Source: Isoetes taiwanensis
Taxonomy: Eukaryota; Streptophyta; Lycopodiopsida; Isoetales; Isoetaceae
Reading direction: 5' to 3'
Assembly (NCBI GenBank): GCA_021234155.1
Contig: JAJEKV010000131.1
Span: forward strand, 1,473,288-1,537,287
Length of the DNA: 64,000 bases
The notes beneath the pieces are model-generated. The model worked only from the letters and a program-made list of their open reading frames with translations, was not told the origin of the DNA and did not search any database. Shown here piece after piece: positions 1 to 64,000 of the stretch (its first letter is position 1; the number at the start of each line of letters is the position of its first letter). The translations under genes and the position numbers were made by a program.

Positions 1-1584
1 TATGAGGATCCTTAACAAGATTATGGGAAATGTTAACATGCTCTCAGGGATCCTAGGGAATGAGGAAAATGGCTATGTGTGGATGAAGGAGTTTACAAAG
101 TTAGAAAAATCTATGAGCCACTAACGAATCGTTAAAGGAAGGAAGGAAGGAAGGAAGTTTATTTTAAATGAAGGGATGCACGTGGCTCAACATCTTTAAA
201 CCTTTAGAAACTCAAACTAGAAATTCTCAAGGTGTTATGATTGGGTCTAAGGTCATGCCGCATGAAACTTATGCCAAAGTTACACAAATCCCCCTATATA
301 CGAGCGAGTTGGCAAAGAGAAATGTTCGCGACAGCCTTGGCCACCGCGATAAATTTCTTGTATGTGATAACGAATTCTATCTATCCCTTATGGGGAATGT
401 AAAATTTGTTATAAAATTAATATAAATATCTACCTTACCTTTAAAAAAAAAGTCAAAGAAAAAGAGAGCCCCAAAGAATGAGAAGATATACTTTTGAAAA
501 ATGCATAGAAGGGTGAGTAAAATAACGAGGTTCCCTCCCTTGTTGGACCTATTAAAATGAGTCACCTATACGACTTAATGATACTCGCACAGTAGGTAGA
601 TCAACGTAAACAAGGTGATAGGGTGTACCTAACAGAATGTTGGTCAGATGACAGAGCAGAACGCGTTCTATAATGCCATGTGAGGAAGGATTGCTTTGAC
701 ATAAAAGTCAGAGCGATAAGCATGTCCATATATTATTAACAAAGGCAAGGAAAGTGAGGTAAATGCCATATGAGTGTAAGGAGCAACAACTTGCAATGAA
801 AATGTAGTAAAGAACTGCAAGGGTCAGTTTCAATTTTGGGAAGGTCGGATATCAACATGGCAACATGGATCAGGAATCATGTTGGCAAGCTCTTGTGTGG
901 TCTTTTCGAGGTTTTTTTTTTTTTTTTTTTTGGAAAGGGGGGGATTCACACAATGTTAAGGTTGGCAGTATAGGAAGAAACCCAGCCCCATTTGTAAATG
1001 AAAAAACTCAATGGTCCCCAAAAGCCCCATAGAAAACAAAAAATACTCAATGGTTCCACAAAATAGAGAGCGTGTGCGCGTCAATGTAAATGACACCTTG
1101 CTAAGAACTACGGCGACGCCGGCTCCTGGTTGACTCTGCTGTCGGAAAAAAAATAGGGCCTCCACGAGCATGACGAACTGGGAGAATTGTTAGCCTTTTC
1201 TTTACTTGAAGTTTTGTTCAGTATAGCCTTCCTCGGGAGTTTTTTCTCGCCAGGTTTTTCTCTTCAGATTCTGCTTTGAACCAGTCCAGCTCTGAATTCG
1301 TCTCTTTGATTGGTTCTGTCGAGCTTTTTTCTTTGGAATTGACTCATAGTGTGAAGCAGATGTATTGTCTTCAGTTCTGTGTTGTTTTCGACTGTATTTG
1401 TATTGAAACGTCATTCCAGTTGCAGGATAGCTTCAGATTCAACCGAATTCTGCGGGGCACATGAACACTATGGCACATGAGCAATATGGCTGTATACGTA
1501 GAAGCAGTTTGAGCGTAGAATTAATTTTGTAGAGTGGGGGTAGAGATATCGATTGTGAGCAAGAGTTTGGTTTCAAAATTCGGC
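1..1584. other. Upstream region of the MAPKKK gene, no gene recognised
   Basis: I see no convincing coding region here. A GGAA microsatellite (about 135-157) followed by GTTTATTTT matches the terminal signature of a LINE-tail insertion at 37612-37637, so it may be the 3' end of a minus-strand LINE. A run of 20 T lies at 912-931 and could be the poly(A) tail of a minus-strand retroposon. Roughly 1180-1584 is T-rich and directly precedes the kinase start, so it probably holds the 5' UTR and promoter. I could not place a TATA box or a transcription start. Confidence 0.4.
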
Positions 1585-4433
1585 ATGAAGTTGTTGGACA
1601 GGATATTTAAGAAGGGCTCACAGAATGGATCTCCATGTTCATCCTTGCCATCATCCCCTGCTAAGCCCGGTTTCTTGTCTCGCCCATCTGGACCTCGGAG
1701 CTCTACTTCATCACCCCATGGTTCCAGCAAAGGTGGAAGAGCTGAAAAAGTAATTAGGTTATTGGGGGTTGAAACAGAGGATCAGGAATCAGAAGTTAGA
1801 AGGGTAATGGAATGTAAATCTGACTATTTTGGAGATTTTTCTTTGGAATCTGATGCCGATAATCAATCAGAAGAAGGCTCACCACGGGGGTTTCCACTTC
1901 CTTCAGATTCTTTTGATAAGAGAAGAAACTCCACTTCGAATGTAAGACCTCATCGGGCTTGTTCTGGCGAACCTATGGAAAGGGCTTATTCTGGGGAACC
2001 TATGGAAACAACTTGGGAGAGCAAGTCTGCTCCAACTTCTCCACTAAGTATACACAGATCACCCCAGTTGAGCTCAAGAGGACCTCTCCCACTTCCAACC
2101 CCCACCAGCATCTCCATCGCCATCACCAAGACGTTCAGCTCATTTCTCAGCTCCACAGCCTCTTCCTTTACCTCCACTCAAAGCATCTCCTTCCCTTCTC
2201 CTTCTCATTCTTCTAGAATGCATCCACATTTGGCTCCTTAGGCCGATTTCAGTTTCTTCTAGATGGCAACCCACGTGCCATCCCCTGGCCACTCTCCTCC
2301 CCATAGATCTCCTCAGTTGTCTCCTTGTAGATCGCCTGTTCGGTCTCCCTCATCAATTCAGCAATGCCCTAGGGTTTGGCAAAAGCTCAGAGAGCTAGGA
2401 AGAGGGGCTTTTGGTACAGTCTGGGAGGGCTTGAACAAGTAAGTAGGAGTGCTATTAGAACACTCTATATAGACTCTGTTGCAGCTTTCTAATATGGCAT
2501 TTGTTTTCAGGGAAGATGGGAGTTTTTTTGCTGTGAAAGTTTGCCACAGTGAAGCAATCACGCCAGAGGTTCAACAGGTAGCATGTGGATGCTAGCTTGG
2601 ACAGATGTCTTTCTTATCTACATCTATAAGTAAAATTAAATGATATTTTCTTCTTGCAGGAAATCGCAGTACTCAGCAGCCTCAACCATCCAAATATTGT
2701 TCGGTACCTGGGAACTACAGTTGTAAGATCTTAAGCACACAGGCCTCACATGTTTGTTCGTATATGTAAATGCGTTAGTTTCTATCTATAATAGAAGCAC
2801 GTTGCAAGAGTACAAGAACTGAATATCTTCAGTTTTTTTTGGATGACATAATAGGCATGCTTGTCCATGCTCAATGATGCGTCATCATTATATAATTTAC
2901 ATTGATTAATTTCTTGGTGGCAGGATGAGGAGGGACAAGTGTGCATCTTTGATGCGTCATCATTATATAATTTACATTGATTAATTTCTTGGTGGCAGGA
3001 TGAAGAGGGACAAGTGTGCATCTTTCTACAAAAGATGGATCATTCTTTGTTAAATGTACTACAGAAATGTGGTCATCTCGAGGAGCCAGTTATACCTAAC
3101 ATATACTGCCAAATTCTATATGGCTTGGAGTATCTTCATGCACAGAACACAATTCATAGGTCTGGTTACACAAGGTTTTGATCAGTGCATATAGAGTTGC
3201 TCAAGAGCTTTTTTCAATCCTCGTCTTTCAGGGATGTTAAGTGTGCAAATATCCTTGTCGATGCTAATGGAGTTGTGAAGCTTTATGGATTTTGGCGTGG
3301 CTAAACAGGTGGGTACTTTTTTTCCATGTTTACTTACTTTCTTCACCTTATCACTTTAGAATTTCCGAGAGCTGCATGCTAGTGAATAAGTAATGTACTA
3401 GGAAGATAAAGAACAGTTTATGGAGAATAAATGCTTTACTATGCTTTTCCACCATGCAGATGGATATAAGTTTAGCCTCGTCTGTGAAGGGCACACCTAT
3501 ATATATGGCACCTGAGGTAACCTTCCGGTTGTATCATGTTATATGCTGCATCATATTTTCTCCTCTCTTTTCCATAAAATCTCCCCGGCACTCCCCTTGT
3601 GCAGGTCATTAAACCAGTAAATCGTAGTTATGGGCCAGCTGTTGATATATGGAGTCTTGGTTGTACATTTATCGAGATGGCAGATGGGAAACCTCCATGG
3701 AGCAGTTTGCCAGGGGTAGGCACTTCTTCTTCAGTAGTATGATATTTGGGACATGTAATGGAGGCTGATGAGTCACAACGTTGTTGTGGGTTTTGAAGAC
3801 ATGCAGTGAACATTTCGTTTACATATTTATCCTTTCTTCTATTTGTAAATTTCAGAACTTCATTTTTAACCTGCTTTTTGTCATGTAGTTTGCATTTTAT
3901 TTCAAAGTGGCGAAGGGTGAGCTACCCCCATTCCTGAACATTTGAGCCCTAATGCAAAAAGACTTTATACGGAAGTGTTTGCAATTTAAGCCAGAGGATA
4001 GACCAACGGCATCGAATTATTATATATCACCCATTTTACTGGATGGTTCTCCTCTTGCCTCACCAAGAACCTCTCCAATGGCCTCTCCAACAGCTTCCAC
4101 CATGTAATAATCTCATTGGCTCATATTATATGTATTGTGTAAATGCACTGGATCACAGTTTAGTCTTCTATTTGCTTTGACAGGATGCTAAATGATTTTA
4201 ATGGATACCATAGATCAGTGTGGGCCTCCAGAACATCTGAAATACCAATGCTTTATAATGTTGAAGGTTTAAGACGGAACAAGAATGTTGTAGGAAGCTC
4301 AGGCAGCCCTGGACTGCTTTCTACAAGATCTGTTCCATTTCACGAATTTGGAGGGTCTTTATATCCATTTAGCAGAAGCTCAAGTGATGATCTAGAACAA
4401 ACAGTAAGTGAGCTGCACAGTATTCAGGTCTAA
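1585..4433 (+). CDS. MAP kinase kinase kinase (MEKK/YODA-like), nine exons
   Basis: A Ser/Thr kinase that would phosphorylate MAPKKs in a cytosolic signalling cascade. Exons read from GT-AG borders: 1585-2438, 2511-2577, 2660-2722, 2999-3159, 3232-3308, 3460-3516, 3605-3715, 3889-4103, 4184-4433. The first in-frame ATG is 1585. A long Ser/Pro-rich N-terminal region, as in plant MEKKs, precedes the kinase domain. Visible motifs are the Gly loop GRGAFGTVWEG, AVKV (ATP Lys), HRDVKCAN (catalytic loop, split by an intron), DFGVAKQ, GTPIYMAPE, DIWSLGCTFIEMADGKPPW and DFIRKCLQFKPEDRPTA. The spacing between the beta3 Lys and the alphaC Glu is short compared with YODA. There are frame breaks: at least one C-run slip in the Pro-rich tail of exon 1 (about 2095-2240), one extra T just before DFG (about 3282-3284), and a compensating pair in exon 8 (about 3926-3960). 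All lie in homopolymers, so sequencing error is as likely as decay. Subfamily is inferred from motif similarity only. Confidence 0.88.
2876..3025 (+). repeat. 75-bp tandem duplication across a 3' splice site
   Basis: Two head-to-tail 75-bp copies, 2876-2950 and 2951-3025, differ by one base. Each contains the end of intron 3, its acceptor (GGTGGCAG) and the first bases of exon 4. The two acceptors are therefore exactly 75 bp apart (exon starts 2924 and 2999). Splicing to the first adds codons that run into a TGA stop; splicing to the second keeps the kinase frame. Confidence 0.95.
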
Positions 4434-5379
4434 GTGTGCTTCAGAACCTTCAAGCGCTTGTGTTACAATAACAAGAATGGCCCTGTGCATGGAGAAATTA
4501 CATGCCAACGATGACAAAAAGAATTAGCCACATTGGACACAAAGCATGGCATTGTAGCAGAGATGATTCGTGGGACATCTGTTGTGATGCCAGAGTTGGT
4601 CAATACATTTTACTTTACCAACACTGAGAAGATTGATATGTAATCTATTGCAGTTGGCTGAGAGGTGAACACAATTGTACTACAAGGGAATGAAATAAAA
4701 TGCAATGCCGCATTTGCAAATTTTTTTTGTCAAGAAAAAGACTGGCTATTTCCATATAGTGCAAATGTTGATTCTCTCCCTGCCAGAAGAAACAGCTGAA
4801 AATCAACAGCTGAAAATCAATTGTGTTACTTATTGTATGAGTATCCAACTTCCTGTGTTGGATCCAAGGACAAATTGTACCTCTCAAGGTTACCCATTAG
4901 AGCATCTCAGTTGCAAGAGATTGCCTCGTCAAATATGTATCTCGTTGAATCTTACCTTACGTTAATCATCCCGTCTCCACCCAGTTTTTGAATTAATGCT
5001 AAGCTTCACGTCATTATATTTCTTGGCAACAAATCACCAACCTTGTCTGATTCAGACTCAGATTCAAGGTTGGTGATTTGTGTATTATGGTTGTACTCTT
5101 GTCTGGACCACGGGATCCAAGGATATTCCATGGAATATTCAAAGGTCCAATCCTCTAGCCAAGTGATCAAACACTGATGTGGCTCTATTTTTTAGGGGCC
5201 CCTTAACCACGGAAAGCATTAGACCTAGTCTTCTGTACAGGGATACAAGTACAGATACGCTAGCTAGATTTGAAAACCGTGATGCCTCATCTGCAAGAGA
5301 GGAGATATGCAACACAGGAGATGCATCTTGTGGATTTGAATCTCTCAAAATCCAGAAAACACCATTCCAGATAATCATG
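4434..5379. other. 3' flank of the kinase gene, containing a perfect hairpin
   Basis: The stretch after the kinase stop probably starts with the 3' UTR. A perfect inverted repeat of 17 bases lies at 5029-5045 and 5065-5081, separated by 19 bases. I see no coding region with family resemblance. Confidence 0.5.
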
Positions 5380-5455
5380 CAAGAGGGGATTTGAACCCCC
5401 TGCCAAAATAGCAGCACCAGCTTACAACATCAAAGGTCTGGGATTGCTCAACCGT
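5380..5455 (-). repeat. tRNA-like short element (SINE-like)
   Basis: On the - strand the stretch has a T-arm-like hairpin, GGGGG-TTCAAAT-CCCCTC (pol III B box resemblance), about 50 bases after a weak A-box-like stretch (GGTTGAGCAATCCC). The overall spacing resembles a tRNA, but the acceptor and D stems do not close, so I call it tRNA-derived and not a tRNA gene. Confidence 0.45.
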
Positions 5456-8379
5456 CTAATAACACAAAATCAAAACCTAGTTATGTCAATGGAAACACCT
5501 CTGTACGTAGCATATGTTATGCCATGAAAAACAAAAACACAGGTTTACCCAATCAAAAGAAAAACAGGGCATCTATCTTCCATTTGTTGAACTCGGAGGA
5601 TTTGTTCGATGCTCTGAAGCGACAAGGATTCTGAACCTGGCCTTCTGCACAAGAAACATGCATCTTCTGAACCTAGCCTTATGAATCTGGGCAGCAACAT
5701 CCCCGCTTCCAAAAACCCGTTCAGAGCTGGTTGCTTCAAAAAATAAGAAAACCCGGCTGCAAATCCACGCAAATCGGCTGCAATTCTGACCATGCAATTA
5801 AATCGAAGCCACAGATCAAGAAAGCCGCACCTTACCATAGCCGCAAAGCGGCACCCTAATCCGCTTCTAGTCTCCGACCGCGTCTACTACCCGCACCGTC
5901 CAAACAAGAACCAAAAAAAAAAGGTCAAACTCTCATTGTTATACGCATTTTCGTTGAATACCAACCTCTAACCACCGGGGAGCCAAAATTCAAGCCAAAA
6001 TTCCTGAATTTTGGCTTAATTGTTTAAAGAATGTATTTTTTTGGTTGTAAATTTCTGGCGGCGCCGCTTACAGTACTGCCACAAGTACATTTTTTGTTCA
6101 AGTCAAGAATTAATAGTTCGTTCAAGTCGAGAATTGACACTTTCAATGCACTTTAATAATTTAAGTCAAAACAATGGCTCAAAATCGATCACTGGTAGCG
6201 ATCAAATACTTTGTTTCCAAAAATGGACAACTAGGGATTAAACAACATATTCAAAGATCACTGTTATCATTCAGACATTGTGATCAAACAATACATTCAA
6301 ATCTTGTTTTTGCTACTTGATTTCTCCATGTAGCTTGCTGCGCCACTTGAATTGAGTAGAACAAAGGTGCAGTTGTTAAATGTCGCTCCCACAAAGAAAT
6401 GACCAGCTAGAACAATCAAACAATCAAAGAATCAAAATCTACAACCGAAAACTTAAACTAAAATAGAAAAACAATCTAAAATACTTACTAACATTCTTGA
6501 TGCAGATATTTGGCGTAAAAATATTTATGGAGATTCGGATCGGCCTTCGAAAATCATCAACGCCCAATAATCTAGAAGGTCTTTATCGCCTTCATTAGAA
6601 ACTCCAACAAGAGAGACCTCGGATTAATCATACCAATATTACTTTGTCGCCATAACATCATCGCCACGCCACAACAATATCGCCTAATAATTAAGATTGC
6701 TATCGGGTTTAACATTGCTTGCTACGTCCAACCTGCTATCAACTCTGACAGGTTCACTTAGAGATGGTTTATCATCCGGATGATGTCCACCAACCCGCCG
6801 TAACCACCGCAAATATTTTAAGTTCTTAATACTGAAGAAGATAGAGAAAGAAACGAAACAACGCAACAATAAAAGGAGAACATACCTGGACCAAACAGAG
6901 CCTTTGACGAATGACTACCCAGCATATTGTTTTCGCTTGTCTTGATCATTTCACTAGGTACGTTTGGATAAAGTCTAAGATTACCAGGCATATGGTTTTG
7001 CGTTGATGCTCATAGCAGCGTTAACCTGAATGTCTTTGCAACGATCATACCTGCTAGATAACTAAGTTAGCAAATGAAATAAATTCAATAAACAACAGAA
7101 AAAAATAAAATAAAAAACAAACTTAGTTTTCATACGACTCGGTTTTCCTATAACCCGTGATGAGTTTCCTTATTTCTGGGGGAACACCTGCCATAGACAT
7201 GCGTGTGACAGAAGACACCCGGCCGCTCTTGTTTCAGATATCAACAGAAATAAACTGCCTCATGGCTTTTATCCATTTTGAAATATTATTCTGGCCAAAA
7301 TGATTTCTTGAAAACCATGGCTGTAAACAAATAAACAAATGAGAAAAGAAAGAATACAAAAGCAAACTAAAAATAAAATACATATATCCAGCTGATAATT
7401 TGCAATAACTTGCAAGAACAATGGCCTTGGCGCAGCATTCTCCTTTGGTGGCAGATGACGAACAAGTTGTTTGTATGTCAAAACGAAATCATCTTCATAA
7501 CTCCAGATTGCAGGTCGAAAGTGGCTTGAATCATACTTCGTCACTGAAGTTCCCCAAGTCTTGCTTGTCCTCTCATTATAAAGCAGGTATTCATTCTTCC
7601 CATCAGACTCTAGGGACAAGTCTACATCTTTCTACATCTTTCACTTCATATAACTCAACAGCACCCCTGATCGCAAATCTAGAGCAAAGGTAAAAGCAGG
7701 GTCTCTTTTGTACACCTTTAGGTGTCCTAATGCAATAATCTAGGTCAGCAAGAAGATCCTTCTCCGAGTTACAAGGGATTGCAAGTGCCTTCTTGCGTGA
7801 AACTCCAACACCAGCCTTCCTAGATTGATCGATGCAGCGACAAATGCCAACCTAGCTCTAACAAACAAAGGATCCCTCATGATATTAAATGCCTCTACTC
7901 TAATACCAAGCAGGGCCATATTTTATTCCCTCGCCGCCACGAACAATTCTACCAATGGTTTTCAGAAGACAATTTAAACTGGAGGACATATAAACTATGC
8001 ATAAATTTCAATACAAAATAAAATAAAACAAAAGCATAAATTAACAATGATTTACCCGCCAAGAAAGAGTGATCTATCTTTCTTTTCTCACCCCTAACAG
8101 AACCTAACCACCATCTCAGGACCACCATCCCACTCCGGTTCGAGATGTGGTATTTCTTCAATCCAGATAGATGGATGAACAAGAATCTTAGGATCATCCT
8201 TCCAAAGGATCTCCATGCATCAAACTTCCTCCTAGCCCAATTGGTTTGCTAGAAAATGTGATCCAGTTGAGTTAGTTATACAGCTTTTACGACCGACCCC
8301 TCAGCTCTAATTTCGATTGGTAGTTCATTTATCTTCATTTGGCTTAGTTGGCATGTTTTGAAGGCCTTTTATTTTTATT
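5456..8379. other. Mostly non-coding; one exon-like block on the - strand
   Basis: Mostly AT-rich with no family match. The - strand at 7410-7619 stays open and reads like real protein (for example SSHFRPAIWSYEDDFVLTYK then LVRHLPPKENAAPRP). It could be an exon of an unidentified gene. Further up the same strand, about 7640-7690, is a short ELYEVKDVERCRLVP piece. I cannot name a family and do not see the rest of a gene. Confidence 0.3.
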
Positions 8380-11225
8380 TTTTTGTTGAGAGTAAGAGAT
8401 GTTTTTTCCATTAATTAATTAAAGCCATACAATTGTCTTTCTAATGGGAGTGTGAACTTCCTCATTAGTTTCAGCCAAAATATACTTAACCTCAAATAGG
8501 TATACGAGGTTACAAAAAGTTAACTGTAGTAAAAAGTGTCAAGTAGTTCAGACAAGTTAATCACAAAAATGTGAAATATGCCAAGAGTAACTGCTTTGCC
8601 CCCTTGAGGTGGAGCTTTGATTGTGGAGATCTCTGAGTTCCATGGAAATAACCTGCATCATAATATTACCAACCAAGTGCATAGCAAAAATGTTAAGCAA
8701 GAGAAAGACAAAATATTGAGCATAAGCAACTGACACAAGTTGACGAAATGAGAAGTCATGTAGATGGAGTGGAGGATGAAAAATTAAGCAGATGAGGAGG
8801 CTTGGCTAGTGATCTGATCGAAAATGGAATTGTATACCCAATAGAAGCCTTTATCTGTGCCAAACTTGTAACTATTGAACTCTGATCCACTTTCCATGAT
8901 GAGGGAGTAAATGTTTTCTTTTCCCATAAGAAGCAGCAGTGTACCATATACATCAGCTAGCATTTTGTGTGAGTAATACATCTCTCTGTACCTTGCAAGC
9001 TGCCTTTCTGTCAATGAGAAATGATACATGAAGAGAAAGTTGAATAGACAGTACATCTGTATGACCTCCCTGCAATAAATTTTGGCCCATGATCTTTCAT
9101 TACTGTTGCTTCTGACCTCATACAATTTAACTTCATCCCTAGATGCAGTTGGCCCTGGAGGCCTTAAGTTTGCAACTCCAGTATTGTTGCAGTATAAGCT
9201 GGCTTCGTGATAAGTCAACATGGTGTCGAATTTAGTCCTGCCCTCCCCTCTGAGAAAGTCCAGATACTCTATCAAACAAATCGGAGAAAGGTGCATTAGA
9301 ATTGACAACTTGAAGATGAGAAACAAAAATATTATAGCCACCAATAAATTTACCAATGTGATCCCAATTTCTGTCATAGGAGTCTGCAAATTTACACTTA
9401 TGAGCAGAACCATAAGCTTCCAGATCTAGTTGAAATGACATTTTGATCCAGAAAGTAGATAATTTTTTATGACCATGCACAATCCTATTTCTAGATTTCC
9501 AGATATTCCAAAGTGCAGTGAACATAATGGTGTTTTTGAAGGCATCATTACTTTGGATACAATTTAGCAAGTTGTCTTGCAGATTACCAGAGAAGAAATT
9601 GCTAAATTTTGCATAGAACCAATTCCCCGTTAAACCGGAGAGCTTTAGGGCACCAAAAATGTGATCCATAGATTCATTTTCTGAGCAATTTGATTGACAA
9701 GTAGGCACAATGGTCATGTTTCTCTTAGATAGGGAGACAAGATTGGGAAGACTCCTCTGGGCAATTAGCCAGATAAAGTAGTTGACCTTCTGAGGGCAAT
9801 AAGAATTCCATGTGTTCTTGAATAACTTTTTGCAGTCATCTTCAGATATTGACCACTTTACTCTTGCTTTGACTGGATTGTTCTTGATATTAAGTCCGCA
9901 TAAACTCGCTAACTTTATATCCGCTATTCCCATTAATTTTCCAACCGATACCACCGGCATGGTCGGGCATTTGGTACATCTAGCAAGAATATTCTTAAAA
10001 TGCAAGAAAATAGCTTTATCACTAGAAGTCCCATGGATAGATCTCCTTAAGTTAGTCCAGGAGGTAAGATGGCCATTTGCAAAAAGATCCTTGATTTTAG
10101 AAATACCAAAGTTACTCCATTTCTTATAAGTCTTGGGATGCTTCAAGGCCAGAATATTATTATTTGTATCCTTGAATCCAACAGACCAAAATAAAGAGGA
10201 TTGCATATGAAGATCCCAAAACTGCTCATCAAAGCAACTCGCACCCAAATTCCATGCCTTGAACATATTATGCATGAGAGGAGAAGTGTTGATGCCAGGG
10301 TGTAAAGTGCAAAAAGCAGACTCAGGAAGAGAATGCTTAATAGAAGGGTGCCCTTCAGGATACGAGCAGGAGATCCAGTGCCTTATGAAAATAGAGGCCA
10401 TAGAATTATTCCCTGATAAGGTTCTCCAAAAGAACTTCCCTGCCAAAGCACAGGCTTGAAAGTACAGATTTTTGCAGCCTAGGCCACCAAGAATTTTAGG
10501 ACGAGTGACTGAATCCCAATTAACTGAGTGAGTGCCATTCCAAATAAAATTCCTAATGATCTTCTCAAGCTCATTGTAAATCAATTTGGGAGCTATCAGA
10601 GCCGATGAGAAGTAGATGTGAGATGCAGCCAAAACAGAATTTGCAATTAAGCTTCTTCCAGCTAAGGACAATGAATTTCTAAAGATATTCAATTTTTTCC
10701 TAATTCTCTGCAGAATAGGATCCCATAAACCTTTGATATTGGAATTTAAGGACGGAGGCATCCCAAGTAGTTTAGTTGCTTGCAAAGTATTTATGACATT
10801 GATGCCACAAATGGAATTCTGATCAGTGTCTCCAATAATGATGCTTTTATTGAGATTCAGGTAGATCCCAGAGGCAGCAGAGAATAAATCGACAATGGTA
10901 AGGAATTTTGCAATGTTATCAGAGCTGGAATCAAGAAATGCAAATGTATCATCTGCATATTGAGAAATAATGAAGCTGCCTTTGTTGTCTGGAAGATCAA
11001 GGCCTTTGATGGTTCCACATTCTTGATTAAAATCAATTGCCCTGGTAAGCATTTCAGCAGCCACTAGGAAGAGGTAAGGAGCTAAGGGGCAATCTTGTCT
11101 AACCCCCCTGGAGAGTTTGAAGAATTTAGATGGGGAACCATTGATGAGAACAGAGGAGTTAGCCATAGAATTGAGGCCAAAGATTAAAGAGATGATTTTG
11201 CTATTGAAACCAATTCTTTTGAGCT
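8380..11225 (-). mobile_element. LINE (non-LTR retrotransposon), 5' truncated, 644-codon RT ORF
   Basis: An open frame of 644 codons (11166 to 9232) carries a reverse transcriptase: GVRQDCPLAPYLF, catalytic QYADDTFAFL, then FSAASGIYLNLNKS, and a zf-RVT-like C-terminus with a Cys/His cluster (CQSNCSENESMDHIF). The frame can be read a further 60 bases upstream (ELKRIGF... region) before a TAG near 11224. The endonuclease and first RT motifs are absent, so the copy is 5' truncated. The 3' end of the element is probably the A-rich stretch (on the - strand) at 8370-8400, which makes 8400-9231 the 3' UTR. An overlapping open stretch at 8784-9230 falls inside that UTR. The frame is long and undamaged, so the insertion is fairly young. 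Confidence 0.85.
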
Positions 11226-12428
11226 AACTCAAGGCCTTTTTTAATCTCAAAAAACCCTAATGCCTTCGACTTTCCTTTCCCCTTCAACCGAGGCTCAATA
11301 AACTCCCCGATAAAACCGGGGGCTCACTCCGCGCAATCCTTCAACAAACTATCCACCTCTGAAGCTTGGTGCTCTGAATTAACTTCTCCGCAACAACCTT
11401 CTCGTCCTCAAGCATATTATCGTCCAGAATATTCATCGCAGGCCCAAATCGAAGGAAAAGAAGGATTGATACTTACAGCATAAGCAAGGGCTAGTCCAAA
11501 ACAATTGTATATGCATAGAAACACTTGTTTTTGAGTTGAGTATTTCTTATACACATATTTGGAGTCGAGGTCGATGGGTCATATTGGGCTTTTCATAGTA
11601 ACATGTGGTGTGTAAACTTGAAAGCTACTTGGGGAGGCTACATAGTCACCATAGGTTATTTCGAACCCTTATCCCTTTTTGACATTTTGAATGAACTTTC
11701 TCAACCCTTTGGGGCACTATAGTTTCCACAATCGGCAATTACCAACTCTTTATGTTGTTGTTGCTCTGCCAACTTCTTTATGTTGTTGTTGATTCGTTCT
11801 TTCAATATCATGGCTCGTCTCCACACTTTTTCTTTCTGTTTTTATGGTCTTAGTAACTTTCTGTTATCCTTTGACTTAGGTTTCTATTTATGAAACGTTG
11901 GCTTTGACTTTTTAAGTTTTTAGAGTTGAGTTAGTGAAGGGCCGTGCCCAAATTGGGCCATGTGGTTTAGACGATGGAGATCTTTTAGGGCTATCATGGA
12001 TCCCGCTCTTTGGCGTCGAGGTAGCATTTTATAAGGTCCTCTCGCTTTTCACGGATACAAGTATTAGGATGTAGTCCATAGATCTTGTAGAAACTTTTGG
12101 TTTTATGGTTCTTTTGTCTCCGTGGCGAAGGAGGATCGATGTAGGTGATGAAGTCTTAAATGTTCATTTGTTCATTTGCCGTACTTTTTAATGTTCTTTA
12201 AGGTGGCATCTTTATATTGCGTGTCATATCTAACTTGACGTTTTAACTTCTTCCCATCTCCAGTTTCTAAGGCTCGATCTCCGTTCTTGCATGACCGCTT
12301 TACCCCTCACCTTTTTACCCTCGACCTCGACCTTGGCTTTTCCTTGTAGTACAAAAATCTCGACTTTGCGCTTGCCAGCAGATGGACTTCAGGTTTGACT
12401 TTGACTCCAATACTGCCGTTCTGATGTG
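11226..12428. other. No gene recognised; pyrimidine-rich
   Basis: The sequence is rich in C/T with repeated CGACCTCGAC-like words from about 12310. On the - strand around 11340-11470 there is a short open piece (LEDEKVVAEKLIQSTKLQRW) that may be an exon scrap or LINE 5' flank. Nothing further can be assigned. Confidence 0.3.
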
Positions 12429-13065
12429 ACATTCCTAACCGACATGCCCTTAACCAACTGGGCAAAACCGTCTAGACTCGCTTCTACCCATTTATGCCGG
12501 TGTGTCGGGAACGCCCCACAGGCACATTCAAGGATCGAATACTCGAGCGGTCTACCATGGGCCCGCCTCTCTCCCAGCTCCGTTAGATTTTGCTTTTAAA
12601 CCGAAAAATGCCGTGATTTGTTGGTACTTACCGGATTTTTCAAAAATATCCTCTAATTTACCTGATTTAACAAGGATTTTACTAAATTTTGACCGGAAAT
12701 TTTGCCGGCATCTATTAAAGAAACCGGATTTTAACAACTTCGATCGGAAATTCTGGGGAGGAACCCCCCTAATCTGGAGCCCTGGTCTCTCCCACTAGAA
12801 CTATGCTCGTCCTCGAGTATCCAAGGCTATACCATGTCTATGTCATACCATGTCACAATGATTACCAAGTCTTTGCAAATTACCCATGCATATAGGCACC
12901 CATGGAGACTCGAACTCGAGACCTGCCTGATACCAACTGTAACGTTCCTAATCGACATGCTCTTAACCAACTAGGCAAAACCGTCTAGACGTTTATGAGT
13001 AGTCGCTTCTACCCATTTATGCTGGTGTCTCGGGAATGCCCCACAGGCACATTCAAGGATCGAAT
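12429..13065 (-). repeat. Direct repeat pair with tRNA-like (SINE-like) head
   Basis: Two direct repeats, about 12429-12541 and 12941-13065, share wording such as GCAAAACCGTCTAGAC and CCCCACAGGCACATTCAAGG. The second has about 12 extra bases. Read on the - strand, the second repeat passes into an A-box-like TTTTGCCTAGTTGGTTAAGA and, about 50 bases on, a B-box-like GAGTTCGAGTCTC (12903-12990). This is the layout of a tRNA-derived SINE head. The 400 bp between the repeats holds no recognisable gene. A nested or dimeric SINE is the simplest reading; short LTR-like ends are an alternative. Confidence 0.5.
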
Positions 13066-14436
13066 ACGTTACATCTGACTCTCAGTTTTGTCGACCTCGA
13101 CTTCCTTTTTGGTTTTTCTTTCATTCGCATCCAATTGATTTTCGCCACGATTATTCATTTTATCTATTCTTATGACTATTTCTCTCGTTTATAGGATCTC
13201 TCTCTTTCTCCTCCATCCTCCGCTTCCCTTGCCATTGATCTCTCTCTAGTTTAATTTAAAGCTTCTTGGCTCCTCCATTTATAAGGTTGACTTTATCTTA
13301 ACTTACTAGCACGGTTTATCGAGCTTAAGCCCAATCATTTGTTTTTCCTTCACCATTAGCATCACATCTTCTATATGAATGTAGTTACACCCCATCCATT
13401 AACCATAATCATCTTCGTTGGGGCTATTTTTCTAGTATTGATTCTAGTCTCAGAGATCTCGCTTGCTAGTTGATTTTGTGCTCTAGAAGTCCTCTCTCAT
13501 CAATTTGCTCCAATGTGAATCTTCATTCTTTCTTGAAGTTCCATCTACTTGTCTATATATAGATGTTCAGATTCAGATAGACGAAGTCTTGGTTATACGA
13601 TAGATTCTCCTTTTGGCATTGTCAATTTAATTTGAGTCAATTGTGCCTTGTGCAGTTGTTTTCTCAATAGATTCTGCTTTTGCATTTGTCATGCAATTTA
13701 TCTTAGCCATTTCATTTCTCGAAAGCGTAACTATCTTCATTAAAATTGTGCATTTCATTCTATAAGTTTTGTCAAGGTCATTTGTTACGCATCACTATGG
13801 GTTTTTACTATTCTACTTGTTTGCATTCTCTTTGATCCTTCTCAACTTGCGTCTTCATTGCTACAGCATGATATCCTCGTGACCAGGCTGACATTTCCCA
13901 TTATTTTCAATTTTTTATTTAGTCTCGTGCTAGATACCATATTTTATCTGAGGCATTATTATTTTCTCACATTAGATGAATTATGCAATTTGCTAGGTCT
14001 TTGTCAATCGTGGCCTTCTCTCGACCGTTGAGGTTCTACAACTTCTCCTGCCCTTGACCTCCATCTCCACTATGACCCCACACTCATGGCCCATGACCAC
14101 GGACCACTCGCTTTTTAGACTCGGCCTCAACCCACACCCCATTGGTGACTTTTTCTCTTTACCCTTTCGGGCATTTTATATATCGCCCCTCTCTTTATCA
14201 ACGTTTATCAATATTCTATATGGTATTTCTTGAACCTGCCCATCCAATTCGCCTGGAACCCGACCTCGACCTTAGACTTGACTCGATGGACTTCTCATTC
14301 GGCTTCGTCTATGCTTGAAATCTGATACTGCGATAGGCTATGATTTTTTTGCGCACTTAGCTGCCTCTATTTTCCTTTGGCATGATAGAACAAAGCATGG
14401 CATTGTTTTTTGGATGTCGTTGATATTTTGTTGCAG

Positions 14437-14678
14437 GATTCTTGGCTCGCCTATGCTCCTTCGCATGTCCGGTCTACTCTCCTGCAACGCCTTATTCACT
14501 CGTGCTAGTTTTTCCACATTGACCCTCCTTCCAATGGTCCTCTTTGTCGTGCGGCCAGATTCTTGGCTCGCCTACGCTCCTTCGCATGTCCGGTCTACTC
14601 TCCTCGGTGCAACGTCTTATTCACTCAGGCTAGTTTTTCCACATTGACCCTCCTTCCAGCGGTCCTCTTTGTCGTGCT
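14437..14678 (+). repeat. 121-bp tandem duplication
   Basis: Two adjacent copies (14437-14557 and 14558-14678) begin GATTCTTGGCTCGCCTA and end near CTCTTTGTCGTGC. They differ at a few bases and one CGG/G indel. The period is not a multiple of three, so the short open frames across it are shifted copies of one another and not evidence of a protein. Confidence 0.85.
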
Positions 14679-16140
14679 TCTCCCAATCTGCTCAGTCACT
14701 ATCCATTCTACAGCTTCTCTTTGGTGGCATCAATGTCTTTCTGCCATTGGACTATATCTCGCCTCTTAGGTCTATGTTGAGAGCACTAGATCTTCAAGGA
14801 GAGCAGAGTTCTCTTCTTTTCGGCCGGTGTTTTGGTGTGCGTATATTGTGAGTCCAAAAGTACAAAGGATCCCTCATGGATCTGAATCATGTCTCCAGCT
14901 ATATAGTACTCATAATGCTCTCTCAACCTCTTCTTCTATCCAACTAATACTACAAGATGAACATCTTCTTAGCTAAATAGAATACTACAGAGTTAAATCC
15001 GCATTTTCCACAAGTTGTAGACAAATCTTGAATGCTTCAAAAACCTCTTGCAAATTTAGAAATGAAGAGAAAAGAGACAAAGGGTAACCTGAACAATCTC
15101 CCCAGACCGCCGAGAAGCTAATATGCTTCAACTATGATCCACCCCGAGCTTTGCTACCAAATGTGAGATTGAAAGGAGATGTCGCATTGTCGGAAGTGCC
15201 ACCTACCAAGCTACAATAGGCTAGACACACAACCCAGCCACCAAAACTCCCCCTAAAGTTTGGCTCATGATATCCGGTCTTGATATGGAAGCGCCTTCCC
15301 CGACACCATCACCTCCCTAGCTCGGCAATATCAAACAACTGACATCCCGCTTTAAAAACAGTAAATTGTGACCAAGAACTTACACTGGCTCTTTCCAAGA
15401 AAACATCCCTAAATCTTCCCGCTAGCAAGAAAGAGCAAGAGGAGGGGAAGAAAACCATCTGATCAGAGGATCCATCTAAAAAGACTGCCTAAGAAGACCC
15501 GAAACTGCTTTTCTAATTCCCCGCTAAATCAAGCTTCACCTTATAGGCTCCACGCCTTTTCGGTGTGATTTGCTTAAACAAAATCATCATTCTTGTTAAA
15601 AGATCGAGAGCAAAAGGCCACGTTAGTGGCTTACCAACACAAAACCGTAAAGACCGCCTTTGAAGTCGCTTTCAATCAAAATCTGCAAATTCTTTCAAGA
15701 AAGAAACCCCATGGCCATTGGCAAACCCCACTAGCATCAGATTAGGGATTCGGGTCTGCAAGGATGGCTGTAGCAAAGGTTACCGGGTCGAGGGAAAAGA
15801 GGGCGGCCTCCTCCCCCGCGTTGCCGCCTCTAGTCAGCAGCGCAGCGCCGCCAAGAACCTAATTGGCATCGCCCTTTCGATCCTCACCATGAGAATGCCA
15901 ATCGATCTACACTGTAGATTGCGATTCTCGTGAGAGGGCGAGAGATATATATTCGGTCTTTTCGTCTTTCTTCTCATTCAGCATTCTTCTCATAGCAATA
16001 TAGTAGCATTGTGCAGACCCTCATCCAAATTTCTTCTTTTTCCTCTCTTTCGCGGAACCATCGACTCAAGTGTCATCTATGTTAAGAAATTTCATAATGT
16101 TTCTCTTTTTAAGCAAGTTATTGTTAATTATATGCTCGAA
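14679..16140. other. No gene recognised
   Basis: The - strand between about 15090 and 15960 has stretches that read like protein (for example around FRDVFLERASVSSW) but with many stops, so a decayed retroelement ORF is possible. The G/C-rich patch at 15780-15860 lacks supporting motifs. Confidence 0.25.
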
Positions 16141-16146
16141 CGCTGA

Positions 16147-16460
16147 CAAGCCCCCTCCTTGTTATAGAGATTTTTGTCGCAGAAAGCACGATAACCAACC
16201 CTCTCGAGGTTTTCTTTTCAAGTTCTCTCAAGTTCTTTTCAAAGTTATATTCATTTTTTGTTTGCGTGGCATGTGTGACCAGCCCCTCCTTGTTATAGAG
16301 GTTTATTGTAGCGCGGCACGCATGACCAGCCCCTATGAAGATTTTTCAAAGTTCTTTTCAAGTTCTTTCAAAGTTATATTCATTCTTTGTTCGCATGGCA
16401 TGCGGACCAGCCCCTCCTTGTTATAGAGGTTCATTGTATCGCGGCTCGCATGACAAGCCC
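16147..16460 (+). repeat. Minisatellite, about 130-bp unit, three copies
   Basis: The marker CCCCTCCTTGTTATAGAG recurs with its GTTATAGAG at 16161, 16292 and 16420 (spacing 131 and 128). Between markers each unit repeats TTTCAAAGTTATATTCATT and a GGCAYGYGNGACCAGCCCC-like word. Copies are diverged. Confidence 0.8.
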
Positions 16461-16689
16461 CCTCCGTGGTTTTTCAAGTTCTTTTTCTTTATTTTGCTAT
16501 TTGACGCAACTCATGGGTTCTTGCATTTGTTCTTTGGTCTTTTCAGGGTGAGGAAAAAGATGTGTGCATTCGGATTTCTTCGTCAGGGACTGGTCATCCG
16601 TGTCGGTGTATAGCCCACAGGCAATCCCTCGAGAGAGCTTCTCATTAGGATTCCTCAAAACCCGAAGGGCGGGTAAATTGGTGTGCGGT

Positions 16690-18764
16690 ATCGAGTCCTC
16701 ATCACGAGAATTCTCGATTATTCTTAGGATAATTTTGATTAGGTATAATTGCTTAGACATAATCCCCGTTAGATATAATTTTAGATAATTCTTAGGTTAG
16801 GTATAATTTTAGGTTAAATAAGATAATTCTCGATTAATGTAGACATAATTTAGGCATAGATGGGTATAATATCCGCTAAAAGTAATGTAGCATTTTGCAA
16901 GCAGGTATAGCAGGTATATATTTTCTTGTTTATTGAAGCTTCTTTTCGGCCTTTTTATAGTTCTATTTCTTCTGGTCAGAATATTACAAAACCATCCTTT
17001 AATTTGGTACTTGAAGACGATGCCAATGACACTTTGATGGCGAGGTTCCTAGCGCTTTGTCACCAAGAACTTGAGGAAATCTTGGCAGGACTCTGTGATG
17101 GAGAAGTCAGTGAGGATCAAGATGCTCCTCAAGATGATTGTATTCCACTTGACGAAGATATGCTATCTGATGCCCTATCTGGTGAACATGAACATCCCAA
17201 AGGTGCGAACAAGTGGGCAAAATGCAGATTCGATGAGTGGAGGAAGGCATTTAATCATGATGTTTAACTGCCCGCTTGAGACGATTTTGATGCATCGGTT
17301 GAATGAGCTGCTGATGAGATTCATGTTGCACGTCCTTTTTTTTATATTATTTGTATTCTGCTATTTAATGTAAAAAACTAATAATATGGTGTTTTACTTG
17401 CTGGGTCTTTATTTGCAGGCAAAGAAGAAAAAACAAGAAGCTTTATCTACTAGCGACGTAAGTTTTAAATATTGTTTATGTAATATTTTTTTCATTGCAC
17501 ATTTTTATATCTTGTTTTTGTTTTAGGTTAAGTTGTTTGTTCCATGGAATTGGTAGAATAGTGAGAAGGGAGAGGGAGAAGTTCAGGAAAAAACAAGGAT
17601 ATCTTTTCAGATTTTACATGATTCGATTTTAAACACCAGCAGTGAGGTAGCCCAATCATGATGTTATTATCATTTTTTCCTTATATGGGCTAGTTCGATA
17701 TTGTGCCTATGGTTGGCTACCCCACTGACTTCAATATTATAAACCCAATGTATATTGCTGCTGTGATAAATGAAAAGCCTATCTGGTGTTTTGGTCTTCG
17801 TATATCGCGAGTCCTCATCACGAGAATTATCGATTATTCTTAGGATAATTTTGATTAGGTATAATTAATCCTCGTTAGATATGATTCTGGTTAGATATAA
17901 TTTTAGATAATTCTTAGGTTAGGTATAATTCTTAGGTTAAATAAGATAATTCTGGATTAATGTAGATATAATTTAGGCATAGATAGGTATAATGTCCACC
18001 GCAAGTAATGTAGCATTTTGCAAGGTGTATAGCAGAATATATTGTTTTGTTTATTGAAGCTTCCTTTTCGCCTTTTTATAGTTCTGCTTTTTCCGTCGGG
18101 AATAGCGTAAATTACAAAACGTCCTTTAATTTGGTACTTGAAGGCGATGCCAATGACACTCTTGATGGCGAGGTTCCTAGCAGTTTTGTCATGCCCGAAG
18201 AACTTGAGGAAATCTTGGCGTGACTCGATGGATGGAGAAGTCGCGAGGATCAAGATGCTCCTCAAGACGATTGTATTCCACTTGACGAAGACATGCTATC
18301 CGATGCTCTATCCGGGTGGACACCTAACGCCCCAAAGGTGCGAACAAGTGGGCAAAATGCAGATTCGATGAGTGGAGGAAGGCATTTAATCATGACGCTT
18401 ATGTCCCGCTTGAGACGATTCTGATGCAACCTGCTGAATGAGTCACCGATGAGATTCATGTTGCACATTATTTTTTCATATTATTTGTATTCTCGCTATT
18501 TAATGTGAAAACTAATAATATGGTGTTTTACTTGTCGGGTCTTTATTTGCGTACCAAAGAAGAAAAACAAGAAGCTTTATCTACTATAGCTTAATTTAAG
18601 TTTTAAATATTGTTTATGTAATATCATTGCACATTTTTATATCTTGTTTTTGTTTTAGGTTAAGTTGTTTGTTCCATGGAATTGGTAGAATAGTGAGAAG
18701 GGAGAGGGAGAGAGTTCAGAAAAAAAACAGGGATATCTTTTGAGATTTTACATGATCCAATTTT
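16690..18764 (+). repeat. Direct duplication, about 0.95 kb, two copies
   Basis: Copy 1 (16690-17630) and copy 2 (17806-18764) run in parallel, from TCCTCATCACGAGAATT through GGTATAATT-rich DNA, a coding block and two intron-like segments, to ACATGATYC. About 175 bp separate them. The coding block of copy 1 is open (next entry); in copy 2 it is broken by frameshifts and stops, for example AATGAGTCACC near 18437. This is either a partial tandem duplication of a transposon 5' end or two elements inserted side by side. Confidence 0.85.
16926..17267 (+). pseudogene. N-terminal block of a DUF3504/Crypton-like recombinase
   Basis: An open stretch, acidic in the middle (LDEDMLSDALSGEHEHPKG), ends in ANKWAKCRFDEWRKAF. 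In DUF3504 (KIAA1958/QRICH/ZMYM-like) proteins a similar N-x-W-A-x-x-x-F-x-x-W block opens the recombinase core, so I assign it there tentatively. It precedes, on the same strand, the recombinase pieces at 18900-19500. A TATA-like CTTTTTATAG sits just inside its 5' end. Short exon-like pieces follow (AKKKKQEALSTSD, 17420-17457, bounded by CAG and GTAAGT). The frame breaks right after FNHDV. Confidence 0.45.
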
Positions 18765-18880
18765 TAGGAGCAAATGTGGAGGCTTTTTATTTGTGCTATC
18801 AAAAAGACAAGGGAGGAGGGAAACTATGATAAACCCAGGAATAAGGCTCCAGTAATAACCACCTTGAAGAACATGACATC

Positions 18881-19510
18881 TTGGCTGATATAGATCACCA
18901 AGTGACTCATCTATCAAGATGCATCAAATGTTTAGCATATTATATGCTTACGAGATTCGGGATTAGGGGCGCAAAGGAGTTGTGCGATGTCTTAGATTGT
19001 GGTGTGTGCTTAGGCATTGATATGGATGGTGAAATCATTAAGTATGGAGAGAGAATAAGTAAGAACCATCAGTCTACTGTTACGAAGTTTAATTCGGAAA
19101 CTTGTTTGGACATATGCGTCTAATTTTATTCTCATCTATAACAATACGTGCCATTTACCTGCAAAAAGAAGCAGGGCTCGAAGGCGAGGGCATTATTTTT
19201 TCAGCCAATTCTCCGACCTGGAAAAAATGTAAGCCATTTCTTATATAAGTTTTTTTATTTATGATATTATTTTAATTGCATGTCTTTTTTTTTTTGATCC
19301 GTATGATGTTACACCTGCTTCTGGAAGAACAACCTATCCAAATGGTTGAATGTCATGGCCACCATCATTGGTCTTGAGACACAAATATGTAATAAGGGTG
19401 GTCACGTGTCTTTGGTTTCTCGCTTGTCTACCGCAAATGTTACAAAGGAGGTCGATGAACCTTATGGGCCATAAGAACCGTGATTCTTATGACAAGCAAG
19501 TAATCTATTT
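18881..19510 (+). pseudogene. Crypton-like (DUF3504) tyrosine recombinase core, broken
   Basis: Tyrosine recombinases of Crypton transposons cut and join DNA using an R-K-H-R-H-Y set. At 18935-19080 one frame gives YYMLTRFGIRGAKEL followed by IDMDGEIIKYGERISKN. This matches the FGLRG...DxxGxxxxxxERxSKN signature of DUF3504, with the first catalytic Arg and the Lys visible. At 19320-19465 another frame gives a WLNVMATIIGLE block, then GGHVSLVSRL and STANVTKEV, and at 19470-19500 LMGHKNRDSYDK, resembling the H-x-x-R and G-H boxes and the terminal Tyr. Frames change between blocks and stops intervene, so this is a relic unless introns rescue it. The fold assignment is by motif only. Confidence 0.55.
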
Positions 19511-20150
19511 TGAATTGTGTTTTCTGTTTTTCTTGTTTATTGTTAAGGTTCTTGTTAGTTTTCCTCGCATGTATGATCAAAACCTTGATTTGAAGATCGA
19601 TGGATGTATAGATCTGGTCTCAAAGCCAATTATTGTTGATGGCACGACAAGATGTTTTACAAATGTGCTTTTGATAGTAATCATATAATGAATTCTTTAT
19701 TATGTCTTTACATTTCTTATTCTCTCTCTTCATCATAATGAATTCGCATTTGCGGATGAGGTTTCTAAAGTCGATTTATCGGGCAAAGGGTTATAGAGTT
19801 GCACTTGGGGAGTTGGAGAAAAATGTAGTTGTGCAGGGATCGTCTTCAAGAGTTTTGAGAGCTGCTGACATGGTGCAACGGGAAAATATCTTACCTGTAT
19901 CTATGGCTCCAAAGTCAGATTGTCAATCAGGTTAGCAACTTTTTGTTGTTGATAATTCTGCCCAGATAGTCAGTGGTAATTGTGCTAAGGTCTACTGTGA
20001 GTTGGTCAAGGATGAATATGACAAGGATTTCTATAAGCAGCTTATTGTGGACTGCACGAAGGGTGCACGGGCACTTGGAATGTACCACCACAAAAGTTAT
20101 GAGCAATTTTAAGTTAAATCAGAGGGTTGTACAATCAATCTAGGTATCGA
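19511..20150 (+). other. Exon-like tail downstream of the recombinase
   Basis: Short protein-like pieces on the same strand: an SKPIIVDGTTRCF block (19560-19690), a KGYRVALGELEKNVVVQGSS block (19760-19930), and a block ending KGARALGMYHHKSYEQF before a stop at 20110. They share strand and spacing with the recombinase and may be its accessory part. I do not recognise them. Confidence 0.3.
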
Positions 20151-21789
20151 TGCAAATCAGCTTTTATAAGTTATTTCTGCAATCATGATGACGTAGTGAT
20201 AGGTTGTACATTCTGTATTTTTGAGTTGTAATTCAACTTGTGGAATTTGAAGGAACTTGTAGATTTATGAATTCAATGAACTTCTGACATATAGAAGTTC
20301 TAAACTTGTGGATATATTTGGACTTATAAACTTTTGGACTCATTCTAGATTTGAACTTTGTGTATTTCAATTTAATTCAATTTCTATAATGCGTGTGATA
20401 TAAATGTAATAGGATTATAAATGTGTAATAGTCTTAGTGTATAACATGCACAATTTGATTGATAATTTGTGTGTATAAACTATATGTGTAGTAATCTATG
20501 TAGCTACACTCACGAAAAAATTTTAAAGTGGTGGAAAACAATCCTGGTGGACGAAAAATTCCGTTCTTAATTTAGATAGAATTTTAAAGTAATCCCAGCC
20601 CATTGTTTATTACGGATGGACAATACATTTACGTGTTCATTCGTGGTTCATTTTGAAGTTCTGATAAATTTCATTCTTAAAGTTCTTCCTTCCAATAAAT
20701 TTCCTGCAATCGTCACCTTCTATTGGATGTGTATAGTAATCTTCTGGATGGAGGAGGTTATGTAGGCATGAGCAAGCTCATGAAATTCATATCTCCCAAA
20801 GTCCCAAGTGTCCAAGATCTCATTTTGTCAAGCACATTCACATTCGCTTACGTTGTCCCCATCAGCTGCTCACCCCTCCTCCAGGCTTTTCACACCAAGT
20901 CTTCACAGTCAAGTCAGTGTTGAATATGGCAAGAGCCGTCCACCGCATAAGGTCCAAAAAGTGACTTCCATCCAACAGGACTGGATCAGCGGATGTCCAC
21001 CCCACCTCAATTCATCATTCTAAACATTATACAGAAGGTTTTTTCCGTACCAGCCTCTCCTCCTACCTATGCAGCAGCAGAAGCACCTAAAGAAGAAAAA
21101 GGGTGTTCCTAGCCCCCGTGACAAACATGTTGAGGGCCTCTTAAGGCACTGGTCACTTCCGAAACAAGATAGGAGCATTTCTGCACTAAAACTTACATGC
21201 ATCTTCATCTAGAATGCAACAAATATTAACGTCAAAAAAGTTGCAATTTGCCTACAAGAATTGTTGTTACCAAAAACATTGGTTTTCTTTTCTTTGGAGG
21301 AGGGATAAGATTGGCTCAGTATGTTGACATGCATCAGAGGTGCTTTATTTCAAGAAATCAACTTGATTATCCAAGAGTGTTTGTCCATCACCAATATCTT
21401 GTGTTGTCACCTTGTTCTGTGATACACGCAAGGCACCATTCCATCAGCTTAGTAATTGCAAAATGTAGAAAGCTCCAAACCAAAATAACCCACTAGCTAA
21501 ATTGGCATTCCGTACAGCTGGGAAATAAGCCCTCATGTTGCTCATGCTTATCTCAACCTGAAAGATTGCAGAAATTGCACAACCCATTTCTCAAGTACAA
21601 AGCACCCAATAATTGTCGTCTCCTATGCACCCCATTCCTGCTATCAATGCAGGCTCCTGTTATTTAATAAAAACTGCTGATGCATCACTAGCATCTTGCA
21701 CACAGTCCAGCAAGTAAGTGGATCTCATCGAGTTACGAAAACTTTCGATGTGAACTTGGCTAAAGACGGAACCTGGCTAAACATAATCC
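20151..21789. other. No gene recognised
   Basis: AT-rich in the first 400 bp, then ordinary sequence without a coding block I can support. This is probably the 3' flank of the minus-strand gene that ends at 21790. Confidence 0.3.
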
Positions 21790-24700
21790 TCAATGACGCC
21801 AACCTTTTAGATGTCCTCCTTCCATGGGCGGCTCTAGAAATCCTCTAAACTGCATTTTCAGTCTCCGTTCAGAGCCCATACATATAATTCCCACATGAAA
21901 TGTAGCATACATGGTAGCATTTTCATTCCTAGTTAATCTAAAAACCTTTTGTCGTCTTATAATGCACACTATTAACCAACTATATTGCATACATGAAAGA
22001 TTATTTATCTTTTTTGCATCTGACTCCCTTATCATAACATCCCCCATATTATAGTTTGTCCACCTCAATGTCATCATTTAATTACTCCGTAATATAGACA
22101 ACCACCTGGAAACTATTAGGGATGCAAGGTTACCTGACTTCCGTCTACCGACCAGCGTGCACCATAACCTTCCTTGATCCGAATTTCAAAGACATGTAAA
22201 GATGGGGAGAGGAAGTGCACATTCATCCAGCAAGCATGTTCGATAATGTCACACACTTTATCCAATGCAATTGCATTTTTCATGGCCTCTGCAAAATCTT
22301 CGACTGTTACATTATGAGATCCACGAATGAGTGGAATTTTCATTTTTACCTTTTCCTGTACAAACTCCCCACCAACTAGAGCTACTTCGATGTGAATGCT
22401 TAGCTAGTGCCCTTGATCCTGTTGTCAACTTGCTACCTGCAACCTCCACTCATTCGAACAATAGAAGTTGCAGTCATTACATTGAAATATTTTTAGCTGC
22501 ACAAATCTTGCAGTTAAAACTGCTGTAGCTTTTATAAGAAGGATATAACTCCCATATTTTAAGCAGAGACTGTCTTAGAACTCATGCCTTGCAAAGCTCC
22601 CATTAACAATCCGGTGGAAATTAAATTTATTCTTGATTATCCATCTACTAATTTTGACAAGGTTGAACATTTATGCAAACGTAGTACACAGAACAAACTA
22701 CAGTTGTGCACGTGTTGCAAGTACGAAACCATGTGAGGAGTAAAACATCAAGCTTATATACAAATGTCAGTGCAGAAGCCATCAATCTGAAGTGTAAAAT
22801 GAGCCTCCCTCAAGCTCTGTTACCATGAGAAGGCCAAGAACTAAGCAAGGGAGAGGAAAAACCCTAATTCTATGCATGTCATGTGATCTTGATGTGTTCT
22901 ACATATATGACTCTGCATAGTTCATTGCTTTATGCGTGACTCTCTAGCCGAGCCGAGTAATGATCTCAACTTATTTTTCCCTTCAAAAAAATACCTCTAA
23001 AGAGTTTAGTGCACAAAATGCTGAGAGAAGGGCACATCTTGGAGGCGGCAAACTTGCCCTCAAAGTGCCTACAGTAAAACGGATACCAAGGAGGTAAAGC
23101 AAGCCTTCAGTTTGAAGCTCCTGCAAGTTTATCAAGGATTTAGAGCAATACCACTTCCAAACATATTAAGTCATCTATCAATCCAAAAAGCCCATCTCTG
23201 ACATTCAAGTCCATTGTGTTCAGAAGAAAATAGATTTACAAAGGAAAGCAAAAGGTCTGTAATGAGGATAGTCTTATCTCATCTTCCATTTCTGTAAGAT
23301 AATGTAGGTCCAAAGCCTCATGATAGCTAATGGCAGGACGAATAAAAGAGAGGTAGTTTCCAGTTTCCACATACTCTTTCCGAGTTAAAAAGTGAGAGTC
23401 AATGCGCATGTCTATGGCATTATTGGGCATGTAGAGAAATGGATGGATGCAAGAGTCAGCAAATTACAAGGCCTGTGGAACCCGATCTTGTGGGATGGAT
23501 CTCATGGACTGCAGCAAGGGCAAAGGTTGGGGATGACCAAGTGAATAAGCAGTCTACAGAATTATTACTACCATTTTCAATACCACGCCAACCTAGAAGG
23601 AGAGACACTTTGTTGCTAATAGTTAAGCTGATGTATTCAGTCAAGAAACTGTACCGTTATGCTTATACAGGGAGCCCCTCAAAAGCTGCTAGAACTCTCA
23701 ATTATTGCAGACCTATCTTAGAGCAAATCTATCTTGTATCTGAGACACATAAATGATGAGCTGCTAACTCTGCTAGAATTATTGAGTGTAAGCAAACGCT
23801 TTAAACTCTTCACATTCCTTACCACTTACATTAGAAATACTAACAACTTTGTCAGATTATTTAAGAAATCCCTTTAGGTTCATCATATGGAATGAGGCAG
23901 TGCACTTACACTGAACATGTCTGCTATTATGGTGCAAGGTTGTAAATGGGAGTCTGGATGAGATACATGAAGTGCAAGCACACCCATTTTCTCTACTTCA
24001 AGAGGGTAAATGTCCGATAAACTTGTTCACCTGCAAGGGAACAAATACATTACTTTTTGCTTTGATGTGATTCCTCAGAACTTCAGAATTATTTGACTAA
24101 GGGTCTATTCAAGACCCATGGTTAAGTTTAGTTAAGTTAACTTTTACCATTAAGTTAAGTTAACACTAACCGGATGATTGCCTTCACACCAAAGCTACTT
24201 AAAAAATTAGTTAGGCTAACTTAATGGAAAACCATTTCAGACTCATTTAGTTAAAAAATTTGGTTAAAAAATAACTTAACTAGCTAACTAAAGGCTTTCG
24301 AACATGCCTAGTTAAGTTAGCCAAAGCATGAAAATTTATAAGCACGTTTTAAAACTTAAAGTGACCTCTATGGGATGATTTAACATTTAATGCTAATTTC
24401 TAATTTAGTTAACTTTTAGTTAATTTTGCTAACTTAACCGAACAAGGTGCGAAGACAAGTTTAGTTAGTGTTTTAAAAAGTTAACTAAAGTCTTAACTAA
24501 ATTTCTTTAACTAAAGTCTTAGCTAAATTTCTTAACTATGTGCTAACTTAACTAGTAGTGCGAATATAAATTTCATTAAAAACCATAATTTAACTTAACT
24601 TAACCGCGAGTGCGAATGCACCCTAAAGTTCCAAAGACAGCTACCTTCAGCTATGGATTGAACTCCAGGAAGGACTTTGTCCAGACCCTCTACATACAGC

Positions 24701-25690
24701 ATTTCTTTAAACGCCGCTAAGTGCATATTCTCTTCATAAAAAGCATGTTCATCAATTAAAATCATCGAATTTAAATAATATCCTCAAATAACATGGCCTC
24801 TTAGAAAGTGAGGCAACATAATTTCCAATACCTTCACTGTCAGCAACAACGAATTATTAAAGAGCAGATTATCTCCTGGTTGTATTCTGTTATAATATGG
24901 CACAAAATAAACTGTAAACTTTGACAGAAGCCATGACATTTCATTTACAAAACTATACATTGAAACAGTGATGAAAAACTCACAGCTTAATAATCACCCA
25001 CTCAAGCATCTTCCTTCAACTGTCTTTGAACCATCTACACAAATGTAATCCAGTGTAAGAAACTCCACTCTTTCAGTAAAGCACACAATACAAATGTATG
25101 TCATTGCCAGCAATGACCAACCTTCATATAAATTGTTCCTATGGTACAGATGTTATTATACGACAAATGCAAATCAGCTTCTTTAGTATCTTACTATCAT
25201 GTCATTAACATATTTGGACTATTATATTTGTAATGATCAAGAAACAAGACGTTTTGTTATCAGGCACCAAACCATGAGGTGCCCAAAATAATAGAGCCCC
25301 TTTATATAGTTTCCCTGTGAAGCATCAACTCATTATAATTTCGACAATATAATTGCCCAGTGAGCCGAAGCAATTCCCCAAGGACTCATTACTAACAATA
25401 TTCAGAGTATATCTCACCATATGAAGGACATCTCGAAAAAACATGCTCCTTCTCTACATGTTCTAATTGCCAACTTTGCTTCCAAGTAATGCAGGCTCAA
25501 ACTAATGTTGGCTTTGTGGCAAACCAATTTTCATCAATCTTGGACCAGTCGTTGAAGAGTTCTTGCGTTTCTTGGTAAAACTCTGTCACAGTTGCTTTTC
25601 TGTAAAAGGTATCCAAATCTTGGCATACTTTTAAAGGTCTTGGTGTTCTCCAAGCAATCTAGCCCTCTCTTATAAGGAAAAACTTTAGAT
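21790..25690 (-). CDS. Unidentified conserved multi-exon gene, 3' part
   Basis: A series of - strand blocks with good splice borders that read like one protein. In order: about 25690-25505 (AWRTPRPLKVCQDLDTFYRK, then TEFYQETQELFNDWSKID); about 24770-24645 (IDEHAFYEENMHLAAFKEML, donor GTAGCT); about 24026-23910 (EVEKMGVLALHVSHPDSHL, donor GTAAGT); within 23430-23270 (FIRPAISYHEALDLHYL); 22355-22134 (starts EKVKMKIPLIRGSHN, ends EGYGARWSVDGSQ, donor GTAACC); 21849-21790 (FRGFLEPPMEGGHLKGWRH, stop). The last two exons join in frame into a C-terminus, GYGARWS...FLEP...GH..GW.H, that I believe is shared by a conserved plant protein of unknown function. No catalytic motif is visible. The 5' side is interrupted by retroelements; blocks at 31.5-32.1 kb may be its start. 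The border of the 23.3 kb block lacks a clear GT. Confidence 0.5.
24101..24623. mobile_element. Tourist-like (PIF/Harbinger) MITE, 523 bp
   Basis: The element starts GGGTCTATTCAA and ends with the complement of GGGTGCATTCGC, so the ends are imperfect terminal inverted repeats that continue into GGTTAAGTT. It is flanked by a 3-bp TAA duplication (24098-24100 and 24624-24626), the hallmark of PIF/Harbinger. The body is full of TTAACT/AGTTAA words and has no coding capacity. It lies in an intron of the minus-strand gene, right beside the exon that ends at 24645. Confidence 0.8.
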
Positions 25691-26229
25691 CCATTCATCT
25701 TTAGCTTTCTTGACATGTTTAGTTGGGATTATATCTGGTGATTTCTCAATCACAGATTATTTCTGTTTCTAACCAATTCGATTTGGTCACGGCTACCACG
25801 TAATTTTGGTAGTTTGTAGCAGCAAGTTTACTTGATGGTGAGAATTATTACTCCTGAAGAGACAATTTAGACATCAATCTTCAGTTAAATGATCTAGGAC
25901 ATGAGTTAAATGATCTAGGAGACATGCTGCTTCCTACATGGTCCCCTGCTACTCCAGAAGAGAAAAAGAAGGATAATCTTGCAATATGCAGAGGGCTACT
26001 CTTTCCATATGGCGTCAAATTCAGAGTCAGTTTTCTAAACGTTAAGTCTGAAAATGTTGAGATGTAACAGTTTAAATATGAAAGCAAGCATTTTACTTCG
26101 CGTTGTACCTTGCCAAAGTGAAACTATGTACTCTATTGTTATACTCTGGAATGCAGTCATAAATGCATGATCAGATCCGCATACAGAATATGGTGAAAGC
26201 ATCCCTAATAAATAATAGATTCTAAGCAA

Positions 26230-27201
26230 ACTTGTGTACAAGCAAGAGCTGGGTAAATTGAACATTCTTAAATTGCAAGATTGTTTCAATGTGAAGGATT
26301 ATCTAGAGCAATTAAAATTAAAGGTGTTAAGGGAGAATTTATATGGAGCTGGCGGAACTATTGATGATTGCACTTTTCAGCACATATGTTTATAAGTTGA
26401 AGAAGAGTCTGACCTAAAACAGGCACCTAGATGCTGGCATCAAAAGATCAATGCTTTTCTTATTGATCTTGGTTATCAATGATCACGTGGTGATTGCAAT
26501 TTGTACTACGAGACTGAGGGGTCTAAGCTTTCTTATCTTACTGTTGTATGTAGATAACATGGTCCTTATAAGAGATGCTCTTGATCTCATTATAAGTACT
26601 TGGTAACCACTTTGCAATTGATGAACTTGGTCTAATGCACTACTGTTTAGGTTTGGAAGTCTGGCAGCAACCTCATGACGTGGCATTTTTCTATCCCAAC
26701 AAAAGTATATTAATGAGGTTCTTCACGGGTTCAATATGGCAAATTGTAAGCCATCCAAATCTCCTCATGCTCCAGGCAATGTGTTAATTTTGGAGTTCTA
26801 AAAAGCAAGCTACTTGCAGTGTTAGTACTACTGAAGCAGAACTGAAAGCCATGGTTTATGCAGTCCAAGAAATGATGTGGTTGGTTCACTTATATGAAGA
26901 TCTAGGTACCAAAGATGCACCAGCTTATCTTTACCGCGATAATGAGGGTGCTATTTGTCATGCTAAGCATTACAAGTGGCATCATCTTACTAAACACCTG
27001 GATATTAAAGTCTGCTTTGTTCAAAAAACTCTTGACAATGCTTCTATTTCTCTGTATCATTGCTCTTCTCAAGACCAAGCAGCAGATGGTTCTACCAAAC
27101 CTCTTGTAGGCATACACTTGGTCAATATGAAGCAGCTTTTACATGTGTTTCCTTTTAGTACTTCCAATTCCAGCAGTGCTAGTCATCAGGAGGGGTATTA
27201 G
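26230..27201 (+). mobile_element. Copia retrotransposon remnant: RT and RNase H
   Basis: Around 26410-26700 one frame gives LKQAPRCWHQKINAFLIDLG and then a decayed catalytic box (CR-stop-HGP in place of YVDDM). The open frame 26851-27201 is a copia RNase H: VQEMMWLVHLYEDL, the YRDNEGAICHAK box, HLDIKVCFVQKTL and QAADGSTKPL, ending in HQEGY and a stop. Protease and integrase are absent on the 5' side, so it is truncated. The sequence downstream (27202 to about 27600) probably contains the start of its 3' LTR, but I could not pair it with a second LTR. Confidence 0.8.
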
Positions 27202-27579
27202 ACTCATGCTGACATGTCAGTGTTGACGTCACACTGCTGACCTGTCACTGCATGCCTTTTGCTGACATAGCATTTTAATATAAGCCACAGTCAATCGTAC
27301 TTAGCATCTTTTCTGGTTTTCGAGACATCTATCCTTGTATTCGTTTCGTCCACCACATATATTCATATACGTTCACCATATGCATATAATCTTCTCATTC
27401 TTTAATATCATTTCTTATGCAATCATCAACGGATGGAGATCCTCATTTTATTAAGCAATCACTGATGTCTTTCGTCAACCCTTTGTTCTTGTTCATAAAT
27501 GCAGCTTTGCATTGCATCCTTTATTTGATGCAGTGTCTTTGTGTAAATGCATCATCCCACGTTCTGTCAACATCGTTTA

Positions 27580-28990
27580 ATAAGGTGTTTGCATTCTAAC
27601 TCCGAACTTCAAATAAAAGAACAGAAGGGACAATAGAAATAGCCCTCTGGAGGAACAGAAGGGACAACAAGTAAGAGCTCCTTCACATGAACAACCAGAG
27701 AGATTTGGTAAAACCATCAGCTGCCTGATCCTTAGTTGAAAAGTAGGATACAAAAAGGGAACCATTGTCAAGCTGGTCCCTAATAAAGCAGAATTTGATA
27801 TAAAGATGTTTCATCTGCAGATGCCACTTATAACCTTTGACAGGAACAATACTGCACTGCGGAACCATTGTCAAGCTGGTCCCTAATAAAGCAGAATTTG
27901 ATATGAAGAGTTTCATCTGCAGATGCCACTTATAACCTTTGACAGGAACAATACTCCACTGTTGCCACGTACATAAATAACTGCTGGTTTATGAGCACTC
28001 TTAAATCCTCAAATAGATGAGGACACCACATCATTCTTTGAACAGCCAAACTAGACTTCTTGTAGTTGAATAAAAAACCCATTGATTTTCTGATGTCAGC
28101 AACATAGAAACTCCTCTTGAGTCTACACCTAAGTAGGATGAGTTGGATCAGAAAACCTGGTGGACTTATACAATTCCTCCCCAAGACCTCCATTGAGAAA
28201 TGCAAACTTGAAGCCTAACTGATACAGTGGCCAGGCTTTATGAGCTGCCAAAGATATGACCCTCTCAATGCGTCAAGCTGAAATACAGGAGCAAAAATCT
28301 CATTACAATCAGGCCCATCTTACTGCGTCACTAGTCTTGCCTTGTATTTTGAGAGAGTGGCATCAGCATGATATCTTGTCCATTAGCATCAATCACATTC
28401 TTATTTGATGGGTTTAGGAACCAACTCTCAAGTACCTTGCTTCTGCAGCACGGAAAATTCTCAAGTGGCTCAGTCGGAACAGTAGTAGCATCTGATATGT
28501 TGCTCAGGAGGAACTTGTGCTGGAACAGAAACTGTTGGTAAAGAATTTTCATGATGAGAAGAGGCAATACATGGAATAAACGTCTCCCTTGATAAGGAAT
28601 GACCAAGCTGAGGTATGGCAGAAGTAAAAGATGAGCTAATTGAAGAAATCAGCAGCTGAGATAATGAATCACCAATTTCTGAAGTATTGCAAATAAGCTT
28701 TTCATAATCTGTAGAATTGGACTGAGAAAAATCAGCAGAAAAGACGGCATCTTCCAAAAAATGCATGCTTCGAGAAGCAAATACTTTTTCTTGCTTAAAA
28801 AATTCAGTGATATCATAAACTAAAGCCATGCACGGAGAGGCTCCATCTTGTGTATCAACACCTGTAAAATCTGAGGTTTGGGGGAAGGAATCGCAGGCAG
28901 CAACATATATGCAGTCTACTGCAGATATCCGCCTCTTTGACCCACAGGAACCTTGCTCTTCATCTTTTTTTCTACTGTCAAACTGATTCT
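27580..28990 (-). mobile_element. Second copia remnant, opposite strand
   Basis: Read on the - strand from 28829: a post-integrase stretch (KVFASRSMHFLEDAVF, the 'SR.V.F.E' signature), a spacer, LESWFLNPSNKNVIDA, a damaged RT start (ARLVTQ then CNEIFAPVFQLDALR), and an RNase H end (MMWCPHLFEDL, KHLYIKFCFIRDQLDNGSL, STKDQAADGFTKSL). The central RT with its catalytic box is missing, so there is an internal deletion as well as frameshifts. It lies tail to tail with the + strand copia remnant ending at 27201. A 103-bp tandem duplication (27758-27860 and 27861-27961) repeats part of its RNase H. Confidence 0.75.
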
Positions 28991-31506
28991 GGATAAATCT
29001 GATTTCAAGAGAACTGCTACCCCTCCTGATCTCATTTACCTTTCTTCTGGCTTCTGTAGGCTGAGTCTCAAGAATAACCCGACACTTCTAGAAGACCAGT
29101 TTCTCTTTTTTCATGTGTTTCTAACAAAAAATAGTATCTCTATCCTTTATAAGGTCCATAAGATAAGACCGCTTGGATATTTATCTTACGGCTCCACTTT
29201 GATGGTCTCATAGACCCTTGATTCCATTTTCTGGACCTTGTCACGGATGAAGACTCAGCCATCTCCCATTTAGTTGGATCTTTCCAAGCCTCTGCGACCT
29301 CTTACAAGTTCTCTCCCTATTCTTGAGCCCATTCAACTATCCTCCAAGGTCTTAATTTAAAACCTGTCCCCAAGGTCTTAATTTTAAACAATGACTAAAG
29401 GCTGTCCTCTTGGATTGCCTTCGATTACACCCCAAGCAGCTTCAATTTTGGGATCTGAGATGCCTAAAGTGTTGGCCACAAACTAATGGCTGTAGTGAGG
29501 GGATCAGCGACCATTCCAAGCCTAGGATTGCGTGCCCTTTTTTGGCATTGATTGCATCCTTTGCTGGCTTTTAACATATCAACCCATTTAGAAGTTTCTT
29601 CTTGATGGAAGTGAATCTCCAACTCAATCTGTTTCAATCATTCAATTGAAGGGAGCTTCTGTATTGCTGCAGTTTCAGATTAAAAATTCTCCAATTCATC
29701 CAGGTTAGCCTGTTTAGATTCTTGTTTCCGAAAAGTCTAGCTCTAGAGTAAATTGCAAGAAGATGAAGAATGAGACATAACTATGTGGCTTATATAGTCA
29801 GAGCCATATCAGCAAAAGATAGATGAGCCAGCATGCATAGTCATCATAGCGTAAGTGTACACATGGAATATAAAGCATTCCAACAATATGCAATGTCATC
29901 TTACCAAATTCTCAACCCTAACTACAAGTAATACCTCTAAGTTGAGTGTAGTACTTCTCCTGCACGTGTAAGTGGTACTTTAGACTCTGAAGCACCTACC
30001 ATATGAGGCCATAAAATGTATCTTGTCATTTGTCAACTTCCAGATATGATGATAGAGAAGGAAACAAAGCCTGACAAGAAATATTTATTGATTTCCAAGT
30101 CATTCTAACCCTTCATAACAGCCTTTCCTATTTTAAATAAGTCATGATCTTCCAACTACAAGCTAAGCCACACTAAACTTTTTATATTTCAAATTCAAGT
30201 CTTTGATTCTAAGAAAAGTTGCTGGTTGATTATACATGAGGAAACCAATTTTCTGTACCAGGCATAGGAAACCTGTCTTTAGCTAAAGGATTACTTCCAA
30301 ATCACAATATGATCCAGTGAAAGCTCTTTAGATGGATTCATCATCTTGTTAGGAAGTTAGTTTATATTTCAAAGATTGTAAAACCAATTAGAGTTGTAAT
30401 GTAATAATATACCCATTGATATGTATGCAGGGTGATTTAAGACTACCTAGAAGGCATATGCAGCTCCAAGCTAGCACCGCGTGACATGGCATGGCATGGA
30501 GATTACACAGAGATTACAAGATCATCAAGTTATATTGGATTTTCACATTGAAGAACTTTTCTGTATAAAACCAATTTGATGAAGACCAATACAAAAAGGC
30601 CTTCCAAATCATGATAGCCAATTGTGTGTTTCTTATGATGCCATACATCTTGCATTTGATGCTTAGACACTATAGATCCTTGAATCTAGAAGGCCTAACG
30701 CATCTAAGACAGAAGTTATTCTACTGCATTTTCTTTGTTTTGATGGTTTCTTTTAGAGATTTAAAGCATTTTCAAGCTCTAGTAATTCAAGCCTGCATTA
30801 TGCTTAAGCTACAAATGTTTCCGCATGTTATAGTGCTCTAAGGATCGTAGAACCTAATTTCTCTTGTTTTCTAGCAAAAGGAAGGAGTGGATAAGCTTTC
30901 TGAACTGCATCTGAGGAATCCTAGAAGAACTTAGGACTCCTACATGCTTGAGATGCCCATACCTGCAGCATCTAGCTATAAATGGTTTAAAACTTGCTTC
31001 TTCAAACTTAATATATAATGTGGATGAGACTTTATATCCCTTTCATTTTGCTTCTGGAAACTCTTCTCTACATCCGTTCACATCTTTCTATCTCATAGCT
31101 TTTAATTATGCTTAGGAAGCTATACCAAAGTGCCAGTTTTGAAAGGAAATCATTTTAGTCTTAATTCCCAGCATTAGTTAGGCTTTTAGTATTTGAAGTT
31201 AGCTCGCATTTTCAATTAATCACATCAATTGTTTGGGAGCAGGAGGCACTTTTGAGTTCTAGTAATGGACAAAAGGTAGGTGGATTTGATGCTCGTGTCA
31301 TTATACTCGTTTGCCTTTTACCTCAACCAGCTCCTTAAGCGAAATCAAGGGTTCTCTGCAATGACCTTAAAATAGCCACAATGAACAGTCTGAAGGGCTA
31401 ACGCTGTTGAGAAGGATGCGTGAGGATGCTTGCAAAGACCTATAATAAATTCCTGCATACTGCCTAAAAAGACACCTTTCATCCCTATGAAAGTGAAATG
31501 ACTTAC
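28991..31506. other. No gene recognised; probably intronic
   Basis: AT-rich, without family motifs or a long consistent frame. If the - strand blocks at 31.5-32.1 kb and 21.8-25.7 kb are one gene, this stretch plus the copia remnants would be a large intron. Confidence 0.3.
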
Positions 31507-32068
31507 ATTCCGTACCTTTCTCAGAAGGTTTCCCTTTTCAGTTACACTCCTTATCCACCGATCAACTTTAGAACTCAAATCTTCATCTTCTACAAGCTGC
31601 GGCATAGGATATGACTTTCTAGGGGAATGATCCAAACAGAATAGCATGGCATAGATTACAGGCCACTTGTTTATAAAGTGGGTAAACAGGTACTCCTTCC
31701 ACCATAGATGATTCTAAATTGCCTGTGATAGTCCCAATTTACTCAAAAATTGATACCAAATAAAAAATTATCTACAGGCCAGATAAATTTACAGAGCCCA
31801 TACCTCGACAGCATCCCTTCAACTTCTTGCGTTCTTCTGATCCATCCGGTGGCAGGTTCAAACGCTCTAAGCAATGCAAATGGTCGCATGGATCGGGACG
31901 CAAAAGAGAGGCACAAAATGCTGAGGAAATGCAAAGGTCATGCTTATCGTCAGCTAGACATGATTCAAAAAATCTGCGAATTGATTCGGTGAGGATTAGT
32001 AGGAGCTCAGATGCATCGGGCTGGATAGGAGCTGAGCGCGGCGAATCTGGCCTCTCCACCATAGCCAT
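31507..32068 (-). CDS. Two exon-like blocks, possible 5' end of a host gene
   Basis: Block 1 starts at ATG 32068 (MAMVERPDSPRSAPIQPDAS), continues ELLLILTESIRRFFESCLAD, and ends with a GT donor (GAG|GTATGG) after 31804. Block 2, about 31690-31507, reads KWPVIYAMLFCLDHSPRKSY, then PQLVEDEDLSSKVDRWIRS, and ends at a strong donor GTAAGT (31501-31506). Both look like real coding sequence but match no family I recognise. They could be the first exons of the gene whose last exons are at 21.8-25.7 kb; that link is inference. Confidence 0.4.
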
Positions 32069-32109
32069 GCACCTCTTTCTATGGAATTTTGGAAATGAAC
32101 GGAACCACA

Positions 32110-33429
32110 TTCGTTATAGGGGATCCGAGGGTGCATCTTCTTCCACCCACTTCCTTTCAATAATAAACCACGTTCATTATAGGTTCGTTGTAATGCCTTA
32201 AACATTCTGGCCGTTCATTTAAGAAATATTCTAGTGGATATTCCTCATCCTTCAACCTGGGAAGGAAAAGAAGATGGGGTCAAATTCGATTTTCCAGCTC
32301 ACCCTAAGATTTCATATCTATGGTAGCATGGTCAATGATGCAGTCAATTTGGTGCAAAACAAATGAGTGCGCAAATTCTTGGTAATATTCTTGTGCCAAA
32401 TGTGGAGGAATATGCATAATAGAAAGCTTGAAACAACACCACACTTGCCATTGACATTGACTATCTGCCCAATTGAATATCAACAGACATGGAATAAACT
32501 GTTTGAAATAATTAGCCAACAATGAAGTGGATTTGAAATTCAATTTGAAGCCATAATAGAACACATGAAATAAGAAGCTTCCAAATGCATTGCACCATCC
32601 AAATGTATCCTTGCACCAAAGCGTAACCTCGCAAGCATATGCAATCACATGGCAAAGCCCTTAAAATAATTACAAGAGGCTTCGTGTCGCAGAGCTTTTG
32701 ATAGATGAAGTCGGCTGCCGCCACGCTTTGGAATTGACTTGTTGCAAAAAAATAAGATTGCAAAAAGAAAGGAGATGAAGCATGGGAATTTGAACCCCAC
32801 TGAAATTCATCGGTCCCAATATGCTTCTCCTAGCATAACACAATGCCCCAAAAGGCCCTACATTATGCTAGAGGGTTAATCCCATGCACTTCTCAATCAA
32901 ACATACGAAAATGCAAGTTCTTTTGCATTGTCGTGCTTTTCCATCCAAAAAAGCTTCACCTAAAACAAGCAACAAAGGAACCACCCAATTTCTTCCTTAA
33001 ACTAGAAAGAACCTTCAAAGCCATTGGGCGGACATAAGGCACAACATATAGGAGGAAAACATGGGCTATAGATACATCAGGAGCAAACACATTATATCCT
33101 TCAAATCAATATGCTAAAACAACAAACCCTCGATGGCAAAAACGTTGTTGAACATTGCAATGGCAAACCATGCTATGCCAAAAGCGCTGTAAAAATGTCG
33201 GGGCCTCATCAACCACCAACGCCCACCCTCCTGCCTTGCCTGCTGCAAGACCTCGGCAATATTCTTCCCTTCGATTACAACATGTTAGAGAAACAAAATT
33301 CAATGGATCAGACTCGCTTAATAATGGAAAATGAATAATCAACATACAGAAAGGGGACGCACCACCATGTTAGAAATCATCTTATAACTTCCATAAATGA
33401 AGGACCCACTAAACCTAACAACACTTCTT
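32110..33429. other. No gene recognised
   Basis: No family motifs. On the - strand at 32780-32800 there is a B-box-like GGGGTTCAAATTCCC, so a decayed tRNA-like repeat is possible. Short open frames on both strands have no resemblance I can support. Confidence 0.25.
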
Positions 33430-34500
33430 CTAAATTATGAATTTGTCAATATTCTCTAGCATAACTATATTGCTTGAGACAAACTGCAAATCAAAACTAA
33501 ACTTCAACATGCAGTGGATGTAAAGCATATGAGTGCTTTGTAATTTCAACTTGCCTTGAATACAAAACATGTCTTGTAATCTTTTCGTCATGCCCGTATC
33601 CTCGAGGCACTCATTGTGTCCTTTTCTTCCAAGAGGTTTGGTGAAGACATTAGCTGTCATGAAATGAGCTTTCAATGCTTGATCACGATTTTTCCTTCCT
33701 CCACCTTTTCTCTAGAAAAGTGATATTGAATCCAAATATGCTTTGCCTTAGTGAAGTTGTTGGGGTTTTTAACCAAGCACATAACTGCTTTGTTATCATT
33801 AAAGATCATGGTAGGTCTTTTCTACTTTGTTCCTATCTTCTTCAACGCCCTAACCAGATGGCTTCTTTTGAAGCTACACATATGGCCATATACTCTGATT
33901 CCATTGTGCTTACAGAACTACTTAGTTTTCTGCCTTTTACTTGATGAATTGACTACTTCCCCTTGCAGTTTAAAACAGATGCCAGTTCTCATTTTTCTAT
34001 GCTCCAATTCCCTTGCATATTCGCATTAATATAGTCCTCCAAGGGTAGAAGACGATTATCTTTGGTCTAACAGATGCCAAAACATGTGGTATATATTTCA
34101 TATACCTAAGAATGTGCTTCATGACCAATGTGAAGAACTGGCATTTTCCATGTGTCGACTCACTATCATCACACTTTCACCGGTTGTCGGCTGTAGACCA
34201 TGACATGCATGAGGACTCCCACGATGCTTCGATACGAAAGATTCTGTATTGTATCTTGGAGACTAACATCTTGTTGAGATTATGACGACTTGGTAACAAC
34301 AGAGATGCCGCTGGTTTGGAATGAGTCATATTAAATCTTCTTAGCAGAGAATCAATGGATTTAGACTTATGCAGAAGGATAATGCTATCATTTTGATTTT
34401 AAATCATTTGCATCGCGAAGAATATATGAGAGATCCCAAATTTATCATGTTTTAAAGAAGTAAAAATTCATGCAAAGCAACTCTCTACAAATGGCTCACA
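33430..34500 (-). mobile_element. Copia remnant: RNase H end
   Basis: The - strand carries DNKAVMCLVKNPNNFTKAKH, IWIQYHFSREKVEEGKI, and then in another frame AHFMTANVFTKPLGRKGH. These are the conserved last blocks of copia RNase H (DN..A..L..NP..H.R.KHI...H...RE, D..TK.L). Several frameshifts and stops occur, and I could not identify the upstream RT with confidence. LTRs were not found. Confidence 0.7.
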
Positions 34501-35690
34501 AGGCTCCCTAAGGCAATATAGATCAGTTTCTCCCCAACCTGTAGCCAAAAAGAGACTCAGGAGGCATATAGTTTACTGCAAGATCAAGAAGGCAATAGCC
34601 CAAGACATCACTATGGGGACACCAATCTACAAATCAAGTATATATGCCGATCAGATTAAGTACATCTAAACTTCTACGGAAACTCGCATATCTCATGGTC
34701 TTGATTTAATCACTGATTGATTATGCATTTGTTATAATAGAAATAAAAGAGGGATGGTCATTGAAACAATATGATAATATGTCCAATGTCTATCTATTTT
34801 AGTGGCTTGAAAAAAATAAGCTACATCAAAGGTCAGCCATTTAACAACAAAGGGTAACAATGAGTCATTAAGTTAAAACAAAGGTACCCTTTGGCTTCAG
34901 AACAATATGGGAACTTCTCATGTAACAAGCTGGAAGGTGTGATATCGTCCCATGTGCTTTGTTGAAATAGGAGCCAAGCCATAGTCTTAACTTCTTCTTC
35001 TGGAAATCATTAATCAACCCCCGCATTCCCCATTAGTTCATAGCGTCAATGAATTGATCAACAACAAAGAACAATAACAAACACCATACATAAGAGGGAC
35101 AAAAACATTGCCTTCAATAGGGCAGAGACTTACACGATAGCCAATAGCGCTAACAGTGCGCACTCTGAAGAGAAAAACATCCATTCTTGCCCTGCCTTTG
35201 CTGTTCATTCACTTCTACATAGATTGGATGTGCTTTTACCATAGTCATAATCACAACAGAATAGACAGTCCAACGACGTGCAAACACTGGAGTTGTCGGA
35301 TCATCTGTGGTCCATGGACCAAAATTGATCTATCGTACCTCTGCCACTTAAACCCATATATCTAGAGAGGAACTTCTCCATTTTGCAATCTACCACCACC
35401 TTTTGAATCTTTAGTTCATTCTTTATGATCTTGAAGAATTTATGATCAATGGATTCACCCATATCTTGTGGTAATTGTCCAAACCTCGTACAACTTAGCA
35501 GTTTTCGTACTAGTCCAGAACTGCATTCTTCATATTTTCTAGTATAAAGGGGTCCAAACCTTTCTAAAATCAAAAGCAAATGATATTTTATGATAAAACA
35601 TATTGATTTGTACATTCCCAAGTTTTTTCACTATTATATGACATTAGATGAAGTCGCCATACCCAATTTTGCTCAAAAGAGCTGTTTGAG
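34501..35690. other. No gene recognised
   Basis: A - strand open stretch at 35301-35621 has no motif I can name. The rest has no coding signal and may be further decayed retroelement sequence. Confidence 0.25.
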
Positions 35691-35694
35691 GGTA

Positions 35695-38575
35695 TGAATT
35701 ATTATTATTTTTTTTTGGAGGTAAGTATGTATATTATATTAATAAAAGGTAAAAACATCTAGATGAACCATATGTCCAGATATCATCGATGAGCACAAAG
35801 GGAACCCGCTAGTCCCAATGGGAGTTAGGGGGTTAACTGCCAAAGTTTAACTCAGGGCAATGGCTACCTCCTCCGTGCTCCAAGAGCAACGGAAAAACAA
35901 GCTGAAGCCTTGTATACTCCCAATCCTATCTAGCTCTTTGTCATAATTCCTGCCATATTTCCTATGGTGTCCCAACCCCATCATTGCAACCTCCATATTG
36001 AAGTATTTATGTTATTCGGGTGGTAGAGAGAGCTCGCTTTCCAATGGCAACATCACATCTATGTTTCCAAACTGCCCATAGAGCTATATTGATGACCAAG
36101 CACCGTCCGCGACCTAGCCGAGGTCAATAAAATATGTGGCCACTTCCACTTTCGTCGGGGTTAAGTGAAGTATGGGTGAGGCCCGTGAGCCGTAAGTCTA
36201 CCACCATAGGGGTGTAAGAACATGTGCTCCATCGATTCACATTGCCCACATCCTAGTGGGCGCAGATCCGATTCCGTTATTTTCCTCCTTCTCAACCGAG
36301 ACATGGTGGCCGATTCCATCCCTCAAGAGCTAACCACCTAACAACCGCGATCTTCTTGGACCACCAAATTTGCCGAGCCCACCAAGAGCACCGGGGAGCA
36401 CCTCATCCGTAACATCTAGGCTGGCCAAAACTTTGAAGGAGAGAGGTTTTTTTAGCCCGTAAATCCCTTTACCGAAAGTATCCCTCCCCGCTCTTGCCCC
36501 TCAATTTCCCGGACCTCACCAAGGCCTACAATCCCCCGACCAATCATGCACATTAGCCAAAATACGCCTAAAGATACTCTTATCCAGCCCACTCGCTGCT
36601 TTGAGCCGAGTTTGAAGATCGAACCAAGACATCCATTGGTCATCCAACCACACATCGGCCTAAATGGCGGATCCCTTGTTGTCTCCACCTTGAATATATC
36701 GCGGGGGTGGACCAGAGCCAAAGGTTGCCCACGCCCCCATGTTGTATTCCGAAGATGCTAAGGCCCCCCACTTCCTCCGGGGTGGCTTTAGGTGGAAAAC
36801 CTCTATGACCTCCCCGCCATGCACCGAGTAGGCCTCGCATAATAGGAGATACTCCACGTGGCATAGAAAATGTAAAAAGAAGGAGCTTACCTCCTCCATA
36901 GGAATTGATGGCCTCGCATAAGGGGCGATTTACCTAACCGTAAACGAACCAAGTGAAGAGCGGGTTATTTGTTTGCCGGGCACAAGGCTTGCAACAAGAG
37001 ATCCTGCTTGCAGCCCAATCCCCCATCTCTCCCCGGCTCTCAACACACCTCGGACCATGCAAGTTCGGAGGGGGCCATTCCAAATGAACATCCCGATCAT
37101 CCTCCAAGCTTCTCGTGACCTGCCTTAGGGCCTAGGAGGACCGAGGAGTAGAAGACATGTGAGGATCCAAGCACAAAGATTGGCTACGGTCACTCACGCC
37201 CACCATAGAGAGGCTTCTTAGTGACCAAAGATTTATTTTCCTCCTCGAACCTTCTCGGAATGGGGTCCACAGCCCCACAGTAGAGGCCCCAAGAGAGAGG
37301 GGAATGCCTAGAAGCTTCATTGTATCTTGTCGTCTTAGTACTTGGAGCCCAAGGGCCAAAACAAGCAGGGTGGACTTGTCCCTCGTGCGGCCGGAGGATA
37401 GAGCATTTGTTCCCGTTGAGCTCAATTCCGGATGCAATAGAGAAACTTGAAAGAACTCCTTTAAACCTAGTCAAACTCGGGTCATCGTGCACGAGGAATA
37501 GGAAGGCGCCGTCTGCGTGTTGCATAATAGTGAGCATCTCATCACCATGCCCGGAAGCCTCACCCCTCAATTCTCTCAGAGCTGCACCTCCATTTGACCA
37601 AGCGCATAATAAGGAAGGAAGGAAGGAAGTTTATTTTGAGCATCTCGAGCAAAAAGCCAAAAATCCCAACACCAAAACAAACAATGTAATCCATGCCCTA
37701 CTACCAACCATGAAAAAACCCCACTTGGGAGGAAAAAACCTAACCTCAAATACCATGCCCCGAAGAGCAAGTCCGACGGCAAATCATGTAAGCTCCCAAC
37801 AAGGCTACCATAGGTGATGCGAGTAATAATCTGGCTGCGATAAGGTTGAAGATCCAACATGGGCATATGCTGGGCAAAAGATTGAGCATGGTGCTCATCC
37901 TCTATCAATGATCTCACATATCCTCTCCTCCCCGGGGATCCTGTAACATTACAATGAGGAATAGATAGGGCGCTAGTGGGCATCCTTGTCTCACTCCCTT
38001 ATATGGAATAGTCATGTATGTCTCCCATTGAGGATCATTGATGCGCTAGCAAGATTGTTAAGGCCCATTACTCTCCCAACCAAATCGATGAAATCCCATT
38101 AGACGAGATAATCCTCTCTAAGCATTGCCAACGAGAGTCATATGCTCTCTTGAAGTCCAAATAAAAGAACTACCGATTGACATGATCTTTGACACCAATG
38201 TTCCCCTTCCCTTGCTGCAAAGATAATTATCCAATATGGATCTACCTCGTAGGAAGGCGACTCCTCACTCTTACCAATCACTCTCTGCAAAGATGGGCTT
38301 CATTCGATGCAATGATCTTAGCCAAAATCTTATAAGTAGTGTTAGTCAGAGCAATGGGTCTCCACTCACTTATAGACAATGGTCTGTCCACTTTGGGAAT
38401 CAAGGAAATAAAGCTTGCGGAAATGGCCGGGTGAAGTTCTTTGGTCGACCATGCCCCTTTAATGGCTTCCACCAATTCTTCCTTAAGTTCCTCGCCAAAA
38501 CTCCACATAAAATAAGAAAATACTTAAAAAATAAAAAATAAAAAATCATTTTGTTAAGATAGTTTTACCTTATGT
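35695..38575 (-). mobile_element. LINE copy A, 5' truncated and decayed
   Basis: Read on the - strand the element starts abruptly near 38510 at the first RT motifs (EELVEAIKGAWSTKELH, then SISEWRPIALTNTTYKILAK) and continues through RT (SFSIASGIELNGNKCSIL), the post-RT region and a zf-RVT-like cluster (CGQCESMEHMFLH, about 36210-36250). It ends at an A-rich tail near 35700-35715, next to a TTATTATTA stretch. Many indels break the frame. It shares its 5' truncation point with LINE copy B because the region was tandemly duplicated. Confidence 0.75.
37605..37955 (-). mobile_element. LINE 3'-end insertion with TTCC tail, only in unit A
   Basis: About 345 bp present in unit A and absent at the matching site of unit B (about 41785). 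On the - strand it ends AAAATAAACTTCC followed by TTCC repeats. The same signature, GGAAGGAAGGAAG then TTTATTTT, occurs at 135-165. It looks like a 5'-truncated insertion of a LINE family that ends in a TTCC microsatellite. Confidence 0.65.
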
Positions 38576-39650
38576 ATATAAAGGCAGCCTTGGCATGACC
38601 CCTTGATTCACCTAAGCATAACTTCCAAGAATGGAAGTAGATAGATTCTTAGATATTTTTCATATGGAATATGATTGCCATATATGAACTTCTAGGAAGG
38701 GTTTTATTGAATTTTGAGCCATTGATTTTATATAAATTTTAAAGTGAACAGTGCAAATGCACCATTTTTGGTCCATCATCTGACAATTCTAGTGCTAATG
38801 CAGATCTACTCGATTGGTGAAAGCCAACCCATTTGCCTCACATCGAATAACAGAGAGTGGAGAAACCTATAGACTGCCCGATTGATATATTGGATGGTAC
38901 AAAGCAGAATATACCTCCAACCCAATACCAAAGCAAGGGTTTGCCCTTCAAGCAACCCAAAAAGAAACACAGTAGTCAAAATAGCCATCTAAAATTGAGC
39001 ATGTACAAGGGTGAAGCGGAATGCCGTGAATTTAGATTTAGAATTTTATTTTGCTTTAAGAATCGACTTTTTTGTCTTCATTCTTTATGTTATTTGTTGT
39101 TCAATCACTTATTGTGCTACATGACAGTCTCAAAAAATGTATAATATGGTGATCCCAACTCTGGTCAGGAACTCACTAAATTCTTTTGCCATTCGTCAGT
39201 CCTGTTAGCGTGATCCCAAGGATGAATTTTGTGAGAAATACCAAAGCTTTGTAAGAATCCGTCCAAAATATGAAGGAAGTCTTGATATGAACTCAGAATT
39301 TTTAGATTAGATGGAAAAGATGAGTGCGAATACTGCAATCGATGATAGGAAGTATATATGAGGCAGGCTATATGTGTTAAGTGTATATGGAGGATAAATA
39401 TCCAAAATGTGGGAGTTAGGAATGGTGGAACACAGGGGACAGAGTGGCAGCAAACATCTAACATCTGACATTAAAACAGCTAACATGACAATACTAAAAT
39501 AATAATAATCCAATTAGGCAGCTAACATCTAACATTCGAACATCTAACATAAACAATACCAAAATAATAATAATCTGATTAGGCGGATGTGTAATCCGAA
39601 AGTGCATCAATATGGGAGATGCAAAGGAAACGAACCCAATCGGGCGAATC
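38576..39650. other. Spacer between LINE A and copia A
   Basis: Non-coding; repeated nearly unchanged at 42420-43500 in unit B. It includes AACATCTAACAT-type short repeats (39460-39560). Part of it could be the 3' end of the copia element, but I could not identify LTR borders. Confidence 0.45.
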
Positions 39651-40960
39651 AAGTTAGGGATAGTTAGAGATAGTTACGCCCATCACGGGTATGTGTAGAT
39701 AGTATGAAACGGCACACACAAAAACGTAAAACAAGGGTAAACACAAAGGAAGAAAAGGAATACGGAATAAGATACGGACGAGAGGTCCACACTCACTGTG
39801 GTAGTGGTAGGGGGGTTCCAAACCATATTCTCTCCCTCTTCTACTACATGTTCTTCTCGTGTCACTACTTCCTATTTCTAAGGGCTTTCCATACCTCCAT
39901 CTTGTACTTGAATTCTGTTTCATTTTCATCATCATCTTCATCGTCAAACCATCCTCCTCGGCCTGTATTGCACTTTCTCTTTTTTCCTAGACACATCACT
40001 TTTAATTGCCCTATCTTTATAAAATTTAGTCTCGTCAAATACCTGGTTTTAGGATCATATAGTCTCAGTACCCTTGGTCCTCATACCCAACCAAATATGT
40101 TTCTATGCTACGATCATCTAGTTTGGACCGCGAACTCTTCCTCGGGCACATGCATATACCCTAAACAACCGTATGCACGCAGTCTCTTTACAGATTGTTT
40201 TCTACCAGACCATACCTCTTCAGGAATTCTTCCTTGGATACTAGCAGACAACAATTTATTTTGAATGTAACATGCAGCCTGAACCGCTTCGCCCGGGGAG
40301 ATAGTTAGGCAACCCTGCATGTTTTAACATAGATCTTACCGTGTTCATAAGTGTCCTGTTTTTTCTCTTCGCGATGCCATTCTGCTGTGGCGTATATATC
40401 TGCACGTAAATTGACGTCTTATCCCTTTCTCATGACAAAATTGCATGAATGCCCCAGACATATATTCTCCCCCTGAATCTGAGCGCAAACGTTTCAACTT
40501 CCTAGACGTCTCTCGCTTCAAACACGCTAGATACAATTGGAATGCCCGAATGCTTGATCCTTCGATTTCAAAAATAACATTTTGTTCTCCGGGAAAAATC
40601 ATCAATAAATGTGATGAAATATGTCTTGCCACTCATACTCACGAACACGATCGGTCCAGACAAATCAGATATATACCAAATTCAAAAGTCCCAAAGTTTT
40701 GGCAAACCTGGGCTTAAAATTGTGTCTAGTTTGCTTCCCAAGCATACAACCATGACAAATTTTGTGCTCTTCTGCAGTTATGCTGTTAGGCAAATCTTCT
40801 ACCAAACTATGTTTGCTCATGATTTTTATGGTTGCATTATTTATATGGCCAAGTTTGAGATGCCACAAATCTAATAAATGAACACTTCCAACACAAGGCA
40901 CAGCATCCAAGCAATACAATTTCCCTTTTCTTCTTGCATATATCCTTCTACCGTTACCCT
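39650..40960 (-). mobile_element. Copia remnant A: integrase region
   Basis: This is the duplicate of the integrase-bearing part of copia B. It carries the zinc-binding GHINNATIKIM...CHGCMLGK block (about 40870-40730), the RSDSGGEY block and SIQGRIPEEVWSGRKQSVKR, but with many frame breaks. It stops at the duplication joint at 40960, so the upstream protease part is missing here. Confidence 0.8.
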
Positions 40961-42406
40961 TCCTCCAGGGGTGGCTTTAGGTGGAAAACCTCTATGACCT
41001 CCTGCCATGCACTGAGTAGGCCTCGCATAATAGGAGATACTCCACGTGGCATAGAAAACAGGTAAAAGAAGGAGCTTACCTCCTCCATAGGAATTGATGG
41101 CCTGCATAAGGGGGCGCATTTACCTAACCAGAAACGAACCAAGTGAAGAGCAGGTTATTTGCTGCCAGGGCCTGCGCTTGCAACAGTAGATCCTTGCAGC
41201 CCAATCCCCCATCTCTCCTGTCTCTGCACACCTCAGACCATGCAAGTTCAGAGGGGCCATTCCAAATGAACATCCTGATCATCCTCTGAAGCTTCTCGTA
41301 GACTGTCTTAGGGCCTAGGAGGACCGAGGAGTAGAAGACATGTGAGGATCCAAGCACAGCATTGGCTACGGTCACTCTGCCCACCATAGAGAGGCTTCTT
41401 AGTGACCAAAGATTTATTTTCCTCCGAACCTTCTCCAGAATGGGGTCCACAGCCCACGAGTAGAGGCCTGAAGAGAGAGGGGAATGCCTAGAAGCTTCAT
41501 TGTATCTTGTCGTCTTAGTACTTGGAGCCCAAGGGCCAAAACAGTGTGGTGGACTTGTCCCTCGTGCTGCTAGAGGATAGAGCATTTGTTCCTGTTGAGC
41601 TCAATTCCAGATGCAATAGAGAAACTTGAAAGAACTCCTTTAAACCTAGTCAAACTCTGGTCATCGTACCTGAGGAATAGGAAGGCGTCGTCTGCGTATT
41701 GCATAATAGTGAGCATCTCATCAACCATGCCTGGAAGCCTCAGTCCCTCAATTCTCTGTAGCTGCACCTCAGATTTGACCAAGCGCGTTAGAACATTAGC
41801 TACAATGAGGAATAGATAGGGCGCTAGTGGGCATCCTTGTCTCACTCCCTTATATGGAATAGTCATGTATGTCTCCCATTGAGGATCATTGATGCGCTAG
41901 CAAGATTGTTAAGGCCCATTACTCTCCCAACCAAATCGGGACGAAATCCCATTAGACGCATAATCCTCTCTAAGCATTGCCAACGTAGAGAGTCATATGC
42001 TCTCTTGAAGTCCAGCTTCAAAAGAACTACCGATTGACATGATCTTTGACACCAATGTTCCCCTTCCCTTGCTGCAAGATAATTATCCAATATGGATCTA
42101 CCTGGTAGGAAGGCAGACTGTTCACGGTCAATCACTCTCTGCAGCATGGGCTTCATTCTGGATGCAATGATCTTAGCCAAAATCTTATAAGTAGTGTTAG
42201 TCAGAGCAATGGGTCTCCACTCACTTATAGACAATGGTCCATCCCACTTTGGGAATCAAGGAAATAAAGCTTGCGGAAATGGCCAGGTGAAGTTCTTTGG
42301 TCGACCATGCCCCTTTAATGGCTTCCACCAATTCTTCCTTAAGTTCTGGCCAAAACTCCACATAAAATAAGAAAATACTTAAAAAAATAAAAAATAAAAA
42401 AATCAT
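40961..42406 (-). mobile_element. LINE copy B, RT well preserved
   Basis: Two long frames encode RT. The first (42234-41863) has SISEWRPIALTNTTYK, SAFLPGRSILDN and LLKLDFKRAYDSL. The second (41866-41570) has GVRQGCPLAPYLFL, catalytic MQYADDAFLFL and FSIASGIELNRNKCSIL. A third (41585-41124) covers the post-RT part up to LGCKDLLLQAQAL. The element is cut at 40961 by the duplication joint and is 5' truncated near 42380, where an A/T-rich junction follows. It is cleaner than copy A. Confidence 0.85.
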
Positions 42407-43737
42407 TTTGTTAAGATAGTTTTACCTTATGTATATAAGGCAGTCTTGGCATGACCCCCTTGGATTCACCTAAGCATAACTTCCAAGATTGGAAGTAGAT
42501 AGATTCTTAAATATTTTTCATATGGAATATGATTGCCATATATGAACTTCTAGGAAGGGTTTTATTGAATTTTGAGCCATTGATTTTATATAAATTTTAA
42601 AGTGAACAGTGCAAATGCACCATTTTTGGTCCATCATCTGACAATTCTAGTGCTAATGCAGGACGACTCAGATTGGTGAAAGCCAACCCATTTGCCTCAC
42701 ATCGAATAACAGAGAGTGGAGAAACCTATAGACTGCCCGATTGATATATTGGATGGTACAAAGCAGAATATACCTCCAACCCAATACCAAAGCAAGGGTT
42801 TGCCCTTCAAGCAACCCAAAAAGAAACACAGTAGTCAAAATAGCCATCTAAAATTGAGCATGTACAAGGGTGAAGCGGCGGAATGCCAGGAATTTAGATT
42901 TAGAATTTTATTTTGCTTTAAGAATCGACTTTTTTGTCTTCATTCTTTATGTTATTTGTTGTTCAATCACTTATTGTGCTACATGACAGTCTCAAAAAAT
43001 GTATAATATGGTGATCCCAACTCTGGTCAGGAACTCACTAAATTCTTTTGCCATTCGTCAATTCGCCCCGGAGCGTGATCCCAAGGATGAATTTTGTGAG
43101 AAATACCAAAGCTTTGTAAGAATCCGTCCAAAATATGAAGGAAGTCTTGGATATGAACTCTGTAATTTTTTAGATTAGATGGAAAAGATGAGTGCGAATA
43201 CTGCAATCGATGATAGGAAGTATATATGAGGCAGGCTATATGTGTTAAGTGTATATGGAGGATAAATATCCAAAATGTGGGAGTTAGGAATGGTGGAACA
43301 CAGGGGACAGAGTGGCAGCAAACATCTAACATCTGACATTAAAACAGCTAACATGACAATACTAAAATAATAATAATCCAATTAGGCAGCTAACATCTAA
43401 CATTCGAACATCTAACATAAACAATACCAAAATAATAATAACTGGATTAGGGCAGATGTGTAATCCGAGTGCATCAATATGGGAGATGCAGTGAAACGAA
43501 CCCACTGGCGAATCAAGTTAGGGATAGTTAGAGATAGTTACTGCCCATCAGCGGGTATGTGTAGATAGTATGAAACGGCACACACAAAAAACGTAAAAAC
43601 AAGGGTAAACACAAAGGAAGAAAAGGAATACGGAATAAGATACGGGACAGAGAGGTCCACACTCCGCCGTGCACCAGGGTAGCGAGGGGTTCCAAACCAT
43701 ATTCTCTCCCTCTTCTACTACATGTTCTTCTGTGTCA

Positions 43738-45165
43738 CTACTTCCTATTTCTAAGGGCTTTCCATACCTCCATCTTGTACTTGAATTCCTGTTTCATTTT
43801 CATCATCATCTTCATCGTCAAACCATCCCTCTGGCGCCCAGGGCTGCACTTTCTCTTTTTCTTCTGACACATCACTTTTAATTGCCCTATCTTTATAAAA
43901 TTTAGTCTCGTCAAATACCTGGTTTTAGGATCATATAGTCTGTACCCTTGGTCCTCATACCCAACCAAATATGTTTCTATGCTACGATCATCTAGTTTGG
44001 ACCGCAACTCTTCTGGCACATGCATATACCCTAAACAACCGTATGCACGCAGTCTCTTTACAGATTGTTTTCTACCAGACCATACCTCTTCAGGAATTCT
44101 TCCTTGGATACTAGCAGACAACAATTTATTTTGAATGTAACATGCAGCCTGAACCGCTTCTGCCCAGAGATAGTTAGGCAACCCTGCATGTTTTAACATA
44201 GATCTTACCGTGTTCATAAGTGTCCTGTTTTTTCTCTTCGCGATGCCATTCTGCTGTGGCGTATATCTGCACGTAAATTGACGTCTTATCCCTTTCTCAT
44301 GACAAAATTGCATGAATGCCCCAGACATATATTCTCCCCCTGAATCTGAGCGCAAACGTTTCAACTTCCTAGACGTCTCTCGTTCAGCTTCTGCTAGATA
44401 CAATTGGAATGCCTGGAATGCTTGATCCTTCGATTTCAAAAAATAACATTTTGTTCTCCGGGAAAAATCATCAATAAATGTGATGAAATATGTCTTGCCA
44501 CTCATACTCTGAACACGCATCGGTCTGCACAAATCTGTATATACCAAATTCAAAAGTCCCAAAGTTTTGGCAAACCTGGGCTTAAAATTGTGTCTAGTTT
44601 GCTTCCCAAGCATACAACCATGACAAATTTTGTGCTCTTCTGCAGTTATGCTGTTAGGCAAATCTTCTACCAAACTATGTTTGCTCATGATTTTTATGGT
44701 TGCATTATTTATATGGCCAAGTCTGAGATGCCACAAATCTAATAAATGAACACTTCCAACACAAGGCACAGCATCCAAGCAATACAATTTCCCTTTTCTT
44801 CTTGCATATATCCTTCTACCGTTACCCACCATTTCACAACGATAAGAATCAAAATTTACGTTATATCCCGAGTCTACTAAGTCAGCAACTGAAATCAAGT
44901 TAAATAACATACCAGGAGTATATAAAGCATTCTCCAAACATATTTTATCTTCACCTTCATGATAAAACTCCCAACTTTCCACATCCTTTTACTTCATGCA
45001 AATGCCCATTTCCCATCTGTACACATGGTGTGTGAGACTCTCTTATAGTTTTCATCAATTTCTCCGAAGCAATCACTGTTCTCTCAGCTCCTGAGTCAAT
45101 GGTCAGTGGAACCGTTGCAGCAGAATTTGTTTCCATAATTATGGCCCTTGCTCTGATACCAATGA
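43738..45165 (-). mobile_element. Copia remnant B: protease and integrase, catalytic Glu lost
   Basis: On the - strand, a primer-binding site TGGTATCAGAGC (about 45147-45160, initiator Met tRNA type) is followed almost at once by a protease block (VPLTIDSGAERTVIASEKLM), so gag has been deleted. An open frame of 414 codons (44982-43738) then gives the gag-pre-integrase zinc block (HLRLGHIN...CHGCMLGKQTRH) and the integrase core with DLCRPM, RSDSGGEY and PQQNGIAKRKNR. In active integrases the last block has AERKN; here the catalytic Glu codon reads Lys. RT and RNase H do not follow. The element cannot be autonomous. Confidence 0.88.
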
Positions 45166-45560
45166 TAAAAACAGAGCCTGGGATTTGAACCCAAGAATGC
45201 CGATTCTCAGTCTCCTACCTTCTTCAGTTCTTATAGAGCTCCTCCTAGTAACCTATTGACACCAGCAGATCCAGGTGATTCACCGCAGCCACTTATTTCC
45301 GGCTAAGAAAGCCAGAGCTCATCAAACCTTCAACCTACAGGACAAATCCGACCTATTCAGGTCCATCCCAAAACCTGCAATCACCTGCACATAGAGTCGG
45401 ATAATCACGACCCAATCAACCCAACAAGCAATCAAGGTTCGTTTCTACTCCAAGATCCGGATCCCTTATCCGGAAGAAAATCCCTTCTGTATTCCTCGCT
45501 GTGTTATATTTTTTGCAGGCAGACCCATTTTTTAATCCCAAAACCACCGACATTTCCAAT
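45166..45560 (-). mobile_element. Probable 5' LTR of copia B
   Basis: The sequence just beyond the primer-binding site should be the LTR (reading - strand, LTR then TTGGTATCAGAGC). It contains a tRNA T-arm-like GGGTTCAAATCCC at 45178-45192. I could not pair it with a 3' LTR, so the outer border near 45560 is a guess. Confidence 0.45.
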
Positions 45561-46423
45561 GCCATGTCACCATCAAACAATAGTCATTTTGTCTTAATAT
45601 GTTAAATGCTGGATGATAACATTTTCAACACCAACTGGTATCTGTCATTCCAAAGGGCCATTGCTATTGCTATCATATATCCAGGTGAACTCGGAGGAAG
45701 AGGAATGAGGATACATGATAAAGGGACAAAGGATACGCCAGAGAATATAAGGAGGAGGTAATCCGACCAACCTGGCAGACGTTGATTCAGATCCGAGTAC
45801 ACAACAATGGAAAGTGTGGAATGTTTTTTATCACAGGATACTCGGTAAAAAGGAATACAGGATAAGCCACAGGATAGTGAGGCATTTTCTTCCTCGTGCA
45901 CCAGGATAGCGAGGGTTCAAACCACCAACTGGTATCTGTCAATCCATAAGTTGAGAATATCAATATCCGTAAAAAATGACCAATGCAAAACATCTTGAAA
46001 AGGAGAAACAATCCCCAACTCTATACATGCAATAGATCTACAACACAGATTTAAAAGGCATGGAATGGCCAGGACACCGGTAATAAAGGCAGATAAATGC
46101 CAGAAAAAATGGGGGGCATCAACCACAACAGCCAAAGCAATACCCACCACCATTAACGACTCAGATGCGGCCCGAAATCACCTGCGCAATTAACATATGA
46201 GGACGGGGGGAATCATTTTTGGAAGAGGGAATCTTAGCAAAAAATTTGAAAAATTTGAAATGAACGAAATTTGAATAGGGAATGGGAATACTGTTGGAAC
46301 CCAAGTACTGTAGAAGTAGATGCCAGGATCAGAAACCAAAATTGGGAAACTAGACGGAAGGAGGGAGTGTAGGCGCTTCCTGCTTTTCTGTGTAGCCAGA
46401 TCAACAAAAGGGGTTAGAACCAG
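45561..46423. other. No gene recognised; short repeat shared with 43.6 kb
   Basis: About 90 bp at 45840-45925 (AAAAGGAATACAGGATAAG ... GTGCACCAGGATAGCGAGGG) resembles 43615-43700. This suggests a shared piece of the copia family or its flank. The remainder has no coding signal. Confidence 0.35.
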
Positions 46424-48010
46424 ATGGCGGAAGCAATAGGAGCAACACAACAAAAGAAGAGTGAGGCAATGAAGGTAGCTGCTACACAACAACACTTCGA
46501 GGACTTCTTGGCACAGATGGATAAACAATTAGAAGCAAGAATTCCAAGGATGGATGCACTAAATGCCATCGTGGAGATGACCAACCAGAATAAGGAGGAA
46601 ATCACCCCGGGATAGAGAAGACAGAAGAGGGGATACAGCGGAGGATGAAGAGATCGAGTAAGAAAAGATGAACATCATGGAAAGATTGGTGGCCCTAGAG
46701 AAATAGAATGTAGATACGGATGCATGACAAAGGTTTGATAGGATAAAGCCACATATAGTTGAGTATGAAGAGCAAAATAGGATTAAGCATGATGTTAGAT
46801 TGATAGGAATTGCCGAAAAACCTAATGAGGACACAAAAACAATGTGGCTGCAAAAATAATGGGAAGTAGTGAAGGCAGTAGGGGCAGGACACTAGAAAGG
46901 CAAGCCAAGGCATATCAACCTGATGCTGAGAGACATGGCAGACAAGGAGAGGGTGCTTCGCATGGGAGCCAGGCCGCGGAACGGGATGAAGGTACAGGAA
47001 GCACTGGCAATGGCGCAGCGACAGGGGCTGCAAAAAGAATTGGCCAAAGCCAGGGAACTAAACCTGGCAGGAATACAGGCAGGGATACGTAATGGGAGGG
47101 CGTACATTATGAAGAGAGGAAGAGATCAAACAGGACAAGAGCCGAAGCCAAGGATGGAGAAAACAAGGACAACAGAGAAGAAGGACAACCCCGCAAAGGT
47201 GAAGACACAGAGGCTGATAGAAACCACTAGACAGGCCCTGAAAGAGTTGACAAAAATGGAGACACAAATGCAATTAGGGTCCCAGTTACAAAGAGAGGAA
47301 GGAAGCAAAAGAGGGGGAGGAAGGGAAATGGATAACATAATAGGAACTGGAGAGCAATCAGTAGCCAGAACGAAGGAACAGACCAGGAAATCAGGAGGGG
47401 AGGCATAGCGACAACAAAGGGGGCAGGAGATGCAAAAGGGCAAGAAAAGGTAACCATCTGGTACTAGAATTGCACAGGGTATCCATGGGATGACGAGAAA
47501 AGCTGGAGGAAGCAAGGGGACACGACATCATAGTCATAGTAGAAACTTGAGAATATAATGCAAAAAGGCTACTAGAAGAAGAAGGGTACCAGCTCTCCAC
47601 CTGCTAGAAAGATAAGAACTTTAAAATTGGGAGCGGGCTTAGCCTGCTACATAAGGAACAACTGGTAATGCATGTATTGTAAACATGGACATTAATAAAA
47701 GATACATGCTGCTCAATGTCATGCGGTCAAATAAACAAGAACTCTCAATGCTGATCTGCTAATATTCGCCTAATGGTGATAAACTAGTGCTATTGGGCCT
47801 AGGGGAGGTCATCATAAAATGGAAGGACAAAGGCCCATTGATGGTGGTAGGAGACTTCAATGCAAGGACAAAACAAAAATAGGCGCAAATGCCATTCTAT
47901 GACGAAGCAGACGGGCAATGGACGCAGATGGATAGACCGGAGGAATGGACGAGGGACATAGCAGACAAGGAGCTTAATGCAAGAGGGGAAATGCTGATTG
48001 AACTCTAACA
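46424..48010 (+). mobile_element. Non-LTR retrotransposon remnant: ORF1-like and endonuclease
   Basis: A coiled-coil-like start (AEAIGATQQKKSEAMKVAAT) and a VRLIGIAEKPNED block resemble an L1-type ORF1. Gly/Lys/Arg-rich open stretches follow to 47408. From about 47450 the frame pieces give a WYQNCTGYPWDDEKSW block and, at 47830-48005, MVVGDFNARTK followed by DIADKELNARGEMLIEL. This is the GDFNA and LN..G..LI signature of the apurinic-type endonuclease at the start of ORF2. The RT that should follow is gone; the copy ends near 48011. Strand and sequence differ from the other LINEs in the window. Confidence 0.65.
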
Positions 48011-48410
48011 AGGTTTAAAATGAAACGCACTTATTTACGAAGTTGAGCAATTAGCATTCGGAATACCCCCAAAAAAGTAACATTTTTGAAGCTTTTTCAT
48101 TTTTAAAAGAGGGCAAAAAAAAAAATGCTTGTTTTGAGGAGAGAGACATTAATTTTGAAAACTCAGTAAGTACTTATTGTTGAAAATAGAAGGAAATATA
48201 GTTTGTCTTTTTGCAAGCTTAATATAAGTACTAATAAAATCAAACATAGGAAAGACAAAGAGTGTGAAATCATGGAGCAAAAAAGAGTTGTTCTAATTAA
48301 GCATTGTTGAAGAGACAAAGCTTTCAGTTTAAAAAATTTCATCAAAATATATTATAATTCTTAGCACATAGTTTACAATGAAAGTAGTTTATAATTCTGT
48401 CTGTATAAAC

Positions 48411-49098
48411 TCATATGGGAGGTGGGGGAGGTGGCTCTTCCCAGTCCACAGGACTCTCGTACCCCTTAGGATCTGGCTCTTGTGAGGACATAACAGCGGA
48501 GACGCCTACTTCTGATTCCAATCCTACTGGCGCAGGCGGTTTCTCTGGCACAGGCTCCACAAGCTCCAGGTCGACAAACTCCACCTCCTCGTCATTTCTC
48601 CCCGTAATAGGAGGCTGGGTTTCTGTGTAAGTGCCTTTAACATCGCCAGCACCGTTCTTTGCTCCTAGTTCCTCGTTTTCATCAGGAAAGGATTCACAAG
48701 AGCTTATCCTGGTCCTGATGAAACTTATTTTATCTGGGTCTATGTCGACAGAGGCAACATTGCGCCCCTGCTTAAGGGCGCAAATAGCTGTGGTGCCTGT
48801 TCCAGAAAAAGCATCCAAAATCCAGTTGCCTGGGCGAGAAAATCACTGTATTAAGTTATTAATAAGCCTATGTTGTTTCTGATAATGGGACACCACAGCG
48901 CCTTGTCTCTGTGGGTCCCTTAACTTTTGCAGAATAGCCGGGTACTGAAAAGCATTGCAGGGAGGGATCTTCTCATTCTGCGTATTGAAATGTGCCATGG
49001 TCTTTTTGGCGTCCGCGCTGTAAAAACCTATATGGAAATGCTCAAAACAGCTCACTAAGCGCGGACCACCACCATGTCCCTTGACGTTCGTTTTTAGC
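48411..49098 (-). pseudogene. Beta-class DNA methyltransferase, C-terminal half
   Basis: After an acceptor (TTTGGCAG at 49099-49106) the frame reads GHGGGPRLVSCFEHFHIGFY, a stretch resembling the later strands of the methyltransferase core. It continues to SHYQKQHRLINNLIQ, then an in-frame TGA (48843-48845), then FSRPGNWILDAFSGTGTTAI and GRNVASVDIDPDKISFI. The order (catalytic part first, AdoMet motif DAFSGTGTT last) and the motif itself are those of beta-class N4-cytosine/N6-adenine DNA methyltransferases. The tail is acidic and Pro-rich and ends PPPPPP before the stop at 48411. A DPPY/SPPY catalytic box should lie upstream and was not found. Activity is therefore doubtful in this copy. Confidence 0.75.
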
Positions 49099-49169
49099 CT
49101 GCCAAACAATACAGCAATTAAAAATTAGCAGGAAGGAAACAATAAAAATAAGTCAGCCCAGTGGTGTGA

Positions 49170-49248
49170 CGGTATAAATTTATGCCGCGGTGTGCCTTGG
49201 CTCGGTATAAATTTATACCGTGCCAAGGCTCGGTATAAATTTATACCG
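49170..49248. repeat. Cluster of three 18-bp palindromes in the cassette intron
   Basis: CGGTATAAATTTATACCG, a perfect palindrome, occurs at 49203-49220 and 49231-49248, with a one-mismatch copy at 49170-49187. The middle copy sits inside a larger near-perfect palindrome (49194-49229, arms GCCTTGGC/GCCAAGGC, one mismatched pair). Diverged copies occur at 50333-50349 and 50952-50968. None was noticed elsewhere in the window. Confidence 0.95.
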
Positions 49249-49346
49249 AGCACTGCTTTCAAGGTTGATACAAGTTTATATAGTTTGAGGCCACTGCACA
49301 GTTCACTCCACATTAAACATACTAGATGATTAAAAGTTTTACTTAC

Positions 49347-50303
49347 TTGACCATCTCGGAAGGCAAGCTGGAAGTAATTGTCGTACTACTTTACAGCCAG
49401 TATAGGCTTCTTATCGGAATCGTAACTAAGGCAGCACTCTGTGACACAAGCTTCTCGAAGCTCTTGGAGCTTGTTCTTTTGCTTCTTGAAGTCCTATCCA
49501 TGCACTTGTTTAAATTCCACGTACTCTCGGTGCATAAAGCAGATCTTGTCTATCAGGCTCATTTTTAATTTGAAGTCATTGTCGAGATTGTGACTCACGG
49601 CAATGACCTTTGCTTCTTCGTCTGTCACCCCCACGTAGATATGTGCTTCCACGCTCTTCCAGACTTCATTACGGCTTTCTTCTTTTGAAAGTTCTTTTCT
49701 TGCTTTAAAACTATGTGTGCCTCCAAGAACATAATAGGTGTAATCTTCGAAATCTGCCTTTTTGTAGTCTTTTAATTGGTTGCACTGACTTCTGTCTACC
49801 ATCACAACTAGTGGCGACACATGGGCATGAGAATTCCTTCTCATTCTTTGCTTGAGGATAGCCACATGTGCCGCGTACAGCTTTCGGACCTGAAGCACTC
49901 TCACCCCATCTTCATTTTTTGGTGGCCTCTTAATCGTGCTCAGTGTCAATGAAATGGTTTGCTTGAGGAGTTTGGTCTCATTAACCCTCTTCAAAATAGC
50001 ACTTGACTTATCAGACGGCTGCACAACAATGTCTGCCCCAGGAGCCTTTTGGAGAGCTTCTGCTGACTCCTCTATGGTCAAGGCCTTTGTGGTTCTTGAC
50101 CTTTTTTTGGTGGGAGGCTGTGTATCTGTTACCAATGCTGATCTCTTGCTCTTCCCTCTTGTCACCACCGGTTCCTCCTCTTCCTCTTCTTGTTCCGAAA
50201 CCTCGTCCTTCTCGACATCTTCTTGAGGAAGTGGGTACCAAAGACCTTTGACCATTTCCTTTTATTCACAAAGTATTACTGAGGACAAAATGTCCACTAT
50301 GTC
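49347..50303 (-). pseudogene. ParB-like domain protein of the same cassette
   Basis: The clear frame runs 50255-49494. It has an acidic then basic N-terminus (QEEEEEEPVV, PPTKKRSRTTK, possible nuclear signal), then VVMVDRSQCNQL, YYVLGGTHSFKARKEL and GVTDEEAKVIAVSHNLDN. This fits the ParB/sulfiredoxin-like fold: a (V)xxGxxR-type loop, here GGTHS, then the LxDEEAxxxAxxxN helix. The same frame continues past TAG (49494-49496) through DFKKQKNKLQELREACVTEC and a second TAG (49386-49388) to a donor GTAAGT (49341-49346), which is spliced toward the methyltransferase part. Two TAGs and a frame break near 50255-50303 make this copy look dead, unless they are sequence errors. Confidence 0.7.
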
Positions 50304-50332
50304 CTGTAATGCAGGGTAAATTAGAAAGATGA

Positions 50333-50349
50333 CGGTATAAATTTATACG
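50333..50349. repeat. Diverged palindrome copy in the 69-bp intron
   Basis: CGGTATAAATTTATACG, the left part of the 18-bp palindrome, fills the centre of the short intron between the first two coding blocks of the cassette. Confidence 0.85.
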
Positions 50350-50372
50350 TGAAGCCACTAAGAACAATTTAC

Positions 50373-50768
50373 ATAGCCATTCTTGTAATTTTCCGCCATG
50401 TAATCATGGACATCTTTAGGTCTGCACATGCTTATACGAAGCATTCTACTGTTCAGAATATAGAAGACTTCATCGTTGTCATTTAGGCACTTCATAAAAA
50501 TCTCATCTTCATTTTCTGTTGCAGTGAGGCTTATCATTTCGCCGGCGGGGTAGTAATCATCTTTGGTAAACTTTCCCCTCCCTGACTGATTACACAAATA
50601 AAGGTACGCCTCAGTGGGTTTGTGCTCTCTCGCTCCCCTGTGTACGTACCACGTCTGGTCTGTGAGTTCATATGTTTGTGGCTCTGCTTGGTTTGCCTTT
50701 GATGATTGGCGCGCAAAAAAACCCATTTTTACACCAAAAATACAGTTTTTCTCCACTATTTTGGACAC
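50373..50768 (-). CDS. Unrecognised N-terminal block of the ParB/methylase cassette
   Basis: An open - strand block from ATG 50768: MGFFARQSSKANQ..., then ELTDQTWYVHRGAREHKPTE, GKFTKDDYYPAGEMISLTAT, DEIFMKCLNDNDEVFYILNS and a donor GTAAAT after AENYKNGY (50373). The alternating hydrophobic pattern suggests a small beta-rich fold, perhaps a BAH- or SH3-like reader, but I cannot assign a family. A 69-bp apparent intron (50304-50372) separates it from the ParB block. It may be the same protein's N-terminus or a separate small gene. Confidence 0.45.
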
Positions 50769-50951
50769 TTTAACTGTAAGAAAAATGGCTTAAAGGACCT
50801 AAAATGCACGCTATTTTAACCCTTTATTTGTGTCACTTGACCTTAAAACACAACATTATTACTCAACTACTAAGGTTCAGGACGTTTTTTTGGCCTCTTG
50901 ACACTTTACGAGAATAGAAACCATAAATGTTGTCTTCTTTATGTTCTGGAA

Positions 50952-50968
50952 CGGTATAAATTTATATG
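50952..50968. repeat. Diverged palindrome copy upstream of the cassette
   Basis: CGGTATAAATTTATATG lies about 180 bp upstream of the first ATG of the cassette and 11 bp before the LTR of the gypsy element at 50979. It may mark the original element end or promoter. Confidence 0.8.
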
Positions 50969-50978
50969 TCTCGAGCAC

Positions 50979-51498
50979 TGTGACGACCATACGGATATTC
51001 GTATCATACGAACATTATACTCCTATGTAGAAAAGATGGTCGTCACACGGATGCAAAAGGGTAGTTGTACAAGACAGGGTTTGAACTCGCAACCTTCAAG
51101 TTGCGAGTCACACACCCTTGCCAAGTGCGCTACCAATACTTTGTTGAAAACATTCCTTCACGTCTTTCTCATATGTGGGACTATCTCCAGAAGGTTCTAG
51201 AATGTTCTAGAACCTAAATGCATGCGCGACACTTGGCGCAATCTCATCCATTGGAGTGGCGCGATCCTGACCGTTGGTCTAGATATATAAGGAGGCACCT
51301 CCTTCTTGTCAAACCATTCCGGTTCAACGCCAGTCTTGAGCCTTCTAGGCATCTGTCTCCTATTCCTGCTTGCCTTCGGGCTATTGTATTCTTGATTCTT
51401 GTTCATATATCAGATTCTTTGCCGACCTTGGCGTATTTCTTCCATATTTCTTGCGTATTCTCCACGTATTTTCCTTGTTTTCGAGTAGGTTCATGACA
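50979..51498 (+). mobile_element. 5' LTR of the outer gypsy element
   Basis: The LTR begins TGTGACGACCAT and ends TTCATGACA (TG...CA). A perfect 11-base inverted repeat, GTGACGACCAT/ATGGTCGTCAC, spans 50980-50990 and 51036-51046. A TATA box in GATATATAAGGAGGCAC (about 51281-51297) looks like the LTR promoter. Gag starts 83 bases after the end. The matching 3' LTR is outside the window. Confidence 0.7.
51070..51140 (-). repeat. tRNA-like stretch inside the outer LTR
   Basis: On the - strand: TTGGTAGCGCACTTGGCAAG (A-box like), then about 30 bases later GAGTTCAAACCC (B-box like). A hairpin CGCAAC-loop-GTTGCG lies between them. The T stem does not pair fully, so it is a tRNA-derived piece and not a functional tRNA gene. 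It could be a SINE inserted in, or captured by, the LTR. Confidence 0.5.
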
Positions 51499-51580
51499 GT
51501 TTGAACCGGAATCCCTTACCGGTTCTTGTCTGCTCTGATCCTAAGCATTTTTTTTGCTCATATTTGGTGATTTTATATCT

Positions 51581-51946
51581 ATGGAGGAGGTTCCGACTTT
51601 ATTACGACAGGTCCAGCAGCTTGTTCAAGTATGCCAGTAGTTGCAGTTGGATAATAAAGAGCTTAAGGAACGTATTGCTTCACATGAATCTGCTTCTAGC
51701 TCGGGATTGAAGCTATCAGAGCCTAAGATCAGCCTGCCAGAGAAGTTTGACGGCACTCGGTCCAAGCTCCGCAGTTTTTTGAATCAGATCGGGCTTGTGA
51801 TTCAGCTCCATCCTCATAGATATCCCACGGCTCAAGTTCTCACAGGGCCAGCTCTAAGTTGGTTTGCTCCTTTATTGGAGAAAGGAGCCCCAGAGTTGCA
51901 AGATTTTGCTGCTTTCACTGCAGAACTCGAAGCATGCTTTGGAGAC
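51581..51946 (+). pseudogene. Gag of the outer gypsy element, 5' part
   Basis: Reads from ATG 51581 (EEVPTLLRQVQQLVQV, coiled-coil-like) through one in-frame TAG near 51638. It then reads ISLPEKFDGTRSKLRSFLNQ, PTAQVLTGPALSWFAPLLEK and FTAELEACFGD, which is the Ty3/gypsy gag core (P..F.G....W...  ... A..W). The frame is cut at 51946 by insertion of the inner gypsy element and resumes at 63606. Confidence 0.85.
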
Positions 51947-53585
51947 TGTGACGGTCCAGGGGAATATACGCCATAAATACGTATATTCCTGGATCCGTCA
52001 CTATACAAGTCTATCTTCATAGCCTTGTATACCATAGATTGGGGCATTAGGGGGCATGGCCAAGTTATTCTCATAACTTAGCCAACCATAGGTTAGACCA
52101 TTATCCACGTGGCCTTAACCTATTGGGGGCACCCGCCACACAGGATTCACCCGATTGGTGCCACGTGGCATCCTAGGTGGACCTAACTTATATAGGCTGA
52201 AACCCTAACCCTAGGCCTCTTTCCAGCCCTAGCACCCAGAGACTCACCTACTCGTTCGAAACCCCGTTTCGAACATCGTTTGTTGTGGCATAGGCTGGTG
52301 CAGCAGCCCCAGCAGGGTAGACTTGTTCTTGGAGTAGGAGCAAGATCTAGGTGAGTCGAAGACCATGGAGGCACACGGATCTGGAGGGAGAGCTTCAGGA
52401 GCAGGTATGTAGGATAGTAGTTGTGATAGCTTATCTGGAATTAGCATTCCAGATATGCTAGTATCTTGTATCTAGAGTAGAGCCATCCTAGAACCCGTAT
52501 TCAACATCTTGAACCCTAATCAATGAACCCTAACTATTAGTTAGATTTGTATGATTAGGTTAAGATGTTCTTCTTATGATTATTCTCATGATGTGATGAT
52601 TATGTGATGATGGTTGATCATGTTTGCTCCTCTTGTATTGGGAAGGGGGGTAGAGACCTAGAGCCATATGTAGTATGCTCCTAGATTAGATCCCTTAGTT
52701 CCTATTAGTTGCGGCCTGTGCATAGGAGCCCACCAGGCTATCGAGGCTATGTTATGACTCAGCACCACATAGCGGGCTAGAGGAAAAGTGGAGGGAGGAT
52801 CCCCCCCGAGTGGGGGCCGGGGGGATCCCATAGTGGGCTAGGCTTATGGTCGGTCACTTATTGGGCTCTGCATGGGTCCGACACCTCCCGGGGCAATGGT
52901 GTTGCCACTGCCTCTCGAGAGCTGCAAGTGTTGGCTTGGCTCTCGTTTTGGGGTTTAAGTCGGTGCGAATCGTGTGTCGCCCGCGATTCTCTAGCCGCCC
53001 GCGGAACCTCTAGACCACAGGAAGGGAGATGCAACCCTTCCCGCCTCATCCACCCGAGGAGATGCAACACAGAGTAGTCCCGATGGGTGATGCCATGGGA
53101 TTGCGTGTCCAGGAAGGCTAGAGTCATGCCGGGGCCTGATTTAGCCCATCCGCAAAGTATGCCGCAGGAGGGGCGGATGGAGTGGTCAACCCTAGCCATT
53201 GTCTATAGCCAGCCCCCCCATTGTTATGACTTCGATGCACTCTATCTTGAGGCCTAGCCCGGTCAGTCATCCTCCTTATGAGTCGGAGCCATGGGTAGGA
53301 GCTCTTATGTTTTATGGCATAGGATTATCTTCTTTGCGGTTGTGGATATGTGATGGACTACCCTTCTCGGTAGTATGTTGTATTGTTATTGCTAGTTCCG
53401 ACGTTGTTTATGCTTCCCGTGATAGGAGCCCATAGGGGAAGGGGCGCCAAGACACCTTCGTGTCCCCCGCCCGCACTAGGATTCTCTCGAGTGCGAGTTA
53501 GAGCCGGAGGGCCCATGCGGTTGATGGACCGGATGGGGATTTCTGCCGAGTGTCTGGGCCGTATATTTAGCGAGGAGGCGTCACA
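51947..53585 (+). mobile_element. 5' LTR of the inner gypsy element
   Basis: Starts TGTGACGGTCC and ends GCGTCACA before the primer-binding site. The first 60 bases form a strong hairpin: GTGACGGTCCAGG and AATATACG pair with CGTATATTCC and GGATCCGTCAC, loop about 8 bases. The stretch CTTATATAGGCTGAAACCC near 52185 could be the TATA region. It differs from the 3' LTR mostly by small indels at CAG/CTG/CG sites. Confidence 0.9.
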
Positions 53586-56500
53586 ATGGTATCGAGCAAT
53601 GTTCTTGGTTGACCAAGAGCTAGCACTCGACCATATCCCGAATAGGTAGACTAATGGCCTAGCTATGGAATGGAATGAGAATTCCGTCTTGAACCCATGA
53701 AAATATGGGAGAATTTTTCCCCCATTAGCGGTGGTCGTAATTAGATTAAGTATAGTCTAAGTGGTAGAAATAATATAGTCAAAAGAAACCTTCTAGTAAA
53801 TTTGAGCTCAAGTTGTTCATGAACTGCACCTTCCAAGCAAAAATATTGAACGAGAAATCGCTCAAAAGAAAGCTTGAAAGAAATGGCGTGAAATGACCAC
53901 TACTTGGCCCAAAAAGGAATTAGGAAATTTTGAGAAATAGTTAAGTGATTAGGGGAAGTACCTTAATTATTAACCCATAGTTATAATAAATTTACTCTTA
54001 AGAAAAAGTAGCTAATAAACCTATGGAAACACCTCTACTCCCTAGAAGTTCCCAAATGGTAGCTTGAATCTCTCCCTTACCCTTGTAAAGCGAATTAGAA
54101 GCTAATCTCCGAAGCGGCCATAAGAGTGTCCACCGAATCGAACAGTAATTTAGATCGACCCAAAGGAGCCGCGAAGATAGAGGCAAGATCGCCGAAGAGG
54201 CCACCATCAAGGAAGCTAAGTTGTTGGGAGGACCAAACAAGTAGCCAGGAAGGTCGGAAGCTCCAGCTTGCACCGAACGCCAAGCACTCACCGCCAGCGC
54301 ATAAGCAAATTCTCTTGAGGCTCAAGGACCTAGGCTAGACCCATCTACTTGGCCACTCAAGCCTCATTGTTTCACTCGAGGACAACGACGAAGACTCGCT
54401 AATGATCGCATGGCCTGGGAAATTGAGATCGTGGGCGCCCTGCTCGGCAAGGGAAGAGCAAGTAGCTGGCGGAGCAACTCGGCAACGGAGCAACCCCCGG
54501 CCAACAAGGAGAAAGGGAGAAGAGCAAGTAAAAGCGAGAGCAACTCGGCATCAGGAGCAACCCCAAAGAATGGGAGAGTGGGAAGAGCAAGTAGCAGAGC
54601 AACTTCGGCATAGGAGCAACCCCAAAGAATGTGGAGAGGCGGGGAAGAGCAAGTAGCGAGAGCAACCTCGGAAACGAGCAACCCCAACACCGGGGAAGAA
54701 TAGGGGGCAAAGAAGCGTAAGGAGCAACCTCGGCAATACGAGCAACCCAAGCAGGAAATGAGCAGCTAGAAGGGCGAGCAAACCAATGCTCTAAGAAAAG
54801 CGTACAAAAGAGGCATGAAGCTGGGCGTAGGAAGAGCATGGTTATCGAGAACCACAACCTGAATGGCCGGGAGGAGGATGAGCCCGAGGAAGAAGGACCA
54901 CAACAACAGAGAGGGGCTTAAGGGTTAAAGAAGAAGAGGAGGAGGAGGCCAAAGAAAAGACGAGGCCTCACGCCGGCAACCATATCCAATGCGGTCCAAG
55001 GAGGGCAACATCAGTGAGAAGCTACTTAAAGCTCAAGCAAGATATGGAGTACGAAGAAGAAGGCAAACATACAAGATTTATCTCCGCCAAAACGATCGAC
55101 AAGGCAGCCGACTAGAGTCGAAAATCAAGCCTCCACCACCTTGACCCGATTCCCCCGAAGAAGGTCCGCCATGGGCCAAATCCCCAGCACAGTAGAGCTG
55201 CCCAGCATATTCGACATTGCCAACATCATACCAGTCTGATGATCCAGAAACTCTCTTTCGAGTGCCTACATCAAAGGTCTATTGAGGAGTTCAAGATGGG
55301 CCATGACTACGGAACCACATCAACGATGGCGGGATCTCGCCAGGAAGCGGCCAAAGCCGAGGAGGCCAAGATCTGCACCATTCATGCCAAGAGGATGACC
55401 ATTACGCTCAAGAGCATGAACCTAGCACGGAGGATTAGAAAAAAAAAAAAAATGAAATTTAGGAATCTTTGAATAAGATTTTGAACTTGTATGTATATAT
55501 GTTCCTAGAATTAATGGTTGTATGTATATATATGGAGTCAAAGTCAACTCGGGTTGGATCGCGAGAAAGGCCTCTGCGTCGCAAACGCAGGTCTCATTTT
55601 CGCGAAGCAACCCGGTTTGCCAAAGAAGAAGAAAAAAAAAAGTCAAAGTCAAAGTCAACTCGGGCCCTCTGCGACCCCGAGCAGGGCTATTTCTCGCGAC
55701 GCCACCCGATTTCGGCATTTTGACAGTTATAGGTGTCCAATTTGAGTAATAAAAGTTGCTAGTTAGGTTAGAATCATGCTGAAAAGTCATGTTAGGATGT
55801 TTAAATTCCCAAAACCCTTCATAGGAATAGAATTGACGGCAAGGGTTGCATCGCTGAAAAACCACTCTGCGCCCTTGGCCTTGAGCCCTTTCTCATGACG
55901 CCACCCGATTTAAGCCCAATTTTGCCTAAATTGACCAATTTTGACCCAACAAATTGCCATGTAGTGTTTCTTGCTTTGCTTTGTTTAGAATTGCACTTCA
56001 TGGTAGCTCATTTGGACAACCATGGCTATAGATTCAAAGTCTTCCCATCGGGAACCTTTGTGCCGCGGAACCCGAGGTACCCTAGTCTATAAAAAGGGTC
56101 CCTCATTTGTCATTTTCTCCCCATCGGCTGCTCTCTCGGCTCCTTTGGCGATTTTCTAGCCCTTTGCTTAATCCCGCAGACCATTTTTCATAGCTATCTG
56201 CGCTCAATGGCACCATCAAGCTTTGTTAGATGGTGCGATGAGGCCGTAGAAACAAGCCTTCCATGTATTTGATCATCTTTTTTATCTCCATGCCATTTTG
56301 ACTACAACTCCCTATTACACCGACATCATTTGCCAATATGACCAAGCCTTATAGTTAGAACCAAGATCCTTAAGCTAGATAGAGACAGCATCTGCACTCA
56401 TCACAGCTTAGTTGTCGCTCTTATCTTGCTAAGTGTCTTCTTGTCTACATATAGGTAGTATAATTAAACCTTTTCCTTAGAAACCCGGCTAGTTGCTAAG

Positions 56501-59165
56501 GCCTTAGAAATTGTTGTCACATCGTTGGTATGATACACCAACACCGTTATAGGTGCACTTTCGGCCATACCTTTGTATCATAGATAATTATCTAGAAATT
56601 CATCCTATCTAGGTAATTGAGTCTAGCACACCAAGTACACCCAGTGAATGAGTCTCCTTCTACCACCCCCATGATAGTAAATAAGTACCTTTCTCAGTGC
56701 CTAGTAGAGTGCCAAATGCCAAGTGGGTCATTTGAGGTAGAGTGGATAAAGGTATAAAAATAGGGTTTGTAAAGTAAGTAGCCATAAATAATTGTTGTGT
56801 GATAGTATTAGTTGCCTTGTGTCGTAGGGGCGATAATATAGGGTAGGAGAATCTTCCTTGTAGATTCTCCGCGGTGGAACCACTTTCGACAACATCAACG
56901 AATCGGCGAGAGGGCAACCTTATGGAGGAAGCTTCAGCAAATCAAAGGCCAAGATGGTGTCTGCGGAAGCCGAACACGAAAAAATAAAGGAGAGCCTATA
57001 GGAAGAACGATTGCGACATCGGATTAGACACAAGGCGCCAAGAGGGCTATGCAGCGATCAATGGGCATCATGGCACTTACAAAATTGCTCACATTAGGGG
57101 AAGGGTATCTCCTAGTCAAGGATATTCTCCAAGTGCCATATTGCCTCGAGGAACAACCCTACATCGATGACTGATGTCACAGCTATGCCACCAACAAGTA
57201 GACTTCATCGACTTATGATCCCTAAAAGATGAGACTGGACAAACCTCCTCAGAAGGGAAATTATCATAGGTATCCAGGCCATAGTAGTATCAAATTTGGA
57301 CTTCAAGCAAACATGCTTGACTAAGGAGGTACTACAAGCCAGCAAGGGTGGGCTTCTCAGGAATAGAAATTTCTTCCTCATCAGCCCGATACTTCAGAGC
57401 AGCTGCATCAACCTCGACAGCGCCATCTCAAGATCACGACAATCTTCTGTTGTAGAGATTGGAGGTCAAGCACCATCAAGAAGAGGCATCATGAGGGACC
57501 AAATACCAGAATTATTAATTGATCAGTCAAGATTAGTCCTTGTAGATGGATGCACATAAACTCCTCTAAGCAAGAGAAGTTGCACAGTTAGAAGTGGTAA
57601 AGCACTCAACATTGTCATCAGCCTTATAACAACAGCATGCAATCAGCAGGACGAAGAATAGAATCGACAAGGTCAACACCACAATATCAATCCAGGAGTT
57701 AGAAGAATCATCCTCGAATCTACCGTAACCTTCAAGGCGGATGGAGTCAAACCGAAAGATTCTGCACTTAGATGGTGAACATGACCTCCAAGCCTTTGGG
57801 ATGCAACACCGAGCCTTATGTAGCCACTACATCAAGCAAGTCCACTAAGAGGGATAATGTTAGTGAAGATAATCAACATCAACATTTAGGACGAGAAGAG
57901 TCAAGAGTCAGAATATGTTCGACAAAAGGAATAGGGCACAGGAATGATTATACAACAACTCCAAGGAGACCAGATCTTTTCAACAACTTATGAATCATCG
58001 TCTTGCTACTCCAACGACTAACGACTATACCAGCTTTAAGCAAGCTAGGGGACCTATTAGATAGTTGAGCTTCTTAGAATTATGGGTGATAACATCCATG
58101 ATGGGATGGGCACGAAATTTCGAGTAGATTTTTTTTGTCTTTTCCTTTAGAAAGATGGACCCAAGAATGGAGCAAAGCTTCAAGTATTGGGAAGAAAATG
58201 TATGGAGTACAATAATTGTATACATTCTTGTGCAGATATCCAACATATTGGAACCTCTTAGTGAGAGCTTGATCACCTCGCTAAGAAGGATTCAATAATA
58301 GGATAACCGTCGACCATGTATATGACGAGTACTTCCGCAGCATAAGGAATAATCCGACCAAATGAAGAGAAGCAATCTAATAAGTCCGGCCAACTTCTTA
58401 GATGGCATCAACTCAAAGGTGGGGCTATTTCAAGAGGGCAATAATTAAGAAAGGGTAGATCCTAGAGTATAGATTAGATCTAAAACAAGAATAATTATCT
58501 AATCATATAGTTTTCTATGTGTGCCCAAAAGTAATGTCATCTTGAGCTAACTTGTGGCCATAGGATTTATGTAAGTAGTTCTTTAACTTGTAATTTTGCA
58601 CCTCCTAGATGAGCCGGACATCTTTAAGAGCAAGACTCTTAAGTCTAAATCTAGGCCGATAATTAAGCCAAGGCCAAGTAATTAGCAGCACCAACGGAAC
58701 AAGAGTCAAGTTAGACATCAACCTAGAAGCAAAAGTAGAGCATCGGCACCAACTTATGTACATTGGCAATTATGACCTCACAATAAGCATGCAATATTAA
58801 AAGGCGGCTAAAGCAATAATTGATTATTATAAGCAAGAGATACTTATCCCAGCACTAAAGGGCAAGTACCTTATAATTTAAGTTAAGTAATTCCAATCGT
58901 TACAGCGCATGTCGGTAAAAGCAATTACTTAAGTGCATCATGAGGAATGAGGTCATACACAAGCTACAAGTTGTCGGACCCCAAGCCTTAATAGTAAGAA
59001 GGAAGATGCTACTTGAAGCAAATTGCCTTGGGCAATTTCTAAGTTAATCAAGAAGTCCCATGATATATCTCGGGTGAAATTTGAGAGCTTTTGCTCTATA
59101 GAGGCATAGAGTCCGAAATCACTCTTGCACTTGGGCCGAGGAGCCCGCAAGGCTCTTTATAGAAT
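53586..59165 (+). mobile_element. Inner gypsy internal region, 5' part (gag/protease not recognisable)
   Basis: No gag or protease motif can be supported. 54440-54760 is a degenerate tandem repeat of about 65-75 bp (marker GAAGAGCAAGTAGC then AGCAACTCGGCA), which gives Ser/Arg or Glu/Gln-rich readings in different frames. 55440-56200 has an A-run, a CAAAGTCAAAGTCAACTCGG repeat, the CGACGCCACCCGATTT word twice (about 55700 and 55900) and a TATA-like CTATAAAAAGGG (56085). It could be a further nested, decayed LTR. The rest is non-coding as far as I can see. Confidence 0.5.
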
Positions 59166-59765
59166 CAGCACTTCCGAACTAGCGAGAGCTCAAGAAGCGG
59201 TTGTAGGAGTGGGGATCCTTTTACCAAGATGGAAGTCTAAAGGTGTATATCAACCATGGGCAGCTCAACAAACAACGACATAATGGATCAGCCCAAGAAG
59301 CGGGATTCTTCTACAAAATCGACTTAAGCTTCGGGCAATCAGCAAATAAGGATGAAGGGGAAGATAATTATAAGACTCCTTCAAAACTTGGTATGGGCAC
59401 TATCACTTCCGCGGTGATGCCCTTGAGTCTATGGAATGCTCCACCAACTTCGTATGCATTTGAGGGCGACATCTTGAAGATTCCTTGGATGATTTCTTCA
59501 TCAATTCTCTTCCGGACGACATCGTGATCTACAGACAAATCAATGGAAGAGCATGCGTAGTGGAGATGTTAAGGCGTAAGCCACTCATTGGCAAGCTTTT
59601 TTGAAGCAGCAATTTGCAATGCCATCTCCACTTCGACAAGCGAATTCGGCAAGAAGATAGAAGAAGCCATCTTCCCCAACATGGAGTTCAAGCACATGAT
59701 GGGCTAGTCCTTACAAAGAGTGCAAGAACGGATTAAGAAAGAGAACCTTCAAATATTTTAAAAGG
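59166..59765 (+). pseudogene. Inner gypsy reverse transcriptase remnant
   Basis: Frames in series give VYINHGQLNKQ, FFYKIDLSFG, TSAVMPLSLWNAPPTSYAF and then, in another frame, PDDIVIYRQ. These are the RT blocks R.C.DYR.LN, K.DL..G, MPFGL.NAP.TF and the catalytic Y(L)DD. The two Asp residues of the last box are still present. The thumb and RNase H region after 59600 is short, so RNase H appears deleted. Confidence 0.75.
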
Positions 59766-59929
59766 AAGGTAATCTTTAATATCAAAGAACAACTATACTC
59801 AAAGCATAAGGAGTAAGAAAAATTTTTCAGGACACATAATAGCCCTATTTCCTATATGCAAAATTTATAAAGGTCTACTTCAAGATTAGAAGTAGCTACT
59901 TACGGCGGACATGAAGAAGCGGATAGTCG

Positions 59930-60500
59930 ATATATATCAAGAATGTCGGTGGCATCCCGTGGACAAAGGGCGGAACAACTTCGAATTTTAGGAGTTTTGG
60001 AACCTTGGGCGGTGCCAGACGCCAAGTGGGAAGTCTTCAGCATGGGTTTTATAATTGGCCTTCCAAGGACAACAAGAAGCTTTGAAGCCTTGATGGTTGT
60101 GGTATATAGTTTATCAAAAGAGCACATACTTGCCATGCCACACCATAGACACAGCCTTGGATCTAGCCATGGGGTCTACATAAGAGTTCTTTTAGGCTGC
60201 ATGGAAGGCGTAGGTCGATCATCACCAATAGAGATCCGGAGTTCTTTAGCGACGTTTAGCAGCACTTCTTCAACACGAGCTGCACCAACTTGTTGATGGG
60301 TTTTGCTTATCTTTTGCAGTCAAATCGGCAAAGGGACCGCACCAACACAATTTTGGAGAGTACGTTGAGGAACTATGATTGGAACAAGTAATCCAAATGG
60401 GCCGAATACATCCACCGGGTCAATTACGTACAATAATATGAAGCAAGAGTCATCGAAGATGTCTCCCCCATGATCAGTTACAGTTATCAATGCTTGACCC
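59930..60500 (+). pseudogene. Inner gypsy integrase remnant
   Basis: The stretch from 59943 reads LGVLEPWAVPDAKWEVFSMG, then FIIGLPRTTRSFEALMVVVY and SLSKEHILAMPH. This matches the integrase core entry L.PLPIP...WE..SMDFI.GLP......D.I.VVVDRLSK. The first catalytic Asp (SMDFI) is Gly here. The following core is only dimly recognisable. Confidence 0.8.
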
Positions 60501-60719
60501 TAGTTATGTGGCATACTCTAGTGCCCTAGGTGGAAGTTTCTCAACAACGACAGCATGTATGCAATAGCTTTTGGTAGAAGTGTGAGAACATCTTCAACAG
60601 CATGGGCACATCTGAAGAGTCTAGCAGGTAGACATAAAACTCCTCGGGAGTTGTTTTGTTGTGGCAGATAAAGTTGGCTCAAGTAAAGGTTAAGCAAGGG
60701 AAGCTTCGCATCGGCAATT

Positions 60720-61108
60720 GTAAGAAGCTCGCCCTAGGTGGGCCGGTCCATTCAGGATCTTGGAGAAAAGTGGGCTCTCAAGCCTACAAGTGGAATCTCT
60801 TGGCCCACCTTAAGGTCTTCCATGTAAGTTTATTGAAAAGGCACGATCCTAACCCTGAGGAGGTTTTGGCTACTCCAACTTTGTTGGAAATGACAGAGGA
60901 TCAACTTGAAATTGTGCCTGAATTGCTTCTTGATAAGTCATTCAAGACTCAATTCCTTCAGTATTTGGTCATGTGAAAGCACTTACCCGTGGAAGACGCG
61001 GCATGGGTATTGAAGCAGGATTTGGAGAAACAATACCCAGAATTTATGAAGGAGTTTGATGGGCGAGTCGTCTCCGACTTGGTCGACCCCGACTTGCCAG
61101 GTGGTTAG
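60720..61108 (+). pseudogene. Inner gypsy polyprotein C-terminus (chromodomain-like)
   Basis: Frames give SGSWRKVGSQAYKW, LPAHLKVFHVSLLKRHDPNP in decayed form, EEVLATPTLLEMTEDQLEIV and LLLDKSF, then in a shifted frame KHLPVEDAAWV..DLEKQYPEF. This is the post-integrase GPF.I...G..AY.L.LP.....VFHVS.L block followed by a chromodomain-like (W......WE....F) end, as in plant chromoviruses. Confidence 0.75.
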
Positions 61109-61968
61109 CTAGTATGTTGTTAGTTAGCCTTAAGCCTGGCGCATGCATTCTAGTTAGTAGGGTGCATGTGCCGTAACCTTGATCGTGTGGGCGATGATGG
61201 GATACGCCTTTTAGGGCATTCTCTCTAGGCCACACGCACCAAAGAGGTGCATGACCATTAGGGTCATGTGAGTGAGGAATGAGGCATGGTGGGCGATGAT
61301 GGGACATCGATCGATGATCTCTATGCCACGATCGCGGGGCAATGCACACCTGCCGTAGGAGGGTCATGGTGAAGGTTAAAAGTGATCATCTTGTGATGAT
61401 GGGATCGCGTGAGGCGTTCCCTAGCCGAAACCCTCGGGGCATGATGCCCTTGGGGTGTACTCGATCCGGGGATGCGTGTACAAGGTAGCACTAAATCATG
61501 GGCAATGATGGGAGCATCTAAATGATCCCTAAGCTCAAATCCGAAAAGGGCCATGATCTTGGGCAAGGTAGTAGGACAACCTTGGCCATGGTTCGCTCAA
61601 GGAGGTAAGGGGGTGGTCCCCTAAAACCACAAATTATTAACTAAACTAACGTAATGTGCTCCTTTTGCGAGGCAAGTAGAAGGAGGACTTCAACGAGGCG
61701 TTACGAGAAGATAGGGGGAGCCATAATTTAGATTATGAACCCTAATAACTCTTATAATAGTATTTTGAATTATTATAAGAAATAACGGTGTTAAGGCTAT
61801 ATAATTTTGTATAAGTACAAATATAGCCTAAATTTTGACCTTTTAACTAATAAAACTTGATTGCTAAACTAAACTAAAGGTTATGACATGTTGTTGTTTT
61901 ACGGGCATAAGGTTCGTTCGTCACCTTAGCGCAATGCTGAGGACAGCATTGTCCTAAGGGGGGGAGAA
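61109..61968 (+). repeat. Inner gypsy 3' leader with about 104-bp repeats and polypurine tract
   Basis: The marker GCGATGATGGGA (with variants) recurs at about 61191, 61293, 61393 and 61502, a degenerate tandem repeat of four units. Most are followed by inverted pieces such as ATCGATCGATGATC. The region has no coding frame. It ends in the polypurine tract AAGGGGGGGAGAA (61956-61968) that primes plus-strand DNA synthesis. Confidence 0.75.
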
Positions 61969-63600
61969 TGTGACGGTCCAGGGGAATATACGCCATAAAT
62001 ACGTATATTCCTGGATCCGTCACTATACAAGTCTATCTTCATAGCCTTGTATACCATAGATTGGGGCATTAGGGGCATGGCCATGTTATTCTCATAACTT
62101 AGCCAACCATAGGTTAGACCATTATCCACGTGGCCTTAACCTATGGGGGCACCCGCCACACGATTCACGATTGGTGCCACGTGGCATCCTAGGTGGACCT
62201 AACTTATATAGGTCAAACCCTAACCCTAGGCCTCTTTCCAGCCCTAGCACCCGGAGACTCACCTACTGTTCGAAACCCGTTTTGAACATCGCTTGTTGTG
62301 GCATAGGCTGGTGCAGGCCCAGCCAGGTAGACTTGTTCTTGGGTAGGAGGCAGGCATCTAGGTGAGTCAAGACCATGGAGGCACACCTGATCCGGAGGGA
62401 GAGCTTCAGAGCGGTATGTAGGATAGTAGTTGTGATAGCTTATCCGAATTAGCATTCCAGATATGCTAGTATCTTGTATCTAGAGTAGAGCCATCCTAGA
62501 ACCCGTATTCAACATCTTGAACCCTAATCAATGAACCCTAACTATTAGTTAGATTTGTATGATTAGGTTAAGATGTTCTTCTTATGATTATTCTCATGAT
62601 GTGATGATTATGTGATGATGGTTGATCATGTTTGCTCCTCTTGTATTGGGAAGGGGGATAGAGACCTAGAGCCATATGTAGTATGCTCCTAGATTAGATC
62701 CCTTAGTTCCTATTAGTTGCGGCTTTGTGCATTAGGGCCCACCAGGCTATCGAGGCTATGATATGACTTCAAACCACATACATGGGGCTAGAGGGAAAGT
62801 GGAGGGAGGATCCTGCCGGAGTGGGGGGGCCGGGGGATCCCATAGTGGGCTAGGCTTATGGTCGGTCACTTCATTGGGGCGGGCATGGGTCCGACACCTC
62901 ACCGGGCAATGGTGTTGCCACCTCTCGAGGCTGCAAGTGTTGGCTTGGCTCGTTTTGGGGGTTAAGTTTGAGTGCGAATGGGTGTGTGCCCCCGCGATTC
63001 TCTAGCCTCCACCGGGAACCTCTAGACCACAGGAAGGGGAGATGCAACCCTTCTGCCTCGCCCGGACCCGAGGAGATGCAACACGGGTAGTCCCGTGGGT
63101 GATGCCATGGGATTGCATATCCGAAGGCTAGAGTCATGCCCGAGCCCGATTTAGCCCATCCGCAAAGTATGCACGGGGAGGGGCGGATGGAGTGGTCAAC
63201 CCTAGCCATTGTCTATAGCCAGCCCCGCCATTGTTATGACTCGGTGCGCTCTATCTTGAGGCCTAGCCGGGTCAGTCATCCTCCTTATGAGTGGGAGCCA
63301 TGGGTAGGAGCTCTTATGTTTTATGGCATAGGATTATCTTCTTTGCGGTTGTGGATATGTGATGGACTACCCTTCGAGGTAGTATGTTGTATTGTTATTG
63401 CTAGTTACGGCGTTGTTTATGCTTCATTTGTGATAGGAGCCCATAGGGGAAGGGCGGCAAGAAGACACCTTCATGTCCCCTGCCCGCACTAGGATTCTCT
63501 CAGTCTTGAGTTAGATGGAGGGCCCATGCGGTTGATGGACCGGATGGGGATTTCCTACCCGAGTGTACGGCGAGGCGTAGATATTTAGCAGGGCGTCCGC
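61969..63600 (+). mobile_element. 3' LTR of the inner gypsy element
   Basis: Same start (TGTGACGGTCCAGGG), same terminal hairpin and the same body as the 5' LTR. The end GGGCGTCCGC is altered relative to GGCGTCACA and is followed by the target duplication GAGAC. Most differences from the 5' LTR are short indels or C/G changes in CAG, CTG and CCG words. Confidence 0.9.
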
Positions 63601-63605
63601 GAGAC

Positions 63606-63990
63606 ACCGTCGTCGGCTAAGACATCCAAAAACTTTGCAACTTAAGGCAAGGCTCTACGCCCGGCCGGTGATATGCATCGAATTTAAGTCAAATTGCGGT
63701 AATAACCGCACCGGATGATATTGCACTTGAGATTGCTTCCGAAGGGGTTCTACGAGAGGATGTCAAAGATATGTTGTTGTCTATGGAGGATCTCCGAGTT
63801 TGGAAGAAGCCATCAGTTGCGGTTGATGTGATAATCGGCTCTTCTTGAGCGTAGGCAGAGAGAGACGTGGTCGAGTCTTTCCAATTACACAAGCCTTTAT
63901 AACTTCGCCTTCCCGGAGCCTTATCGTAGAATCTAGCGTATCACGGACTGAGCCTATCACGGTCGATCGAGGCGGTTCGAGGACCCTTAT
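63606..63990 (+). pseudogene. Gag of the outer gypsy element, continuation
   Basis: Directly after the target duplication the gag signature resumes: KLCNLRQGSTPGR, YASNLSQIA, DDIALEIASEGVLREDVKDM and LLSMED, then in a shifted frame SLEEAISCG and CDNRLFL. These are the gag-core blocks (L.QG.SV..Y...F..L........ F..GL......L) expected right after the ACFGD end at 51946. Several one-base shifts are present. The element runs out of the window. Confidence 0.85.
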
Positions 63991-64000
63991 GCCGCGTAGA

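Follow-up and report, generated by a model that had tools for sequence, protein, structure and literature searches.

A 64,000-nucleotide stretch of the Isoetes taiwanensis genome (the window) carries, on one strand, a ParB-like block beside a beta-class DNA methyltransferase block, and this pairing raises the question of whether the gene belongs to the plant, to a virus or phage, or to a mobile element. The sequence-only reading had proposed a mobile or virus-derived DNA-modification cassette that had acquired introns. We conclude that the gene is very probably an accessory gene of a cut-and-paste DNA transposon bounded by terminal inverted repeats (TIRs).

A broken ParB-methyltransferase gene

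The two blocks are real and form a gene on the minus strand (50726..48411; Table 1), which encodes an N-terminal domain, a ParB/sulfiredoxin-fold domain and the C-terminal part of a beta-class amino-methyltransferase, the last matched by PF01555 (E=1.3e-7, Pfam scan). The N-terminal domain had no match in the Pfam scan and is covered by a blastp alignment to P0063 (query 20–436). The methyltransferase exon or exons, whose 5′ border near 49098 is approximate, retain a YQK-type motif, the motif I DAFSGTGTT, an acidic tail and the terminal stop, and contain a single premature stop immediately before 48842. At the intron-like gap 49101..49346, the middle region of the relatives has been lost by internal deletion together with methyltransferase motif IV, which we looked for in the window copy and did not find. 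Among the Azolla-like copies that were read, the stretch around the 69-bp insertion forms a single open exon. Judged by its sequence, the window copy is inactive, because motif IV is lost, both genes of the element are broken by stops or frameshifts, and the palindrome array is interrupted by an LTR retrotransposon. Bacterial contamination of the window is ruled out by the intron-like gaps, the plant-type repeats and the flanks within a 1.96-Mb contig.

Table 1. Features of the ParB-methyltransferase locus; coordinates beyond 64000 are window-extended.
Feature	Position	Strand	Remarks
4-bp target-site duplication CTCT	48003..48006		partner 72624–72627 (L030 8624–8627); flanks read
Terminal inverted repeat, 30 bp	48007..48036		29/30 against inverted copy 72594–72623 (L030 8594–8623)
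Last exon(s), C-terminal part of beta-class amino-methyltransferase	48411..49100	-	PF01555; aligns with Adiantum, Ginkgo and Azolla-like proteins
Intron-like gap	49101..49346	-	3 palindromes inside
Palindrome cluster GGTATAAATTTATACC	49171..49247		3 copies, starts 49171, 49204, 49232
ParB/sulfiredoxin-fold exon	49347..50303	-	3 in-frame stops
Intron-like insertion, 69 bp	50304..50372	-	1 palindrome (50334–50349)
First exon, unnamed N-terminal domain	50373..50726	-	ATG at 50726; kept in relatives
Leftover intergenic palindrome region, this side of LTR element	50727..50978		1 palindrome (50953–50968)
LTR retrotransposon insertion, 17.5 kb	50979..64000, on to 68478		LTRs 50979–51498 and 67961–68478 (95.2% alike, TG..CA ends); duplication AGCAC

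The surrounding transposon

The transposon measures ~7.1 kb with the LTR insertion subtracted and is arranged as TIR, outward-facing ParB-methyltransferase gene, central palindrome array, divergent outward-facing DUF7869 gene and TIR. From the parts list of the Azolla-like elements described below, a matching set was expected on either side of the window copy, and DUF7869, TIRs, the CTCT duplication and the array were all found there. The TIR pair was recovered by blastn between both element flanks (E=1.8e-9). A decayed DUF7869 gene occupies about 69570–72209 on the plus strand, outside the window and beyond the LTR element (profile match E=2.4e-23; Pfam piece E=8.7e-11); a remnant search limited to the window had found none, the gene sitting past the window end. 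A host gene is disfavoured by this TIR-bounded unit.

The LTR retrotransposon, which has a second LTR-like pair nested within it, splits the transposon in two and is foreign to it; its gypsy/Ty3 type is weakly backed (Ty3_capsid E=0.031, under the cut-off). Once joined, the transposon flanks continue reading through a non-LTR relic, frameshift included, and this relic looks like the insertion target of the transposon. The gene does not belong to the LTR element, which has LTRs and a duplication of its own and lies inside the transposon, nor to the non-LTR element, the relic sequence of which resumes across the joined flanks. These two neighbours had been read as a sign of a repeat-like lifestyle; since one appears to be the target and the other a later insertion, neither indicates the lifestyle of the gene itself, the carrier of which is the TIR transposon. 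The endonuclease previously ascribed to the relic was not recovered in Pfam scans of the relic pieces within the window.

Relatives in ferns and Ginkgo

Relatives were found in Adiantum, Ceratopteris, Ginkgo and Azolla-like contigs. Adiantum, Ginkgo and Azolla-like DNA share an identical domain order within a single protein or gene, so that multi-copy homologs of fixed order, which the sequence-only reading had named as support for its proposal, do exist. The Azolla-like copies are better kept and constitute a TIR DNA transposon of 6–8 kb, in which palindrome arrays separate the ParB-methyltransferase gene from a divergent DUF7869 gene; this divergent arrangement holds in all five contigs that contain both genes. 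TIRs are present at both ends in C433 (32/35 matching positions), C142 (27/35) and C204 (26/35), and at single ends in other contigs. A perfect 4-bp duplication flanks two of the four copies with both ends read (CTCT in the window, TGTT in C204) and was not seen in C142 (ATTT/AAAA) or C433 (TATG/TTAC). Both genes are under purifying selection in the Azolla-like copies: dN/dS does not exceed 0.11 for the large exon, where dS was computable in 4 of 28 pairs, or 0.14 for DUF7869 across every pair with computable dS. The better-kept copies that were read contain introns and, together with the TIR-bounded unit, bear out the proposal of a mobile, intron-containing DNA-modification gene in a plant nuclear genome.

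The encoded domains

The Pfam comparison suggested by the sequence-only reading held for the methyltransferase and failed for ParB. PF01555 matched P0001 (E=4.3e-9) and P0034 (E=7.8e-19) as well as the window piece; PF02195 matched neither the window ORF (Pfam, E≤1) nor any of 25 proteins scanned (E≤1, E≤0.5 or E≤0.1, by batch), five of which gave a weak match to DUF6551 (E 0.019–0.039). The ParB/sulfiredoxin fold is supported by structure comparison instead. Outside the ParB domain, the predicted structure of full-length P0001 is poor, with a mean pLDDT of 52.6, and searching it against the PDB returned no match at E≤0.001 and none informative on the methyltransferase; comparison of P0001 with solved structures matched RsrI and other methyltransferases, over the methyltransferase part only. 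ParB box II reads GG[STCN]HS in 17/17 rows, with an apparent serine where phiH YcdA has arginine in an alignment that is not significant; such a serine would make ParB-like NTP-driven sliding doubtful.

Methyltransferase motifs IV (DIPY/DAPY), X (NPYQKP) and I (DLFSGTG) occur in beta order, as read in L005, L007 and L009. Motif IV is DIPY in seven of nine Azolla-like gene contigs, with no match in the remaining two (C294 and C473); Adiantum has DAPY, or EAPY in the case of P0001, and Ginkgo has DIPHGY or DISQGY. As these forms are unlike DPPY/SPPY, methyltransferase activity is not certain.

DUF7869 proteins share the motifs IDGMDQ, LDNTxRENKN and GHTHDxID; the DUF7869 protein compared with solved structures had no match. 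Our literature search found no paper naming DUF7869 or describing it as a transposase. In all likelihood, DUF7869 is a putative transposase cutting at the TIRs, and PF25273 (DUF7869) would thereby gain a likely role.

Palindrome arrays between the divergent genes

In the window element, the array resumes past the LTR element at 68479–69120 with ten palindromes (68488–69068), and all 15 palindromes found in the 104 kb examined (≤3 mismatches) lie within the transposon. A repeat search of 47800–51400 returned the palindromes as the only clear family. In the Azolla-like DNA, all 41 core sites counted across 12 contigs lie in the gap that adjoins or separates the genes, the mean for mononucleotide shuffles being 0.03 per set. 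Neighbouring sites are 41 or 50–52 bp apart in 26 of 32 cases. The core site is absent from three of the 12 contigs, C433, C294 and C473, of which C294 and C473 hold only 116 bp and 400 bp of upstream DNA, respectively. The palindrome sequences of the window element and of the Azolla-like elements are entirely different.

These palindromes are probably binding sites for a protein encoded by the element. ParB proteins classically bind palindromes close to their own gene, and by this analogy the ParB-like domain may be the likeliest binder, loading as at parS, although we put the chance at slightly less than even. The palindromes might instead be operators, insulators or enhancer-like elements used by a host factor or by the DUF7869 transposase, with the ParB-methyltransferase acting elsewhere, for example at the TIRs or on host chromatin. 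An array between two divergent genes is a natural operator position, spacings of 41 and 50–52 bp suit any protein binding one helix face, and internal repeats are often bound by transposases; against this stands the fact that the element itself encodes a gene of a fold classically binding nearby palindromes, and we consider such an assignment possible but rather unlikely.

Unlikely alternatives: host or viral ownership of the gene

A host origin, in which repeats captured or amplified a conserved family of chromatin methyltransferases like Marchantia DN4MT, would agree with the strong purifying selection, the occurrence across ferns and Ginkgo and the several full reading frames. It is nevertheless very improbable, given the presence in two distant lineages of a TIR-bounded unit that includes a second gene, the many Adiantum gene models that are short or partial, some of them carrying retroelement domains, and the description of DN4MT as lacking additional N- or C-terminal domains in the available text of its report (PMC8885841).

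Descent from an integrated virus, or recent acquisition from bacteria or phages, is the most improbable origin. ParB-N6/N4 methyltransferase fusions are common among phages according to the accessible part of PMC12704722, phiH YcdA combines N6_N4_Mtase with a sub-cut-off ParB_N match (22.4 vs 26.3 bits), and a BFVD structure search, which showed the ParB fold of the plant gene to be present in phages, placed a phage DNA methylase at rank 2. Viral contigs, however, yielded no relative of the fusion: none of four stretches and then one of 18 was confirmed, the latter comprising 44 residues of the methyltransferase only. No phage or plasmid record covered 80% of the query, and the better-kept plant copies carry introns; the viral half of the original proposal is therefore not upheld.

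Proposed mechanism

In the mechanism that we propose for this transposon, DUF7869 as putative transposase would cut the element at its TIRs, the ParB-like domain would load onto the palindromes like ParB at parS, and the methyltransferase would modify the element's own DNA at an exocyclic amino group, giving 6mA or 4mC. The putative mark would regulate the two promoters, distinguish the element's own ends from host DNA, or allow escape from host silencing. We give the predicted 6mA/4mC methylation of the element's own DNA an even chance. The complete scheme, in which transposons of ferns, Ginkgo and quillwort combine parS-like ParB loading, self-marking with 6mA/4mC by the fused methyltransferase, control of their genes, evasion or redirection of silencing and lineage-matched protein-palindrome pairs, is a speculative and rather doubtful one.

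As far as the available texts go, the proposal of transposon-borne DNA-marking enzymes rested on domain content. The elements described here add candidate target sites, namely conserved, periodic palindromes that adjoin the gene and, within the DNA examined, occur solely inside the element, and self-marking by a plant transposon thus becomes testable, with the better-kept Azolla-like copies as material for binding and methylation tests on defined DNA. If the enzyme works, it would provide an amino-methyl DNA mark in plants beyond liverworts that is written by the parasite, not the host, and the transposon would be a potential source of recruited host enzymes.

Relation to known systems

ParB-methyltransferase transposon proteins are already known from algae, and the plant elements are a variant. 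The accessible part of PMC12477816 reports accessory proteins of this kind in transposons of brown, green and red algae, with ParB-like and N4C/N6A methyltransferase domains in one protein on the strand opposite the transposase of a DNA transposon, and its authors propose binding and self-modification. That algal element spans 21.5 kb and encodes a 1104-aa protein, whereas the plant elements span 6–8 kb and have a DUF7869 partner; the hosts are algae there and Isoetes and Azolla-like DNA here, the protein being found in further ferns and in Ginkgo as well; and palindrome arrays are not mentioned in that part of the algal account. Among the papers listed, 4 to 20 per literature search, the algal precedent alone emerged, and we found no vascular-plant report of a ParB-methyltransferase transposon or of palindrome arrays; the subscription literature, including Iyer 2011, might hold plant members.

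Phage phiH YcdA has a ParB-like domain followed by a beta-class methyltransferase, in the same order as the plant gene; in the PHROG comparison, the methyltransferase part was matched best by PHROG 498 and 67. Phage fusions differ in having no introns and prokaryotic hosts, and among the matches listed (best 20 of 40; 20 of 744) similarity falls only within the methyltransferase part or immediately ahead of it.

Marchantia DN4MT (PMC8885841) and bdelloid N4CMT (PMC8566409) are likewise eukaryotic amino-methyltransferases of bacterial type. In the available portions of these reports, both are host enzymes, the former without added domains and the latter with a chromodomain, and no transposon link is described; by the description in PMC8885841, the plant family, with its N-domain and ParB-fold domain, is set apart from the stand-alone DN4MT. 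Dinoflagellate and charophyte retrotransposons encode C5 cytosine methyltransferases, a case of a eukaryotic mobile element with its own DNA methyltransferase possibly acting on its own DNA, but these are eukaryotic-type C5 enzymes in retroelements, as opposed to an amino-methyltransferase in a TIR transposon here (PMC5890265, in the part available). Viral Mariner elements with endonuclease and methyltransferase resemble the plant element as DNA transposons with a DNA-modification passenger, yet they have other transposases and other enzymes, and ParB is not mentioned in the accessible text (PMC3627910). The same text reports a 4-bp duplication for Sola2; together with the Ectocarpus ParB-methyltransferase precedent, the 4-bp duplication seen here is no more than a lead toward Sola-1.

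Relatives in ferns and Ginkgo

The window reading, searched against 5.8 billion proteins, matched five, all from Adiantum; a profile built from these five scored 7993 candidates and retrieved 44 proteins. Of these, 43 belong to A. nelumboides and A. capillus-veneris, and the last bears a Gb_ label, taken as Ginkgo biloba. Retroelement domains turn up in several of the 44 models, which fits genes carried by repeats. With the Ginkgo protein as query, a third search gave 36 rows: the query itself, three further Gb_ models, Ceratopteris P0062, 24 unnamed ENA/JGI proteins, six Adiantum proteins and P0074, an unrelated-looking methyltransferase (E=9.7e-7). The ParB-like and methyltransferase blocks that the sequence-only reading had noticed in the window gene were confirmed. 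One predicted Adiantum protein, P0001, comprises a ParB-like domain, a linker, NPYQKP, DLFAGT and, after the linker, EAPYGF, which resembles motif IV and is replaced by DAPYGF in most of the other Adiantum rows. Members whose 5′ part is complete have in common an N-terminal domain that Pfam does not name. Ginkgo-labelled proteins read DIPHGY (P0045) or DISQGY (P0047) at motif IV and GGCHS (P0034, P0046) or GGCNS (P0045) in the ParB-like box, which has a cysteine like the sulfiredoxin motif GGCH; catalysis has possibly been lost or changed in this lineage.

Better-kept copies in Azolla-like DNA

A GTDB genome scan yielded 15 stretches matching the pattern and nine confirmed loci, every one of them from a single cyanobacterial MAG, 'uncultured Trichormus sp.' (run ERR2144891). 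Trichormus azollae, a Nostocaceae cyanobacterium, is the symbiont of the fern Azolla. Three observations lead us to infer that these contigs are Azolla DNA binned with the symbiont: introns interrupt the genes, plant proteins are the nearest named relatives, and the unnamed protein P0070 is identical to locus L012. This public MAG holds host-fern-like contigs, including transposons with open genes (L005–L013, L022–L029), and its gene content should not be taken as wholly bacterial.

In the Azolla-like ParB-methyltransferase gene, a large exon (N-domain, ParB-like domain, linker) precedes exons with YSLMIADIPYGF, NPYQKP and DLFSGTG|TTLACALK. Among eight loci compared (L006, without the anchor string, was left out), the large exon is open over 562–594 codons in six, 278 in L007 and 111 in L013. 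Across the 28 pairs, dN was 0.08–0.28 and dS was saturated in 24; the other four had dS of 1.7–5.3 and dN/dS ≤0.11. DIPY occurs in seven of the nine contigs with the gene; in the remaining two, motif IV drew no match.

An ORF upstream of and divergent to this gene matched DUF7869 (PF25273; E=1.1e-51 in L007, 6.1e-45 in L012); no DUF7869 match came from the truncated ORFs of L005, L009 and L011 taken alone. The MAG has DUF7869 at eight places, with open frames of 873–924 aa in seven and 529 aa in one. Five share a contig with a ParB-methyltransferase gene, divergently in every case, and three lie on contigs of 3.7–4.2 kb; on the four ParB-methyltransferase contigs without DUF7869, the sequence upstream of the gene ends within about 560 bp. 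For DUF7869, dN/dS stayed at or below 0.14 wherever dS could be computed. Given three conserved acidic motifs (IDGMDQ, LDNTxRENKN, GHTHDxID) and its position as the only conserved partner seen, DUF7869 is probably the transposase. On the reverse-complemented contig C447 (L023), the full gene is accompanied at about 2300–2770 by another partial DUF7869 piece and another left-end-like stretch, which may stem from nesting or duplication.

Some 600 bp downstream of the methyltransferase gene lies a block that reappears inverted past the DUF7869 gene, and the terminal inverted repeats read AACACGTTTGCGTGAAGAA..GGTAACATTGCGT. On the contigs with both ends, they match at 32/35 positions in C433, 27/35 in C142 and 26/35 in C204, delimiting elements of 6044, 7805 and 7724 bp, respectively. 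The target-site duplication TGTT is perfect in C204; the ends in C142 and C433 showed no perfect duplication.

Palindrome arrays, e.g. GGAAGTCGATGC-NNN-GCATCGACTTCC, lie between the two genes. All 41 core sites found on the 12 Azolla-like contigs fall there or upstream of the gene; mononucleotide shuffles gave a mean of 0.03 per set. Of 32 spacings, 26 are 41 or 50–52 bp, close to four or five turns of the helix. No core site occurs on three of the 12 contigs: C294 and C473, with only 116 and 400 bp of upstream sequence, and C433, damaged in that stretch. The core is retained between copies with mostly saturated synonymous sites.

The element around the window copy

From this anatomy, the window copy was expected to be surrounded by inverted termini, an array and a divergent DUF7869 gene. 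Upstream of the gene, the window itself contains only an LTR element, with no DUF7869 trace; directly beyond that insertion the array restarts, and all three predicted features are present (Table).

Table. Features in and around the window copy; coordinates above 64000 lie in flanking sequence from the window's own genome
Feature	Coordinates	Details
Large direct repeats	37950–40959; 41801–44827	95.5%; region 36771–44988
ORF overlapped by second direct repeat	43738–44988	integrase and gag-pre-integrase domains; looks copia-like
Terminal inverted repeat	48007–48036; 72594–72623	30 bp, 29/30; CTCT flanking both sides
Intron-like gap	49101–49346	contains the element's palindrome; 3′ border seems common with an Azolla-like intron; covers a deletion
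Intron-like gap	50304–50372	69 bp; contains the element's palindrome; in a stretch forming one open exon in Azolla-like copies
LTR pair (element 50979–68478)	50979–51498; 67961–68478	~520 bp, 95.2%; TG..CA ends; duplication AGCAC
LTR-like pair, enclosed	51941–53571; 61963–63589	1.6 kb, 91.4%
Array beyond LTR element	68488–69068	ten further palindromes
Decayed DUF7869 gene	about 69570–72209	plus strand

The best piece of the decayed DUF7869 gene scored E=2.4e-23 against a profile from Azolla-like sequences only, and Pfam assigned two pieces to DUF7869 (8.7e-11 and 7.9e-4, the latter under cut-off). Without the LTR insertion and a single copy of its duplication, the element measures 7112 bp, similar to the Azolla-like ones. 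For the interrupting element, previously labelled gypsy, that type is faintly suggested by Ty3_capsid (E=0.031, under cut-off); since it encloses another LTR-like pair, the insertions are nested. Joined, the outer flanks give a frameshifted reading that goes from NARGEMLIEL towards GKSIVDYVITN, which we take to be a non-LTR endonuclease relic; a Pfam scan of its window pieces gave no such match.

The window palindrome, GGTATAAATTTATACC, differs from the Azolla-like one. Five copies with ≤2 mismatches (0 expected) all lie in intron-like gaps of the gene or just upstream, and all 15 window-type palindromes (≤3 mismatches) in 104 kb lie inside the element. The palindromes may have spread within the element.

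Proposed mechanism and relation to known systems

With DUF7869 as the probable transposase, the ParB-methyltransferase protein would be accessory. ParB proteins bind palindromes close to their own gene; as a ParB-fold protein is encoded here beside palindromes confined to the element, it may plausibly bind them. Judged by its motifs, the methyltransferase would act on an exocyclic amino group, giving 6mA or 4mC: DIPY retains the acid, second proline and tyrosine and resembles NIPY/NLPY of rRNA adenine methyltransferases. The box-II arginine position of ParB is apparently serine (17/17 rows of a weak alignment), which makes NTP-dependent sliding doubtful.

The earlier proposal of a mobile, self-marking cassette is partly supported: mobility is borne out by a TIR transposon with DUF7869, an identity we consider firm, and self-marking is plausible. 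That idea is already in print and can now be tested on defined sites. A 2025 survey of ParB-CTPase folds describes phage proteins in which the fold is joined to N6_N4 methyltransferases and, among eukaryotic forms, gives sulfiredoxin as the most common (PMC12704722). The system in a 2025 Ectocarpus paper (PMC12477816) is of the same kind as these elements. As far as our searches reach, four things are new: the occurrence of members in ferns, Ginkgo and a quillwort-like genome, the DUF7869 partner, the complete termini with their duplications, and the palindrome arrays, which offer candidate sites.
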